A stretch of 64,000 nucleotides of DNA from Rhodococcus jostii RHA1. Lineage in GTDB: Bacteria > Actinomycetota > Actinomycetes > Mycobacteriales > Mycobacteriaceae. The DNA lies in NCBI RefSeq assembly GCF_000014565.1, contig NC_008268.1:6576501-6640500 (forward strand). Reading direction: 5' to 3'. The notes under the pieces were generated by a model that was given only the letters and a program-made list of their open reading frames with translations, had not been told where the DNA came from and searched no databases. Made by a program: the position numbers and the translations under genes. Positions 1 to 64,000 of the stretch are shown here, piece after piece (the stretch's first letter is position 1; every line of letters starts with the position of its first letter).

Positions 1-3000
1 CGGCGCCGTCGGCGTCCGAGATGCCCGATCCCGCGGGGTGGCCGCTCGAGCGGTTCATCGCGCGCTGGCAGGAGTCGGTGGAACGGGAACCCGATGCGCC
101 GGCAGTCGTTGCGGGTGGGGTCACGACCACCAGGGGCGAACTCAACCGCCGCGCCAATCAGCTGGCTCGTGAGCTCCGCGCGCAGGGGGTCGGTCCCGAC
201 GACGTCGTGGCACTGATCGTCCCGCGGTCGCTCGAATGGGTGATCGGCATGATCGCCGCCTGGAAGCTGGGCGCGGCATACTCGCCGTTCGACCAGGACT
301 GGGGTCTCGACCGGATCGTCGGGCTGATCGAGGACAGTGGTACCCGCGCCGTGGTCGTCACCAACTCGTGGAGCGGCTTGACCGAGGCGCCGTTGGGCAA
401 CGCCGTCCTCGACGCCGCGATCGTCGTCGACGATGCCGACACGATCGAGCGGCTCGCCGCACACGACGTCAGTGACTTCGCGCACGACCCGTGGTCGGAC
501 GCGGAAGCGAGTTCCCGCCTGGCCTATGTCATCTCGACCTCGGGTTCGACCGGACGCCCGAAGCCGACCATGGTGCCCATGATCGGTGTGTCCAACACGT
601 ATCAGTGGTATCGCCACGCCCTGGATTTCACCGAGGGGACCGGTGTCCTCGTCGCCAACTCTCCGTTGTTCGACCAGACCCAGAAAAATATCTGGGTGTC
701 GGTCGCGTACGGCGGCGTCATGCACCTTGCGCAACCCGGCTTTGACCCACTACCAATCCTCCGGCAGATCGGCACCGGCGATGTGCAGATCGCGAACATG
801 GCGCCCAGCGCCTTCGAGGTCCTGAGCGACCTCGACACGGAAGGGGTCCTCGGCAAGCTGGACATCGTGGTGGTCGGCGGCGAGCAGCTCCGACCCGCCG
901 CCTGCTCCGCGCTGATCGGAACGCAGACCCGTCTGATCAACACCTACGGGCCGACCGAGGCGTCGGCCACCGACTCCTCGTACGAGGTCGACCTCTCCTC
1001 GGCGGATGCCGAGCAGTGGCCGGTGCCGTTCGGTGCGGCGTTCGAAGGGGTCGAGTACCACGTGCTCGACGGGCGGATGCGCCCGGTTCCGCCCGGTGTG
1101 ACCGGTGAGCTCTACATCGGCGGCATCGTGCTCGCTCGTGGATACGGTGGCATGACCGGGATCACGGCGTCCCGCTTCGTCGCGAACCCGTTCGGCAACG
1201 CCGGCACCCGCCTCTACCGGACCGGCGACCTGGTCCGTGAGCGTGACCACGGCCAGCTGGTATTCGTCGGTCGCAGCGACTTTCAGGTGAAGATCCGCGG
1301 CCTGCGGATCGAACTGGGGGAAATCGAGTCGGCGCTCACCGCCAACAGCGACGTGCTGCAGTCGGTCGTCGTCGTGCACGAGAGCGAGCAGGGCCCCCGG
1401 CTCGTCAGCTACGTCACCGCGGCAGCCGGTGTCGAACTCGACATCGACGCGATCCTGGACGACCTGCATCGCGCCCTGCCCTCGCACATGATCCCGGACA
1501 CGGTGATGGTGCTCGACGAGATGCCGCTCAACGCGAATCTCAAAGTCGACCGCAAGGCCCTCCCGGAGCCGGTCTTCGCCACGAGCACGGTCGAATTCGT
1601 CGCACCTCGCACCCCCCTCGAGGAGGTCGTCGCCGGCATCTTCGGTGACGTCGTCTCCGCGACGCGGGTGAGTGTCGACGAGTCGTTCTTCGACCTGGGC
1701 GGCAACTCCCTCAGCGCCACCAGAGTCGCTGCCCGCGTCACGTCCGCGACGGGCACCGAGGTCGGGATCCGTGATCTGTTCGAGGCCCCCACGGTCGCGA
1801 CCCTCGCGAAGCTCGTCGAGGACCGGGCTCACCACGGCTCCACCAGGCCCGCACTCGTCGCCGGCGAGCGCCCGCGGGAGTTGCCGCTGTCGCTCGCGCA
1901 GCAGCGGATGTGGTTCCTCAACCGTTTCGATCCGTCGTCGCCGGCGTACAACGTTCCGCTCACCGTGCGACTGCGCGGGGAGCTCGACGTCGCCGCCCTG
2001 GCCGCGGCGCTCTCCGACGTCGTGGCGCGGCACGAAGTGCTGCGGACCGTGTTCCCGGACTCCGATTCCGGTGCGCATCAGGTGATCCTGCCCCCCGCCG
2101 ACATCGACCTCGCTCTCGAGCCGGTCGACGTCCGCGAGGAGGCCCTTCGGGACCGAATGTTCGAATTCGGTTCCACCGGCTTCGACGTCACCGACACGAT
2201 CCCGGTCCGGGCCCGCCTGTTCCGGCTCGGCGCGGCCGACCACGTGCTGGTCCTGGTCATGCACCACATCGCGTCCGACGGCGCGTCCACGCTGCCGCTG
2301 GCCCGCGACGTCATGACGGCCTACGCGGCCAATCTGGACGGAACGCAGCCTGCATGGCCGGTGCTGCCCGTCCAGTACGGGGACTACGCGCTGTGGCAGC
2401 GGGACGTGCTCGGTTCCGAGGACGACCCCGATTCCCTGGCCGCGGCGCAGATCGATTTCTGGTCGAAGACCCTCGCGGGTGTGCCGGACGTCCTGGCGCT
2501 CCCCATCGACCGGCCCCGCCCGACGGTGCGGTCGATGGCCGGTGCCTCCGTCGGCTTCTCCGTCGACGAGGACATCCACCGTCGTCTCGGTGAGGTCGCG
2601 CGCGCACACAACGTGTCACTGTTCATGGTGCTGCACGCCTCGCTGTCCGTGCTGCTGGCACGGCTCAGCGCGAGCACCGACATCGCCATCGGAACAGCTG
2701 TGGCCGGTCGTGGTGACGAGGCACTCGAGAACCTCGTCGGCATGTTCGTCAACACGCTGGTGCTGCGGACCGAGGTCGAGCCCGGCACGTCGTTCGCCGA
2801 ACTGCTCGAGCAGGTCCGCACCCAGGACCTCGCCGCGTTCAGCAATCAGGACGTCCCGTTCGAGCAGTTGGTGGACGTCTTGAAGCCGACCCGGTCGACG
2901 GCGTACTCGCCGCTGTTCCAGGTCGTGCTGACCCATCAGGTCAACGGCATCCCGTCGCTCGAGTTCGCCGGGCTCGAGGCGACACCCGGCGCCGTGGACG

Positions 3001-6000
3001 TCGAGTTCAGCAAGTTCGACCTCACCGTGGACCTGCGCGAATTGTGGTCGGACGAGGGTGCGCCCACCGGGATCACCGGCGTTCTCGGGTTCGCCACCGA
3101 GATCTTCGACGCGGAGACCGTGCAGGGCTTCGCGGACCGTTTCGTGCGGATCCTCGCCGCCGTCGCAGGCGGCGGAACCGACATCGCGGTAGGGGACATC
3201 CCCATCCTCGACGCCGAGGAGACAGCGGAACTGACACCGGTCCGCGGTATCGAGGGCACACCGCCCACGACTCTCGTCGAACTGCTGTCCGCGGCGGTCG
3301 CCGCGAACCCCGACGGGGTCGCGATCGTCTCGGGCGGCGACAGCATCACCTACCGCGAGCTGGACGAGCTCTCGAACCGTGTGGCGCGCATCCTGATCGA
3401 GCGCGGAGTCGGCGCGGAGACGTTCGTCGGGCTCGGCATCACCCGCTCGATCGTGTCGATCGCCGGCATCTGGGCGGTCGCCAAGAGCGGCGGCGCGTAC
3501 GTGCCGATCGACCCCGGGTACCCGGACGAGCGCATAGCGCACATGGTCACCGATTCCGGTGTGTCGCTGGGGCTTTCCGTGAGCTCCGAGGTCGGCCGGC
3601 TTCCTGCGGACGTGGATTGGCTGGTCCTCGACAGCGAAGACTTCGAGAACGCCGCCGCGCAGTATTCCACGGCTCCCGTCGCGGAGGTGGAGCGTCGCAC
3701 GGCCGTGACACCGGCCAACAGCGCCTACGTGATCTACACGTCCGGCACCACCGGGCAGCCCAAGGGCGTCGTCGTGACGCACCGGGGTCTCGCCAACTTC
3801 GCGGCCGAACAGCGTGAGCGTTACCGGGTGACGACGGACTCGCGGACGCTGCACTTCGCGTCGCCGAGCTTCGACGCGTCCGTTCTCGAACTGCTGCTCG
3901 CGGTCGGCGCCGGTGCCACAATGGTGATCGCTCCCACCGACGTGTACGGCGGACCCGAGTTCGCGAAGTTCCTGCGCGAACACCGCGTCACGCACGGCTT
4001 CGTCACGCCTTCGGCGCTGGCGTCCGTGGATCCGTCCGGGCTGGACGACTTCCAGTTCGTCGTCGCCGGCGGCGAGGCCGTCCCGGCGGAACTCGCGGCC
4101 CGCTGGGCACCCGGACGTTCGCTGTTCAACGGATACGGTCCCACCGAGACCACGATCATGACCAACATCAGCGACCCGATGGCCGCCGACGGCCCGGTCA
4201 CTATTGGTGGTCCGATCCGCGGCACCAGCGCGCTGGTCCTCGACGATCGGCTCCGCCCCGTTCCGGTCGGTATCGCAGGTGACCTCTATCTGTCGGGTCT
4301 CGGACTCGCCCGTGGCTACCACCGGCGCACGCCGCTGACCGCGGGACGCTTCGTCGCGAACCCGTACGGTGAGCCGGGCGACCGGATGTACCGCACCGGC
4401 GACGTCGTGCGCTGGACGAAGGACGCGGACGGTGCGCTGACCGTCGACTACGTCGGCCGCTCGGACCAGCAGGTGAAGGTCCGCGGGTTCCGCATCGAAC
4501 TCGGCGAGATCGACGCGGTGCTCGCCAAGCACCCCGCCGTCGACTTCGCCACGACGTCCGTGCTGCCCGGACCGTCCGGCGATTCGGTCCTCGTGTCGTA
4601 CGTGCTTCCGGTGCCGGGCGTCGAGGTGGACGTTCCCCGGATGCTGGACTTCGTGGGCGAGTTCGTGCCCACGTACATGGTGCCGTCGACGATCGTGACC
4701 CTCGACGCCATCCCGCTCACCCCGGTGGGCAAGCTCGACCGCCGGGCCCTGCCCGAGCCCGAATTCCTGGCGGAGGACCGTGAGTTCCGTGCTGCGGGAA
4801 CCGCTCTCGAACAGCGGGTCGCCGCGGTGTTCGCGGAGGTACTCGGTGTCGACGTGGTCGGAGCGGACGACTCCTTCTTCACGCTCGGCGGAAACTCGCT
4901 CGCCGCCACCCGCGTGATGGCGCGGATCAACGAGGCCGTGGGCATCGACGCTCCGGTGCGCGAGATCTTCGAGGCTCCCACGGTGGCGCAGCTGGCCCGC
5001 AGGCTGGAAGAGCTCGGTGTGGATGGCGGCGCGCGTCCGCCCGTCACCGCCGGACCGCGTCCGGACCGGCTGCCGCTGTCGCTGGCACAGCAGCGGATGT
5101 GGTATGCCAACCGGTTCGATCCCGAATCGGCCGAGTACAACATCCCGTTGGCGTTGCGGCTCACCGGCGCACTGGACGTCGACGCGCTGCGCTCGGCGAT
5201 CGCCGACGTCGTCGCCCGGCACGAGTCGCTGCGCACGGTGTACCCGGATTCCGTCGACGGCCCCTACCAGGTCGTCCTGCCCGCATCCGACACGAAGTCC
5301 GGGCTCGACGTCGTCCGCGTGGCCGACGAGCAGGAGCTGCGGGAGCGGGTCGTCGCGCTGGCATCGGCCGGCTTCGACGTCACCGCCGACGTGCCGGTGC
5401 GCGCCGCCCTGTTCGAACTCGGGGAACGCGACCACGTCCTCGTCGTCGTCGTCCACCACATCTCGGCGGACGGCTCGTCGATGGCCCCGCTCGCACGGGA
5501 CTTGTTCGGCGCCTATGGCGCTCGCGTGCAGGGGGAGGAGCCCGGCTTCTCGCCGCTGCCCGTGCAGTACCCGGACTTCGCCCTGTGGCAGCGGAATCTC
5601 CTCGGCTCCGAGGACGACCCGGACTCGCTTGCGGGCAAGCAGATCGCGTACTGGACGCACGCCCTCGGCGATGCACCGGAGGTCCTCGACCTCCCGGCCG
5701 ACCGGCCGCGTCCGGCCGTCCGCAACCCGCAGGGTGGCCTGATCGAGTTCGAGATCGGGCAGGACGTGCACCGGTCGCTGAACGACCTCGCACAGACCCA
5801 CCAGGCGTCGCTGTTCATGGTGGTGCACACCGCACTCGCCGTGCTCCTGGGACGTCTGAGCAACACCAGCGACATCTCCGTCAGCACCCCCGTCGCGGGC
5901 CGCGGTGACCGCGCGCTCGACGACCTCGTCGGGATGTTCGTCAACACGCTCGTGCTGCGCACCGATGTGGACCAGAACGCCCGTTTCAGCACGCTGCTCA

Positions 6001-9000
6001 CGCAGGCACGCGAGGTCGATCTGAATGCATTCGGGAACGCGGATGTGCCGTTCGAGCAGATCGTCGAGGTGCTCCGTCCGTCGCGCACCGCCGCGTACGC
6101 GCCGCTCGCGCAGGTGATGCTGAGCTTCCAGAACCTCGAACGGCCGAAGCTCGAGCTCGACGGGCTGACCGTCGAGGTTCTCGAGAGCGGACTCACCACG
6201 AGCAAGACCGATCTCGGTGTCGCGGTCGAGGAACGGTTCGACGAGGGCTCCGTCGCGAACGGCATGCGGGGCTGGTTCTCCTACGCCACCGATCTGTTCG
6301 ACGAGTCGACGGTCCGCGGTTTCGCCGATCGCTTCGTTCGCGTGCTCGAGGCCGTCACGGTCGACGCGGACGCCGTCGTCGGTGACATCGACATCCTGAC
6401 CGAGGACGAGAAGGCCGGTCTGGCCGTGCCGGAAGAGGGGGCGCAGTCCCTGATGTCGCACTCGATCTCGGAGGAGCTGACGGCCACAAAGTCGCTGCCC
6501 GAACTCCTCGACGGCGCGGCGTCGATCAACCCGGACGGGATCGCGCTGTCGCACAACGGCACCGATGTCACGTATGCGCAGTTGCGGGACAAGTCCGCGG
6601 AACTCGCGCGCACGCTCGCCGGTGTGGGCATCGGACCGGAAGCCGCCGTCACAGTGGCACTGTCCACTCTGCTGCCCGGACTGCTCGAGGGATCCTCGGG
6701 CGAAGATTTCGCCGACACGTTCGCCGGTGTCCTCGCCGGCGTTATCTCCGACGCGACATCGGCGACCTCGACGACTGCGGCGGCCGAGCGGACCCTCGTC
6801 GACCTGTTCGAAGAAACTGCGAAGGCAGCATGCGAGGCAGAGGCAGTCACGGCGGGCGCGGTTACACTCACCTACAGTGAACTCGACGTTCGCGCGAACA
6901 AACTGGCCCGGTTGTTGATATCGCGGGGGGTGGGCCCGGATTCCCTCGTGGCGGTAGCGCTCGACCGATCGGCGGATCTCGTCGTTTCCCTTCTCGCCGT
7001 GGTGAAGGCGGGTGGCGGATACTTGCCGACCGACGTCACCTACCCTGCCGACAGGCTTGAGTTCATGCTCACGGATGCGCGGCCTGTCGTGATTCTCACG
7101 TCGATTGCTCATGCAGCTGGTCTTCCCGATACCGGAATTCCTACGGTGCTTCTCGATGCCGACGAGACCCTTATCGATCTTGCGGACCTTGATGCCGGTC
7201 CAGTCGAAGAGCGCGAGCGACACGCTGCTCTGCGCGCGAATAATCTGGCTTACGTCATCTACACGTCGGGCTCCACGGGACGTCCCAAGGGCGTGATGGT
7301 CACGCACTCCGCCGTCGTGCAATTGTTCGACCGCACGTTCGGCGAGTTCGGCTTCGATGACTCGGATGTGTGGACACTGTTCCACTCATACGCTTTTGAC
7401 TTCTCGGTGTGGGAGTTGTGGGGGGCGCTGCTCTACGGCGGTCGACTCGTGGTCGTCGACTACCTCACTTCCCGCTCTCCCGACGAGTTCCGCGCACTGC
7501 TTAGCCGCGAGCGCGTTACCGTTTTAAGTCAGACGCCGTCGGCGTTTTATCAACTGTCCGCAGCTGATCGCGCTCTCGAGACACCCGATGATCTCGCACT
7601 GCGGTATGTGATCTTCGGTGGCGAGGCCCTCGATCTGGGGCAGTTGTCGAAGTGGTACGACAGGCATCCCGAAACTGCTCCGCGCTTGGTGAACATGTAC
7701 GGAATAACCGAGACGACCGTGCACGTCACACATCTCGCCCTCGACCGCAAGTTCGCCGAGTCGGCCTCGGCATCGGTTGTGGGCGAGCCGATAGATGGTC
7801 TGCGCGTGCACGTCCTCGACTCCAGGTTGCGGCCTGTCCCGACCGGAGTTTCCGGCGAGATGTACATCTCCGGCGGGCAACTCACTCGGGGCTACCTACA
7901 ACGTCCTGATCTCACTTCCACACGATTCGTCGCAAATCCCTTTGGGGCGACGGGTGGGCGGCTGTATCGGTCGGGTGACGTGGCCCGCTGGAATTCCGCG
8001 GGATTGCTCGAGTACCTAGGCCGCAGCGACTCGCAGATCCAGCTCCGTGGCTTCCGCATCGAGCTGGGAGAAATCGAATCGGCGCTGTTGCGAGCACCCG
8101 GTGTCGCGGCATCAGTTGCAGTGGTGCTCCGGGATGCCGAGGTCGGTGACCGGCTTGTCGGCTACGTCGTCCCTGAGTCTGGCGCGATATTGGTCCCGAC
8201 TGAGATCAAAGACTTTGCCAGCGGGTTCCTAACCAGCTACATGGTGCCGGATGTCGTGATGGTTCTCGGGGCTATGCCCATAACTGTCAACGGCAAGCTC
8301 GACCGAAAAGCCCTGCCTGCGCCGGAGATCACGGTCTTGCAGTCAGAATTCGTTGCTCCCAGCACGCCTGTGGAAGAGATCGTGGCGGGCGTGTTTGCGG
8401 AAGTTCTCGGCGTCGAACGCGTCGGCACCGCCGACTCGTTCTTTGACCTCGGCGGAAACTCCATCAGCGCAACGAGGCTCACCGCCAGGCTGACCGCGGC
8501 GCTCGGTGCGCAGCTTTCCGTCCGGGAGTGCTTCGAGCACCCGACCGTCGCAGAGCTCGCGGCGTTGCTCGAAGCGACCGCGGGAACCGCCGAACACCGT
8601 CCCACGCTCGTCGCCCGTGCCCGCCCCGACCGCATCCCGCTGTCGCTGGCTCAGCAGCGCATGTGGTTCATCAACCAGTTCGATCCGTCCTCCCCGGCGT
8701 ACAACCTGCCGTTGGCGGTGCGGTTGACGGGCTCGATCGATACGGCGGCGCTGAATGCGGCGTGGGCGGACGTCGTGGAGCGGCACGAGTCGCTGCGAAC
8801 GGTCTTCCCGGTCGGCGACGAGGACGCACACCAGATCGTGCTGCCCGCAGCCGACGTGGTGTCCGACCTGACCCCGACGCCGGTCGCGGACGAGCAGGAC
8901 CTGTACGCGCGGATGCGTGAACTCGGCGCCACCGGATTCGACGTCACCGAGACGGTCCCGGTGCGGGTCGCCTGCTTCGAGGTGAACCCCACCGACCACA

Positions 9001-12000
9001 TCCTGATGATGGTCGTGCACCACATCTCGGCCGACGGTGCGTCGCTGGCGCCCCTCTTCACCGACATCATGACCGCCTACGCGGCGCGTGCGGCCGGTAC
9101 TGCTCCCGGCTGGGAACCGCTGCCCGTCCAGTACGCCGATTACGCGCTGTGGCAGCGTGAGTCGCTCGGTGACGAGTCCGACCCCGAATCGCTCGTCGCC
9201 CGCCAGCTCGGCTACTGGCAGCAGGCGCTCGGCGGGCTCCCCGAGGTGCTCGAGTTGCCGGCCGACCGGCCCCGGCCGCCGGTGCAGTCGCTGCGCGGCG
9301 CGTCGGCACGTTTCACGATCGACGCGCAGACCCACCGCGGGCTGCTCACGATCGCCCGGGAAACGAACTCGACCCTGTTCATGGTCGTGCACGCCGCGCT
9401 CGTGGTCCTGCTCGAGCGGCTGTCGTCGCAGACGGACGTCGCGATCGGCACGCCGGTCGCCGGCCGCGGCGAGCAGGAACTGGACAGGCTCGTCGGCATG
9501 TTCGTCAACACCCTCGTGCTCCGCGCGTCGGTGCGTCCCGACGACACCTTCGCCGACCTGCTGGCACAGGTGCGCGCCACCGATCTGAATGCGTTCAGCC
9601 ACAGCGACGTTCCGTTCGAGCGCCTCGTCGAGGTACTCGACGTGCCGCGGTCGACGGCACACCAGCCGCTGTTCCAGGTGGCGTTGTCGTTCGACAACAA
9701 CGAATCGGTCCGGATGGAGTTCCCGGGCCTCGAGATCTCCGCGCTCGACGCGCCGCTCGAGGTCGCCAAGTTCGACCTCCAGCTCAGCGTCGGCGAGCGC
9801 TACGTCGATGGGGCCGCCGCGGGTATCGCCGCGACGTTCAACTACTCGACCGACATCTTCGACGAGCAGACCGTTCTGAGCTTCGCGGACCGGTTCGGCC
9901 GGATCCTCCATGCCGTGTCGGCCGACCGTGACGTGGTCCTCGGCGACATCGAGATCCTCGACGCCGCGGAGAAGGCCGCGATCGCCCCGGTCCGCGGACC
10001 GCAGTCAATCGAGCCGCGCACGCTGCCCGAACTGCTGCGTTCGGGTGTCGAGATCTCCCCGGAGTCGGTCGCGGTGTCCTACGAGGGACGCGAGGCCACG
10101 TACCGGGAACTCGACGAGCTGTCGAATCAGCTGGCGCGCGTCCTGATCGATCGGGGCGTGGGGCCGGAGAGCTATGTCGCACTGGCGATCACGCGTTCCG
10201 TCGAATCCATCCTTGGAATCTGGTCGATCGCCAAGGCCGGCGGCGCCTACCTGCCCGTCGACCCGAAGCTGCCGTTCGAGCGGATCGGCGAGATGCTGTC
10301 CGACTCGGGGGCGGTCCTCGGACTGACGGTCGCCCGCCACCACGACGACCTTCCCGGCACGGTGCCGTGGATCGTCCTCGACGAGACGGCGGCGGCCGAG
10401 GAGATCGGTGCCCGCAGTGCGGGCGCCGTGGAGGACGCGGATCTGCGCCGCGCGCTGACGGTCGACCACCCGGCGTATCTCATCTACACCTCGGGTTCGA
10501 CGGGTAAGCCGAAGGGCGTCGTGGTCACCCACCGCGGTCTGGCGAACCTCACCCGCGAGGTGCGCGAGCACTACGTCGTGTCACCGGACTCCCGTTTCCT
10601 GCACGTGGCGTCGCCGAGCTTCGACACGTCGGTCGGGGAGATGCTCGCCGCGTTCAGCGCGGGCGCCACCCTGGTGATCTCGCCCGCGGACGTCTACGGC
10701 GGCGACGAACTCGCCGACCTGATCCGCCGCGAACGGGTCAACAACGTGGTCATGACACCGACCGCGCTGATGACCGTCGACCCCGACGGGCTCGACACGG
10801 TCACGTCCGTCGTGGTCGGCGGCGACACCTGCACACCGGAACTGGTAGCACGGTGGGCTCCCGGCCGCGAGATGCGCAACGCCTACGGTCCCACCGAGAC
10901 CACGGTCATCGTCACCATCACCGAACCGATGGTGGCGGGCGAACGCGTGACGATCGGTTCGCCGCTGCGTGGCGTCGAATCCCTCATCCTCGATTCGAGG
11001 TTGCGTCCGGTGCCGGAAGGAGTTCCCGGGGAGCTCTACATCTGCGGTCCGTCGGTGACCCGCGGCTACCACAACCGTCCGTCGGTCACGGCGGAGCGGT
11101 TCGTGGCCAACCCGTTCGGTGAACCCGGCGCGCGCATGTACCGCACCGGCGACGTCGTGCGCTGGGCGGACGGACACCGGGTGGAGTACGTCGGCCGGTC
11201 CGACTTCCAGGTGAAGGTCCGCGGGTTCCGCGTCGAACTCGGTGAGATCGACGCCGCCCTGGCCGCACAGCCGAACGTCGAGTTCGCCGTGACCGTGGGT
11301 CGCGAGAACCCAGCCGGGCTGACGACCCTCGTGTCGTACGTCCTGCCCGCCGACGGCGCGACGGTCGATCCGGAATCGCTGAAGTCGGTTGTCGGCGAGA
11401 CGCTTCCGCCGTACATGGTGCCGTCCGTCGTGATCCTCCTCGACGAGGTCCCGCTGACCGGCATCGGCAAGCTGGATCGCGCGCGGCTGCCCGAACCCGA
11501 GTTCGTCACCGCGGGCGCGGAGTTCCGTGCCCCGACGACACCCGCGGAAGAGACGATCGCAGGCATCTTCGCCGACGTGCTCGGACTCGAGCAGGTCAGC
11601 GTCGACGACAGATTCTTCGACCTCGGCGGAAACTCGCTGAGCGCCACCCGTGTCGTGTCCAGGGCCGGGCAGGTCTTCGGTCGCCGCATCGGAGTGCGGG
11701 AACTGTTCGAGGCGCCGACGGTCTCGGGCCTCGCCGCCCGCATCGGCACCCCGGACGAGAACCTCCGACCGCGGCCTGTCCTCGCGCCGCGGGAGAGGTC
11801 TGCCTTCGTCCCGTTGTCGCTGGCACAGTCCCGGATGTGGTTCATCAACCGCTTCGACCCGGACTCGCCCGCCTACAACATTCCCCTCGCGGTCCGATTG
11901 ACCGGTGCGCTGGACGTGGACGCGCTGCAGTCCGCCGTGTTCGACGTGCTCGACCGGCACGAGTCGCTGCGCACGATCTACCCGGACTCGCCGGAGGGCC

Positions 12001-15000
12001 CGCACCAGGTGATCCTCCCCGCCGACCAGGTCCGGCTGGACCTGACGCCCGCTGCGGTGTCGGATGACGAACTGCGCGAGCAGTTGGTGGAGATGGTCAC
12101 CGCCGGATTCGACGTCACCGCCGACGTTCCGCCGATCCGGACGCGACTGTTCGAGGTCGGCCCGCAGGACTACGTGCTGGCACTCGTCGTGCACCACGTG
12201 TCCACCGACGGTGAGTCCACGGCGCCGTTCGTGCGCGACGTCATGGTGGCGTATGCGTCGCGGGCGGCAGGCCGGGAACCTGGCTTCGCACCGCTCCCGG
12301 TGCAGTACGCGGATTACGCGATCTGGCAGCGTGAACTCCTCGGCAGCGAGGACGACCCCGACAGCCTGATCGCCGCCCAGCTGGCCTTCTGGAAGAAGAC
12401 GCTCGCCGGCGTGCCCGATCTCCTCGAGCTGCCGGTGGACCGGCCGCGACCGCCCGTGCAGTCCCTGCGCGGGTCGCGGATCGACTTCACCATCGACGCC
12501 GAGGTGCACCGCGGTCTGGCAGCCCTGGCCCGCAGGCACAACGCCAGCGTGTTCATGGCCGTGCACGCCGCGTTCGCGGTGCTGCTCAGCCGGTTGTCCG
12601 GCACCGAGGACATCTCGGTGGGCACCCCGATCGCAGGCCGCGGCGAGCGCGAACTCGACGACGTCGTCGGCATGTTCGTCAACACCCTTGCGCTGCGGGT
12701 GCAGGTCGACGGGCAGCAGACGTTCGACGAGATCCTCGATCGTGCCCGGGAGGCCGACCTCGAGGCGTTCTCGCACGCCGACGTCCCGTTCGAGCGCCTG
12801 GTCGAGGTCCTGAACCCGGCACGCTCGATGGCCCACCACCCGATCTTCCAGGTGGGCTACTCGTTCCAGAACACGACGAAGGCCGAGCTGGAACTGCCCG
12901 ACCTCACCGTCACACCGCTCGAGGTCGAGGGCGACACCGCGCAGTTCGACCTCCATCTGATCCTGGGCGACAGCCCCGAGGGTGAGCAGATGTCGGGCGT
13001 GTTCACGTTCGCGACCGACCTGTTCGACGCCGCCACCGTCAAGCGTTTCGCGGACATGTTCCGCCGCGTCCTGGCCGCCGCGGTGGACTCTCCGCGGACC
13101 GCGGTCGGTGACCTGCCGCTCGCAGGCAGCGACGAGCGTGCGCTCGTGGTGTCCGGATGGAACGACACGGAGCGGGCCCTGCCGGAGACGACGCTCGCGG
13201 ACATGTTCGCGTCCGCCGCCGCGGAGAACCCCGACGTCACCGCTCTCGTGTTCGAGGGCGAGTCGCTGACGTACGCCGACTTCTCGGCGAGGGTCAACCG
13301 GTTGGCCCGGCACCTCGTCGGCCGCGGGGTCGGCCCGGAAACCGTGGTCGGCCTCGCGATTCCGCGTTCGGTGGAACTGCTGGTCGGCATGTACGCGATC
13401 GCCGCGGCCGGCGGTGCGTACCTGCCGATCGACCCGGACCATCCGGCCGAGCGCACCGCGTACGTGCTGGAGAGCGCACAACCCGTCTGCGTCCTGGCGA
13501 CCCGCGCCGTCGTCGGGGGACTGCCGGGCGAGGTCGACTACCTCCTCCTCGACGAACTGGATCTGGGCGGAATCGACCCGTCCCCGCTCACCGACGCGGA
13601 GCGGATCACGCCGCTGCGGCCGGAGAACGCCGCGTACGTGATCTACACGTCCGGCTCGACCGGCCGCCCGAAGGGTGTGGCGATCGCGCACCGTGCGATC
13701 GCGAACCAGTTGCGGTGGAAGCAGTCGGAATACCCGCTCACCGCCGAAGACTCGGTGTTGCTCAAGACGGCGGCGACGTTCGACCTGTCGGTGTGGGAGT
13801 TCTGGTGGGCGCTGACCGCGGGCGCACGTCTGGTCGTCGCCACACCGGACGGCCACCGCGACCCGTCGTACCTGGCCGCACTCGTTGCGGAGCAGCAGGT
13901 CTCGACGGTCCACTTCGTGCCTTCGCTGCTGTCGGCGTTCGTCGCGGTTGCGGAACCTGCCCAGCTGGTGTCGTTGACACGTGTGCTCTGCATTGGTGAG
14001 GCACTGCCCGCCGACACGATGCTCCGCTTCCGCGACGTCTCCGACGCGGAGATCTTCAACCTGTACGGCCCCACCGAGGCCGCCGTCAGCGTCACCCACT
14101 ACCGGTGCGGCGACGAGCGCGACGGTTCGGTCCCGATCGGCAGGCCCGAATGGAACACGCAGACGTACGTTCTCGATGCGCGTCTGCACCCGGTTCCCGC
14201 CGGCGTCACTGGTGAGCTCTATCTCGCGGGCGAGCAGTTGGCGCGCGGTTACTTCGGCCGCCACGACCTCACCGCGGAACGGTTCGTCGCCAACCCGTTC
14301 GGCGACGCCGGACACCGGATGTACCGCACCGGTGACCTGGTGCGATGGAACCGCGACGGCAACCTCGACTACGTCGGCCGGAGCGACTTCCAGGTCAAGG
14401 TCCGCGGTTTCCGGATCGAACTCGGCGAGATCGAGCGGGCACTCGTGGCGCACCCGTCGGTGGCGCAGGCCGTCGTCGTCGTCCACCACGACCGTCACAC
14501 CGGGGACCGGCTCGTCGGCTACGTGGTGCCGGAGCAGGGCGTCTCCGTCGACGACGCCGACGTTCTCACGTTCGCCGGCCGGTCGGTGCCGGGATACATG
14601 GTGCCGTCCGCGCTGATCGCCCTCGACGTGCTGCCGCTGAACATCAACGGCAAGCTCGATCGCAAGGCGCTCCCCGAACCCGAGTTCGGTGGCGCCGTGG
14701 ACCATTACAAGGCTCCGCGTACGCCCGTCGAGGAGATCGTCGCGGGAGTCTTCGCGGACGTGCTCGGTCACGAGCGGGTCAGCGTGGACACGAGCTTCTT
14801 CGACCTCGGCGGCAACTCACTGGTCGCGACGCGCGTGGTCGCCCGCGTCAACGCCGCGCTCGACACGTCGATCGGTGTGCGCGAACTGTTCGAGGCTCCG
14901 ACGGTGATCGCGCTGTCGGCTCGCGCCGAGCAGTCCGATTCGGCGGGCGCGAACCGCCCGGCCCTGGTGCCGCAGCCGCGTCCGGCCCGGATTCCGCTGT

Positions 15001-18000
15001 CCCCGGCGCAGTCCCGCATGTGGTTCATCAACCAGTTCGACACGGCGTCGGCGGCGTACAACATTCCGCTGGCGATCAGGCTGACGGGCCACCTCGACGT
15101 CTCGGCGCTCGAACAGGCACTCGGCGACGTCGTCGAACGGCACGAGACGCTGCGCACGACGTACCCCGACACCGGAGACGGTCCGGGCCAGGTCGTGCTG
15201 TCGCGGACCCGGAGTTTCACCTCACTGGACGTGGAGAACGTCGCAGACGAGAACGCCCTGCGTGAGCGCGTGATCTCCCTCGTCACCGCCGGTTTCGACG
15301 TCGCGAAGACCGTCCCGGTCCGCGCGCGTCTCCTGCGGATCGACGCCGAGCAGCACGTGCTGGTCATCGTGGTCCACCACATCTCCTCCGACGGTGCCTC
15401 GACGGCACCGCTGGCGCGCGACGTGGTGATCGCCTACAGCGCACGCGCGGCCGGTTCCGAACCTGCCTGGGCTCCGCTCGACGTCCAGTACGCGGACTTC
15501 TCGCTCTGGCAGCACGAGTTGCTCGGCGACGAGAACGCGTCGGATTCGCTGGCCACCAAGCAGATCGACTACTGGCGGACCACGCTCAGCGGTCTGCCGG
15601 ACGTGCTGCCGTTGCCGACGGACCGGCCGCGGCCGCCCGCGCAGTCGATGCGCGGCGCGAACTTCGACTTCGAGATCGACGCGGAACTGCGCGACCGGCT
15701 CGGGGCGCTGGCGCGTGAGCACAACGCGTCGCTGTTCATGGTCGCGCACGCGGCACTGTCGGTGCTGCTCGCTCGGCTGAGCGCCACGGACGACATCGCG
15801 GTGGGGACCGCGATCGAGGGCCGCGGCGAGGCCGCGCTCGACGACCTCGTGGGCATGTTCGTCAACACGCTGGTGTTGCGCGCGCAGGTCGACGTCGACA
15901 AGACGTTCGCCGACCTCCTCGCGCAGGTGCGTCAGCACGACCTCGGTGCGTTCACGCACACCGACGTGCCGTTCGAGCGGCTGGTCGAGATCCTCCAGCC
16001 GGAACGCTCCACGGCGTTCTCGCCGCTCTTCCAGGTGGCCCTCGCTTTCCAGAACATCGAGCAGGCGCACCTGGAGCTGCCCGGTCTGACGGTCGAGGGA
16101 CTCGACGGTGGGATCAGCGCCGCGAAGTTCGATCTGCAGCTCACGCTCGCGGACGCAGCCGGCACGGACGGGGACGCGCCCATGCGGGGCGTCTTCACCT
16201 ACGCGACGGATCTGTTCGACGAACGCACGATCGCGTCGTTCGCGTTCCGTTTCCAGCGCATCCTCGAGGCGATCACTACCGACGCCTCCGTGCTGATCGG
16301 GGACATCGACGTCCTGAGCGAGAACGAGCACGCGGTGCTGGCACCCGTGCGCGGCGCCGACAGCGCCGCACCCGAGCTCCTGTCGAGCATCCTGGCCACC
16401 GCCGCCGCGGTGGACCCCGATGCCGTCGCCGTCGTGTGCGGCGACGAACAGGTCACCTACCGCGAGCTCGACGAGCGCTCGAACCGTCTCGCCCGCGTCA
16501 TGATCGGCAGGGGCATCGGGGCCGACGACTTCGTCGCACTGGCGCTGACGCGTTCCGTCGAATCCATCCTCTCCATCTGGGCGGTCGCGAAGACCGGCGC
16601 CGCATTCGTGCCCGTCGATCCGAGCTACCCGTTCGAGCGGATCCTGCACATGGTCACGGACTCCCGCGTGGAGGTCGGTCTCACCACCGGCGCCCACGTC
16701 GGCGAGCTGCCGGACACCGTGCGCTGGCTGGTGCTCGGTGAGGACGAGATGGACGGCGACTGCGCGTCCGTGTCGTCCGAGGCCGTCACCGACGCCGACC
16801 GCATCCGTCCGACACGGGTCGACGATGCGGCGTACGTCATCTACACGTCGGGGTCGACGGGTCTGCCCAAGGGCGTCGTCGTCACCCACACCGGGCTGGC
16901 GAACGTCACGACCGAGCAGGTCGAGCGACTCCGCCTCACTCCGCAGTCGCGGGTGCTGCACTTCGCCTCGCCGAGCTTCGACGCGTCCGTGTTCGAACTG
17001 CTGCACGCCGTGGCCGCCGCGTCGACGATGGTCATCGCGTCCGGCGTGGTCTACGGCGGCGACGAACTCGCCCGGTTGCTGAAGAAGCAGAAGGTCACGC
17101 ACGCGTTCATCACGCCCGCGGCTCTGACCACGGTCGACCCGGCCGGGTTGGACGGCATCGAGGTGCTGTCGGTGGCCGGTGAGGCCTGCCCGCCGGAACT
17201 CATGCAGAAGTGGGCGCCGGGCCGGCGCATGTTCAACCTCTACGGCCCGTCCGAGGCGACGATCTGGAGCACGTCGAGCAACCCGATGAAGGCGGATCAG
17301 CCCGTCACCATCGGTGGTCCCACCCGGGGCGTCGACGTGGTCGTGCTCGACTCGCGGCTCACGCCCGTCCCGGTGGGGGTCGCGGGTGAGCTGTACGTGG
17401 CGGGTCCGAGCGTGGCACGCGGCTATCACAACCGGTTCGCCCTGACGGCGGAGCGATTCGTCGCCAACCCGTTCGGCGGTCCCGGTGAGCGGCTCTACCG
17501 CACCGGCGACGTTGTCCGCTGGGTGCACGACGGGGAGACCGGCGACCTCGTCCTCGACTACGTCGGCCGGTCGGACTTCCAGGTGAAGGTCCGCGGGTTC
17601 CGCATCGAGCTCGGTGAGATCGACGCCGAACTCGGCAGCCACCCGAGCGTGGACTTCGCGGTCACGCTGGGCCACCACCGCGAGTTGACCGGTCAGACCG
17701 TGCTGGTGTCGTACGTGATGCCCGCTGCCGGCGCGTCGATCGACGTCGCGGAACTGTCGGCGTTCGTGTCCGAGACCCTGCCCGGGTACATGGTGCCGTC
17801 GTCGATCATGGCGATCGACTCGGTGCCGCTGACGCCCGCCGGAAAGCTCGACCGGAAGGCGCTTCCCGAACCTCAGTTCGTGTCGGCCGCCAGTGAGTAC
17901 TGCGCGCCGTCGACGCCGATGGAGAAGGCCATCGCCGACGTCTTCGCGCAGGTGCTCGGTGTCGACCGCGTCAGCGTCGACGACTCGTTCTTCGCCCTCG

Positions 18001-21000
18001 GCGGCGACAGCATCGTGTCCATCCAGCTGACGACCCGCGCGAAGAACGCCGGGGTGCTGTTCACGGCTCGGGACGTCTTCGAGCGCAAGACCGTCTCGGC
18101 GCTGGCCGACGTGGCCGCCTGGGCCACCGACGTCGAGTCGGTGAAGCTCGAGGAGCTGCCGGGCGGCGGCGTCGGATCGATTCCGCTCACGCCCATCGCG
18201 CACTGGCTGGTGGAGACGGCAGGGACCTTCGAGAAGTTCTCGCAGGCGGTTCTGCTGACCACCCCGCCCGCGGTCACGCGGGATCAGTTGGTGGCCACGG
18301 TGGATGCTGTCCTGGAACGCCACGACATTCTCCGATCCCGGCTCACCCGGGCCGGGGACGACTGGGCGTTCGAGGCTCTCTCCACCGAAGAAGCGTTCGG
18401 TGCGGACGACCTGATCGAGCGGATCGAGTTCACCGACAAGCCGGGAACGGACGGATTCGAGAGGCTGGCACGCGCGGCTCTCGACCGCGCGGCGGAGCGG
18501 CTGGATCCGGCGTCGGGCCGGATGACGCAGTTCGTGTGGTTCGCTCCCGCGGCGTCGTTGCCGGGGCAGAGCGGCCGCCTGCTGGTGCTCGCGCATCACC
18601 TCGTCGTCGACGGTGTGTCCTGGCGAGTGCTGTTGCCGGACTTCGCGACCGCGGGTTCGCAGGTCACGGCGGGACAGCCGGCGCAGCTCGAACCGGTCGG
18701 CTCGTCGGTCCGTGCGTGGGCGCACGGTCTCGTCGAGGAGGCGAAGTCGCCGCACCGCGTGGCGGAACTCGACTTCTGGCGCGGGATGCTCGCGGGCACG
18801 GACCCGCTGATCGGAAAGCGTGCATTCGATCCCGCACGCGACGTGATCGCCCGGACCGACCGCCTGAGCATGACGTTCTCGACGCAGGTGACGCAGGCGC
18901 TGCTCACCACGATCCCGCAGTCCGTGAACGGCGGTGTCAACGACGGCCTGCTCGCGGCTCTCGCTCTCGCGGTCGCGCGCTGGCGTGGACTCCGCAACGG
19001 GACCGAGGATCGCTCGGTGCTGATCAACCTCGAGGGACACGGCAGGGAAGAGGCGACCGTGCCCGGTGCCGACCTCTCCCGCACGGTGGGCTGGTTCACG
19101 AGCCTGTACCCGGTGCGGCTGGACGTCTCCCGGGCCGATCTCGACGACGCGTTCGACGGCGGGACGTCGACAGGCGCGGCGCTGAAGGCTGTCAAGGAAC
19201 AGTTGCTTGCCGTGCCCGACAAGGGCATCGGCTACGGGCTGCTTCGCTACCTGAACGAGGAGACCGCTGCGGCTCTGGCATCGTTGCCGACTCCGCAGAT
19301 CGGGTTCAACTACCTCGGTCGCGCGGGCTCGGTGGATCTGCCCGCCGAGATCCGGGATCTCGGCTGGATCCCCGACAGCGATTCGGGTGAGTTCGGCGGT
19401 GCCATGGACGACGACATGGTGGCACCCGCGGTACTCAGCATCAACGCGGTGACGTCGGAGACGGCGTCCGGTCCCCAGATCGAAGCCAAGATCGCGTTCG
19501 CCACCGAGATTCTCGACGAGGCGGACGTGTGGGAGCTCGCCGAACTGTGGCACGCCGCGGCGACCGCGCTGGCCGAGCACGCCTCCGGACCGAACGGCGG
19601 CGGTCTCACGCCGTCCGACGTTCCGCTGGTGTCCGTGACGCAGGACGACCTCGAGGCGCTCGAGCGGCGCTACCCCGACGCAACCGACGTGTGGCCGCTC
19701 GCCCCTCTGCAGTCCGGAATGTTCTTCCATTCCGTTCTCGCCGAGGACGCGGTCGACGTCTACACCGCTCAGGTGGTGCTGGACTTCCAGGGCATCGTCG
19801 ACACCGGCCGGCTCCGCGGCGCGGCGGAGGCGTTGATCGCACGGCACGCGAACCTGCGCACGGCGTTCGTCCCCGACGATTCGGGAACCGCGGTCCAGGT
19901 GGTCGTCGACCGCGTCGCACTGCCGTGGGAAGAGCTCGACCTCTCCGGTCTGTCCGGGGCCGAACGCGAGGAGCGGATGAGTTCCGTTCTGAGCGAGCAT
20001 CGTTCGGCGCGGTTCGACATGAGTCGTCCGCCCCTGATGCGGTTCCTGCTGATCCGCACGGGCGAGAACAGCTACCGGTTCTCCATCAGCAACCACCACA
20101 TCCTGCTCGACGGATGGTCGATGCCGTTGCTGATGAAGGACCTGCTGGTGCTGTACGCCACCCGCGGAGACGGTTCGGTGCTGCCGCGCGTGCGTGGCTA
20201 CCGAGACTTCCTCGGCTGGCTGTCCGAACGCGACACCGACGCATCGCGCAGCGCGTGGGCGCACGCACTGGCGGGACTGGACGGTCCAACCGTGCTGGCC
20301 CCGGCGCCGAGCAGCGAGGACCGACCCGAGCCGGCCGAGTTCGCGCTGCACCTCGGTGAGGTGGTGAGCGAGAACCTGGCGCGCATCGCCCGGGACCGCG
20401 GCCTGACGATGAACACGATCGTCCAGGCGGCGTGGGGTCTGCTGCTGGCCCGCATGACGGCCTCGGACGACGTCGTCTTCGGCGCCACCGTGTCGGGTCG
20501 TCCCCCGGAGGTCGCAGGCATCGAGTCGATGGTGGGCCTGTTCATCAACACCATCCCGATCCGCGTGCGTATCGATCCCCGTGAGTCGCTCCTCGGACTA
20601 CTCGAGCGGCTGCAGGCGGAACAGTCGACGCTGTTCGACCACCATCACATCGGTCTTCCGGAGATCCAGCAGATCGCCGGAATCGGTGGGCTGTTCGACA
20701 CGTTGACGGTGTTCGAGTCGTACCCGGTGGACCGCGCAGGGCTCACCGAGGACAGCGACATCGACGGTCTCCGGGTCGCCGGGGTGCAGATCAGCGACGC
20801 CTCGCACTACCCGCTGAGCCTGCTGGCCCAGTCGGACAGCGAGCTGCAACTGGTCCTGAAGTACCTCCCGGACGTGTTCGGCGCCGACACCGTCGAGCGG
20901 CTCGGGTCCCGGCTGAACCGGATCCTGCAGACCATCGCGGCAGGCAGTTCCACGCTGGTGGGCGATCTCGACCTGCTGACCGGCGACGAACGCGAACTCG

Positions 21001-24000
21001 TCCTGTCCGGGTGGAACGACTCGGGGCACGACGTCGCCGACGAATCCGTGGTGTCGATGTTCGGCGCCCAGGTCGCCCGCACGCCGGATCGAACGGCGGT
21101 GGTGGCGGACCACGTCCGGCTCACCTACGCGGAGTTCGACGCGCGGGTGAATCGTCTGGCGCGGCATCTGATGTCGATGGGTGTGGGGCCGGACTCGGTG
21201 GTGGGCATCGCGATGCGACGCTCGCTCGACATGGTGATCAGCCTCTACGCCGTCCACGCGGCGGGCGGTGCGTACGTGCCGATCGAGCCGGAGCACCCGG
21301 CGGACCGCACCTCGTACGTCGTGGACAGTGCCATGCCGACGTGTGTGCTGAGCCTGGCCGACGACATCGCGAATCTCGATGTGGACGTGCCGGTGTACCT
21401 GGTCGAGGACTTCGACCTGTCCGAGTACGCGGCCGGCCCGGTCGAGGATTCCGAGCGGCTCGCCGAGTTGCGCCCGGACAACCTGGCCTACGCGCTGTAC
21501 ACGTCGGGTTCGACGGGACGTCCGAAGGGCGTGGCGATTCCGCACGCGGCGCTGGCCAACCAGCTGGCGTGGATGCGGGACGTCTACGGCATCGGCGCGC
21601 AGGACGTGGTGCTGCAGAAGACACCGTTCACGTTCGACGCCTCGGTGTGGGAGCTGTTCCTGCCGTTGGTGGTCGGTGGCACTCTCGTGATCGCGTCGCC
21701 GGACGGTCACCGCGACCCCGAGTACATGGCAGCGACCGTGGGCACGGAAGCGGTGACGGTGATCCAGTTCGTCCCGTCCGTGCTGACCATGTTCCTCGAC
21801 GCCGCGACGGCCGACCGGAGTGGTTCGCTGCGCCTGGTCTTCGCGGGCGGTGAGCCGCTGCCGCAGTCGGCTGCCGAGCGGGTCGCCGGTCTCGGTTCCG
21901 CGGAATTGGTGAACCTGTACGGCCCGACCGAGGTGACCATCAACTCGACGGCCCACGTGGTGGAGCCGTCGGGAACGGCGACGATCGCGCCGATCGGTTC
22001 GCCGGCCTGGAACACGCGGGCCTACGTGCTCGACGCTCATCTGAACCCGGCGCCGATCGGTGTTCCCGGTGAGCTGTACCTCGACGGCGCGCAACTCGCT
22101 CGCGGATACGTCAACAGTTCCGCACTGAGTGCGGAACGGTTCGTCGCGAACCCGTTCGACGATTCGGGGGCGCGGATGTACCGCACCGGCGACCTCGTCC
22201 GGTGGAACGAGAACGGCGTCCTCGAGTTCGTGGGCCGCACCGACTTCCAGGTGAAGGTGCGCGGACTGCGTATCGAGCTCGGCGAGGTCGAGGAGGCGTT
22301 CGTCCGGTACCGCGACGTGGCGCAGGCGGCCGTGATCGTCCACAACAGCGAGGTGGGTGCGCGGCTCGTCGCCTACGTCGTGCCGAAGCCGGATGCCGCT
22401 CTCGACGCGGCGGCGCTGAACGGGTTCGTCGCGGAATCGCTGCCCGAGTACATGATTCCGGATTCCCTGATGGTTCTCGCCGAACTGCCGTTGGGTACCA
22501 GCGGCAAGCTCGACCGGCGCGCACTGCCGGTGCCGGACTTCGCGTCGGCGGCCGAGTTCCGGGCGCCGAGCACCGACACCGAGCGTGCACTCGCGACCGT
22601 GTTCGGTGAACTGCTCGGCCGGGAGAGCGTCGGAATCGACGACTCGTTCTTCGAGCTCGGCGGCGACAGCATCGTGTCGATCCAGTTGGTGGCGCGGGCA
22701 CGTTCGGCCGGTATCCACTTCACCGCGCGAGATGTGTTCGAGCGGCGCACCGTTGCCGAGCTGGCCGCGGTGGCCGACTCGGGCGAGTCCGCGGCGGCCG
22801 CATTGCAGGAGTACGAGAGTGGTGGCGTCGGAACGGTGCCGCTCACCCCAGTTGCCCGCAAGATGGTCGAGCGCGGCGGCGACTTCGACCGGTTCGTCAT
22901 GCCGCTGTTGCTCACCCTGCCCGCCGGGATCGAACGCGAGCAGGTGATCGCGACGATCGCCGCCGTGGTCGACAAGCACGACGTGCTGCGGTCGACCCTG
23001 GTCACGTCCGGCGTAGGGGACGCGCTCGAGATCGCACCCGCGGGCAGCGTCGACATCGACGCCACCGTGCAGCGGGTGGCGATCGCGGCCGGCGACGAGC
23101 CCGGTTCGCCGGAATTCGACGCGGTGGCGAGTGCGGCGTTCGACGCGGCGCTGGATCGCCTCGACCCGCGCACCGGGTCGATGCTCCAGTTCGTCTGGTT
23201 CGACCCCGCCGAGTCGGATCGGCGCGGACGGCTCCTCGTGGTGCCGCACCACCTCGTCATCGACTCCGTGTCGTGGCGGATCCTCGTGCCGGACTTCGCG
23301 ACCGCGGGCGCGCAGATCGCCGCCGGCACGTCGCCGTCACTCGAGCCGGTCGGAACGTCGCTGCGGCGCTGGACCGACGGTCTGCTCGAGGCGGCGGTCA
23401 AGCCGGAGCGGGTGGCCGAACTCGAGGTGTGGGAACACATGCTGACCGGCCCGGATCCGCTGCTCGGATCGCGTGAGCTGGACCTGGGAACCGATCTGGT
23501 GAGCACGCTGGAGCGGACCCGGGTGGATGTTCCGGCACCGGTCACCGAGGCATTGCTGGGTGGCACGCCGGGTTCGCTCGACGGTGAGATCGGCGACGTC
23601 CTCGCGGCAGCCCTCGCGTTGGCAGTGACCGCATGGCGGCGCGACCGCGGAGTCGAGGCTTCGTCGACGGTCGTCACCCTCGAGGGCCACGGACGTGAAG
23701 AGTCCACGGTGCCGGGTGCGGATCTGTCGCGGACGGTCGGCTGGTTCACCACGATGTACCCGGCACGTCTCGACCTCGCCGGGGTCGACATCGCCGATGC
23801 CCTGCGGGGTGGCGCGGGCGCGGCGGACGCCGTGCGCGCCGTACGGGATCAGCTGAGCGCGATCCCGGACCGGGGAATCGGGTACGGGCTGCTCCGGTAC
23901 CTGAACCCCGACACGTCGGCGGTCATGAGGAACTGGTCGGAACCGCAGATCGTGTTCAACTACATCGGACGCGTCAGCGCGGCCGAGGTTCCCGAGGCGG

Positions 24001-24254
24001 TACGCGGACTCGACTGGCTGCCCGATTTCGAATCCTCCATCTCAGGCGGATACGAGAACAGCGCGATGCCTGCCCAGGCCGTTCTCGATATCCAGTCGGT
24101 GGTTTCGGAAACCGCGGAGGGCCTGCAGTTGTCGGCGTTCATGTCGTTCCCGCCTGACATCATCTCGGCGCCGGAAGTGGATCGGTTCGGGGAGTTCTGG
24201 GTGGACGCGCTCACCGCGCTCGTGGCTCAGGCCGAGGAGCGATCCGGGCGCTGA
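1..24254 (+). CDS. Giant seven-module non-ribosomal peptide synthetase (5' end outside or at window edge)
   Basis: Assembles a peptide on carrier-bound thioesters in the cytoplasm. The order read from motifs is A1-T1, C2-A2-T2, C3-A3-T3, C4-A4-T4, C5-A5-T5, C6-A6-T6-E6, C7-A7-T7-E7. Residue numbers here and in the module entries count from the ATG at 21. That ATG has no clear ribosome binding site and the frame stays open to base 1, so the true start is probably upstream. Carrier motifs are LGGNS in T1-T5 and LGGDS in T6 and T7, the form usual before an epimerisation domain. Both E domains carry the EGHGRE and RTVGWFT motifs. The last C domain (HHILLDG, near residue 6692) is of the D-accepting class, which fits E6 before it. 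There is no thioesterase or reductase domain, so the chain must pass to another protein. No MbtH-like gene is in the window. Family certain; product unknown. Confidence 0.97.
21..1850 (+). other. NRPS module 1: A1-T1
   Basis: Adenylation domain (residues about 8-530) followed by a carrier domain with its phosphopantetheine serine at residue 563 (LGGNS). The A domain is atypical. The usual YTSGSTG core reads [12 protein letters not shown], and the substrate pocket segment reads FDQTQKNIW. My ten-residue specificity code is D-Q-K-N-V-G-T-A-T-K, which I cannot match to a known amino acid. The acidic residue for the alpha-amino group and the last lysine are present, so it should be active on an amino acid. 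It is either a loading module or the remainder of a module whose C domain lies upstream of the window. Confidence 0.85.
1860..5030 (+). other. NRPS module 2: C2-A2-T2
   Basis: Condensation domain of the L-accepting type ([15 protein letters not shown] near residue 620; HHIASDG at residue 748), adenylation domain from about residue 1080, and carrier LGGNS near residue 1625. The A2 specificity code read by eye is D-A-L-F-V-G-G-I-M-K. It looks hydrophobic but has no confident match. A2 belongs to the same subtype as A4 and A6, which share SPSFD-x-SV, VYGG and TP-x-AL segments. Confidence 0.85.
5035..8580 (+). other. NRPS module 3: C3-(A-domain remnant)-A3-T3, predicted threonine
   Basis: C3 has HHISADG near residue 1812. 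Between C3 and A3 lies an extra stretch of about 110 residues (see the remnant entry). A3 has the code D-F-W-S-I-G-M-V-H-K, one residue from the threonine code DFWNIGMVHK that I recall, with a matching [11 protein letters not shown] segment. T3 carries LGGNS near residue 2814. The DNA of A3-T3 (about 6850-8560) uses visibly more A/T-ending codons than its neighbours, suggesting this didomain came from elsewhere. Confidence 0.83.
6495..6790 (+). other. Truncated adenylation-domain start left between C3 and A3
   Basis: After the end of C3 the protein begins an A domain ([20 protein letters not shown], then [19 protein letters not shown]). It breaks off after about 60 residues into a segment resembling the tail of a C domain ([14 protein letters not shown]). 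A second, complete A domain then begins ([28 protein letters not shown]). The duplicated start is direct from the sequence. Reading it as a recombination scar is inference; it could instead be an extended linker that recurs in related synthetases. Confidence 0.6.
8590..11760 (+). other. NRPS module 4: C4-A4-T4
   Basis: L-accepting condensation domain (HHISADG near residue 3000), A4 from about residue 3332, and carrier LGGNS near residue 3864. The pocket segment is [10 protein letters not shown] and the code read by eye is D-T-G-V-V-G-A-V-I-K, which I cannot assign. The glycine at the third code position suggests an open pocket able to take a bulky side chain, so this is one candidate site for 4-aminophenylalanine or a derivative. 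That last point is speculation. Confidence 0.83.
11765..14940 (+). other. NRPS module 5: C5-A5-T5, serine-like code
   Basis: Condensation domain with HHVSTDG near residue 4058, A5 from about residue 4387, carrier LGGNS near residue 4924. The code read by eye is D-L-W-H-L-I-L-V-S-K. It shares the D-x-W-H core of the serine codes (such as DVWHFSLVDK of EntF), but differs at three or more positions, including loss of the last acidic residue. Serine or a small modified residue is possible; the assignment is weak. Confidence 0.8.
14945..19620 (+). other. NRPS module 6: C6-A6-T6-E6 (D-residue)
   Basis: C6 has HHISSDG near residue 5119. The A6 code read by eye is D-A-F-F-S-A-L-I-W-K, unassigned. 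T6 carries LGGDS near residue 5997. E6 (about 6052-6527) has [11 protein letters not shown] near residue 6192, [33 protein letters not shown] and FNYLGR, a full set of epimerase motifs. The sixth residue should therefore be presented as the D-isomer to C7, which is of the D-accepting class. Confidence 0.85.
19640..24254 (+). other. NRPS module 7: C7-A7-T7-E7 (D-residue, glutamine-like code)
   Basis: D-accepting condensation domain starting [15 protein letters not shown] with HHILLDG near residue 6692. A7 has the code D-A-W-Q-F-G-L-I-N-K, one residue from the glutamine code DAWQFGLIDK that I recall. T7 has LGGDS near residue 7550. The closing E7 has [12 protein letters not shown] and [11 protein letters not shown], but its active-site motif reads HHLVIDS instead of the usual HHxxxDG. 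Ending on an E domain implies handover to a partner synthetase not in this window. Confidence 0.85.
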
Positions 24255-24265
24255 TCTCCGCGGCC

Positions 24266-24298
24266 CGTGGTGGGGAGGCTCCGAGCCTTCCCACCACG
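24266..24298. terminator. Bidirectional terminator between NRPS and N-oxygenase
   Basis: Arms GTGGTGGGGAGGCT (24267-24280) and AGCCTTCCCACCAC (24284-24297) pair over 14 bp with one G-T wobble and a three-base loop, plus one further outer pair. It sits 12 bases after the NRPS stop and before the stop of the convergent gene, the expected place for a shared terminator. Confidence 0.8.
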
Positions 24299-24327
24299 TG
24301 GCCCCGTCTGTTTCCGTCGCCGTGGAG

Positions 24328-25287
24328 TCAGGCCCACTCGAAGGACATCTCGCCCGCGACGCCGAGGTGCTTGCACAGCTTGTGGATCCCACTGAAATCC
24401 TGGACCAGTGCGGATCGGCGGGTGTCGTGTTCGGCGTCGTCGATCATCGCCTGGCCGCCGTCCAGGTCCAGGATGTCGACGATGGTGTGCCACGTCGAGT
24501 AGTCGTTGCTGCTGAATGCCGTCATCGCGTCGACGAGCCCGTCCAGGAAGTGGCGGCGGTCGTGGGGGCTCAGCGTGTCGTAGACGACGCCCGCGATGTC
24601 GTCGGCGATCGAGGCGTGACAGTACTCGTCGCGGTTGTGGAGGCGGACCGTCGCCCGGTTGACCGGCTGGATGACGTCGTTCTCGGAGATCAGGTCGAGG
24701 TAGGAGCTGATCGAGATCTCCGCCACCGTCATGAAGGCGAACGTGGTGATCGCCCGCTTCCTCGGGTCGGCGGCATCGGCGGTCGCCGCGCGTTGACGGC
24801 GCAACGTCAGGACGTCGGGAAGGGCGTTGTTCGGCATGGCCCAACCGCGTTGCCTGCGCGTGACCGCGCTCGCGTTCAGGTGCATGAGGGTGTGGTACTG
24901 CTCGTCGACCATCGCCTGGTGGACGGCCACGGCGAACGTGTCGCCGAGCCCGGTGTCCAGGGCGTCGTGCGCGACGAGGTCGAACCCGGGATTGACCACG
25001 TACTGCTCGATGTCCATGACGTTCTTGTTGAAAGCGATCCAGGCCCACGCCCGGAGCTGGTTCCGTTGCTCCTCGCGCATGCCGAGGAACCGATCGTGAT
25101 CGGCGAAGGGCAGCAAGTCGTTCGGGTAGTCCTGCTTGTCGAGATCGAACAGCGCGTCGAGGTCCGGTTCCGGCTTCTTCACGGTCGCCCGCTGTCCCCA
25201 GTTCCGGGCGAGTCGGGACACGACGGCGCTCTCCACCGGATCAGACGGGTCGTACTCCGGGAGCGAAGGAGTCTTCTGGGGCGTCAT
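24328..25287 (-). CDS. AurF/CmlI-like diiron arylamine N-oxygenase
   Basis: Predicted to oxidise an aromatic amine to the hydroxylamine or nitro group with a non-heme diiron centre, as AurF does with p-aminobenzoate and CmlI with the chloramphenicol aryl amine. In the 319-residue protein all AurF ligand positions are found with matching spacing: E94, then DEQYH giving E129 and H132, then E190, H217, E221 and H224 (HNRDEYCH). The distance from E190 to H217 is the same as from E196 to H223 in AurF. The ATG at 25287 was chosen because it overlaps the papC stop as ATGA; an in-frame start further upstream would run far into papC. It is last in the papB-papA-papC operon, which supplies an aminophenyl compound, so free or carrier-bound 4-aminophenylalanine is the likely substrate. 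Family call strong; exact substrate inferred. Confidence 0.88.
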   Translation of the reverse strand: MTPQKTPSLPEYDPSDPVESAVVSRLARNWGQRATVKKPEPDLDALFDLDKQDYPNDLLPFADHDRFLGMREEQRNQLRAWAWIAFNKNVMDIEQYVVNPGFDLVAHDALDTGLGDTFAVAVHQAMVDEQYHTLMHLNASAVTRRQRGWAMPNNALPDVLTLRRQRAATADAADPRKRAITTFAFMTVAEISISSYLDLISENDVIQPVNRATVRLHNRDEYCHASIADDIAGVVYDTLSPHDRRHFLDGLVDAMTAFSSNDYSTWHTIVDILDLDGGQAMIDDAEHDTRRSALVQDFSGIHKLCKHLGVAGEMSFEWA

Positions 25288-26216
25288 GACGAATCTCCAT
25301 TCCTGTCCCACGACTGCGGCTGTCTGCGAACGAGATCGGTGAAGAGGTCGGCGCACAGCCGGGCGAGGGGTTCGCTCCGGCCGCCGAGCGTCGACGTCGA
25401 GCGGGACATGAGCGTGGCGAAATCATCCTCCGAGCCCTGCTCGACGGTTTCCGTGAGAGTGGTCAGCGCCGCGGCGAGCGCGCGGCGGGCCTCGCCCGCG
25501 AAGGGATTGCCCGCCTGGATGTCCCGGTAGACCTCCGGGACACCTCCGCCGACCCGCGCGAGGAGCGCGAGCGACACGAGGTGGGGAGGGGTTGCCACCG
25601 CGGTGAGTTCGGCGCCGTCGACACCGAGGTCCGCGAGCGCGAGGCCGAACGCGAGGACGCCGGCGTGGGTCAGTGCCTGGGTCGCTGCCGTGAGCCGGTC
25701 GTGGTGTTCGGCGTCCAGGCGGACCACCGACGACCCCCAGCCGGACAGCACCGACAGGAACCACTCGACCTCACCGCTGTCCCGGTAGGTCACCGCCGCG
25801 ACGGGGCGGCCGTCCGGCCCGAGGGAAGGCGCAAACATCGGGTTGATGCCCACCGCGCCGTTGCGCAACGCGCTGTCACGCAGGGCGGCGTCGAATCGGG
25901 ACTTCACGGACAGCGTGTCGACCAGCAGGGCGTGTTCGGGCAATTCCGCGACGACGAACGGAATCGCCTCCAGAGCGACGCTTTCGGGGATCGCGAGGAT
26001 TACCGCATCGGCGGCGTGCACCACCGCCCGCAGCTCCGGCGACGGGTCGGTGACGTCCCCCTTCACCTGATCCGGGTCGGACCGGTCGGTGAAGCGGATG
26101 TCGATGGTGCGCACCGTGTTTCCGTCAGCGCGCAGCCGAGCCGCCAGCATCCGGCCGACATCGCCGGAACCGCCGATCAGCGCGACGGTCCGGGTGGATG
26201 CGGCCGGGACGTTCAC
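25284..26216 (-). CDS. papC: 4-amino-4-deoxyprephenate dehydrogenase (PapC-like)
   Basis: NAD-dependent enzyme of the prephenate dehydrogenase family (310 residues). In this setting it should oxidatively decarboxylate 4-amino-4-deoxyprephenate to 4-aminophenylpyruvate, which a general aminotransferase converts to 4-aminophenylalanine. A Rossmann loop is visible at the N terminus (ALIGGSGDVGRMLAARL), followed by the family's GINPMFAPSLG segment. The GTG start at 26216 overlaps the papA stop as GTGA, so translation is probably coupled. The sequence alone cannot exclude a plain prephenate dehydrogenase; the papA and papB neighbours and the N-oxygenase decide the call. Confidence 0.85.
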   Translation of the reverse strand: MNVPAASTRTVALIGGSGDVGRMLAARLRADGNTVRTIDIRFTDRSDPDQVKGDVTDPSPELRAVVHAADAVILAIPESVALEAIPFVVAELPEHALLVDTLSVKSRFDAALRDSALRNGAVGINPMFAPSLGPDGRPVAAVTYRDSGEVEWFLSVLSGWGSSVVRLDAEHHDRLTAATQALTHAGVLAFGLALADLGVDGAELTAVATPPHLVSLALLARVGGGVPEVYRDIQAGNPFAGEARRALAAALTTLTETVEQGSEDDFATLMSRSTSTLGGRSEPLARLCADLFTDLVRRQPQSWDRNGDSS

Positions 26217-28285
26217 GGCCCGATCTCGTTCGGCCGGTCTGCCGTCACGGTCAGTGCCCGCAACATGGTGGCGGCCTTGACCATCGCCTCGTCGAACTCC
26301 TCCTCCGGGTCGGAGAGGGCGGTGATCGCGCCGCCGATGCCGAACGTCACCTCGGTTTCCGTGGCGACGATCGTGCGGATGACGATCGACAGGTCGGCCG
26401 TCCCCGTCAGTGAGAAGTAGCCGATCGACCCGGAATACACACCGCGAGGCCCGGACTCGAGCCGGTCGATGATCTCCATGGTCCGGATCTTCGGGGCGCC
26501 CGTCATCGATCCGCCCGGGAAGGCGGCGCGAACGCACTCGACGACGGAGGCGTCGGCGCTGAGCGTCCCGCGCACGGTCGACACGAGTTGATGCACGGCC
26601 GCGTACGTCTCGACGTCGAAGAGCTTGGGAACGTGCACCGATCCGGGAACGCACACCCGGGCCAGATCGTTGCGCGTCAGGTCGACGATCATCAGGTTCT
26701 CGGCGCGGTCCTTCTCGCTGTCGAGCAGGTCCTGCCGCAGTGCCGCGTCCTTGGCGGGGGTCGCGCCGCGCGGACGCGTCCCCTTGATGGGTTTGGACTC
26801 CACCACCCGGTCCGCGCCGATCCTGAGGAACCGTTCGGGGGAGGCGCTGAGAACCGACAGACCGGCGAACTGGAGGTACGCGCTGTACGGGGTGGGGCTG
26901 ATGGAGCGCAGCAACTCGAACGTGTGCAGGGGATCGATCGACTGGTCCACCGTCGCCATGTTGGTCAGGCACACCTCGTAGGACTCGCCGGTCCGGATCT
27001 CGCCGAGCGAGGTCCCGATGTGTTCGAGGTACTTGTCGTGATCGTGGCGCAGGGCGAGTTCGGCGGACTCCGGCTTCCGGATCGGCGACACCGCGGTCGG
27101 CGGGTTGTCCGGCTCGGCCAGCCGATGCAGCGCCACCTCCATCTCGTCGAGCCAGCGGCGCAACTCCGGATCGTCCTGGTGATCGCTCAGGCACAGCGCG
27201 TAGGTGCGCTCGCCGGAATGGTCGATGACGACAGCGCGGTCCGCGAACACCAGCGCGGCGTCCGGGGTGGGCGACTTGTGGGCCGCCGTGCCGCCGGTCT
27301 CGGCCTTCAGTTCGTAGCCGAGGTACCCCACGTAGCCGAGGCCGAACGGCACCCCCGGGAGGCCGGGCACCGACCGGGCCTGCAGTTGCCGCTCGAGGTA
27401 GTCGAAGAACGGTGCATGTACCTGTTCGACCGGCAACCCCTCGCGAGTGATCCGGACGATCGCTTCGCTGACGTCGTACGTGATGTATTCGGCGCGGGGG
27501 CCGGAACAATTGCCCATGATGGTGAACCGCGAATTCGGTTCCGATGCCGACGTCCCGTCCAGCCAGAACGCGTTGGGCCCGGACGCGAAGAGATCCTCGA
27601 ACGTGGTGCGGGGATCGACTTCGTGGTCGACGCGCACCTGCTGGACCACGTACGGCGCGTGGGGAATCGGGATTCTGAGCATGGAACCATGCGTGGATGT
27701 CCCGGAATGCGTCTGCGTGAGATCGCGGAAGTTCGCGAGCAGTTCGTGACCGAAGGCGGTGCTGATCGACTCGGGGTGGAACTGGACGCCCCACAGCGGA
27801 CGAGTGCGGTGACGGACACCCATCAGCAGGCCGTCGGCGGTCCAGGCGGTGGCCTCGAGGTCGTCGGGGAGATCCTCGACGATCAGCGAGTGGTAGCGGA
27901 CCGTCGGAAACGGTGACGGAATGCCCGCGAAGAGTTCGGAACCGTTGTGTTCGACGAGGGACACGCGGCCGTGCATCGGTTCGGGTGCGAGAACCACACT
28001 GCCACCGAACAGCTGACACAGCCCCTGATGGCCGAGGCACACGCCGAGGACGGGGAGTGCGGTCTCCGTGATGACGCGCGCACTGATGCCGAAGTCCCGT
28101 TGCCGCTCCGGGCGTCCGGGGCCGGGGGAGATGACGATGTTGTCGAACTCGGACCAGGGGATCGAATCCCACTCCACATCGTTGTGCACGACTGTGGGGG
28201 GTTCACCGTTCACCTCGGCCAGCAGGGTGAACAGGTTGTAGGTGAAGGAATCGTAATTGTCGACCAAGAGCGTCCGGGTACTCAT
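26213..28285 (-). CDS. papA: Aminodeoxychorismate synthase, PabA-PabB fusion (PapA-like)
   Basis: Converts chorismate and glutamine to 4-amino-4-deoxychorismate. Residues 1-190 form a class I glutamine amidotransferase with C83 in GVCLGHQG and the H170/E172 pair in FHPES. The rest (about 200-690) is a chorismate-binding PabB domain. The diagnostic segment reads PIKGTRPRG with K501. This lysine marks aminodeoxychorismate synthases, whereas anthranilate synthases have alanine there. The fused form is that of antibiotic pathways (pristinamycin PapA, chloramphenicol CmlB). The ATG at 28285 overlaps the papB stop as TGATG; a GTG at 28288 is an equally possible start one codon earlier. It supplies the first step for the pap operon and could also feed folate. 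Confidence 0.93.
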   Translation of the reverse strand: MSTRTLLVDNYDSFTYNLFTLLAEVNGEPPTVVHNDVEWDSIPWSEFDNIVISPGPGRPERQRDFGISARVITETALPVLGVCLGHQGLCQLFGGSVVLAPEPMHGRVSLVEHNGSELFAGIPSPFPTVRYHSLIVEDLPDDLEATAWTADGLLMGVRHRTRPLWGVQFHPESISTAFGHELLANFRDLTQTHSGTSTHGSMLRIPIPHAPYVVQQVRVDHEVDPRTTFEDLFASGPNAFWLDGTSASEPNSRFTIMGNCSGPRAEYITYDVSEAIVRITREGLPVEQVHAPFFDYLERQLQARSVPGLPGVPFGLGYVGYLGYELKAETGGTAAHKSPTPDAALVFADRAVVIDHSGERTYALCLSDHQDDPELRRWLDEMEVALHRLAEPDNPPTAVSPIRKPESAELALRHDHDKYLEHIGTSLGEIRTGESYEVCLTNMATVDQSIDPLHTFELLRSISPTPYSAYLQFAGLSVLSASPERFLRIGADRVVESKPIKGTRPRGATPAKDAALRQDLLDSEKDRAENLMIVDLTRNDLARVCVPGSVHVPKLFDVETYAAVHQLVSTVRGTLSADASVVECVRAAFPGGSMTGAPKIRTMEIIDRLESGPRGVYSGSIGYFSLTGTADLSIVIRTIVATETEVTFGIGGAITALSDPEEEFDEAMVKAATMLRALTVTADRPNEIGP

Positions 28286-28722
28286 CACGACTCGACATTC
28301 GCAGAGGGCACGGAACTGTGACGAACGTGGTGGTTGTCATGGTGGTCGTGGCGTCCGTTGTGGTGAGGGCCCTCATCGGCGGGCTCCGCGTTGATCACGA
28401 GGTCCTCGAGCCTGCAGGTCTCGGCGATGAGAAGGTCGTAAAGCGAGTCGAAGAACTCCGGGGACAGTGAGTGGCTGTCCGCGTACTGTCGCGCCCGTTC
28501 GCGGACGATGTGGATCCGGCCGGGCTGCATCATGGCGATGTGCTCGCGTCGCTTCAGTTCGCCGATGCGCAGGCACACCTCCAAGCGCTGCCGGACCGCG
28601 TCGAGAAGGGTCGCGTCGACTGCGTCGAGTTCGGCGCGCAGACCGTCGAGTGCCTGCTGCGCCGAGGCGTCAGAATGCTCTCCGGAATCGTCGCCGTTCC
28701 GCTGTTCTACGGAGAAATACAT
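28285..28722 (-). CDS. papB: 4-amino-4-deoxychorismate mutase (PapB-like) with His-rich tail
   Basis: AroQ-type chorismate mutase domain (about residues 23-110 of 145). Visible are the first-helix LRAELDAVDATLLDAVRQR, the GELKRREH turn with the expected lysine, and the MQPGRIHIVRERAR segment typical of PapB-like mutases. It should rearrange 4-amino-4-deoxychorismate to the aminodeoxyprephenate. The ATG at 28722 was chosen because a GGGG stretch lies just upstream; a GTG at 28737 has no such site. It is the first gene of papB-papA-papC-N-oxygenase. The C terminus carries an unusual run rich in histidine (HHNGRHDHHDNHHVRH) outside the catalytic fold, perhaps binding metal. Confidence 0.87.
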   Translation of the reverse strand: MYFSVEQRNGDDSGEHSDASAQQALDGLRAELDAVDATLLDAVRQRLEVCLRIGELKRREHIAMMQPGRIHIVRERARQYADSHSLSPEFFDSLYDLLIAETCRLEDLVINAEPADEGPHHNGRHDHHDNHHVRHSSVPSANVES

Positions 28723-28875
28723 AATCGCCCCACTCACTCGATTGGCAGTAGCTTTCTCATCCCGACTATCGTGTGTCGTTGGTGGTTCGTTTCGGCGAGC
28801 CTTCCGGATGGCCGGGAGGACTGTCTGTGATCAGCCGAAGACGAATCGTGTGGGTTATCACCCCCAGAGTCTCGA

Positions 28876-28912
28876 TCTCAAGTTGAGACTTCGATGGACA
28901 GTTGGGTAACGT
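28876..28912 (+). promoter_or_regulatory. Candidate lipase promoter with overlapping inverted repeat
   Basis: TCTCAA-G-TTGAGA (28876-28888) is a perfect inverted repeat. Its right arm could serve as a -35 element (TTGAGA) 18 bases before TAACGT (28907-28912). It lies 40 bases before the lipase start, in the 230-bp gap between the divergent papB and lipase genes. The rest of the gap shows no gene. The promoter reading is tentative. Confidence 0.35.
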
Positions 28913-28952
28913 AACCTGAAGTCTATTTCCGTCAACTCAGGATACGAGGAAT

Positions 28953-29888
28953 ATGCGTATATCGTCGGCCGGTAAGGCCCTGTTGTTCGCGCTGGCAGGC
29001 ATCGTGATGCTCTGCGGTGTGGCACCAGCGGCAGCGGATCCCGTGGAAGCGGAACCCGCACCCGCGGCCGACCCGTCGGTACTGCCGGGGGCGAACGACT
29101 GGAGCTGTAAGCTGTCCGCGGCGCACCCGCGTCCCGTCGTACTGGTGCACGGCACCTGGACCGGCATGGTGGGAACGTGGAAGGACCTCGCCCCGGCGCT
29201 CACGGCGGAGGGGTACTGCGTCTTCGCCCTCAACTACGGACAGGCTGCCGGTCTGACCGAGGGCAACCTGATGCGCATGTTCGGCGGCGCCGACATCGCG
29301 GAGTCCGCGCGGCAGCTCGCCGGATTCGTCGACCAGGTCCGTACCACCACCGGCGCTTCGCAGGTCGACATGATCGGGCATTCGCTCGGTGGCACGGTGT
29401 CCCGCCAGTACCTGCGGTTCGACGGCGGCGCCGACCCAACGAACCCCGCGCTGAACAAGGTGCACTCGCTCGTCACGCTCGGTGCCACCAACCACGGCAC
29501 CAGCTTCGGGGACGTCCAGGCGCTCGGTGCAATCGCTCAGGCACTGGGCGTGCCGGTCACGACGCTCGCCGGTGTCGCGGTCGGGCCGTCCTACATCCAG
29601 CAGATGGTGGGCTCGCCCTTCCTCCAACTCCTCAACGCGGGCGGCGACACCGACCCGGGCATCGAGTACACGGTGGTCGCCAGCCGCAGGGATACTGTGT
29701 CGACCCCGCCGGAGAACACGTTCCTGGCGGCTGGTCCGGGGGCCGTCGTGCACAACATCTGGCTCCAGGACGGCTGCGAGACGAACACGGCCGAACACGG
29801 CCAGCTGACCACCGATGCGCGGGCCGTGTACATCATCCAGCGGGCGCTGGACCCCACCTACGGAGATCGCAACCCCGCACCGTGCTGA
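28953..29888 (+). CDS. Secreted triacylglycerol lipase/esterase (lipase class 2 family)
   Basis: A 311-residue protein with an N-terminal signal peptide: basic MRISSAGK, a hydrophobic stretch to about residue 23, and an AAAD cleavage region near residue 28. The mature part has an alpha/beta-hydrolase fold. PVVLVHGTW forms the oxyanion region, GHSLGG near residue 143 holds the nucleophilic serine, and a histidine-containing C-terminal segment follows. It should hydrolyse ester lipids outside the membrane. A GAGGA site lies just before the ATG. It is monocistronic, between papB and a convergent regulator. It is probably linked to the lipid genes on its right rather than to the NRPS, but that is inference. 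Confidence 0.88.
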   Translation: MRISSAGKALLFALAGIVMLCGVAPAAADPVEAEPAPAADPSVLPGANDWSCKLSAAHPRPVVLVHGTWTGMVGTWKDLAPALTAEGYCVFALNYGQAAGLTEGNLMRMFGGADIAESARQLAGFVDQVRTTTGASQVDMIGHSLGGTVSRQYLRFDGGADPTNPALNKVHSLVTLGATNHGTSFGDVQALGAIAQALGVPVTTLAGVAVGPSYIQQMVGSPFLQLLNAGGDTDPGIEYTVVASRRDTVSTPPENTFLAAGPGAVVHNIWLQDGCETNTAEHGQLTTDARAVYIIQRALDPTYGDRNPAPC

Positions 29889-29900
29889 CCCGGCGCCGGG

Positions 29901-29917
29901 GACCGGTAGTGCCGGTC
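29901..29917. terminator. Small hairpin between convergent lipase and GntR genes
   Basis: GACCGG (29901-29906) and CCGGTC (29912-29917) pair around a five-base loop, in the 27-base gap between two convergent stop codons. It is short and has no T-run, so the terminator call is modest. Confidence 0.4.
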
Positions 29918-30611
29918 AGTCCCAGATGCCGACCTCGTCGAGATGCGCGACCAGTCGCTGGGCGCCGTCGATGAAGTGGGTCTTGTTCTCGGCACCCACC
30001 ACGTCGGCCTTCCCGTCGGCGAGGGCGGCGATGAGGCGGCGATGGCTGTCGACCGCCGACTCACCCCAAGCCGGATCGGACGAATAGAACTGCACCGGGG
30101 TGTAGCGGGTGGCGCTGAGCAGGAACCACGACAGCTTGCTCGCGTCGGCAAGCCGGTTGATGACCCGGTGGAACGAGAACTCGAGATCCTCGATGCGGCC
30201 TGCGTCGCCGTCCTCGACGGCGCGCCGCAGCTTCTCGTTGATCGCGGTCAGCTCTTCCACGGCCTCCGGGGTGGCCGACCGTGTCGCGCGGACCGCGAGT
30301 TCCTCGGCGATCTGCCCCTGCAGCCAGAAGAGGTCGTGGATGTCGTCCCGGCTGAGCGGTGCGACGACGTACCCGCGGTGAGGAACCAGTTCGACGAGTC
30401 CCTCGCCCCGCAGGGTCAGAAGCGCCTCACGGACAGGTGTGACGCTGACCCCCAGGTCTGCCGCAGTCTCGTCGAGGCGGATGAAGTCACCCGGGCGAAC
30501 GCCCCCGGACATGATCAGGTTGCGGACGTGCACGGCGACGTCGTCCGACAGCTGGGGTCGGCGGCGCAGTGTGCGGCCCGCTGGGGATCGTGACACGGAG
30601 GGCGATGCCAT
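29916..30611 (-). CDS. FadR-type GntR family transcriptional regulator
   Basis: A 231-residue repressor-type protein. The N-terminal winged helix-turn-helix includes LIMSGGVRPGDFIRLDETAA and the recognition stretch LGVSVTPVREALLTLRGEG. An all-helical FCD ligand domain follows (about residues 85-220) with the family's histidine and arginine positions (FHRVINRLA, DSHRRLIAAL). The ATG at 30611 gives a short N terminus before the helix. It follows the acyl-CoA dehydrogenase gene by 47 bp on the same strand, probably as one transcript. The paired inverted repeats at 31893-31938 are its best candidate operator. The mce1 operon of Mycobacterium is controlled by a GntR protein of this class (Mce1R), so control of the mce genes about 11 kb away is also possible. 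Confidence 0.88.
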   Translation of the reverse strand: MASPSVSRSPAGRTLRRRPQLSDDVAVHVRNLIMSGGVRPGDFIRLDETAADLGVSVTPVREALLTLRGEGLVELVPHRGYVVAPLSRDDIHDLFWLQGQIAEELAVRATRSATPEAVEELTAINEKLRRAVEDGDAGRIEDLEFSFHRVINRLADASKLSWFLLSATRYTPVQFYSSDPAWGESAVDSHRRLIAALADGKADVVGAENKTHFIDGAQRLVAHLDEVGIWD

Positions 30612-30658
30612 GGAGAACTCCTTCGATGCGGCAAACCAGCATAAACCGCAGGGGATGG

Positions 30659-31801
30659 TTACAAGCCGTAGGTCTTGCCGATGATGTCGCGCTGAATCTC
30701 GTTGGTACCGCCGTAGATGGTCGACACGATGGTGGAGCGGACGTGCTTCTCCATGTCGAACTCGGTGGCGTAGCCGTACCCGCCCATCATCTGCATACCC
30801 TCGAGCGCGACCTTCTTCGCCGTCTCCGTGACCTTCAATTTGGCCATCGACGCCTCGCGGGCCAGCATCTTGTCCGGGTTCGCGTCGACGTCCTTGGCGA
30901 CGCTGTAGACGAGCAGCTTGCAGCACTCGATCTCCGTCGCGAGATCGGCGATGCGGTGGCGCAGCGCCTGGAACGATCCGACGGGCCGCCCGAACTGCTT
31001 TCGCTGGGTGACGAAGTCGAGGGTGTCGGCGAACGCGCGCTGCGCGGTGCCGAGCATCATGGCGGCGAGGATCAGGCGTTCGAAGTTCAGGCCGGTCATC
31101 AGCTGGCGCCAGCCGTTACCGACCTCGCCCACCACCGCGTCCTCGGGCAGGACGCAATCGGTGAAGTAGAGATCGTTGACCTCCTTGCCGCCCATCGTGT
31201 CGATGCCGCTGATCTTCAGCCCGGCGGTATCCGCGGGGACGTGGAACATGGTGAGGCCTTCGTGCTTGCCGTCGCCGCGCCCGGTGCGGGCCACGAGCAG
31301 GATGTTGTCGGCGAAGTGCGCGTTGGAGCACCACGTCTTCTGACCGTTGATCACCCAGCCGTCGGCGGTCTTCTCCGCGCGGGTGCTGAGGTTGCCGACA
31401 TCGGAACCGGCTTCCGGCTCGGACATCGAGATGGACTGTGATCGGCCTGCCACGATGCCGCGCAGCACGACGTTCTTCTGTGCGTCGGTTCCGAACTTCG
31501 CGTAGGCGCCGCCCGTGATCAGGGTGGGACCGATGCCGCCGATGGGTGCCATGCCCTTGGCGGCCTCCTCGAGCAGGATGCACATGTCGACGTGGCTGGC
31601 GGCCGAGCCGTCGTACTCCTCGGGAATGGTGATGCCCAGCCAGCCCAGCTTGGCCATCTTCTCGTAGACGTCCTGATTGTGGTTGTGCTCGCCGTGATTC
31701 GTCAGCCTGTCGCGCTGCTCGCGGGTGCCGCTCTCGCGCTTGCAGAAATCGGCGATCGCCGACGCGAAGTCCTTCTGTTCACTGGTGAATTCGACGCTCA
31801 T
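30659..31801 (-). CDS. Acyl-CoA dehydrogenase
   Basis: FAD-dependent alpha,beta-dehydrogenation of an acyl-CoA, 380 residues, with the N-terminal helical, central beta (SMSEPEAGSDVGN; WVINGQKTWCSNA) and C-terminal helical domains all present. The position of the catalytic glutamate of medium-chain enzymes is glycine here (YGGTNEIQRD). A glutamate in GLNFERLILA matches the alternative site used by isovaleryl-CoA and long-chain dehydrogenases, so the enzyme should be active. The start at 31801 is preferred over 31819 because AGGAG lies nine bases before it. It is divergent from the aldehyde dehydrogenase across a repeat-rich operator and is followed by the GntR gene. Confidence 0.92.
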   Translation of the reverse strand: MSVEFTSEQKDFASAIADFCKRESGTREQRDRLTNHGEHNHNQDVYEKMAKLGWLGITIPEEYDGSAASHVDMCILLEEAAKGMAPIGGIGPTLITGGAYAKFGTDAQKNVVLRGIVAGRSQSISMSEPEAGSDVGNLSTRAEKTADGWVINGQKTWCSNAHFADNILLVARTGRGDGKHEGLTMFHVPADTAGLKISGIDTMGGKEVNDLYFTDCVLPEDAVVGEVGNGWRQLMTGLNFERLILAAMMLGTAQRAFADTLDFVTQRKQFGRPVGSFQALRHRIADLATEIECCKLLVYSVAKDVDANPDKMLAREASMAKLKVTETAKKVALEGMQMMGGYGYATEFDMEKHVRSTIVSTIYGGTNEIQRDIIGKTYGL

Positions 31802-31892
31802 GTCCGGGGGACTCCTCATGGTTGATTCGGCCGGCGAATCGGTCGGCCGGAGTGACTGTGCGGGGCTTGCCGCGATGGGGTCTGCCGCATAC

Positions 31893-31938
31893 TGTGATGT
31901 CCACTACATTACATCACATCACATATATTTGATGTGAT
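31893..31938. promoter_or_regulatory. Two overlapping inverted repeats in the divergent acyl-CoA dehydrogenase/aldehyde dehydrogenase promoter
   Basis: Repeat one is TGTGATGT (31893-31900) with ACATCACA (31911-31918). Repeat two is ATCACATCA (31913-31921) with TGATGTGAT (31930-31938). All arms are perfect and share the core TGATGT/ACATCA. The block is the only A/T-rich part of the divergent gap and ends 18 bases before the aldehyde dehydrogenase ATG. The FadR-type GntR protein encoded next to it is the best candidate to bind. Confidence 0.7.
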
Positions 31939-31956
31939 CTCGAGGGAGGACAGACC

Positions 31957-33489
31957 ATGCCACAGCAGGCGGAGACGACCGAGACGACGGCCGGCGAACA
32001 GCCCGCAGCCCCGACGGAGCAGGCGCCGAAGACGTTCGCGTCCCTGGACCCGCGCAGTGGCAACGTCCTGGCCGAGTACCCGATCCAGGGGGAGCCGGAG
32101 GTGCGCGACGCCGTCGACGCGGCCCGAGCGGCCGCGCAGTGGTGGAACGCTCTCGGATTCGACGGCCGCAAGCAATGGCTTCTCGACTGGAAGAAGTCCG
32201 TCGCACGAGACGGTGAGCAGCTCGCCGCACTCGTCGCCGCCGAAACCGGTAAGCCGTACGACGACGCGCTCCTCGAAGTGATGCTCGCCGTCGAACACCT
32301 CGACTGGGCCGCGAAGAACGCGGGCAAGGTCCTGAAACGGCGCAAGGTGCCGTCCGGCCTGGTCAGCGCGAACCAGGCCAGCAGCGTCGGATACGAGCCG
32401 ATGGGTGTGGTCGGTGTCATCGGGCCGTGGAACTACCCCGTCTACACGCCGATGGGTTCGATCTCCTATGCGCTGGCGGCAGGCAATACCGTGGTCTTCA
32501 AACCCAGCGAGCTGACCCCCGGGGTCGCGGTGTGGCTCGCCGACAAGTGGAAGGCGCTCGTTCCCAACCAGCCCGTGCTGCAGGTGGTCACCGGAGACGG
32601 ATCGACCGGCGCGGCGCTCGTCTCGGCCGGGGTCGACAAGATCGCCTTCACCGGATCTGCCGCCACCGGCAAGCGCGTCATGGCCGCGTGCGCCGAAACG
32701 CTCACCCCCCTCGTCGTCGAGGCGGGCGGCAAGGACGCCATGCTCGTCGACGCCGACGCGAATCTCGACGAGGCGGCCGGCTTCGCGGTGTTCGGCGCGA
32801 TGGGCAACGCCGGACAGACGTGCGCCGGCGTCGAGCGCATCTATGTCGTCGACTCGGTCTACGACGAGTTCGTCCGACTGGTCGCCGAGAAGTCGAAGGC
32901 CCTGCACCCCGGCCCCCGGGACGCCGCCTACGGTCCGATGACGATGGCCGGCCAGTCCGACGTCGTCCGCGGCCACGTCCAGGACGCACTCGACAAGGGC
33001 GGATCCGCGGTGGTCGGCGGACTGGACTCCATCAAGGACGGCTACGTCGGGCCGATCGTGCTGACCGGCGTTCCCGAGGACAGCACCGCGATCCGCGAAG
33101 AGACGTTCGGCCCCACGGTCGTCATCAACAAGGTTGCCAGCCTCGACGAAGCGGTCACGAAGGCCAACGGCACCACGTTCGGGCTCGGCGCATCCATCTT
33201 CACCAAGGACGCGACGAAGGCGATGCAGGCTGCCGAGAAGCTCAGGACCGGAGTCGTGACGATCGGTTCGGTGCTCGGGTTCGCCGGTGTGGCGGCGCTG
33301 CCGTTCGGCGGTGTCGGAGATTCGGGCTTCGGCCGCATCCACGGCGCCGACGGTCTGCGTGAATTCAGCCGGGTCAAATCCATCGCCAGGCAGAAGTTCG
33401 CGGCTCCGCTGAACCTGCTCACCATGCAGCGCAAGTCGCGGGACATGAAGATCTCGGCCTGGATGTTGAAGAACCGGCACGGACGCTGA
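31957..33489 (+). CDS. NAD(P)-dependent aldehyde dehydrogenase
   Basis: Oxidises an aldehyde to the acid, 510 residues. The fold markers are GVIGPWNYPVYTPMGSI, VFKPSELTP, FTGSAATGKRV, the catalytic-glutamate segment VVEAGGKDA and the nucleophilic cysteine in GNAGQTCAG near residue 290, with EETFGP further on. The extended acidic/alanine-rich N terminus and basic C terminus (KISAWMLKNRHGR) suggest a membrane-associated long-chain or isoprenoid aldehyde enzyme. A GGGAGGA site precedes the ATG. It is followed by the MpaB-like oxygenase gene at 23 bp, so the aldehyde could come from that oxygenase; this pairing is inference. Confidence 0.92.
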   Translation: MPQQAETTETTAGEQPAAPTEQAPKTFASLDPRSGNVLAEYPIQGEPEVRDAVDAARAAAQWWNALGFDGRKQWLLDWKKSVARDGEQLAALVAAETGKPYDDALLEVMLAVEHLDWAAKNAGKVLKRRKVPSGLVSANQASSVGYEPMGVVGVIGPWNYPVYTPMGSISYALAAGNTVVFKPSELTPGVAVWLADKWKALVPNQPVLQVVTGDGSTGAALVSAGVDKIAFTGSAATGKRVMAACAETLTPLVVEAGGKDAMLVDADANLDEAAGFAVFGAMGNAGQTCAGVERIYVVDSVYDEFVRLVAEKSKALHPGPRDAAYGPMTMAGQSDVVRGHVQDALDKGGSAVVGGLDSIKDGYVGPIVLTGVPEDSTAIREETFGPTVVINKVASLDEAVTKANGTTFGLGASIFTKDATKAMQAAEKLRTGVVTIGSVLGFAGVAALPFGGVGDSGFGRIHGADGLREFSRVKSIARQKFAAPLNLLTMQRKSRDMKISAWMLKNRHGR

Positions 33490-33512
33490 TCACACGGCAG
33501 GAGGGTATTCAC

Positions 33513-34445
33513 ATGCTGATGAAGACCAAGCGCGCCGACAGCGGCGCGCCGGGCGGGATTCCGCGGGGCAGGCACGGCTGGCAGCGCCGCATCGAGGAAC
33601 TCGACCCGGTTCGGGATCACCAGGAGATCCATCGCATCACGGCCGGCTACGAATTTCCGTGGGACTACCAGCGATCCCTCGAGTTCGCGCTGTTCCGGAC
33701 GTACTGCGTCCCCACCATTTCGGAACTGCTGCAGCGCACCGGTGAGTTCGAGAAACGACCACAGAAGCGGTACGACGACACCGCGCTGCTGATGGCCGAA
33801 CTCGTCGAACACGGCTACGACTCCGAGCGCGGCGTTGAATCGCTGCGCGTCGTGAACCGCATGCACGGCAAGTACGACATCGACAACGACGACATGCTGT
33901 ACGTGCTGACCACCTTCATCTACGAGCCGATCGACTGGATCGACCGCTTCGGGTGGCGGCGGCTGACCCCGAACGAGCGTCTCGCGTGTTTCCATTTCTA
34001 CCGTCAGGTGGGAATCCGGATGGGAATCAAGAACATTCCCGAAGATTTCGAGGCCTTCTACCGGTTCAAGGTCGACTACGAGCGGCGGCATTTCCGGTAC
34101 ACCGACGACAACCATCGCGTCGGTACCTACACGCTGAAGCTGTTCTGCTCCTGGTTTCCGGCGCCCGTCCGGCCGCTCGTCGCTCAGGGGGTCTACGCCC
34201 TCCTCGACCCGATGATGCTGTCGGCGTTCGGGTTTCCCGCCGCCCCGGTCTGGCTGCAGAACGCGTCCCGCCGTGCGCTGGGGATCCGGGCGAGGTTCGT
34301 GCGCTTCCTGCCGCCGCGGCGGGAGTCCAAGGCCGCCCGGGATCGGCACAACCGGAGCTACCCCGGATACCCGGTCGGCTACCGTCCCCGGGACCTGGGG
34401 GCGGACGGCGACAATCACCGTGGAGCCCGTCGACGGGTCGCATGA
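33513..34445 (+). CDS. MpaB/DUF2236 family oxygenase (relative of rubber oxygenase Lcp)
   Basis: A 310-residue, mostly helical protein of the ER-bound oxygenase MpaB/Lcp catalytic domain family. Visible signatures are KRYDDTALLMAELVEHG, VNRMHGKYDIDNDDMLYVL, FIYEPIDWIDRFGWRRLT and MGIKNIPEDFEAFYRF. The histidine in NRMHGKY is the likely haem ligand by analogy. Characterised relatives cleave double bonds in isoprenoid chains (Lcp in rubber, MpaB in a farnesyl side chain), giving aldehydes. A dehydrogenase gene directly upstream fits that role. The GGAGG site lies nine bases before the ATG. Family clear; substrate unknown. Confidence 0.82.
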   Translation: MLMKTKRADSGAPGGIPRGRHGWQRRIEELDPVRDHQEIHRITAGYEFPWDYQRSLEFALFRTYCVPTISELLQRTGEFEKRPQKRYDDTALLMAELVEHGYDSERGVESLRVVNRMHGKYDIDNDDMLYVLTTFIYEPIDWIDRFGWRRLTPNERLACFHFYRQVGIRMGIKNIPEDFEAFYRFKVDYERRHFRYTDDNHRVGTYTLKLFCSWFPAPVRPLVAQGVYALLDPMMLSAFGFPAAPVWLQNASRRALGIRARFVRFLPPRRESKAARDRHNRSYPGYPVGYRPRDLGADGDNHRGARRRVA

Positions 34446-34451
34446 CGGGCT

Positions 34452-34480
34452 GTGTCCCTGGGTGATTCGTCCAGGGGCAC
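34452..34480. terminator. Terminator hairpin between convergent MpaB-like and TetR genes
   Basis: GTGTCCCTGG (34452-34461) pairs with CCAGGGGCAC (34471-34480) over ten bases with one wobble and a nine-base loop, entirely inside the 39-base gap between two convergent genes. Confidence 0.65.
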
Positions 34481-34484
34481 GGCC

Positions 34485-35717
34485 TCAGTGGCCGAGCAGT
34501 ACCGCCGTCATCAGGGTGTGGAGACGCGCACGCGACTCCTCGCGGGTGTCGAAGTGGACCAGTCGGCCGATATCGAGAACCAATCCCAGCGCTGCGTGAA
34601 CCAGGAACCGTGCCTCCGGAGCCGAGAGTTCGGAGCGCACGGTGGTCACCAGGTGGACCCACTCCTCGACGTGTAGGCGCTGCACGTTGCGGAGATTGGT
34701 CCGCTCGTTCTTCGGGAGATTCCCGATCTCCGCGAAGTACACCGACAGCACTTCCGGGTTCCGGAAGGAGAGTTCCAGATAGGACTCCGCGAGTTTGCGG
34801 AGCGCATCCTCGGGGCCGGTGGCGGTGGACAGCGCCGCCGAGGTGGCCACGGCCAGCCGGTCGGACGCACGGTAGAACACCGCTGCGAGAAGGTCGGCCT
34901 TGCTGGGGAAGTGGCGGTACACGCTCGACGCGTTGATGCCGGCCGCGGCGCCGATTTCTTCGATGCTCGAGTCGTGATAGCCGTGCCGGTCGAATATCTT
35001 CACGGCCTCGTTGATCAGCAACTCGCGCTTGGACGTCACCGCCAGGCCGCGTACCGCACCTGTGCCCGCGTTCCTTCCGTCGGCCGGGACGGCGGGAGGC
35101 AGTGTCGCACGCAGGATCGATTCGCACGCCGACTTCAACAGCGCGTCGAGCCGGCGCGTCGCGAGGGTGGTGCGGTGTGCGCTGATGCTCCCCATCACGC
35201 TCAGTGTCGACGCCCCCAGCGTCGTGGCGTCGACGGACGTGAGTTCGGGGCGCAGTTCCCGCAGGGGGCCCGCCACGCACTGGGTGACGTGAACGAAGAC
35301 GTCGCGGATTCGCGTGCGATCCTCGGCCTCGAGGTACCGGCCCTCCCAGCGGTAGAGCCCGGCGACCTTGCGGTTCTCGATGGTGTTCGCGACGAGCGCG
35401 GAGACCAGATGGTCGAGGCGGTCTCCGGGCTCGCGTTCGGCCATCCCCTCGAGCGCGCCGTCCGCGGCTGCCTGCAGAGCGTCGGCCGTCGTGGTGGCGG
35501 CGTGTACGAGCAGGGCGTACTTGTTGGGGTAGTGCCGGTAGAGGGCGGGGCCGGAGATCCCGATGGTGGCGGCGATCTCGTCGACGCCGACCGCGTGGTA
35601 GCCGCGCTCGCTGAAGGCCTCGGCAGCGACGTTCGCGATCTGGGCCTTGCGGTTCTTCGGGCGACGGCGGATCGGCCGCTCGGTGGCGGCACCGGCCGCC
35701 GTGCTGGTCCGAGCCAC
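34485..35717 (-). CDS. Tandem double TetR-family regulator
   Basis: About 410 residues made of two full TetR units. Unit one (about 20-210) has its helix-turn-helix in GVDEIAATIGISGPALYRHYPNKY. Unit two (about 225-410) has its own in SIEEIGAAAGINASSVYRHF. Each helix-turn-helix is followed by a helical ligand-binding half, so the protein resembles a covalent dimer of unlike halves. The GTG at 35717 is chosen because GGAGG lies five bases before it; the GTG at 35723 would overlap that site. It is divergent from the thiolase-FadB operon and is the best candidate to bind the 18-bp motif found there and before fadD. Confidence 0.87.
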   Translation of the reverse strand: MARTSTAAGAATERPIRRRPKNRKAQIANVAAEAFSERGYHAVGVDEIAATIGISGPALYRHYPNKYALLVHAATTTADALQAAADGALEGMAEREPGDRLDHLVSALVANTIENRKVAGLYRWEGRYLEAEDRTRIRDVFVHVTQCVAGPLRELRPELTSVDATTLGASTLSVMGSISAHRTTLATRRLDALLKSACESILRATLPPAVPADGRNAGTGAVRGLAVTSKRELLINEAVKIFDRHGYHDSSIEEIGAAAGINASSVYRHFPSKADLLAAVFYRASDRLAVATSAALSTATGPEDALRKLAESYLELSFRNPEVLSVYFAEIGNLPKNERTNLRNVQRLHVEEWVHLVTTVRSELSAPEARFLVHAALGLVLDIGRLVHFDTREESRARLHTLMTAVLLGH

Positions 35718-35767
35718 GGTCACCTCCAGTAATCGGCAGTCATCTGCCAGTTTAACTGTCGATCATC

Positions 35768-35786
35768 TTAACCGAGACTTTCGCAT
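35768..35786 (+). promoter_or_regulatory. Possible degenerate third copy of the shared operator motif
   Basis: TTAACCG and TTCGCAT, the two ends of the 18-bp motif at 35908-35925, recur here separated by five bases instead of three. It lies 51 bases upstream of the TetR start and may serve autoregulation. The altered spacing makes this weak. Confidence 0.35.
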
Positions 35787-35880
35787 CGTCGGGTCGGCTG
35801 AGGGTCGCGTGCGAAGAAAGCGCCACGCCGCATTCTCGGAAAATGCCGGTGAATCCGGCTGCGGAGGTGTCGTGGGGGTA

Positions 35881-35925
35881 TTGACACGTGAGGAACAAGC
35901 GGAATAAGTTAACCGCAATTCGCAT
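35881..35925 (+). promoter_or_regulatory. Thiolase operon promoter with overlapping 18-bp operator
   Basis: TTGACA (35881-35886) is a consensus -35 box, followed after 17 bases by ATAAGT as a -10 candidate. The 18-mer GTTAACCGCAATTCGCAT (35908-35925) overlaps the -10 and start region, the position of a repressor site. The same 18 bases occur in reverse complement at 41205-41222, before fadD. The thiolase ATG is 70 bases downstream. The remainder of the 278-bp divergent gap holds no gene. Confidence 0.65.
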
Positions 35926-35995
35926 GTGTCCGCGGTCTCCTGACGGTCGTGCGCTCCTGGATGTCACATTTCGAACTATCGGAGGTAGCTGGATC

Positions 35996-37231
35996 ATGAG
36001 TGCAACCCGGCAGAGCGGGCAGGCATTGATCTTCGACGCGATCAGAACCCCCCGTGGGCGGGGCAAGAGCAACGGTGCCCTGCACGGCACCAAGCCAATC
36101 GACCTGGCGGTCGGGTTGATCGAGGAGATCCAGGTCCGGAATCCGAATCTGGACCCGGCACTGATCGACGACATCGTGCTCGGCATCGTGTCGCCGCTGG
36201 GTGAACAGGGCGGCGTGCTTCCGCGGGTCGCGGCGCTGGCTGCCGGACTGCCCGAGACCGTCGCGGGTGTCCAGATCAACCGCTTCTGCGCCTCCGGGCT
36301 CGAGGCCGTCAACCTCGCCGCGCAGAAAGTGGCGTCCGGCTGGGAAGACTTCGTTCTCGCCGGTGGCGTCGAGTCCATGTCGAAGGTTCCCATGGGGTCG
36401 GACGGCGGTGCATGGGGACTCGATCCGGCGACCAACTACGACACGTACATGGTTCCACAGGGGATCGGCGCCGATCTCATCGCGACCATCGAGGGATTCG
36501 GTCGCAGCCAGGTCGACGAGTTCGCGGTTCGCTCACAGGAACTGGCGGCCGAGGCGTGGGCCCGCGGACGGTTCGACCGCTCGGTCGTCCCGGTGCGGGA
36601 TCGCAACGGTGTCGTCGTCCTCGACCGGGACGAGCACATGCGGCCCGGCGCCACCGTCGAGGTCCTGGCGGCGTTGCAGCCGTCATTCGCCGCGCTGGGG
36701 GAGCAAGGCGGATTCTCCGCGGTGGCACTGCAGAAATACCACTGGGTGGAGCGCATCGATCATGTCCACCACGCCGGCAACTCGTCCGGAATCGTGGACG
36801 GTGCCTCCCTGATGCTCATCGGCAGCGCCGAAGCCGGCGAACGCGCCGGCCTCGCGCCGCGCGGCCGGATCGTGTCCACGGCCGTCATCGGCTCCGAGTC
36901 GACGATCATGCTCACCGGTCCCGCGCCGTCGGCGCGCAAAGCACTCGCGAAAGCCGGACTGGTCGTCTCCGACATCGATCTGTTCGAGATCAACGAGGCA
37001 TTCGCCTCCGTGGCACTGAAGTTTGCCAAAGACCTCGAGATCCCGCTCGCCAAGGTGAACGTGAACGGTGGTGCCATCGCGATGGGCCACCCCCTGGGCG
37101 CCACCGGCGCAATGATCCTCGGCACGCTGCTCGACGAACTCGAACGTCGAGGCAAGCGTTACGGCCTGGCCACCCTGTGCGTCGGCGCGGGCATGGGCAT
37201 CGCGACGGTCGTCGAACGCATCCAGCACTGA
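35996..37231 (+). CDS. Acetyl-CoA C-acyltransferase (thiolase)
   Basis: Last step of beta-oxidation: thiolytic cleavage of 3-ketoacyl-CoA. In 411 residues it shows the active-site cysteine in [11 protein letters not shown], the histidine segment [16 protein letters not shown] and the second cysteine in TLCVGAGMG. The ATG at 35996 follows GGAGG at ten bases; the open frame continues upstream, but that part overlaps the promoter and operator. First gene of the operon thiolase-fadB-flavoprotein-crotonase. With the FadB-like protein it should form a bacterial trifunctional system. Confidence 0.94.
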
Positions 37232-37251
37232 CCACAGGAGAAGCGAACAGC

Positions 37252-41204
<3,953 letters not shown>

Positions 41205-41205
<1 letters not shown>

Positions 41206-41257
41206 TGCGAATTGCGGTTAACAAGATTGTTCCGATAGACGTCGAGATCTGTAATAC
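41205..41257 (+). promoter_or_regulatory. fadD-mce operon promoter region with inverted copy of the 18-bp operator
   Basis: ATGCGAATTGCGGTTAAC (41205-41222) is the exact reverse complement of the motif at 35908-35925. Downstream, TAATAC (41252-41257) is a good -10 box; TTGTTC at 41227-41232 is a weak -35. The fadD ATG is 75 bases further on. Confidence 0.6.
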
Positions 41258-41331
41258 TCGTCACATCTCGGTGCAGGTCCGAACAGGCACACAGGCGCCG
41301 GGCACGAGTACAGCGAAGGGACCACCACCAC

Positions 41332-42924
41332 ATGTCGTCACGTAGCGAGCTGCTGGAGCAGCCACTGCAATCCCGCCGCAACCACTGGAACAACTGGGTT
41401 GCCTCACACGCGGAGATGAAGCCCGATCAGGCCGCGTTCCGCTTTCTCGGGCACAGTACGACCTGGCGCGACTTGCACGACCGATCGGAGGCGCTCGCCG
41501 GCGCACTGTCCCGGCGCGGTGTGAACTTCGGCGACCGTGTCCTGCTGCTCACCCTCAACCGCACCGAGTTCTTCGAGGCGGTTCTTGCGATCAACGCCCT
41601 CGGCGCCATCGCGGTTCCCGTCAACTTCCGGCTCACCCCACCCGAGGTCGCGTTCATCGCCCGTGACTCGGGGGCTCGTGCGGTGTTCACCGAGCCCGCG
41701 CTCGCACCGCTGGTCGCCGCGGTGCGGCAGGACGTTCCCGGACTGAGCCTGGTCGTGAACATCGGCGCCGACACGGAAGCCGACGTGCTCGGTTACGAAG
41801 AACTCGTGTCGGAGGACGGCCCGGCCCATGCCCCCGTCGATCTGCCGGAGGACACACCGTCGCTGATCCTCTACACGTCCGGAACGACGGGTACGCCCAA
41901 GGGTGCGGTGCTGTCGCACTCGAACATGGTCGGACAGTCCATCACCTGTATCCGCGCGATGCGTTACGACCGCGGCGACGACATCGGGTTTCTCGCGTCC
42001 CCCGTGTTCCACGTGGCCGCGCTCGGTTCCGTCGCCCCGATGCTGATGCTCGGGGGTACCACGGTGATTCACCCCCTCAAAGCGTTCAACCCCACCGAGA
42101 TGCTCGACGTGTGGGAGCAGGAGCGGATCACGACGGTGTTCCTCGTGCCGGTGCAGTGGCAGGCCGTCTGCGCCGACCCGACCGTCCGGGGTCGCGATCT
42201 CGCCCTCCGAGTCATCAGCTGGGGGGCGGCGCCCGCATCGGATACGGTGCTGCGCGCCATGGCGGACACGTTCCCGCGGGCGCTCATAGTCGCGGTGTTC
42301 GGGCAGACCGAGATGTCGCCCATCACCTGTGTCCTCGACGGTGACGACGCGATCCGCAAGCTGGGCTCGGTGGGCAAGCCGATCCCGACGATCCAGACGC
42401 GCGTCGTCGACGACGACATGAACGACGTCGCACCCGGGACCGTCGGCGAGATCGTCTACCGCGGACCGACGATGATGCTGGAGTACTGGCAGAACCCGGC
42501 CGCCACGGCGGACGCGTTCGCAGGCGGGTGGTTCCATTCCGGAGATCTGGTGCGACAGGACGACGAAGGATTCGTCTACGTCGTCGACCGGAAGAAGGAC
42601 ATGATCATCTCCGGCGGCGAGAACATCTACTGCGCCGAGGTGGAGAACGTCCTGTTCGGACACCCGCGGATCCGGGAGGCCGCCGTCGTCGGCCGGCCCG
42701 ATCCCAAGTGGACCGAGGTGCCCGTCGCCGTCGTCGCACTCGACGACGAGGGATCCGACCTCACCGTGGAAGAACTCGCGGCGTGGCTCGACGACAAGCT
42801 CGCCCGGTACAAGCACCCGAAAGACGTCGTGATCGTCGACGCTCTGCCCCGCAACGCCAGCGGCAAGGTCGTCAAAGGCGAGCTCCGAAAGGCCCACGGC
42901 GCAACCGGCGTCGCGGTCGTCTGA
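41332..42924 (+). CDS. fadD5: Fatty-acid-CoA ligase (FadD5-like) heading the mce operon
   Basis: Activates a carboxylic acid to its CoA thioester through an acyl-adenylate. In 530 residues it carries the P-loop-like LILYTSGTTGTPKG, GQTEMSP, the hinge GWFHSGDLVRQDDEGF, DRKKDMIISGGENIY and the C-terminal catalytic lysine in NASGKVVKGELR. An acyl-CoA synthetase gene directly before yrbEA is the arrangement of the mycobacterial mce1 operon (fadD5). The likely job is to trap fatty acids imported by the Mce complex. The 18-bp motif upstream links it to the beta-oxidation operon next door. Confidence 0.9.
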   Translation: MSSRSELLEQPLQSRRNHWNNWVASHAEMKPDQAAFRFLGHSTTWRDLHDRSEALAGALSRRGVNFGDRVLLLTLNRTEFFEAVLAINALGAIAVPVNFRLTPPEVAFIARDSGARAVFTEPALAPLVAAVRQDVPGLSLVVNIGADTEADVLGYEELVSEDGPAHAPVDLPEDTPSLILYTSGTTGTPKGAVLSHSNMVGQSITCIRAMRYDRGDDIGFLASPVFHVAALGSVAPMLMLGGTTVIHPLKAFNPTEMLDVWEQERITTVFLVPVQWQAVCADPTVRGRDLALRVISWGAAPASDTVLRAMADTFPRALIVAVFGQTEMSPITCVLDGDDAIRKLGSVGKPIPTIQTRVVDDDMNDVAPGTVGEIVYRGPTMMLEYWQNPAATADAFAGGWFHSGDLVRQDDEGFVYVVDRKKDMIISGGENIYCAEVENVLFGHPRIREAAVVGRPDPKWTEVPVAVVALDDEGSDLTVEELAAWLDDKLARYKHPKDVVIVDALPRNASGKVVKGELRKAHGATGVAVV

Positions 42925-42988
42925 CCTCGTATCGAACATCTCGAGGCCGGTCCCCGCTCTGCGGTGACCGGCAACGGGGGAGGACCGC

Positions 42989-43798
42989 GTGACATTCGAG
43001 TTGCCACCCGCCAAAGGGCCCGTGAGTCATTTCGCCAACGAAGTCGGCGCACTCATCGGATTCTCCATCGCGACCACGGTGGCCGCGGTACGAGTTCTGG
43101 TGCGGCGCAAGCTGGCCTGGCGGGAACTGCTGGACCAGGCCTGGCGGCTCGCGTCGGTCACGTCGGCGCCCGCCCTGCTGTTGATGATCCCCATCGGAGT
43201 CCTCATCGCTGTCACGATCGGTAGCCTCGCCGGTCAGCTCGGCGCCGAGGGGTACACCGGGGCGGTCGTGGGGTTCGTGATCGTCGGGCAGGCGTCCGCC
43301 CTGGTCTGCGCGCTGATGCTGGCCGGGGTCGGAGGGTCCGCGATCTGCGCCGACCTCGGCTCGCGGACGATCCGCGAAGAGGTCGAGGCCATGGAGGTGC
43401 TCGGGCTCAACGTGATCGAGCGGCTCGTGGTCCCGCGCGTGCTCGCAGCGGTGATCGTCGGCATCGCACTCTGCGCGATGGTCACCGCCGTCGGAGTGTC
43501 GGCCTGCTTCCTCTTCCAGGTGATCGTCCAGAACAGTTCGGCGGGAAGCTTTCTCACTGCACTGTCCCAATACACGCGGTTGTCGGATTTCGTGGTCGCC
43601 CTCGTCAAATCGATGGCGTTCGCGGTGACGTCGGCGCTTGTCGCCAGTTTCAAGGGGCTGCACGCCAAGGGCGGGCCCAGCGGTGTCGCCGACGCCGTCA
43701 ACGAGGCCGTCGTTCTGGCCTTCATCCTGGTCTTCATCGTCAACACCGTGCTCAGTCAGCTCTATTCCGTTCTCGTCGTCCCGGTAGGTGGTTACTGA
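42989..43798 (+). CDS. yrbEA: YrbEA: MlaE-type permease of the Mce transporter
   Basis: Integral membrane protein (269 residues) of the MlaE/DUF140 family, one of two permease halves of the Mce lipid importer. Five or more hydrophobic stretches are visible, and the cytoplasmic coupling segment EEVEAMEVLGLNVIERLVVPR is intact. Start is GTG, with GGGGGAGG close before it. Its stop overlaps the yrbEB ATG (TGATG). The ATPase partner, MceG/Mkl, is usually encoded elsewhere and is not in this window. Confidence 0.94.
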   Translation: MTFELPPAKGPVSHFANEVGALIGFSIATTVAAVRVLVRRKLAWRELLDQAWRLASVTSAPALLLMIPIGVLIAVTIGSLAGQLGAEGYTGAVVGFVIVGQASALVCALMLAGVGGSAICADLGSRTIREEVEAMEVLGLNVIERLVVPRVLAAVIVGIALCAMVTAVGVSACFLFQVIVQNSSAGSFLTALSQYTRLSDFVVALVKSMAFAVTSALVASFKGLHAKGGPSGVADAVNEAVVLAFILVFIVNTVLSQLYSVLVVPVGGY

Positions 43799-44658
43799 TG
43801 GTCGTGAGCACCAGATGGCCCGCAGTGCACTGGGTGCGGGCCCGGGCCCGTCAGCCCCTGGACCTGATGACGGGGCTGGGCCGGGAATTCACGTTCTACG
43901 GCAGCGTGATCGCCGGAGTTCCCCTCGCGATCGTGAAGTACTGGCGGCACATCATGCGTCAGATCGGCGACATCAGCTTCGGCGGTGCCACGCTGCTCGC
44001 CGGCGGCGGCGCGATCGGTGTCGTCTTCGCGATGTCCGCCGTCGCCGCGACGCAGGTGGGCATCGAGGGGCTGCGCGGACTGGACCTGCTCGGCATGGGA
44101 TCCCTGTCCGGACTCCTGTCGGCGATCCTCAACACCCGCGAACTGGCGCCCGTGATCGCCAGTATCGCGCTCGCGGCGAAGGTCGGAACCGGGTTCACCG
44201 CGCAACTCGGCGCCATGCGCATCTCGGAGGAGATCAGTGCGCTGGACGCGATGGCGATCCGGTCGCTGCCGTTCCTCGCGAGCACACGACTCGTCTCGTG
44301 CCTGATCTGTGTGGTCCCGTTGTACGTCGTCGGCCTGTTGTCGTCGTACCTGGCTTCGCGGCTGGTGATCGTCACGTTCGGCGGGCAGTCGGCCGGAACG
44401 TACGACTACTACTTCCATCTCATGCTCACCCCCACCGACGTCGCGTACTCGTTCGTCAAGGCCGTCGTGTTCGCGACGATCATCGCGCTCGTCCACTGCT
44501 CGTACGGGTACCACGCGCACGGCGGCCCCGAGGGCGTCGGCCGTGCGGCCGGACGCGCGTTGCGGACCAGCATCCTCGCCATCGGCATCGTCGATCTGCT
44601 GCTCACGCTCTCGCTGTGGGGCCTCGTCCCGTCCGCCCCCGCCCTGGGGTTGCCGTGA
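43798..44658 (+). CDS. yrbEB: YrbEB: second MlaE-type permease of the Mce transporter
   Basis: Second permease half (286 residues), same family as YrbEA, with SEEISALDAMAIRSLPFLASTRLV as the ATPase-coupling helix. The first 45 residues are amphipathic before the first membrane span. Its stop overlaps the mceA start as TGATG. Confidence 0.94.
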   Translation: MVVSTRWPAVHWVRARARQPLDLMTGLGREFTFYGSVIAGVPLAIVKYWRHIMRQIGDISFGGATLLAGGGAIGVVFAMSAVAATQVGIEGLRGLDLLGMGSLSGLLSAILNTRELAPVIASIALAAKVGTGFTAQLGAMRISEEISALDAMAIRSLPFLASTRLVSCLICVVPLYVVGLLSSYLASRLVIVTFGGQSAGTYDYYFHLMLTPTDVAYSFVKAVVFATIIALVHCSYGYHAHGGPEGVGRAAGRALRTSILAIGIVDLLLTLSLWGLVPSAPALGLP

Positions 44659-45710
44659 TGCGCGGTCGCCCGGGTGGGCCGGGCACCGGCGCACTCGCAG
44701 TGCGGGGGGTGATCGGAGTGGCGGTCCTGATCCTGGGATCGGCATTGCTGGTCGGTTTCGGCACCGGAACGATCGTCACCGATCCCGTGGTGACAGCGAC
44801 ACTTCCGGCCGACGCCGGTGCAGTGAAGTCGCACACCACGGTGTCCTACAAGGGGGCGACCGTCGGAACCGTGTCGAGTGTCGACCCCGGAATGAACGAG
44901 ACGGGCATGGACATCAGTCTCCGCCCCGAGCAGATGCGCCACATCCCGGCGTCCGTCCAGGTGCGGGTCGTGCCCCGCACGCTGTTCGGCGACCAGACTG
45001 TCGAGCTGGTGTCGACCGCCGGAACCGGCGGCGCCCGACTCGAGGCCGGCGCGCGGCTGCAACCCGACACCTCAGCCGAGACCGTCCAGATGTACGACCT
45101 GTACTCGAAGGTCTACGACATGCTGTCGCGGGTGAAGCCCGAGCAGATGCAGGCCGCACTCAGCGCCGTCGCCGACGCGTTGCGGGGTCGCGGCGAGCGG
45201 TTGGGGCACACTATCGACAGCCTCCACGCTGTGGCGACATCCACCGCGCCACTCGTCGAGTCGGTCGCGGAGCGGGCTCCGCAGATCGCCCGGATCAGTG
45301 AGCAACTGGCCGCGGCCGCGCCGGACGTCCTCGCCGCCATGGACGCCGCGGTGTCGCTGTCGAGCACTCTCGTCGAGAACACCGACAGCTTCACCGGTTT
45401 CCTCGCCGCCTCGCTCGTCGTCTCGAGGAATTCCGGCGACGTCCTGGAACAGAACGCGGACAACATGATCGCGGTGGCCCTGAACGTCTCGCCGACCCTG
45501 GGCACGATGGCCAGCAAGTCCGATCTGCTGCGGGCCACCCTCGACGAGGCAGGCCCGTTCGGCGAGGCCGGTGCCGCCGTCTTCTCCACCGGCAAATTCG
45601 CGGTCCGCGTCGCCGCGGACCTGTCCAACCCGCGGCCCTACACGTCGGCCGACTGCCCGCAGTATCCCGGCATGGACGGACCGAACTGTGGGGGAGGTGG
45701 CGGAGGATGA
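44658..45710 (+). CDS. mceA: MceA substrate-binding protein
   Basis: A 350-residue Mce/MlaD family protein: an N-terminal membrane anchor (VIGVAVLILGSALLVGFG), one MlaD domain (about 35-125, VSYKGATVGTVSSVD) and a helical tail that in Mce complexes forms the periplasmic lipid tunnel. It ends in a run of glycines after a cysteine pair region (DCPQYPGMDGPNC), as is common for MceA. The ATG at 44658 overlaps the yrbEB stop. First of the mceA-F series. Confidence 0.93.
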   Translation: MRGRPGGPGTGALAVRGVIGVAVLILGSALLVGFGTGTIVTDPVVTATLPADAGAVKSHTTVSYKGATVGTVSSVDPGMNETGMDISLRPEQMRHIPASVQVRVVPRTLFGDQTVELVSTAGTGGARLEAGARLQPDTSAETVQMYDLYSKVYDMLSRVKPEQMQAALSAVADALRGRGERLGHTIDSLHAVATSTAPLVESVAERAPQIARISEQLAAAAPDVLAAMDAAVSLSSTLVENTDSFTGFLAASLVVSRNSGDVLEQNADNMIAVALNVSPTLGTMASKSDLLRATLDEAGPFGEAGAAVFSTGKFAVRVAADLSNPRPYTSADCPQYPGMDGPNCGGGGGG

Positions 45711-47761
45711 GCGTCCGGAACTCGGCAATCAAACTCGCGATCTTCGGTGTCCTCGGCATCCTCTCGGCAGTGCTCGTCGTGAACACGCTGCGGGTGCCGG
45801 TGGAGGGGCAGACCGTCACGTACAAGGCGTTGTTCACCGACGCCCAGGGTGTCACTCCCGGCAGCGACGTCACCATCGCCGGTGTGCGGGTGGGACGTGT
45901 CGATTCGATCGACATCGTCGACGGCGACGCCGGAAGTGCCACCGCCCTGGTGGACTTCGAGGTGCAGCGCGATCAGGAACTTCCCGCCGACACCACCGTC
46001 GCCATCCGATACGGCGACCTGTTGGGGGTCCGGTATCTCGATCTCGCGGCCGGGCCGTCGGACGAGGGCACCCTCGAGGAGGGCGACACGATCCCGCTCG
46101 ACCGAACGTCGCCCGCCCTCGACCTCACCAGCCTCTTCAACGGATTCAAGCCACTGTTCGACGCCATCGACCCGAAACAGGTCAACGCACTCGCAACCGA
46201 AGTAGTCGCGGTGTTCGACGGCAGGAAGACGAGCATGGAAACTCTGCTGCGCAGGGTGGCGGACGTCACCGGCAACCTGGCGAATCACGATCAGCTGATC
46301 GGCGACCTCATCCGGAACCTCGAGGTGGTGGTGGGAACGGCGGCGGCGCGGGGTCCCGAACTGTCCCACCTGGTCGACAGCCTCACCCAGTTCACCGGGA
46401 TGCTGGCCGAGAACAACGAGGTTCTCATGGACACCCTCGATCAGAGTGCGGCGGTGAGCCGCTCGGCGCTGCAGATCGTGGACGGGCGCGTCCCGGAGCT
46501 CAGCCGCACCGTGGAACAACTTCACTCACTGACGGGGGCGATGCTGGGCGCGAACCCGGAATTCGATCACCTGATGGTGGCCATGCCGGAGTTCTTCTCG
46601 TCCGTCGACCGCTCGGGCTCGTACGGCTCGTGGCTCAACATCTACCTGTGCACCTTCATCGTCAACGTCGACGGTCGCGAAGGCGCCCCTCGGACCCGAC
46701 CTGCATTCGAGGTACTGCCAATGAGTGTCACCGAGAACGTGCGCGACGTGTGGGACTCGCTGGCCGGAAATCAGCGCGTGCGGCCCGTCAACCCGCTGAT
46801 CGTCGGAATCGCGGGAATTCTCGCGGCGACGCTGGCGCTGGCGCTGGTTCTGGTGATCCCGCGGGTGAGCTTCGCCGTGCGGACCGACGGCTACACAGCC
46901 GAACTCGCGAACGCTGCGGGCCTGACCGATTCGGACTACGTGTACGTGGCGGGGGTCCCCGCCGGCCGGGTCACCGGAGTGGACCTGGCGGGCGATCACG
47001 TGGTCGTGCACTTCCGGCTCGACGGTGAACGTCACCTCGGATCGACGACGTCCGCGGGGGTCAAGCTGTCGACCATCCTCGGCAAGCGCTATCTGGACGT
47101 CGCACCGTCGGGGCCGGGAGACCTGGGGGACGACGGGGTGATTCCACTCCGCCACACCAGCGTCCCGTATTCGCTCGACGACATCGGGTCGTCCGCGATC
47201 GAGACGGCGGACGAACTCGACCTCGGGGGACTGCAGAAGATGCTCGCGGTGGTGACGGAGACGTTGCCGCAGGACGCGAACCTCAACCGGGAGGCACTGG
47301 CGGGTGTGAGTGCGGCGTCCACGATCCTGGCGAAGAACGCCGATCAGGTCACGCAATTGCTCGACAGCTCGCGGACCCTCACGGACGTGCTGGTCGGTCA
47401 GCAGGGTCAGCTCACCACCCTGCTCGGTAACGCGGACGTCGTGATGAACACACTCGCCACCCGGCGTGCAGCCATCCGCCAGATGGTCGACGATCTTCAG
47501 GGGCTCGTCGCACAGGCATCCCAGTTCCTCGGCGAGAACACCGCCGAGCTGGATTCACTGCTCGTCAACGCGAGACAGGTGACGGACCGGCTGCAGGCGA
47601 ACCTCGCCAACCTCGACGCGCTCCTCACCACGGGTGCACCCGCCGCGAGGGCGCTCGTGAACGCGACCGGAACCGGCGACTGGGCCGACGTCTCCGCGCC
47701 GTCGGCCGTCATCGCCGACAACCTGCTGTGCGTCGTCGGGCTGATCACGGGGTGCTCGTGA
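45707..47761 (+). CDS. mceB-mceC: MceB-MceC read as one continuous 684-residue frame
   Basis: Residues 1-about 338 are a complete MceB: anchor LAIFGVLGILSAVLVV, MlaD domain, helical tail and the YLCTFIVNVDG end. Residues 339-684, starting at the ATG at 46721, are a complete MceC with its own anchor (IVGIAGILAATLALALVL) and MlaD domain. In other mce operons these are two genes. At the junction an ATGA is present, but its TGA is one frame off the MceB frame. In that shifted frame the MceB end would read DLHSRYCQ-stop, like an MceB C terminus. GAGG lies nine bases before the internal ATG, so MceC can start on its own. Either a true fusion, or a one-base insertion near 46670-46700, or a sequencing error. 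Confidence 0.85.
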   Translation: MSVRNSAIKLAIFGVLGILSAVLVVNTLRVPVEGQTVTYKALFTDAQGVTPGSDVTIAGVRVGRVDSIDIVDGDAGSATALVDFEVQRDQELPADTTVAIRYGDLLGVRYLDLAAGPSDEGTLEEGDTIPLDRTSPALDLTSLFNGFKPLFDAIDPKQVNALATEVVAVFDGRKTSMETLLRRVADVTGNLANHDQLIGDLIRNLEVVVGTAAARGPELSHLVDSLTQFTGMLAENNEVLMDTLDQSAAVSRSALQIVDGRVPELSRTVEQLHSLTGAMLGANPEFDHLMVAMPEFFSSVDRSGSYGSWLNIYLCTFIVNVDGREGAPRTRPAFEVLPMSVTENVRDVWDSLAGNQRVRPVNPLIVGIAGILAATLALALVLVIPRVSFAVRTDGYTAELANAAGLTDSDYVYVAGVPAGRVTGVDLAGDHVVVHFRLDGERHLGSTTSAGVKLSTILGKRYLDVAPSGPGDLGDDGVIPLRHTSVPYSLDDIGSSAIETADELDLGGLQKMLAVVTETLPQDANLNREALAGVSAASTILAKNADQVTQLLDSSRTLTDVLVGQQGQLTTLLGNADVVMNTLATRRAAIRQMVDDLQGLVAQASQFLGENTAELDSLLVNARQVTDRLQANLANLDALLTTGAPAARALVNATGTGDWADVSAPSAVIADNLLCVVGLITGCS

Positions 47762-48849
47762 ACGCGGGCATCGCGCGCAGGGCCGCCGGGATCGGCGGCG
47801 TGCTCGCGCTCGTGGTCGCGATCGTCGTGGCCGGCTGGCTGCTGATCTTCCGCACGTCGTCCACCGTCGTGCATTCCGAATTCGCCTACGTCAACGGCGT
47901 GTTCCCCGGCACCAAGGTCTCGGTGCTCGGGGTTCCGGTCGGCACCGTCGAGGCGGTCGAGCCGAGAGGCGCGACCGTAATGGTCACGATGTCCGTCGCG
48001 TCGGACATCGTGCTGCCCGCGGACGCGAACGCGTACGTGCTGGTGACGTCTGCGATCGGTGAGCGTTTCGTCGAACTCGGCCCCGCGTACACCGGCGGCC
48101 CGGTGTTCGAGAGTGGGCAGACCATTCCACCCGAGCGCAGTCATTCGCCCATTACCTGGGACCAGTTGATGGACAGCGTCGACACCGTCGTCAAGGCACT
48201 CGGCCCGGACGGGGGTGACGCCGGTGCCGCGATCTCCGCTGCCGCCGCGTCCACGGACGGTCTCGGTCCCGCGATGAACGACGCCATCCGCACACTGTCG
48301 CAGGCGAGTTCGGTGATCGCAGGCAACAGCGCGGACGTCGGCGCGCTCGTCGACAACCTCGAGGTGCTCGTGAACGCGATCTCGTCGCGTCAGGCGCAGG
48401 TCGATTCGCTCGCCGGTTCGCTCACCGCGATCGGCGACGAGTTCGCCGGCCGGCAGTTCGCGATCGACGACACCGTTACCCAGTTGTCCACGCTCCTGGA
48501 CCAGATCGACCAACTCGTGTCCGCCCGGGGCGGCGATGTCACCGCCGGAATCGACAACCTCGCGGGAGTGAGCGAGGTGCTGCAGAGACACGACACCGAC
48601 CTCGCCGAGATCATGGACCTGGTGCCCTTGCTGATCGACAACATCCAGCGTGTGGTGACCCCGGACCAGCGTGCCCGCATCCGGCTGAACATCTCCACCA
48701 ACCTGGCGCAGGCCGAGCCGACGTCCCCGCTCTGCGCGGTGGTCGATCCGATCCTCTGCCGCGGAGCGGGAATCACCAACCCGATTCAGTTTCCGCCCAG
48801 CATGTCCGACCCGTTCGGGCTGCGCGAACTCATGGTCGGAGGACGATGA
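47758..48849 (+). CDS. mceD: MceD substrate-binding protein
   Basis: Mce family protein of 363 residues with an N-terminal anchor (IGGVLALVVAIVVAGWLLIF), MlaD domain (FAYVNGVFPGTKVSVLGVPVG) and long helical tail. The GTG start at 47758 overlaps the preceding stop as GTGA; another GTG two codons earlier is possible. Paired cysteines near the C terminus (PLCAVVDPILC) fit this position in the series. Its stop overlaps the mceE start. Confidence 0.92.
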   Translation: MNAGIARRAAGIGGVLALVVAIVVAGWLLIFRTSSTVVHSEFAYVNGVFPGTKVSVLGVPVGTVEAVEPRGATVMVTMSVASDIVLPADANAYVLVTSAIGERFVELGPAYTGGPVFESGQTIPPERSHSPITWDQLMDSVDTVVKALGPDGGDAGAAISAAAASTDGLGPAMNDAIRTLSQASSVIAGNSADVGALVDNLEVLVNAISSRQAQVDSLAGSLTAIGDEFAGRQFAIDDTVTQLSTLLDQIDQLVSARGGDVTAGIDNLAGVSEVLQRHDTDLAEIMDLVPLLIDNIQRVVTPDQRARIRLNISTNLAQAEPTSPLCAVVDPILCRGAGITNPIQFPPSMSDPFGLRELMVGGR

Positions 48850-49895
48850 CGATCCGGACGAGAACGAAATCGCTGACGGCGGCGCTGATCGTCGGTATGG
48901 CGCTGCCAGTCGCGGGGTGTTCGCTGAGCCTGCAGGATCTGTCGGTGGGCCGTTCGCCGGACGGTCCGTCGTATCAGATCTCCGCGCAGTTCGACGGAGT
49001 AGATCGTGTCGTCCCCGGCGCCGAGGTCCGGGTGGGTCAAGAGGTGGTGGGCCGAGTCTCGGACGTGTCGACCCGGGACTTCACCGCTCGGATCGAGATG
49101 CGGATCCGCGACGACGTCCCGATACCGCAGGATGCGACGGCCCGGATCGAATTGCCCACGGCCCTCGGCAATCCCTTCGTCCGACTCGAGGTCGGGGACG
49201 CGGCGGGCGCGCCGATGAGCGAGGGTGACACCATCCCACTGGACCGGACGTCGCGCGGTCCCGACATCGAGAGCGGCCTGGCCGCGCTGGCCACCGTGCT
49301 GAACGGCAGCGGCATCGACCAGATGCACGCCATCATGAACGAATTGACCGTCGCCTTCGCGGGCCGCTCGGACAAGGTCCGGGAACTGGTGGACATGTTG
49401 AACGACACACTGGGCGTCGTCGACGACCATCGGGACGAACTCGACCGGGCGATGGTGGCGTCCAATGCCTTCGCGGCGGAACTCGCCGCCGGGCAACCGA
49501 CCCTCGATCGGGCGATGACCGACCTGGCTCCTGCGGTGGACCTCCTGGTGTCGCAACGAGATCAGATCGTCGCGTTGATGGGGGAGGCGTCCCGTCTCAG
49601 CCGCGAGGCGCAACATGTCCTCGGCAGCGCCGGATCCGAACTGTCGGCCGAGATCAGCGACGCGGGGGCCGTGCTCACGGCACTCGACGGGTTCGAGTCA
49701 CAACTCGCGCCGACGTTGAATTCGGTGGCGACGTTCCTCGGTGGATTCGCCGCGGCCACACCCGGTGATTACACGACGTTCGACGGAACGTTCGACGTCA
49801 CCGCCGTCATCGCCAAGTTGCTCACCGGATCGGCTCCTCTCGAGGTGCCGGAAGCCCGCACGCTGCCCGAGGTACTCGGCGGAGGCGTCCGATGA
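48846..49895 (+). CDS. mceE: MceE lipoprotein
   Basis: A 349-residue Mce protein with a lipoprotein signal: basic start, short hydrophobic core and lipobox VAGC with the cysteine near residue 25. The lipidated member is always at the fifth place in actinobacterial mce operons (the LprK position). An MlaD domain (about 43-130) and a helical tail follow. Both ends overlap the neighbouring genes. Confidence 0.93.
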   Translation: MTIRTRTKSLTAALIVGMALPVAGCSLSLQDLSVGRSPDGPSYQISAQFDGVDRVVPGAEVRVGQEVVGRVSDVSTRDFTARIEMRIRDDVPIPQDATARIELPTALGNPFVRLEVGDAAGAPMSEGDTIPLDRTSRGPDIESGLAALATVLNGSGIDQMHAIMNELTVAFAGRSDKVRELVDMLNDTLGVVDDHRDELDRAMVASNAFAAELAAGQPTLDRAMTDLAPAVDLLVSQRDQIVALMGEASRLSREAQHVLGSAGSELSAEISDAGAVLTALDGFESQLAPTLNSVATFLGGFAAATPGDYTTFDGTFDVTAVIAKLLTGSAPLEVPEARTLPEVLGGGVR

Positions 49896-51079
49896 TGACA
49901 CGTCACGTGGTGGCGCAGTTGGTCCTGTTCCTCGTGATCTCGATCGCCGCGATGCTGTTCGGGCTGCGGTACGTCGCCGGCCCGGACACGTTCGGAAGTC
50001 CCATTCACCTGAGTGCGCGGCTCGACCACGCCGCCGGCCTCGCCCAGGGAGCGTCCGTCAATTATCGCGGCGTCGGAGTGGGCACGATCAGCTCCGTCGA
50101 CGTGAACCCCGAAGGAACGGGCGTCGTCCTCGGCATCGAACTGCATCCCGGTACCCAGGTGCCGGCCGGCTCGACGGCGAAGATCACCACCGAGAACGCG
50201 ATCGGCATCCAGGCGCTCGACATCATGCCCGACAGTGCGAACCCGCCGTACCTCGCGGACGGGGACGTCGTCGAGGTCCCGGAGGAGGGAATCCCGCGCT
50301 CGCTCGACGCGACCCTCGTCGAGACCACGGACCTCGTGAACTCGATGGACGTCACCGCTCTGTCGTCGCTGGCCGACACGTTCGGCACCGCCTTCGGGGG
50401 CACGGGGCCCCACCTGCAGAACCTGCTCGACGGTTCCGCCGAGATCGCCCGGACACTCGAAACCCGCACCGACGCAGTGTCGACCATCGTGAACAAGGGC
50501 ATGCCGCTCCTGGACACCGCCGACCGCCTCACCGCCGCTCTGCCGGAATCGGCGAGCACCGCCCGGAGCGTCCTCGAGCAGTTGCGGGCGAACGACTCCG
50601 CGCTCGTCGACCTGCTCGGGCGCTCGCCGCAGACGATGGCGAGCTTGGACTCGTTGCTGTCGGGAAATCGGGACTCACTGGGCGCCCTGATGGCGAATCT
50701 GGTTCTCCCCACCCGGATCGTCGGTGACCGCACACCCTCCCTCGACTACGGCCTGACGATCATGCCCGGCGCGCTGCCGAAGATCGCGTCGATCGAGAAG
50801 GGCGGACTCGCGGACCTACTTTTGGTCGGAACGCAGGGGCCGATGTGCGTGTACGACGCCCCCCGCCGTCTCGTGACCGACGCGGAACCGAGTCAGCCCG
50901 CCCTGGACTGGACGTGCCAGTCGCAGCAGTACCTGGAGCAACGGGGCGCCGTGAACGTTCCGCGACCGGACGACCTGGGTCAGGAGAACACGACGAGGAA
51001 CGGCGGCGTCTACGGACCACCGGCTGCGGACGATCCGCTGGTGATCGAGCCGCCACTCACGGGGCACACCCCACGCTAG
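49892..51079 (+). CDS. mceF: MceF substrate-binding protein
   Basis: Last of the six Mce proteins, 395 residues, with an N-terminal anchor (LVLFLVISIAAMLFGL), MlaD domain (HAAGLAQGASVNYRGVGVG) and a tail ending in a hydrophilic, proline-rich stretch. The ATG at 49892 overlaps the mceE stop as ATGA; a second ATG follows one codon later. Six Mce subunits are thought to assemble into one shaft across the periplasm. Confidence 0.92.
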   Translation: MMTRHVVAQLVLFLVISIAAMLFGLRYVAGPDTFGSPIHLSARLDHAAGLAQGASVNYRGVGVGTISSVDVNPEGTGVVLGIELHPGTQVPAGSTAKITTENAIGIQALDIMPDSANPPYLADGDVVEVPEEGIPRSLDATLVETTDLVNSMDVTALSSLADTFGTAFGGTGPHLQNLLDGSAEIARTLETRTDAVSTIVNKGMPLLDTADRLTAALPESASTARSVLEQLRANDSALVDLLGRSPQTMASLDSLLSGNRDSLGALMANLVLPTRIVGDRTPSLDYGLTIMPGALPKIASIEKGGLADLLLVGTQGPMCVYDAPRRLVTDAEPSQPALDWTCQSQQYLEQRGAVNVPRPDDLGQENTTRNGGVYGPPAADDPLVIEPPLTGHTPR

Positions 51080-51109
51080 GTCCGTGCACGAGCCGAGGAG
51101 CGAACATCG

Positions 51110-51487
51110 ATGAGCAAACCGACGGGTGTAGGGGCGGACGGTGTCGACACGGCCGGCCGTATCAGGAGACTCACCCAGGCCGCACTCAATGCCGACGTCA
51201 CCATCGGCCGCGTCGACGGGGTGGCCCACGAGATCGGGACGTCCCTCGACGAATTCGCCCGCGTGCTGGGCAGGTTCGACGCGTTGCTGGACAAGTTCGC
51301 CGACGGGCTCGACACGTTCGCAGGCACGGTTCGGTCGGTGGACGGAGTCGTCGGATCGCTGACGGCCCCCGAACAGGACCTCGACGAGCTGCTGCTGCGC
51401 GTCGGCCGGATCGTCGAGACGGTCGACTGGCTGCTGACCCCCGCGACGGCGGTGCGTCACCGGTTGGCCGGGATCAGATTCTTCTGA
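51110..51487 (+). CDS. Unknown small protein at the end of the mce operon
   Basis: A 125-residue protein I do not recognise. It has no signal peptide or membrane span. Its middle (DEFARVLGRFDALLDKFADGLDTFAGTVRSVDG) is a regular amphipathic helix resembling the helical tails of Mce proteins, and the end is basic and aromatic. GAGGAG lies before the ATG and the gene starts 30 bp after mceF, so it is probably co-transcribed. It is unlike the usual mce-associated membrane proteins. A role in the Mce complex is inferred from position only. Confidence 0.7.
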   Translation: MSKPTGVGADGVDTAGRIRRLTQAALNADVTIGRVDGVAHEIGTSLDEFARVLGRFDALLDKFADGLDTFAGTVRSVDGVVGSLTAPEQDLDELLLRVGRIVETVDWLLTPATAVRHRLAGIRFF

Positions 51488-51506
51488 GCTCCGGTATACG
51501 TAGGGG

Positions 51507-52355
51507 CTACGCCGGGTTGCCCGCGGCCCGGCGATAGCCGCGCACCGCCGGGTAGGTGAAGATCAGCAGCCCGGCGAGCGACCACGCAATCGTCTTGAGC
51601 AGGGGTTCCGCGACCGGTCCGCCCATCGACAGTCCCTTCATCGCGTCGATCGCGCACGACATCGGCTGGTTCTCCACGAACGGCTGAAGCCACGTGGGGT
51701 AGGCGCCTGTGGGTACGAATCCCGAGTTGAAGAACAGCAGGAGAGTGCACAGTAGGGAGAGGATTTCGACGAGCGGCGCCTTCGCCGCGTTGACGGCGAG
51801 GGCGGTCACCATCGTCGCGAAACTCACCCCGAACAGCAGCGGCAGGAGCATCAATGCGATACCGGCGAGAATGCCTTGATCGAACCGGAACCCGATGGCG
51901 AAACCGACGGCGATGATCAGCACCGTGGTGAGCATGATCCGCACGGATTCGGCCATCAGGCGGCTGATCAGGCCCGACGCGCGGTGCACGGGCAGCACCC
52001 AGAACCGGCTCAGGAGCCCGTCCGCCCATTCCTTCTTCAGCGACAGACCGCCCGCGATGGATCCGAACATCGCGCCGACGAGCGTAATCATCGGAACGGT
52101 CCCGAAGACGCTGTTGACCCCGGTGGCCTTGGTAATCGAGATTCCGAGCACCGCCCAGAACATCAGCAACATCAACGACGGGTACACGATCGCCTGAAGC
52201 ATGGTGTACGGGTCGCGAGCCCATCGGAGCAGAAGTCGTCCGGTCTGCAGCAAGCTATGAGAGAACAGCGCGGCGAGGGAATTCTCCGGGTGAGGTTCGA
52301 GCACCTCGGGGAAGGTCACCGTCGCCGGTGTGTCGGATCGGTACTCGGTGGTCAT
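51507..52355 (-). CDS. ABC-2 type permease (DrrC-like)
   Basis: Export permease of 282 residues with about six membrane segments of the ABC-2/daunorubicin-resistance family. Markers are the cytoplasmic N terminus, YPSLMLLMFWAVLG and the late NSGFVPTGAYPTWLQPFVENQP, a typical DrrB/DrrC segment before the last spans. Third gene of the ATPase-permease-permease operon. Its ATG overlaps the previous stop as ATGA. It converges on the mce operon with only 19 bp between stops. Confidence 0.9.
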   Translation of the reverse strand: MTTEYRSDTPATVTFPEVLEPHPENSLAALFSHSLLQTGRLLLRWARDPYTMLQAIVYPSLMLLMFWAVLGISITKATGVNSVFGTVPMITLVGAMFGSIAGGLSLKKEWADGLLSRFWVLPVHRASGLISRLMAESVRIMLTTVLIIAVGFAIGFRFDQGILAGIALMLLPLLFGVSFATMVTALAVNAAKAPLVEILSLLCTLLLFFNSGFVPTGAYPTWLQPFVENQPMSCAIDAMKGLSMGGPVAEPLLKTIAWSLAGLLIFTYPAVRGYRRAAGNPA

Positions 52356-53167
52356 CCGCGCCTCACATTCGACCAGATCGACAACGGGAGGAAAACCAAG
52401 GCAAATCCTGCGCACCACAGCAACGTAGGTGTCAGTAGCTGGAACGTGATCGTCCCATCGGTCATCGCGCGCATGGACGTGGAGAACTGTGAGATCGGCT
52501 GATTTCGCACGAAGCCCTGAGCCCATTCGGGGAATTGCGTCACCGGAACGAAACCGGACGAGAACATGCCGAGGATCAGTTGGGGGAGCGTCAGCGCTTG
52601 ACTTGTGATCTCGGGGCTCCGGGTCAGGGTGCCGAGCGCATCGGCCCCCGTTGTGAGGGTGAATCCAATGGCCATGGCTAGTCCGCAGAACGCGGCAGTT
52701 TGTGCCACACCGCCATCGAATCGGAATCCGATCAGCAATCCGTATGCGATCGATGCTACGAGCGAAATCGCCGAATGTATGAAGCTGGCGGTCATCCGTG
52801 CCGCCAACGGAATTGCTGGGCCGATCGGCATCGTCTGGAACCGGGAGTTCATCCCGTTCGATGCCTCGGTAGCAGCTCGGTGCGCCGCCGAGATGGCGGT
52901 GAATGCCATGGCCTGCAGGACGATGATCGGCATGACGAACTGTGCGTAATCGATGCCCTGGAATTTCATCACCAGGCGTAGCGGCAGGTAGAAGCCGATG
53001 GTGAAGATTAATGGCGCCAACACTGCTATGAAGAACTGACCGGACACTGCCATCGTGTGCAGGTTGCGCTTGGACAGCGCAATCCACTGCTGGATGCTCG
53101 ACGGTTGAGGCCGCCGGTGCTTTCCTTCGAGGGCACGCTCGAATCCGAGCTGGGCGGGCGCCGTCAC
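52352..53167 (-). CDS. ABC-2 type permease (DrrB-like), lower-GC
   Basis: Second permease, 271 residues, with the same NSGFVP-type late segment as its partner (here SSGFVPVTQFPEWAQGFVRNQP) and similar membrane topology; the two are probably old duplicates. The GTG start at 53167 overlaps the ATPase stop as GTGA. Its DNA uses clearly more A/T at third positions than both neighbours, hinting at different ancestry or relaxed selection. Confidence 0.9.
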   Translation of the reverse strand: MTAPAQLGFERALEGKHRRPQPSSIQQWIALSKRNLHTMAVSGQFFIAVLAPLIFTIGFYLPLRLVMKFQGIDYAQFVMPIIVLQAMAFTAISAAHRAATEASNGMNSRFQTMPIGPAIPLAARMTASFIHSAISLVASIAYGLLIGFRFDGGVAQTAAFCGLAMAIGFTLTTGADALGTLTRSPEITSQALTLPQLILGMFSSGFVPVTQFPEWAQGFVRNQPISQFSTSMRAMTDGTITFQLLTPTLLWCAGFALVFLPLSIWSNVRRG

Positions 53168-54132
53168 GACGGCAGGCTCTCGTCGACGCGGACGTGACCG
53201 GTGAGGGAGAGGAAGACGTCGTCGAGGGACGGGCGCCGCAGGGCGATGTCGGCGAGCGTGACCCCGGCGAGGTCGAGGCGGCGCAGAACCTCGGCGAGGG
53301 TCTGGGCGCCGTGTTCGGCGGGAATCGACAGCCGGTCGGTGCCTTCTTCGATGGCCCGGCCGGGTGGGCAGAGGCTCGTGAGGATTTCGCGGACGCGCGG
53401 CAGGTCGTCGAGACTCACCGGGACGACCTCGCAGTAGCTTCCGCCGGTCCGGGCCTTCAGTTCGTCGGCCGTGCCCTCGGCGATCACGGTGCCTTTGTCG
53501 ATGACGACGATGTTGTCGCTCAGCAGGTCGGCCTCTTCGAGGTACTGCGTGGTCAGCAGGATCGTGATGCCCTGCTCTTTCAGAGCGGATACGAGGGACC
53601 ACACGCCCTGGCGGCTGCGGGGGTCGAGGCCGGTGGTGGGCTCGTCGAGGAACACCACCTCGGGACGGATCACGAGGCCACAGGCGATGTCGACGCGCCG
53701 GCGCATACCGCCGGAGTACCCGGACACCTTCCGGTCACCCGCTTCGAGCAGATCGAACTGGCTCAGGAGGTCCTGCGCGCGCGATTTCGCGGACGCCTTG
53801 GGCAGGCCCATCAGGCGGCCGAACAGCACCAGATTCTCGCGGCCGGTCAGCGACTCGTCGAGGGCGGCGTACTGACCCGTCATCATGATGCTGCGCCGGA
53901 CGTTCGCCGACTCCTCGACGACGTCGTGTCCGGCTACGAACGCGCGGCCCGCATCGGGCCGCAGCAGAGTGGACAGCACGTTGACGGTGGTGGTCTTCCC
54001 TGCGCCGTTGGGGCCCAGGATGCCCAGGACCGTGCCGCGGGGCACCTCGAAGCTCACACCCCGCAACGCTGCTACGTCACCGAAGGATTTCTCGATTCCC
54101 TCGACAAGAACGGCGGTGTCAGGTGCTGGCAT
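53164..54132 (-). CDS. ABC exporter ATPase (DrrA-like)
   Basis: A 322-residue ATPase of the daunorubicin-resistance class. Walker A is GPNGAGKTTT, the signature is SGYSGGMRRRVDIA, Walker B is VVFLDEPTTGLDPRSRQ and the switch is TTQYLEEAD. The C-terminal extension with RRPSLDDVFLSLTG is typical of DrrA. With two separate permeases the layout equals mycobacterial drrABC, which exports a complex lipid. Here it could export a lipid or a peptide product; the NRPS is 29 kb away, so a link is not supported. Confidence 0.93.
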   Translation of the reverse strand: MPAPDTAVLVEGIEKSFGDVAALRGVSFEVPRGTVLGILGPNGAGKTTTVNVLSTLLRPDAGRAFVAGHDVVEESANVRRSIMMTGQYAALDESLTGRENLVLFGRLMGLPKASAKSRAQDLLSQFDLLEAGDRKVSGYSGGMRRRVDIACGLVIRPEVVFLDEPTTGLDPRSRQGVWSLVSALKEQGITILLTTQYLEEADLLSDNIVVIDKGTVIAEGTADELKARTGGSYCEVVPVSLDDLPRVREILTSLCPPGRAIEEGTDRLSIPAEHGAQTLAEVLRRLDLAGVTLADIALRRPSLDDVFLSLTGHVRVDESLPS

Positions 54133-54420
54133 GTCCCGAGTATGTCACGCGAAGAGGGTGATCAAGGCAGACCGGGGAACACCTTCGCGCCCGACGAAGG
54201 GGAGGGGAAAACTTCTGTAACGCGTAAAGACAGGTACACGATAAATGCCGGACGTCTGTACCACTTCGGCCCCGGCGACCACGGCGGAAACCGATCCCGT
54301 CCGGCCGGAAGGGCGTGCTGTGCCGTGACGTTCCGGCTCCGGGGAAGTGCCACACGGTAATTCGGGCCACCCCCACGAACTCCGGAACGAATGTGAGCTT
54401 CGACATGTGCCTTTCGCGCT
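54133..54420. other. 288-bp gap upstream of the exporter operon, no gene seen
   Basis: No reading frame here looks like a protein. The part around 54208-54255 is the most A/T-rich and probably holds the promoter of the ABC exporter operon on the minus strand. No confident -35/-10 pair could be chosen. Confidence 0.5.
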
Positions 54421-54897
54421 CTACCGCGGCGTGACCCACGTCGTGATGTCGGCGTGAACCACCTCTACTCCCTGCCGGTCGAAGATGCGCACGGGCACGA
54501 CCACGTGGGTGCCCTCGGTGATCGCGGCGAAGTCCGGCAGCTCCCGCAGTTCCGCGACGGCGCGCAGCGTTCCGTTCGCCTTGGCGAGGTAGTCGACCGT
54601 CATCGACTTCGGGATCCACCGGTGGGTCGACGGCACGGTCGCCTCGGACAGCATGCCCATGGCGGCCTCGGCGAGGTTGCACGCCGCGATCGCGTGGAAC
54701 GTGCCCAGGTGGTTGCGGACGCCCCACCATTTCGGTGCGCGGACTTCGCAACGGCCCGGCCGCATCTCGACGACGCGGGGGAGTACCGAGCCGAAGTAGG
54801 GGACGCGCAGACACATGCCGACAGAGAAGAGGACGTGCCCGAGCGCGTTGTCGGGGAGCTTCTGCCACGCGGCGAACGTGGGACTCGAGGTAGTCAT
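54421..54897 (-). CDS. DUF4442 hotdog-fold thioesterase-like protein
   Basis: A 158-residue protein of the PaaI/YiiD-like hotdog thioesterase superfamily (DUF4442). The helix region KWWGVRNHLGTFHAIAACNLAEAAMG carries the histidine and asparagine usually near the active site, and the strand PKSMTVDYLAKANGTL follows. Probably hydrolyses or binds an acyl-CoA. Monocistronic, with a palindromic site nine bases before the start. Confidence 0.8.
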   Translation of the reverse strand: MTTSSPTFAAWQKLPDNALGHVLFSVGMCLRVPYFGSVLPRVVEMRPGRCEVRAPKWWGVRNHLGTFHAIAACNLAEAAMGMLSEATVPSTHRWIPKSMTVDYLAKANGTLRAVAELRELPDFAAITEGTHVVVPVRIFDRQGVEVVHADITTWVTPR

Positions 54898-54905
54898 GCC
54901 CGTAT

Positions 54906-54921
54906 CTTACTTCAGAGTAAG
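54906..54921. promoter_or_regulatory. Inverted repeat CTTACT-N4-AGTAAG upstream of the DUF4442 gene
   Basis: CTTACT (54906-54911) and AGTAAG (54916-54921) are perfect arms around a four-base spacer. The size and sequence type are common for TetR-family operators. No regulator gene is adjacent, so the binding protein is unknown. Confidence 0.5.
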
Positions 54922-55363
54922 TTCGGTCGAGTACGAGAGGAATCGAGCCCGGTTTGAAGTCTCCCGCCCGGTACGGCATACTGGTCGGGTTGCCTTGTCT
55001 GGGACGCGATCGTTTGCGGCCCGAAACAGGTGGGGTGAAACGTCGCGGTGTAGATCACATGACCTGCTCGCGGCCACATGCAAGACGGAAGCAGTACCTA
55101 CTGGCACTCGAATTCGAGTGCATCCGGTGCGCGTTCCCGGCCCGAAAAGCTGAAAAGTTCCGGGTCGGAGAATGAGTGGGAGGGCGACACGCCCGACCGC
55201 GTGTACCGGAGAACCATGACAGATGAACAGCGGCAGCGGATCGGGTGTGTCCCGGTCGCCTAGCGTTCGGACAGTTGCGGCCCAGGTAAGGGACTGTGCA
55301 GACGAGGTAGTTCGGCCCGACTCGGGTGGGACTACGAAACGCGGCAAGAAAAGGACACTAAGC
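54922..55363 (+). promoter_or_regulatory. Long leader and promoter region of the S10 operon
   Basis: About 440 bp without a convincing gene before rpsJ. It contains a perfect 18-bp palindrome (55104-55121) and a small hairpin GGGCG-ACA-CGCCC (55182-55194). A 15-codon reading frame (ATG at 55217, TAG at 55262-55264) has a poorly spaced GGAG. No clear -35/-10 pair was found. A long leader fits the feedback-regulated ribosomal operons of bacteria, but no known L4-binding fold was recognised. Confidence 0.55.
55104..55121. repeat. Perfect 18-bp palindrome in the S10 leader
   Basis: GCACTCGAATTCGAGTGC reads identically on both strands, centred on GAATTC, 242 bp before rpsJ. It could be a dimeric-repressor operator or fold as a hairpin in the leader RNA. 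Confidence 0.75.
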
Positions 55364-55669
55364 GTGGCGGGACAGAAGATCCGCATCAGGCTCAAGGCCT
55401 ACGACCATGAGGCGATCGACGCGTCAGCGCGCAAGATCGTCGAGACGGTGACCCGTACCGGGGCCCGCGTCGTTGGACCCGTGCCGTTGCCGACCGAAAA
55501 GAACGTGTACTGCGTCATCCGCTCGCCGCACAAGTACAAGGACTCGCGCGAGCACTTCGAGATGCGTACTCACAAGCGGCTTATCGACATCCTCGACCCG
55601 ACGCCCAAGACGGTTGACGCGCTCATGCGCATCGACCTTCCGGCCAGCGTCGACGTCAACATTCAGTGA
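55364..55669 (+). CDS. rpsJ: 30S ribosomal protein S10
   Basis: 101 residues, the usual actinobacterial length. Conserved segments [30 protein letters not shown] and [12 protein letters not shown] are all present. It binds 16S rRNA in the 30S head and also acts in transcription antitermination with NusB. The GTG start at 55364 is set by AAGGA seven bases before it and by the family N terminus. First gene of the S10 operon. Confidence 0.97.
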
Positions 55670-55689
55670 GCGCGGCGGAGACAAAAACA

Positions 55690-56346
55690 ATGACTGATAC
55701 CAAGATCAAGGGAATCCTGGGCACCAAGCTCGGCATGACCCAGGTCTTCGACGAGAACAACCGGGTCGTTCCGGTCACCGTCGTGAAGGCCGGACCGAAC
55801 GTCGTGACCCAGATTCGTACCGAAGAGCGTGACGGCTACAGCGCCGTGCAGCTCGCGTTCGGCGCCATCGACCCGCGCAAGGTGAACAAGCCGACTTCCG
55901 GCCAGTTCGCCAAGGCCGGCGTCACCCCGCGCCGCCACGTTGTGGAGCTCCGCGTTGCCGACACCTCGGAGTACGAGGTCGGCCAGGAACTTACCGCCGA
56001 GGTCTTCGAGGACGGCGCCTACGTCGACGTCACCGGAACCAGCAAGGGTAAGGGCTTCGCCGGAACCATGAAGCGTCACGGCTTCGCCGGTCAGGGTGCA
56101 TCGCACGGTGCGCAGGCCGTTCACCGTCGCCCCGGTTCCATCGGTGGTTGCGCCACTCCGGGCCGCGTGTTCAAGGGCATGCGCATGTCCGGCCGCATGG
56201 GTAGCGACCGCATCACGACGCAGAACCTCTCCGTTCACAAGGTGGACGCCGAGAACGGCCTGCTGCTGATCAAGGGTGCGATCCCCGGCCGCAAGGGTGG
56301 CCTCGTGATCGTCAAGAGTGCAGTGAAGGGTGGTGCACGAGCATGA
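55690..56346 (+). CDS. rplC: 50S ribosomal protein L3
   Basis: 218 residues. The family start [26 protein letters not shown] and the glutamine-bearing loop [20 protein letters not shown] near the peptidyl-transferase centre are intact. The ATG at 55690, behind GGAG, is preferred to a GTG at 55666 that merely overlaps the rpsJ stop. Confidence 0.97.
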
Positions 56347-57032
56347 CCAGCACCGAGACATCGACGACCAAGCTGACGCTGGACGTCAAGGTCGCCGGCG
56401 GCAAGACCAACGGCACCGTCGATCTCCCCGCGGAGATCTTCGACGCGCCTGCCAACATCGCGCTTCTCCACCAGGTTGTCGTCGCGCAGCTCGCTGCTGC
56501 ACGTCAGGGCACCCACGCCACCAAGACCCGCGGCGAGGTTCGCGGCGGTGGCAAGAAGCCGTACCGCCAGAAGGGCACCGGCCGCGCTCGTCAGGGCTCG
56601 ACCCGTGCACCGCAGTTCGCCGGCGGTGGCACCGTCCACGGCCCGCAGCCGCGCGACTACAGCCAGCGGACCCCCAAGAAGATGAAGGCCGCCGCCCTGC
56701 GCGGAGCCCTCTCCGACCGGGCCCGCAACGAGCGCATCCACGTGATCACCGAACTGGTTGCCGGTCAGACTCCGTCCACGAAGTCCGCCCGCACCTTCCT
56801 CGGCGAGATCTCGGACCGCAAGAAGGTCCTGCTCGTCGTCGGACGCGAGGACATCGCGGCCTGGAAGAGCGTGCAGAACCTGGACGGCGTGCACCCCATT
56901 GCACCCGACCAGCTCAACACCTACGACGTGCTCAACAGCGATGATGTCGTCTTCAGCGTCGAGGCGCTGAACTCGTTCATCCACGGGCCCGCCGAGACCG
57001 CCCAGGAAGAGAACAAGGAGGAGGGCAAGTGA
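56343..57032 (+). CDS. rplD: 50S ribosomal protein L4
   Basis: 229 residues. The exit-tunnel loop [24 protein letters not shown] and the RNA-binding region are present. The C terminus has an acidic extension ([11 protein letters not shown]). In Escherichia coli L4 represses its own S10 operon; whether that holds here is unknown. Start overlaps the rplC stop. Confidence 0.97.
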
Positions 57033-57334
57033 GCACCATCGCCGATCCCCGCGACATCCTGCTCGCCCCGGTCATCTCCGAGAAGTCCTACGGACTGATC
57101 GAGGAAGGCACCTACACCTTCCTGGTGCACCCGGACTCGAACAAGACGCAGATCAAGATTGCCGTCGAGAAGATCTTCGGCGTCACCGTGACCAGCGTCA
57201 ACACCGCCAACCGTCAGGGCAAGCGCAAGCGGACCCGGTTCGGTTACGGCAAGCGCAAGGACACCAAGCGCGCGCTCGTGACCCTCTCGGCCGACAGCAA
57301 GCCCATCGAGATCTTCGGAGGACCGGTCGCGTAA
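57029..57334 (+). CDS. rplW: 50S ribosomal protein L23
   Basis: 101 residues, docking site for trigger factor and the signal recognition particle at the tunnel exit. Conserved [19 protein letters not shown] and [19 protein letters not shown] are present. GTG start with GGAGGAGGGC before it; overlaps the rplD stop. Confidence 0.97.
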
Positions 57335-57374
57335 GCGCCCGGGACTTGACGAGACATAGAGGACGAGAAGACTC

Positions 57375-58211
<837 letters not shown>

Positions 58212-58224
58212 GAGGGAGTGAAGG

Positions 58225-58502
58225 ATGCCACGCAGCCTCAAGAAGGGCCCGTTCGTCGATGACCACCTCCTCGCGAAGGTGGACGTGCAGAACGAAAAGG
58301 GAACCAAGCAGGTCATCAAGACCTGGTCCCGTCGTTCCACGATCATCCCGGACTTCATCGGCCACACGTTTGCGGTTCACGACGGCCGCAAGCACGTCCC
58401 CGTGTTCGTTTCCGACTCGATGGTCGGACACAAGCTCGGAGAGTTTGCACCGACCCGCACGTTCAAGGGTCACATCAAGGATGATCGGAAGGCGAAGAGG
58501 CG

Positions 58503-58506
<4 letters not shown>
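58225..58506 (+). CDS. rpsS: 30S ribosomal protein S19
   Basis: 93 residues, 30S head. [16 protein letters not shown] and the [21 protein letters not shown] block identify it. GGAGGG lies before the ATG. Confidence 0.97.
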
Positions 58507-59713
<1,207 letters not shown>

Positions 59714-59716
59714 CGC

Positions 59717-60132
<416 letters not shown>

Positions 60133-60133
<1 letters not shown>

Positions 60134-60369
60134 TGGCTACTGGAACCCCAGCCGCAGAGCTCCGCGAGCTCACCGAAGAAGAGCTGGTCACCCGGCTTCG
60201 TGAGTCGAAGGAAGAGCTGTTCAACCTTCGTTTCCAGATGGCAACGGGTCAGATGGACAACAACCGTCGACTTCGTACCGTTCGTCACGAGATCGCGCGT
60301 ATCTACACCGTTCTGCGTGAGCGTGAGCTCGGGCTGGCCGTTGGTCCGGACGCAGGTGACGCGGCATGA
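60133..60369 (+). CDS. rpmC: 50S ribosomal protein L29
   Basis: 78 residues, a two-helix protein at the tunnel exit. [32 protein letters not shown] is typical. The ATG at 60133 overlaps the rplP stop as TGATG and fits the family N terminus; an earlier in-frame ATG would run into rplP. Confidence 0.95.
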
Positions 60370-60647
60370 GTGAGGAAAAAGCAGTGAGCACTGAAGAGCG
60401 CGGCAGCCGCAAGGTCCGCACCGGATACGTCGTCTCCGACAAGATGGAGAAGACGATCGTGGTCGAGCTCGAAGACCGGGTCAAGCACCCGCTCTACGGC
60501 AAGATCATCCGGCGCACCAGCAAGGTGAAGGCGCACGACGAGAACGGCGTCGCAGGCATCGGTGACCGCGTGCAGCTGATGGAGACCCGTCCGCTGTCCG
60601 CGACCAAGCACTGGCGTCTCGTCGAGGTCCTCGAGAAGGCCAAGTAA
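60366..60647 (+). CDS. rpsQ: 30S ribosomal protein S17
   Basis: 93 residues, OB fold. [34 protein letters not shown] is the family core, and the end [11 protein letters not shown] is intact. Last gene of the S10 unit; a hairpin follows. Confidence 0.97.
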
Positions 60648-60674
60648 GAAACCGAATAATGTATCCAGTACGAT

Positions 60675-60713
60675 GGTGGGGTTGCCTTGCGGCAGACGCA
60701 CGGCAACCCCACC
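60675..60713 (+). terminator. Strong hairpin between rpsQ and rplN (terminator or attenuator)
   Basis: GGTGGGGTTGCC (60675-60686) and GGCAACCCCACC (60702-60713) are perfect 12-bp arms around a 15-base loop. There is no T-run, which is common for high-GC bacteria. It lies in the 170-bp gap dividing the S10 and spc operons. The 100 bp after it probably hold the spc promoter, although no clear boxes were picked. Confidence 0.7.
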
Positions 60714-60817
60714 GTTGTGCCGCCCACCCGGGCGGCCCCTCTCGCAGGGCACGGGTACAGACCGCGCACGTCGGGTCGGAAATCTGCCGTGCAACAGTCC
60801 AGGTCAAGGAGAAGTAA

Positions 60818-61186
60818 GTGATTCAGCAGGAGTCGCGGCTGCGCGTCGCCGACAACACGGGTGCCAAGGAGATTCTCTGCATCCGCGTTCTCGGTGGTTC
60901 GTCTCGCCGCTACGCCGGGATCGGTGACATCATCGTCGCCACCGTCAAGGACGCCATCCCGGGTGGAAACATCAAGAAGGGCGAGGTCGTCAAGGCCGTC
61001 ATCGTCCGTACCACCAAGGAGCGTCGCCGTCCGGACGGGTCGTACATCAAGTTCGACGAGAACGCCGCCGTCCTCATCAAGCCGGACAACGATCCCCGTG
61101 GCACCCGCATCTTCGGCCCCGTCGGCCGTGAGCTGCGTGAGAAGAAGTTCATGAAGATCGTCTCGCTCGCCCCGGAGGTGCTGTGA
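60818..61186 (+). CDS. rplN: 50S ribosomal protein L14
   Basis: 122 residues. [27 protein letters not shown] and the C-terminal [26 protein letters not shown] are conserved. GTG start with AAGGAGAAG before it. First gene of the spc operon. Confidence 0.97.
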
Positions 61187-61503
61187 TGAAGGTGCACAAG
61201 GGTGACACCGTGCTGGTCATCGCCGGCAAGGACAAGGGCGCGAAGGGCAAGGTCATCCAGGCCTACCCCGCGACCAACAAGGTCCTCGTCGAAGGCGTGA
61301 ACCGCATCAAGAAGCACACCGCGGTTTCCGCGAACGAGCGCGGAGCCTCCTCCGGCGGCATCGTCACGCAGGAAGCCCCGATCCACGTTTCCAACGTCGC
61401 GGTCGTCGACTCGGACGGCAACCCCACCCGCGTGGGCTACCGGACCGACGAAGAGTCCGGCAAGCGCGTTCGGATTTCCCGGAAGAACGGGAAGGACATC
61501 TGA
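61186..61503 (+). CDS. rplX: 50S ribosomal protein L24
   Basis: 105 residues, KOW motif ([18 protein letters not shown]) and NRIKKHT are present. The ATG at 61186 gives the family start MKVHKGD; a GTG one codon earlier overlaps the rplN stop and could also be used. Confidence 0.96.
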
Positions 61504-61504
61504 C

Positions 61505-62071
61505 ATGACCTCCACTGAGAACAAGATCCAGCCGCGCCTGAAGACTCGCTACCGCGAGGAGATCAAGGCTGCGCTGAACACCGAGTTCGACTACGCCAAC
61601 GTGATGCAGATCCCCGGCGTCGTCAAGGTCGTCGTCAACATGGGTGTCGGTGACGCCGCGCGCGACGCCAAGCTGATCAACGGTGCCGTCAACGATCTCG
61701 CTCTGATCACCGGTCAGAAGCCCGAGATCCGCAAGGCACGCAAGTCCATCGCGCAGTTCAAGCTCCGCGAGGGAATGCCGATCGGTGCCCGCGTCACGCT
61801 GCGTGGCGACCGCATGTGGGAGTTCCTGGACCGTCTCGTGTCCGTCGCGCTTCCCCGCATCAGGGACTTCCGCGGCCTGTCGGGCAACCAGTTCGACGGC
61901 AACGGCAACTACACGTTCGGCCTGAACGAGCAGTCGATGTTCCACGAGATCGACGTGGACAAGATCGACCGCCCGCGCGGCATGGACATCACCGTGGTGA
62001 CCACCGCGACCAACAACGAAGAAGGCCGTGCCCTGCTGAAGCACCTCGGCTTCCCGTTCAAGGAGAACTGA
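61505..62071 (+). CDS. rplE: 50S ribosomal protein L5
   Basis: 188 residues, binds 5S r[47 protein letters not shown] and the late [21 protein letters not shown] are conserved. Starts one base after the rplX stop. Confidence 0.97.
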
Positions 62072-62075
62072 GCTA

Positions 62076-62261
62076 ATGGCTAAGAAGGCATTGGTCAACA
62101 AGGCCAACAAGAAGCCCAAGTTCGCGGTGCGCGCCTACACCCGCTGCCAGCGCTGCGGCCGTCCGCACTCGGTGTTCCGCAAGTTCGGCCTGTGCCGAAT
62201 CTGCGTCCGTGAGATGGCGCACGCCGGCGAGCTGCCCGGCGTTCACAAGAGCTCCTGGTGA
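62076..62261 (+). CDS. rpsN: 30S ribosomal protein S14, zinc-binding type
   Basis: 61 residues with two CxxC pairs (CQRC and CRIC) that bind zinc, the C+ form. Many actinobacteria keep a second zinc-free S14 elsewhere for zinc starvation; none is in this window. AAGGAG precedes the start. Confidence 0.97.
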
Positions 62262-62264
62262 GCC

Positions 62265-62296
62265 GGTGACGCCGTCGCCTCGGCGGCGGCGTCACC
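62265..62296 (+). terminator. 15-bp hairpin directly after rpsN
   Basis: GGTGACGCCGTCGCC (62265-62279) pairs with GGCGGCGGCGTCACC (62282-62296) with one T-G wobble and a two-base gap. It begins four bases after the rpsN stop. The following 113 bp up to rpsH contain no gene and may hold a promoter. Confidence 0.65.
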
Positions 62297-62409
62297 CCAC
62301 AGACTTCCGGTTCGTAACCTCGGACCGGGAAACGTAAGACCTACTTCGCGATAGGCCTGCGCCGGAATCGGCAGAGGGAACCGTTGTGAGAAAGGTAGAG
62401 GTCAACCTC

Positions 62410-62808
62410 ATGACCATGACCGACCCCATCGCAGACTTCTTGACGCGTCTGCGCAACGCCAACACGGCGTACCACGATGAGGTGAAGTTGCCCCACTCGA
62501 AGATCAAGGCGAACATCGCCGAGATCCTCAAGCGCGAGGGTTACATCGCCGACTACCGCACCGAAGACGCCGAGGTGGGCAAGACCCTCATCGTCGACCT
62601 GAAGTACGGCCCGAGCCGTGAGCGCAGCCTTGCCGGCGTGCGTCGCGTCTCCAAGCCCGGTCTGCGTGTGTACGCGAAGTCCACCAACCTGCCCAAGGTT
62701 CTGGGCGGCCTCGGAGTGGCGATCATTTCCACGTCCACCGGCCTGCTCACCGATCGCCAGGCGGCCAATCAAGGAGTGGGCGGGGAAGTCCTCGCCTACG
62801 TCTGGTAA
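62410..62808 (+). CDS. rpsH: 30S ribosomal protein S8
   Basis: 132 residues, central-domain 16S rRNA binder and, in Escherichia coli, the repressor of the spc operon. [18 protein letters not shown] at the start and [14 protein letters not shown] near the end are conserved. The ATG at 62410 matches the family N terminus; an in-frame start at 62386 would add eight unlikely residues. Confidence 0.96.
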
Positions 62809-62822
62809 GGGAGGCCACCACA

Positions 62823-63362
62823 ATGTCGCGTATTGGAAAGATTCCCGTCACCGTCCCCGGCGGCGTCGACGTCTCGATCGACGGCCAGGACGTCACGGTC
62901 AAGGGTCCCAAGGGCTCGCTGGCCCTGACGATCTCCGAGCCGATTGCCATTGCGAAGAACGACGACGGCACGCTCAGCGTGACTCGTCCGGACGACGAGC
63001 GTCGCAGCCGCGCGCTGCACGGTCTGTCTCGCACCCTGGTGCAGAACCTCATCACCGGTGTCACCGACGGTTACACCACCAAGATGGAGATTCACGGCGT
63101 CGGTTACCGCGTCGCTCTCAAGGGCAAAGACCTCGAGTTCGCACTCGGCTACAGCCACCCGGTTCCGATCGAGGCTCCGGAAGGCATCACCTTCGCGGTC
63201 GAGTCGCCCACCAAGTTCTCGGTGTCGGGCATCGACAAGCAGAAGGTCGGGCAGATCTCGGCCAACATCCGTCGTCTCCGTCGTCCGGACCCGTACAAGG
63301 GCAAGGGCGTGCGTTACGAGGGTGAGCAGATCCGCCGCAAGGTCGGAAAGACGGGTAAGTGA
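62823..63362 (+). CDS. rplF: 50S ribosomal protein L6
   Basis: 179 residues with the two duplicated L6 folds. [46 protein letters not shown] and the rRNA-binding [25 protein letters not shown] end are present. GGGAGG precedes the ATG. Confidence 0.97.
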
Positions 63363-63363
63363 T

Positions 63364-63771
63364 ATGAGCCAGACTGCAAACCAGAAAGCCAAGCGGATTC
63401 CGCTCGGCAAGGATGCGTCCACGAAGCGTCGCCTGTCGAAGGTGCGTCGTCACTTCCGTCTCCGCAAGAAGGTCTCCGGCACGCCCGAGCGTCCCCGCCT
63501 GGTCGTCAACCGGTCCGCGCGCCACATCCACGTCCAGCTCGTGGACGACCTCGCAGGCCACACCCTGGCTGCGGCGTCGACCACCGAGGCCGACGTGCGT
63601 GCAGCGGACGGCGACAAGAAGGCCCTCAGTGCGAAGGTCGGTCAGCTGATCGCCGAGCGCGCGAAGGCAGCCGGTGTCGAGGCCGTCGTGTTCGACCACG
63701 GTGGACACGGCTACCACGGTCGCATCGCGGCCCTTGCGGACGCAGCTCGCGAAGGCGGGTTGAAGTTCTGA
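63364..63771 (+). CDS. rplR: 50S ribosomal protein L18
   Basis: 135 residues, carries 5S rRNA into the subunit. [34 protein letters not shown] and [26 protein letters not shown] are conserved. Starts one base after rplF; its stop overlaps a 12-codon reading frame. Confidence 0.96.
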
Positions 63772-63809
63772 TGACCAAGACCGAGTACATGAACGGAAGG
63801 ACAGCCTGA
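63771..63809 (+). other. 12-codon reading frame linking rplR and rpsE
   Basis: ATG at 63771 overlaps the rplR stop as TGATG and its own TGA (63807-63809) overlaps the rpsE ATG in the same way; the peptide would be [12 protein letters not shown]. The rpsE ribosome binding site (GGAAGGA) lies inside it. It may carry ribosomes from rplR to rpsE, or be chance. Confidence 0.35.
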
Positions 63810-64000
63810 TGCCGGGACGTCAGAGGCGTGACGGCGGAAGCGGACCCGCCGGACAGAATGGCCCCAACACCGGGGACAACCGCGGCGGCGGCGACCGTCG
63901 TGGTGGCGGTCGCGACGATCGTCGCGGCGGACAGTCGGCCGAGAAGTCGAACCACATCGAGCGCGTCGTCACGATCAACCGCGTATCGAAGGTCGTCAAG
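63809..64000 (+). CDS. rpsE: 30S ribosomal protein S5 (cut by window end)
   Basis: First 64 residues only. The N terminus is a low-complexity Gly/Arg/Asp extension (repeated RRGGG units) of about 48 residues, usual in actinobacteria. The true S5 domain then begins with [20 protein letters not shown] lies before the ATG. The double-stranded RNA-binding and decoding-site parts lie outside the window. Confidence 0.95.

Follow-up and report, generated by a model that had tools for sequence, protein, structure and literature searches.

We analysed a window of 64,000 nucleotides from Rhodococcus jostii RHA1 (contig NC_008268.1, positions 6,576,501 to 6,640,500), and found four translationally coupled genes, papB-papA-papC-aurF, at positions 28737-24328 on the minus strand, where the initial annotation had placed four overlapping genes. 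The first gene (28285..28737, minus strand) encodes a PapB-like chorismate mutase (PF01817, 60 bits), which scored 82.7 bits against TIGR01803 in a profile search (cut-off 73.35). A TGATG overlap joins it to papA (26213..28285 from an ATG start or to 28288 from a GTG start, minus strand), encoding a fused glutamine amidotransferase and aminodeoxychorismate synthase (PF00117 and PF00425). PapA matched the pabB profile TIGR00553 with 363.4 bits (cut-off 328.4), and its amidotransferase part has the motifs GVCLGHQ and FHPES. The PIKGT lysine is K502 from the GTG start and K501 from the ATG start, the latter being the number given earlier. PapA thus combines this lysine with its own amidotransferase, as expected of an aminodeoxychorismate synthase. 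The third gene, papC (25284..26216, minus strand), overlaps papA as GTGA and encodes a prephenate dehydrogenase homolog of 310 aa (PF02153, PF20463). A chorismate-mutase-like and a prephenate-dehydrogenase-like gene therefore share one operon with papA, the arrangement that defines papABC. Family membership and operon context point to PapB and PapC, and their preference for amino-substrates over chorismate and prephenate is putative.

The last gene, aurF (24328..25287, minus strand), whose ATG overlaps the papC stop as ATGA, encodes an AurF/CmlI-type diiron arylamine N-oxygenase of 319 aa. The protein scored 168.7 bits against Pfam AurF (PF11583, cut-off 29.6) and 176.1 bits against the NCBI 4-aminobenzoate N-oxygenase profile NF045603, below its cut-off of 620, indicating that the RHA1 operon enzyme is not AurF sensu stricto. 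All seven putative ligands noticed earlier (E94, E129, H132, E190, H217, E221, H224) are present and identical in 90/90 aligned sequences; we take these three His and four Glu residues to be the metal ligands. The closest solved structure was 5hyg (260 bits), presumably CmlI, and AurF (3chh) scored 157 bits. Arylamine oxidation is the predicted function of this enzyme. The family and residue evidence gives good support to the route proposed in the initial annotation, which would run from chorismate to 4-aminophenylpyruvate with arylamine N-oxygenation. Family scores, residues and coupling rule out that the four genes are a chance match or wrongly annotated. A recent foreign island was also set aside, since the AurF tree sorts by genus and the G+C content is ordinary.

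Of 28 Rhodococcus genomes sampled, 27 contain an AurF relative, and RHA1 is one of them. RHA1 itself carries four more distant AurF-family genes besides two close ones, so the operon may not be its sole source of nitro groups. A second papA gene in this strain (C1:7176866) adjoins an NRPS of 5.6 kaa, which was considered as an alternative user and set aside; none of the genes in the 40 kb read there was named aurF, papB or papC.

Comparison with known systems places the operon near several aminophenyl pathways. In the chloramphenicol set (S. omiyaensis L118; L115-L117), the CmlI-family enzyme is 43-45% identical to that of the operon, and PapA, PapB and PapC homologs lie in the locus. However, the chloramphenicol genes are dispersed over the cluster, whereas the RHA1 genes form one tight operon, and the chloramphenicol-cluster AurF copies fall in a clade apart from the rhodococcal operon copies. 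That cluster also contains a CmlA-type gene and a single NRPS-like gene. The initial annotation had noted the absence of a CmlA-like hydroxylase from the window, and our search of the RHA1 genome likewise gave no match; a chloramphenicol-type cluster at the RHA1 operon was set aside on this ground. The AurF of aureothin biosynthesis belongs to the same family and shares all seven ligands (157 bits, against 260 bits for 5hyg); it acts on 4-aminobenzoate and is not known to have chorismate mutase or prephenate dehydrogenase partners. Obafluorin and dnacin draw their 4-aminophenyl unit from a papABC-type supply, and it is in this type of pathway that they resemble the RHA1 operon. Our literature search of titles and abstract openings found no description of a rhodococcal nitro- or aminophenylalanine peptide tied to a pap-aurF operon.

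The operon converges with a giant NRPS gene on the plus strand. The part within the window (1..24254) covers modules 3 to 9, and the frame extends 9.6 kb upstream of the window to a TTG start at window coordinate -9618. The complete protein has 11,290 aa and nine modules, so the count of seven in the initial annotation needs correction. It terminates in an epimerisation-type domain, and no thioesterase motif was found in it. The NRPS and aurF are separated by 73 bp, within which fold energy marks a hairpin (24267..24297, no strand assigned); the region 24250-24330 folds at -47.5 kcal/mol (z -5.15). A simple terminator scan requiring a T run found none at this hairpin, which is possibly a shared two-way terminator. 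The convergent arrangement, the 73 bp gap and the strong hairpin suggest that the NRPS and aurF are separate transcription units. None of the nine A-domain codes was readable as specifying an aryl substrate. Only Thr-, Ser- and Gln-like codes could be named among them, and the codes of four CmlP-like reference A domains (DASMECAVC, DATMQAAVC or DATMQCAVC) are unlike those of any module.

Beyond papB lies a Lipase_2-type alpha/beta hydrolase gene with a signal-peptide-like start (28953..29888, plus strand; PF01674, 59.8 bits). An ortholog 55-58% identical was located about 3 kb or less from the end of the nine-module NRPS in all five genomes without pap that were read. A DrrA-type ABC exporter is encoded farther away on the minus strand, comprising an ATPase (53164..54132; TIGR01188, 379.6 bits, cut-off 312.45) and two ABC-2 permeases (52352..53167, PF12698, 49.9 bits; 51507..52346, PF01061, 51.9 bits). 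This exporter is part of the NRPS/pap locus in relatives, lying near pap-aurF in G003, G011, G015, G018 and L044; in RHA1 it lies about 21 kb off, with mce genes between.

To compare the distribution of the operon with that of the nine-module NRPS, we searched 301 family genomes, 95 of which contain AurF. Orthologs of the NRPS were found in 37, including shorter frames in G027 (8,270 aa, split in two) and G169 (8,862 aa). No AurF match (E <= 0.001) and no PapA match (E <= 1e-150) was found in 19 of these 37; as a control, the same AurF query matched 27/28 Rhodococcus and 95/301 family genomes. AurF was present in 18/37 nine-module carriers and 77/264 others (odds ratio 2.3, p 0.02, uncorrected for relatedness). 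Conversely, the nine-module NRPS was absent from 77 of the 95 AurF-bearing genomes. This co-occurrence table and the one for the seven-module NRPS below were tallied by hand from the best 3-7 first-look candidates in each genome. A few apparent absences may therefore be misses, and the counts are not independent since the genomes are related. Three low-completeness genomes were kept: G019 (75%, no AurF), G016 (74%, with AurF in two pieces counted as positive) and G214 (79%). In G006, G014 and G025, scoring extended to as many as 79 candidates, and all three carry pap-aurF and no ortholog of the last module of the nine-module NRPS. Between G006 and G014, dN/dS was 0.07 for PapA, 0.10 for AurF, 0.20 for PapC and 0.23 for PapB, and there were no internal stops. 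Purifying selection thus acts on the pap genes even without the nine-module NRPS.

We also read five of the 19 orthologs from genomes without pap. All nine modules are retained in each, and the codes of modules 2, 4 and 6-9 differ at no more than three of nine positions; the A6 code is identical in 4/5 and the A4 code in 3/5. The A1 and A3 codes also differ in G050 and G148, and the codes of modules 3 and 5 vary whether pap is present or absent. For every module, at least one ortholog without pap shares its code with a genome that has pap (A3 via G205/G157, A8 via G039). A dedicated user of the pap product would be accompanied by pap wherever it is kept with the same codes, and the nine-module NRPS does not follow this pattern. 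A dedicated partnership between the two is thus not supported, nor is the claim of the initial annotation that operon and neighbouring NRPS together make a peptide with a nitro- or aminophenyl group, the NRPS being kept in 19 genomes without AurF or PapA. The initial annotation had itself named, first among the outcomes that would speak against it, conservation of the operon in relatives lacking the NRPS, and this is what G006, G014, G025 and the 77 AurF genomes display.

Some evidence still favours a link to the adjacent NRPS, which would then use 4-amino- or 4-nitrophenylalanine to make an aryl-nitro or aryl-amino nonapeptide (lipopeptide). All 13 Rhodococcus (g1) carriers have pap-aurF near the NRPS in one of two layouts, convergent as in RHA1 or on the opposite side of the NRPS as in R. 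rhodnii G013; in G039, roughly 17 kb separates aurF from the end of the NRPS. The A6 code (DTGVVGAVI) suggests a wide, Gly-lined pocket that could fit a para-substituted ring. In addition, four AurF-bearing genomes (G013, G039, G104, G119) score no higher than 1100 bits, if at all, for the seven-module NRPS described below, and all have the nine-module NRPS, so the adjacent NRPS may be the user there. However, the NRPS lies about 1.17 Mb from pap in G205, most of its codes stay similar in the five orthologs read from the 19 carriers without pap, and 77/95 AurF genomes do without it. We therefore consider it unlikely that the nine-module NRPS is the user.

A different NRPS follows the operon more closely. 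This seven-module enzyme has an X-Ser-D-X-X-D-Thr-X-X architecture and ends in a thioesterase. We scored as carriers all genomes in which the last module plus thioesterase was matched with more than 1100 bits, a line set after the scores had been seen, with matches listed down to about 980 bits. AurF was found in 69/71 carriers and in 26/230 others (odds ratio 271, Fisher p 2e-43, uncorrected for relatedness). In 42 of the 71, no more than 20 kb separates the seven-module gene from papA or aurF: in 13/13 genomes of g10, which we take to be Prescottella-like, in 6/6 of g22, and in 23/23 of g6, presumably fascians-like, with about 0.8 kb between it and papA in g6. The two are convergent in the loci read with both in view; in G205 and G157, a gap of 15-17 kb filled with unrelated genes separates aurF from the NRPS. 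Among the Rhodococcus carriers, the gene is near pap in none of 25, lying at least 0.68 Mb off on the same contig in 12 and on another contig in 13. The operon is thus next door to this NRPS in some genera and megabases off in others. G006, G014 and G025, which lack the nine-module NRPS, all carry the seven-module one.

There were also exceptions. Two of the 71 carriers, G093 and G058, are without AurF; G058 has papA, papB and papC, with AurF absent at E <= 1e-60. In four g9 genomes that carry pap-aurF, neither NRPS was found. The same holds for AurF-bearing G214, which is 79% complete. In 16 g27 genomes and G020, a lower-scoring relative of the seven-module NRPS or none was among the matches listed. 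Taken together, pap-aurF tracks the seven-module NRPS better than the adjacent nine-module NRPS.

The RHA1 ortholog of the seven-module NRPS is located at 0.14-0.17 Mb, spanning about 144.5-171.3 kb of the chromosome, about 6.4 Mb from pap-aurF. Its codes for modules 1-4 (DALFVGAVV, DVWHFSLVD, DALFAGAVV, DALFVGGIM) and 5-7 (DFWNIGMVH, DGFFVGAVM, DAFFAAGIQ, followed by the thioesterase) are close to those of the pap-linked NRPS of G205. None of them matches the CmlP-like codes, the sole 4-amino-/4-nitrophenylalanine-type references compared. The NRPSs of humimycin type (IupU and relatives) likewise have seven modules, Ser at module 2, epimerisation after modules 3 and 5, Thr at module 5 and a thioesterase, as in G205 and RHA1. 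Codes 1, 3, 4, 6 and 7 were not matched to IupU, and we thus regard the seven-module NRPS as an architectural relative of IupU, not necessarily the same cluster. Humimycins were reportedly synthesised from predicted sequences (PMC5550956).

The operon might instead supply p-nitrophenyl units for small corynecin-like (chloramphenicol-like) amides, with no long peptide as user, which would explain its persistence in the g9 genomes without either NRPS. One report describes corynecins from Rhodococcus sp. H-CA8f and gives five genomes of R. erythropolis a score of 100% for the corynecin NRPS cluster (PMC10819586). For this cluster, Rhodococcus sp. ACT016 scores 53% and Prescottella sp. R16 40%. 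These rhodococcal nitrophenyl products are relevant, since erythropolis-type genomes carry the pap-aurF operon: ten such genomes, close relatives with an AurF 58-62% identical, each gave one AurF-query match at E <= 0.001, and this single match sits in the pap operon in the four erythropolis-type loci read (4/4). However, six of the eight genomes searched, RHA1 included, gave no match for a CmlA-type hydroxylase, and the other two gave weak partial matches. No gene was named CmlP-like by best hit in the locus maps viewed, the chloramphenicol-cluster AurF copies are a separate clade, and more distant AurF-family genes such as the four in RHA1 exist. This explanation is improbable in our view.

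A further possibility is a shared pool, in which the amino acid serves several NRPSs per cell and selection acts only on the building block, leaving the operon's neighbours free to change. Indeed, pap-aurF lies near at least four giant NRPS types: the nine-module enzyme (RHA1), a multi-gene NRPS with a thioesterase (erythropolis type), a thioesterase-ended NRPS by papC-aurF (fascians type) and the seven-module enzyme (g10/g22). Moreover, the AurF-positive g1, g6, g10, g16 and g22 genomes carry the seven- and/or nine-module NRPS, except G020 and the incomplete G214. However, most nine-module NRPS codes are unchanged without pap, and we rate a shared pool as quite unlikely.

From the observed gene families, catalytic residues, coupling, distributions and architectures of both NRPSs, we propose that pap-aurF is a lineage-wide operon for 4-amino- or 4-nitrophenylalanine whose main user may be the seven-module NRPS rather than the adjacent nine-module one, a reading to which we give a little short of even odds. 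PapA would convert chorismate to 4-amino-4-deoxychorismate, which PapB would rearrange, and PapC would decarboxylate and oxidise the product to 4-aminophenylpyruvate. An aminotransferase encoded outside the operon would then yield 4-aminophenylalanine. The AurF/CmlI-type enzyme would oxidise the arylamine through hydroxylamine and nitroso to nitro, acting on the free or the carrier-bound amino acid. In RHA1, the amino acid would reach the seven-module NRPS in trans, whereas in g10, g22 and g6 that NRPS adjoins the pap genes. Each of these reactions is predicted, and so are the step by the aminotransferase, the final oxidation state and the incorporation of the product by the seven-module NRPS.

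More tentatively, the products of the widespread humimycin-type heptamodular NRPSs in Rhodococcus, Prescottella and relatives may bear pap-aurF-supplied 4-aminophenylalanine, or its 4-nitro or 4-hydroxylamino form arising by N-oxidation, in place of at least one predicted Tyr or Phe. If so, the natural lipopeptides would not match the synthetic humimycins, whose structures rest solely on prediction. The neighbourhood alone appears to have pointed to the wrong peptide assembly line, or at best to one of several. An aryl-nitro or aryl-amine product of the seven-module NRPS would provide a chemical handle (15N from glutamine, characteristic UV and mass) for a large family of unseen lipopeptides, including relatives of the humimycin antibiotics. 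The operon, whose AurF has relatives in 27 of the 28 sampled Rhodococcus genomes, would thereby gain a function.

The pap operon of Rhodococcus jostii RHA1 consists of four minus-strand genes: papB (28737-28285), which scores above the threshold of a chorismate mutase family model; papA (28285-26213), a fused amidotransferase/aminodeoxychorismate synthase; papC (26216-25284), of the prephenate dehydrogenase family; and aurF (25287-24328), of the AurF family. In the window sequence, they are joined by the overlaps TGATG, GTGA and ATGA, in that order. We found the PIKGT lysine in PapA (residue 502 counted from GTG, 501 from ATG) and all seven metal ligands in the N-oxygenase, identical in 90/90 aligned sequences. 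These observations confirm the genes as the initial annotation described them, including their positions, the diagnostic K501 and every AurF-type ligand. The N-oxygenase is closer to 5hyg (260 bits), which we take to be CmlI, than to AurF (157 bits), and lies below the curated 4-aminobenzoate N-oxygenase cut-off (176 vs 620 bits).

The reactions assigned to the PapA, PapB, PapC and N-oxygenase families are established pathways, from which we infer every step by transfer. PapA would convert chorismate to 4-amino-4-deoxychorismate, PapB would convert this to 4-amino-4-deoxyprephenate, and PapC would yield 4-aminophenylpyruvate. The latter would be transaminated by the product of a gene outside the operon, and the diiron enzyme (AurF/CmlI-type) would act last, by N-oxidation in steps.

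The adjacent NRPS had been described as a seven-module gene, but has nine modules once the frame upstream of the window (G000:C1:6576501-6640500; RHA1 genome 9,702,737 bases, chromosome 7,804,765 bases) is included. This frame extends to a TTG preceded by GGAG and encodes 11,290 aa. The protein opens with a condensation domain, modules 1, 8 and 9 are each followed by an E-type domain, and no thioesterase motif was seen. The codes of A1 to A9 are DVWSLALVH, DALFVGGIM, DQKNVGTAT, DALFVGGIM, DFWSIGMVH, DTGVVGAVI, DLWHLILVS, DAFFSALIW and DAWQFGLIN. The NRPS and aurF are convergent, and the 73 bp between them contain a strong hairpin. A degenerate piece resembling an A-domain start (window 6492-6791, residues 5371-5470) lies ahead of A5, the A4-A5 spacing is ~1170-1190 aa in all 19 orthologs measured vs ~1060 usually, and the A5 code is the most divergent of all modules among close relatives. 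From sequence, A5 looks as if it were a swap site.

A search with module 6 identified 37 orthologs (63-100% identity) in 301 family genomes, with frames of ~11.2-11.8 kaa except in G027 and G169. In all family searches (module 6, AurF, PapA, seven-module end), the best 3-7 candidates per genome were scored. AurF (E <= 1e-60) was found in 95/301 genomes and PapA (E <= 1e-150) in 112/301. Among the 37 carriers, 18 have AurF; the other 19, from four other genera, showed no AurF match at E <= 0.001 and no PapA among the matches listed at E <= 1e-150. As a positive control, the same AurF query matched 27/28 genus-sample genomes, RHA1 included, the sole exception being 75% complete.

We read five of the 19 pap-less orthologs (G108, G050, G073, G044, G148). 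Each ortholog comprises nine modules. The E domains occupy the same three places in four of them, and the last E motif of the G050 ortholog was unseen by pattern. Compared with RHA1, modules 2, 4, 6, 7, 8 and 9 differ at no more than three of nine code positions, with A6 identical in 4/5 and A4 in 3/5. The A1 code matches that of RHA1 exactly in three of the five, and those of G050 and G148 each depart from it at four positions. A3 varies by 1-6 and A5 by 5-6 differences, and pap-linked orthologs vary likewise (A3 by 1-4, A5 by 1-7). For each module, the code of one or more pap-less orthologs recurs in a pap-bearing genome. Most modules of the NRPS are thus kept whether pap is there or not. 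A lipase ortholog lies within ~3 kb of the NRPS in all five loci, and a DrrA-type ATPase adjoins that of G073. The ~11.3-kaa nine-module NRPS occurs in seven genera (g1, g6, g10, g11, g14, g17, g19), and the pap-less copies that we read have a lipase next to them, indicating an old, widely kept assembly line; we found no name for its product.

Conversely, the pap operon is present in three Rhodococcus genomes (G006, G014, G025) with no giant NRPS within the 40 kb read around it. A search with the last module of the nine-module NRPS returned no ortholog in them: best identities are 44, 45 and 51%, below the 53% attained by paralogous modules within RHA1 itself. In G006 and G014, the pap genes contain no internal stop codons, and their dN/dS values range from 0.07 to 0.23. 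In the erythropolis-type G001, G003, G011 and G015 and in fascians-type loci, the pap neighbours are other NRPSs, TE-ended wherever the end was read; fascians-type papA is at a separate locus, present in 7/7 searched genomes (63-66%). The proposal that pap-aurF feeds the adjacent NRPS to make a nitro- or aminophenyl peptide therefore holds for its genes and only in part for its product, given this two-way dissociation. The adjacent NRPS is near pap in 13/13 Rhodococcus carriers, in two layouts, and G013, G039, G104 and G119 combine pap-aurF with it and show no seven-module match above 1100 bits. However, 19/37 carriers are AurF-less, its modules are mostly kept in the five of these that we read, and we consider it an unlikely user.

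Corynecins are p-nitrophenyl amides reported from Rhodococcus. Five R. erythropolis genomes are reported to contain their NRPS cluster with a score of 100% (PMC10819586); its extent is given as 108 kb in one genome (PMC13163003), and its score as 40% in Prescottella sp. R16 (PMC10972888). The literature searched, mostly outside subscription papers, gave no description linking the pap operon to a rhodococcal peptide. Each of ten erythropolis-type genomes has one close relative of the window AurF, making the operon the closest candidate for their nitro group. More distant AurF-family genes may also be nitro sources. As a rival reading, corynecin supply is an unlikely role of the operon.

In the AurF tree (48 rows), the 15 pap-linked Rhodococcus copies form one clade (96/92), sister to Prescottella-type, g16, g22, g27 and g9 copies (together 100/99). 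The chloramphenicol-cluster clade is separate from pap-linked copies, and RHA1's second AurF gene (G000:C1:3144506-3145444; L009 14483-15493; 50% identical to the window AurF) falls near it. This gene adjoins a TauD-type dioxygenase, an enolase-like/GNAT stretch, an ATP-grasp-like gene and, by eye, an aminotransferase-like gene. RHA1 also has a second fused PapA (G000:C1:7176866-7178926, 66% identical) next to a TE-ended NRPS of 5.6 kaa, whose codes are DAFVLAGVM, DAFVLAGVM, DAPSYGQVS and DAPAYGQVS; second copies were among the matches listed for G007, G026, G027, G004, G016 and G005. In Streptomyces loci L069, L072, L080, L087 and L088, an AurF relative (51-57%) is directly followed by fused PapA. 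By eye, L072 additionally contains genes resembling those for beta-ketoacyl synthases and carrier proteins, a set that suggests a different aminoaryl-starter pathway. In G018, the locus runs from a DrrA-type ATPase through two more genes of transporter size to the lipase, followed by pap, aurF and the NRPS. In RHA1, ~21 kb separate the ATPase and permeases (51507-54132) from the lipase, and an mce/MlaE-type import operon (42989-51487) in this interval apparently splits an older cluster, contiguous in G018.

Maps of 35 further pap/aurF loci repeatedly showed a TE-ended NRPS next to them. Its final two codes read DGFF-G--M and DAFFAAGIQ in g10 (Prescottella-like) and g22, and DALF-GGIM and DAYFAGGIQ in g6 (fascians-like). 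The whole G205 gene encodes 8,985 aa, arranged X-Ser-X(E)-X-Thr(E)-X-X-TE. This is the humimycin pattern, Tyr-Ser-dTyr-Phe-dThr-Val-Val, as given in PMC12024397; humimycins were synthesised from predicted sequences, according to PMC5550956. We searched the same 301 genomes with the last module and TE of G205. Above 1100 bits, 71 genomes matched, and AurF is present in 69/71 of these and in 26/230 of the others. The odds ratio for co-occurrence with AurF is 271 vs 2.3 for the nine-module NRPS; because the genomes are related, the p values should not be read literally.

In 13/13 g10, 6/6 g22 and 23/23 g6 carriers, the seven-module NRPS has papA or aurF within 20 kb. No such proximity was seen in the 25 Rhodococcus (g1) carriers: in 12, pap shares its contig at a distance of 0.68 Mb or more, and in 13 it is on another contig. 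A lower-scoring relative, its end ~22 kb from pap, occurs in 9/16 AurF-positive g27 genomes and similarly in G020; in the other AurF-positive g27 genomes it is on another contig or unlisted. Two of the 71 carriers lack AurF, and pap-aurF occurs in four g9 genomes that have neither NRPS. These contrary genomes and the Rhodococcus linkage leave room for the adjacent-NRPS link or a shared amino-acid pool supplied by the operon, the latter being rather improbable. The seven-module NRPS is present in G006, G014 and G025, all with pap and without the nine-module NRPS, and RHA1 has an ortholog (71%; C1:144.5-171.3 kb) with codes nearly those of G205. Taken together, we tentatively favor, at somewhat under even confidence, this distant seven-module NRPS as the likeliest user of the pap product.
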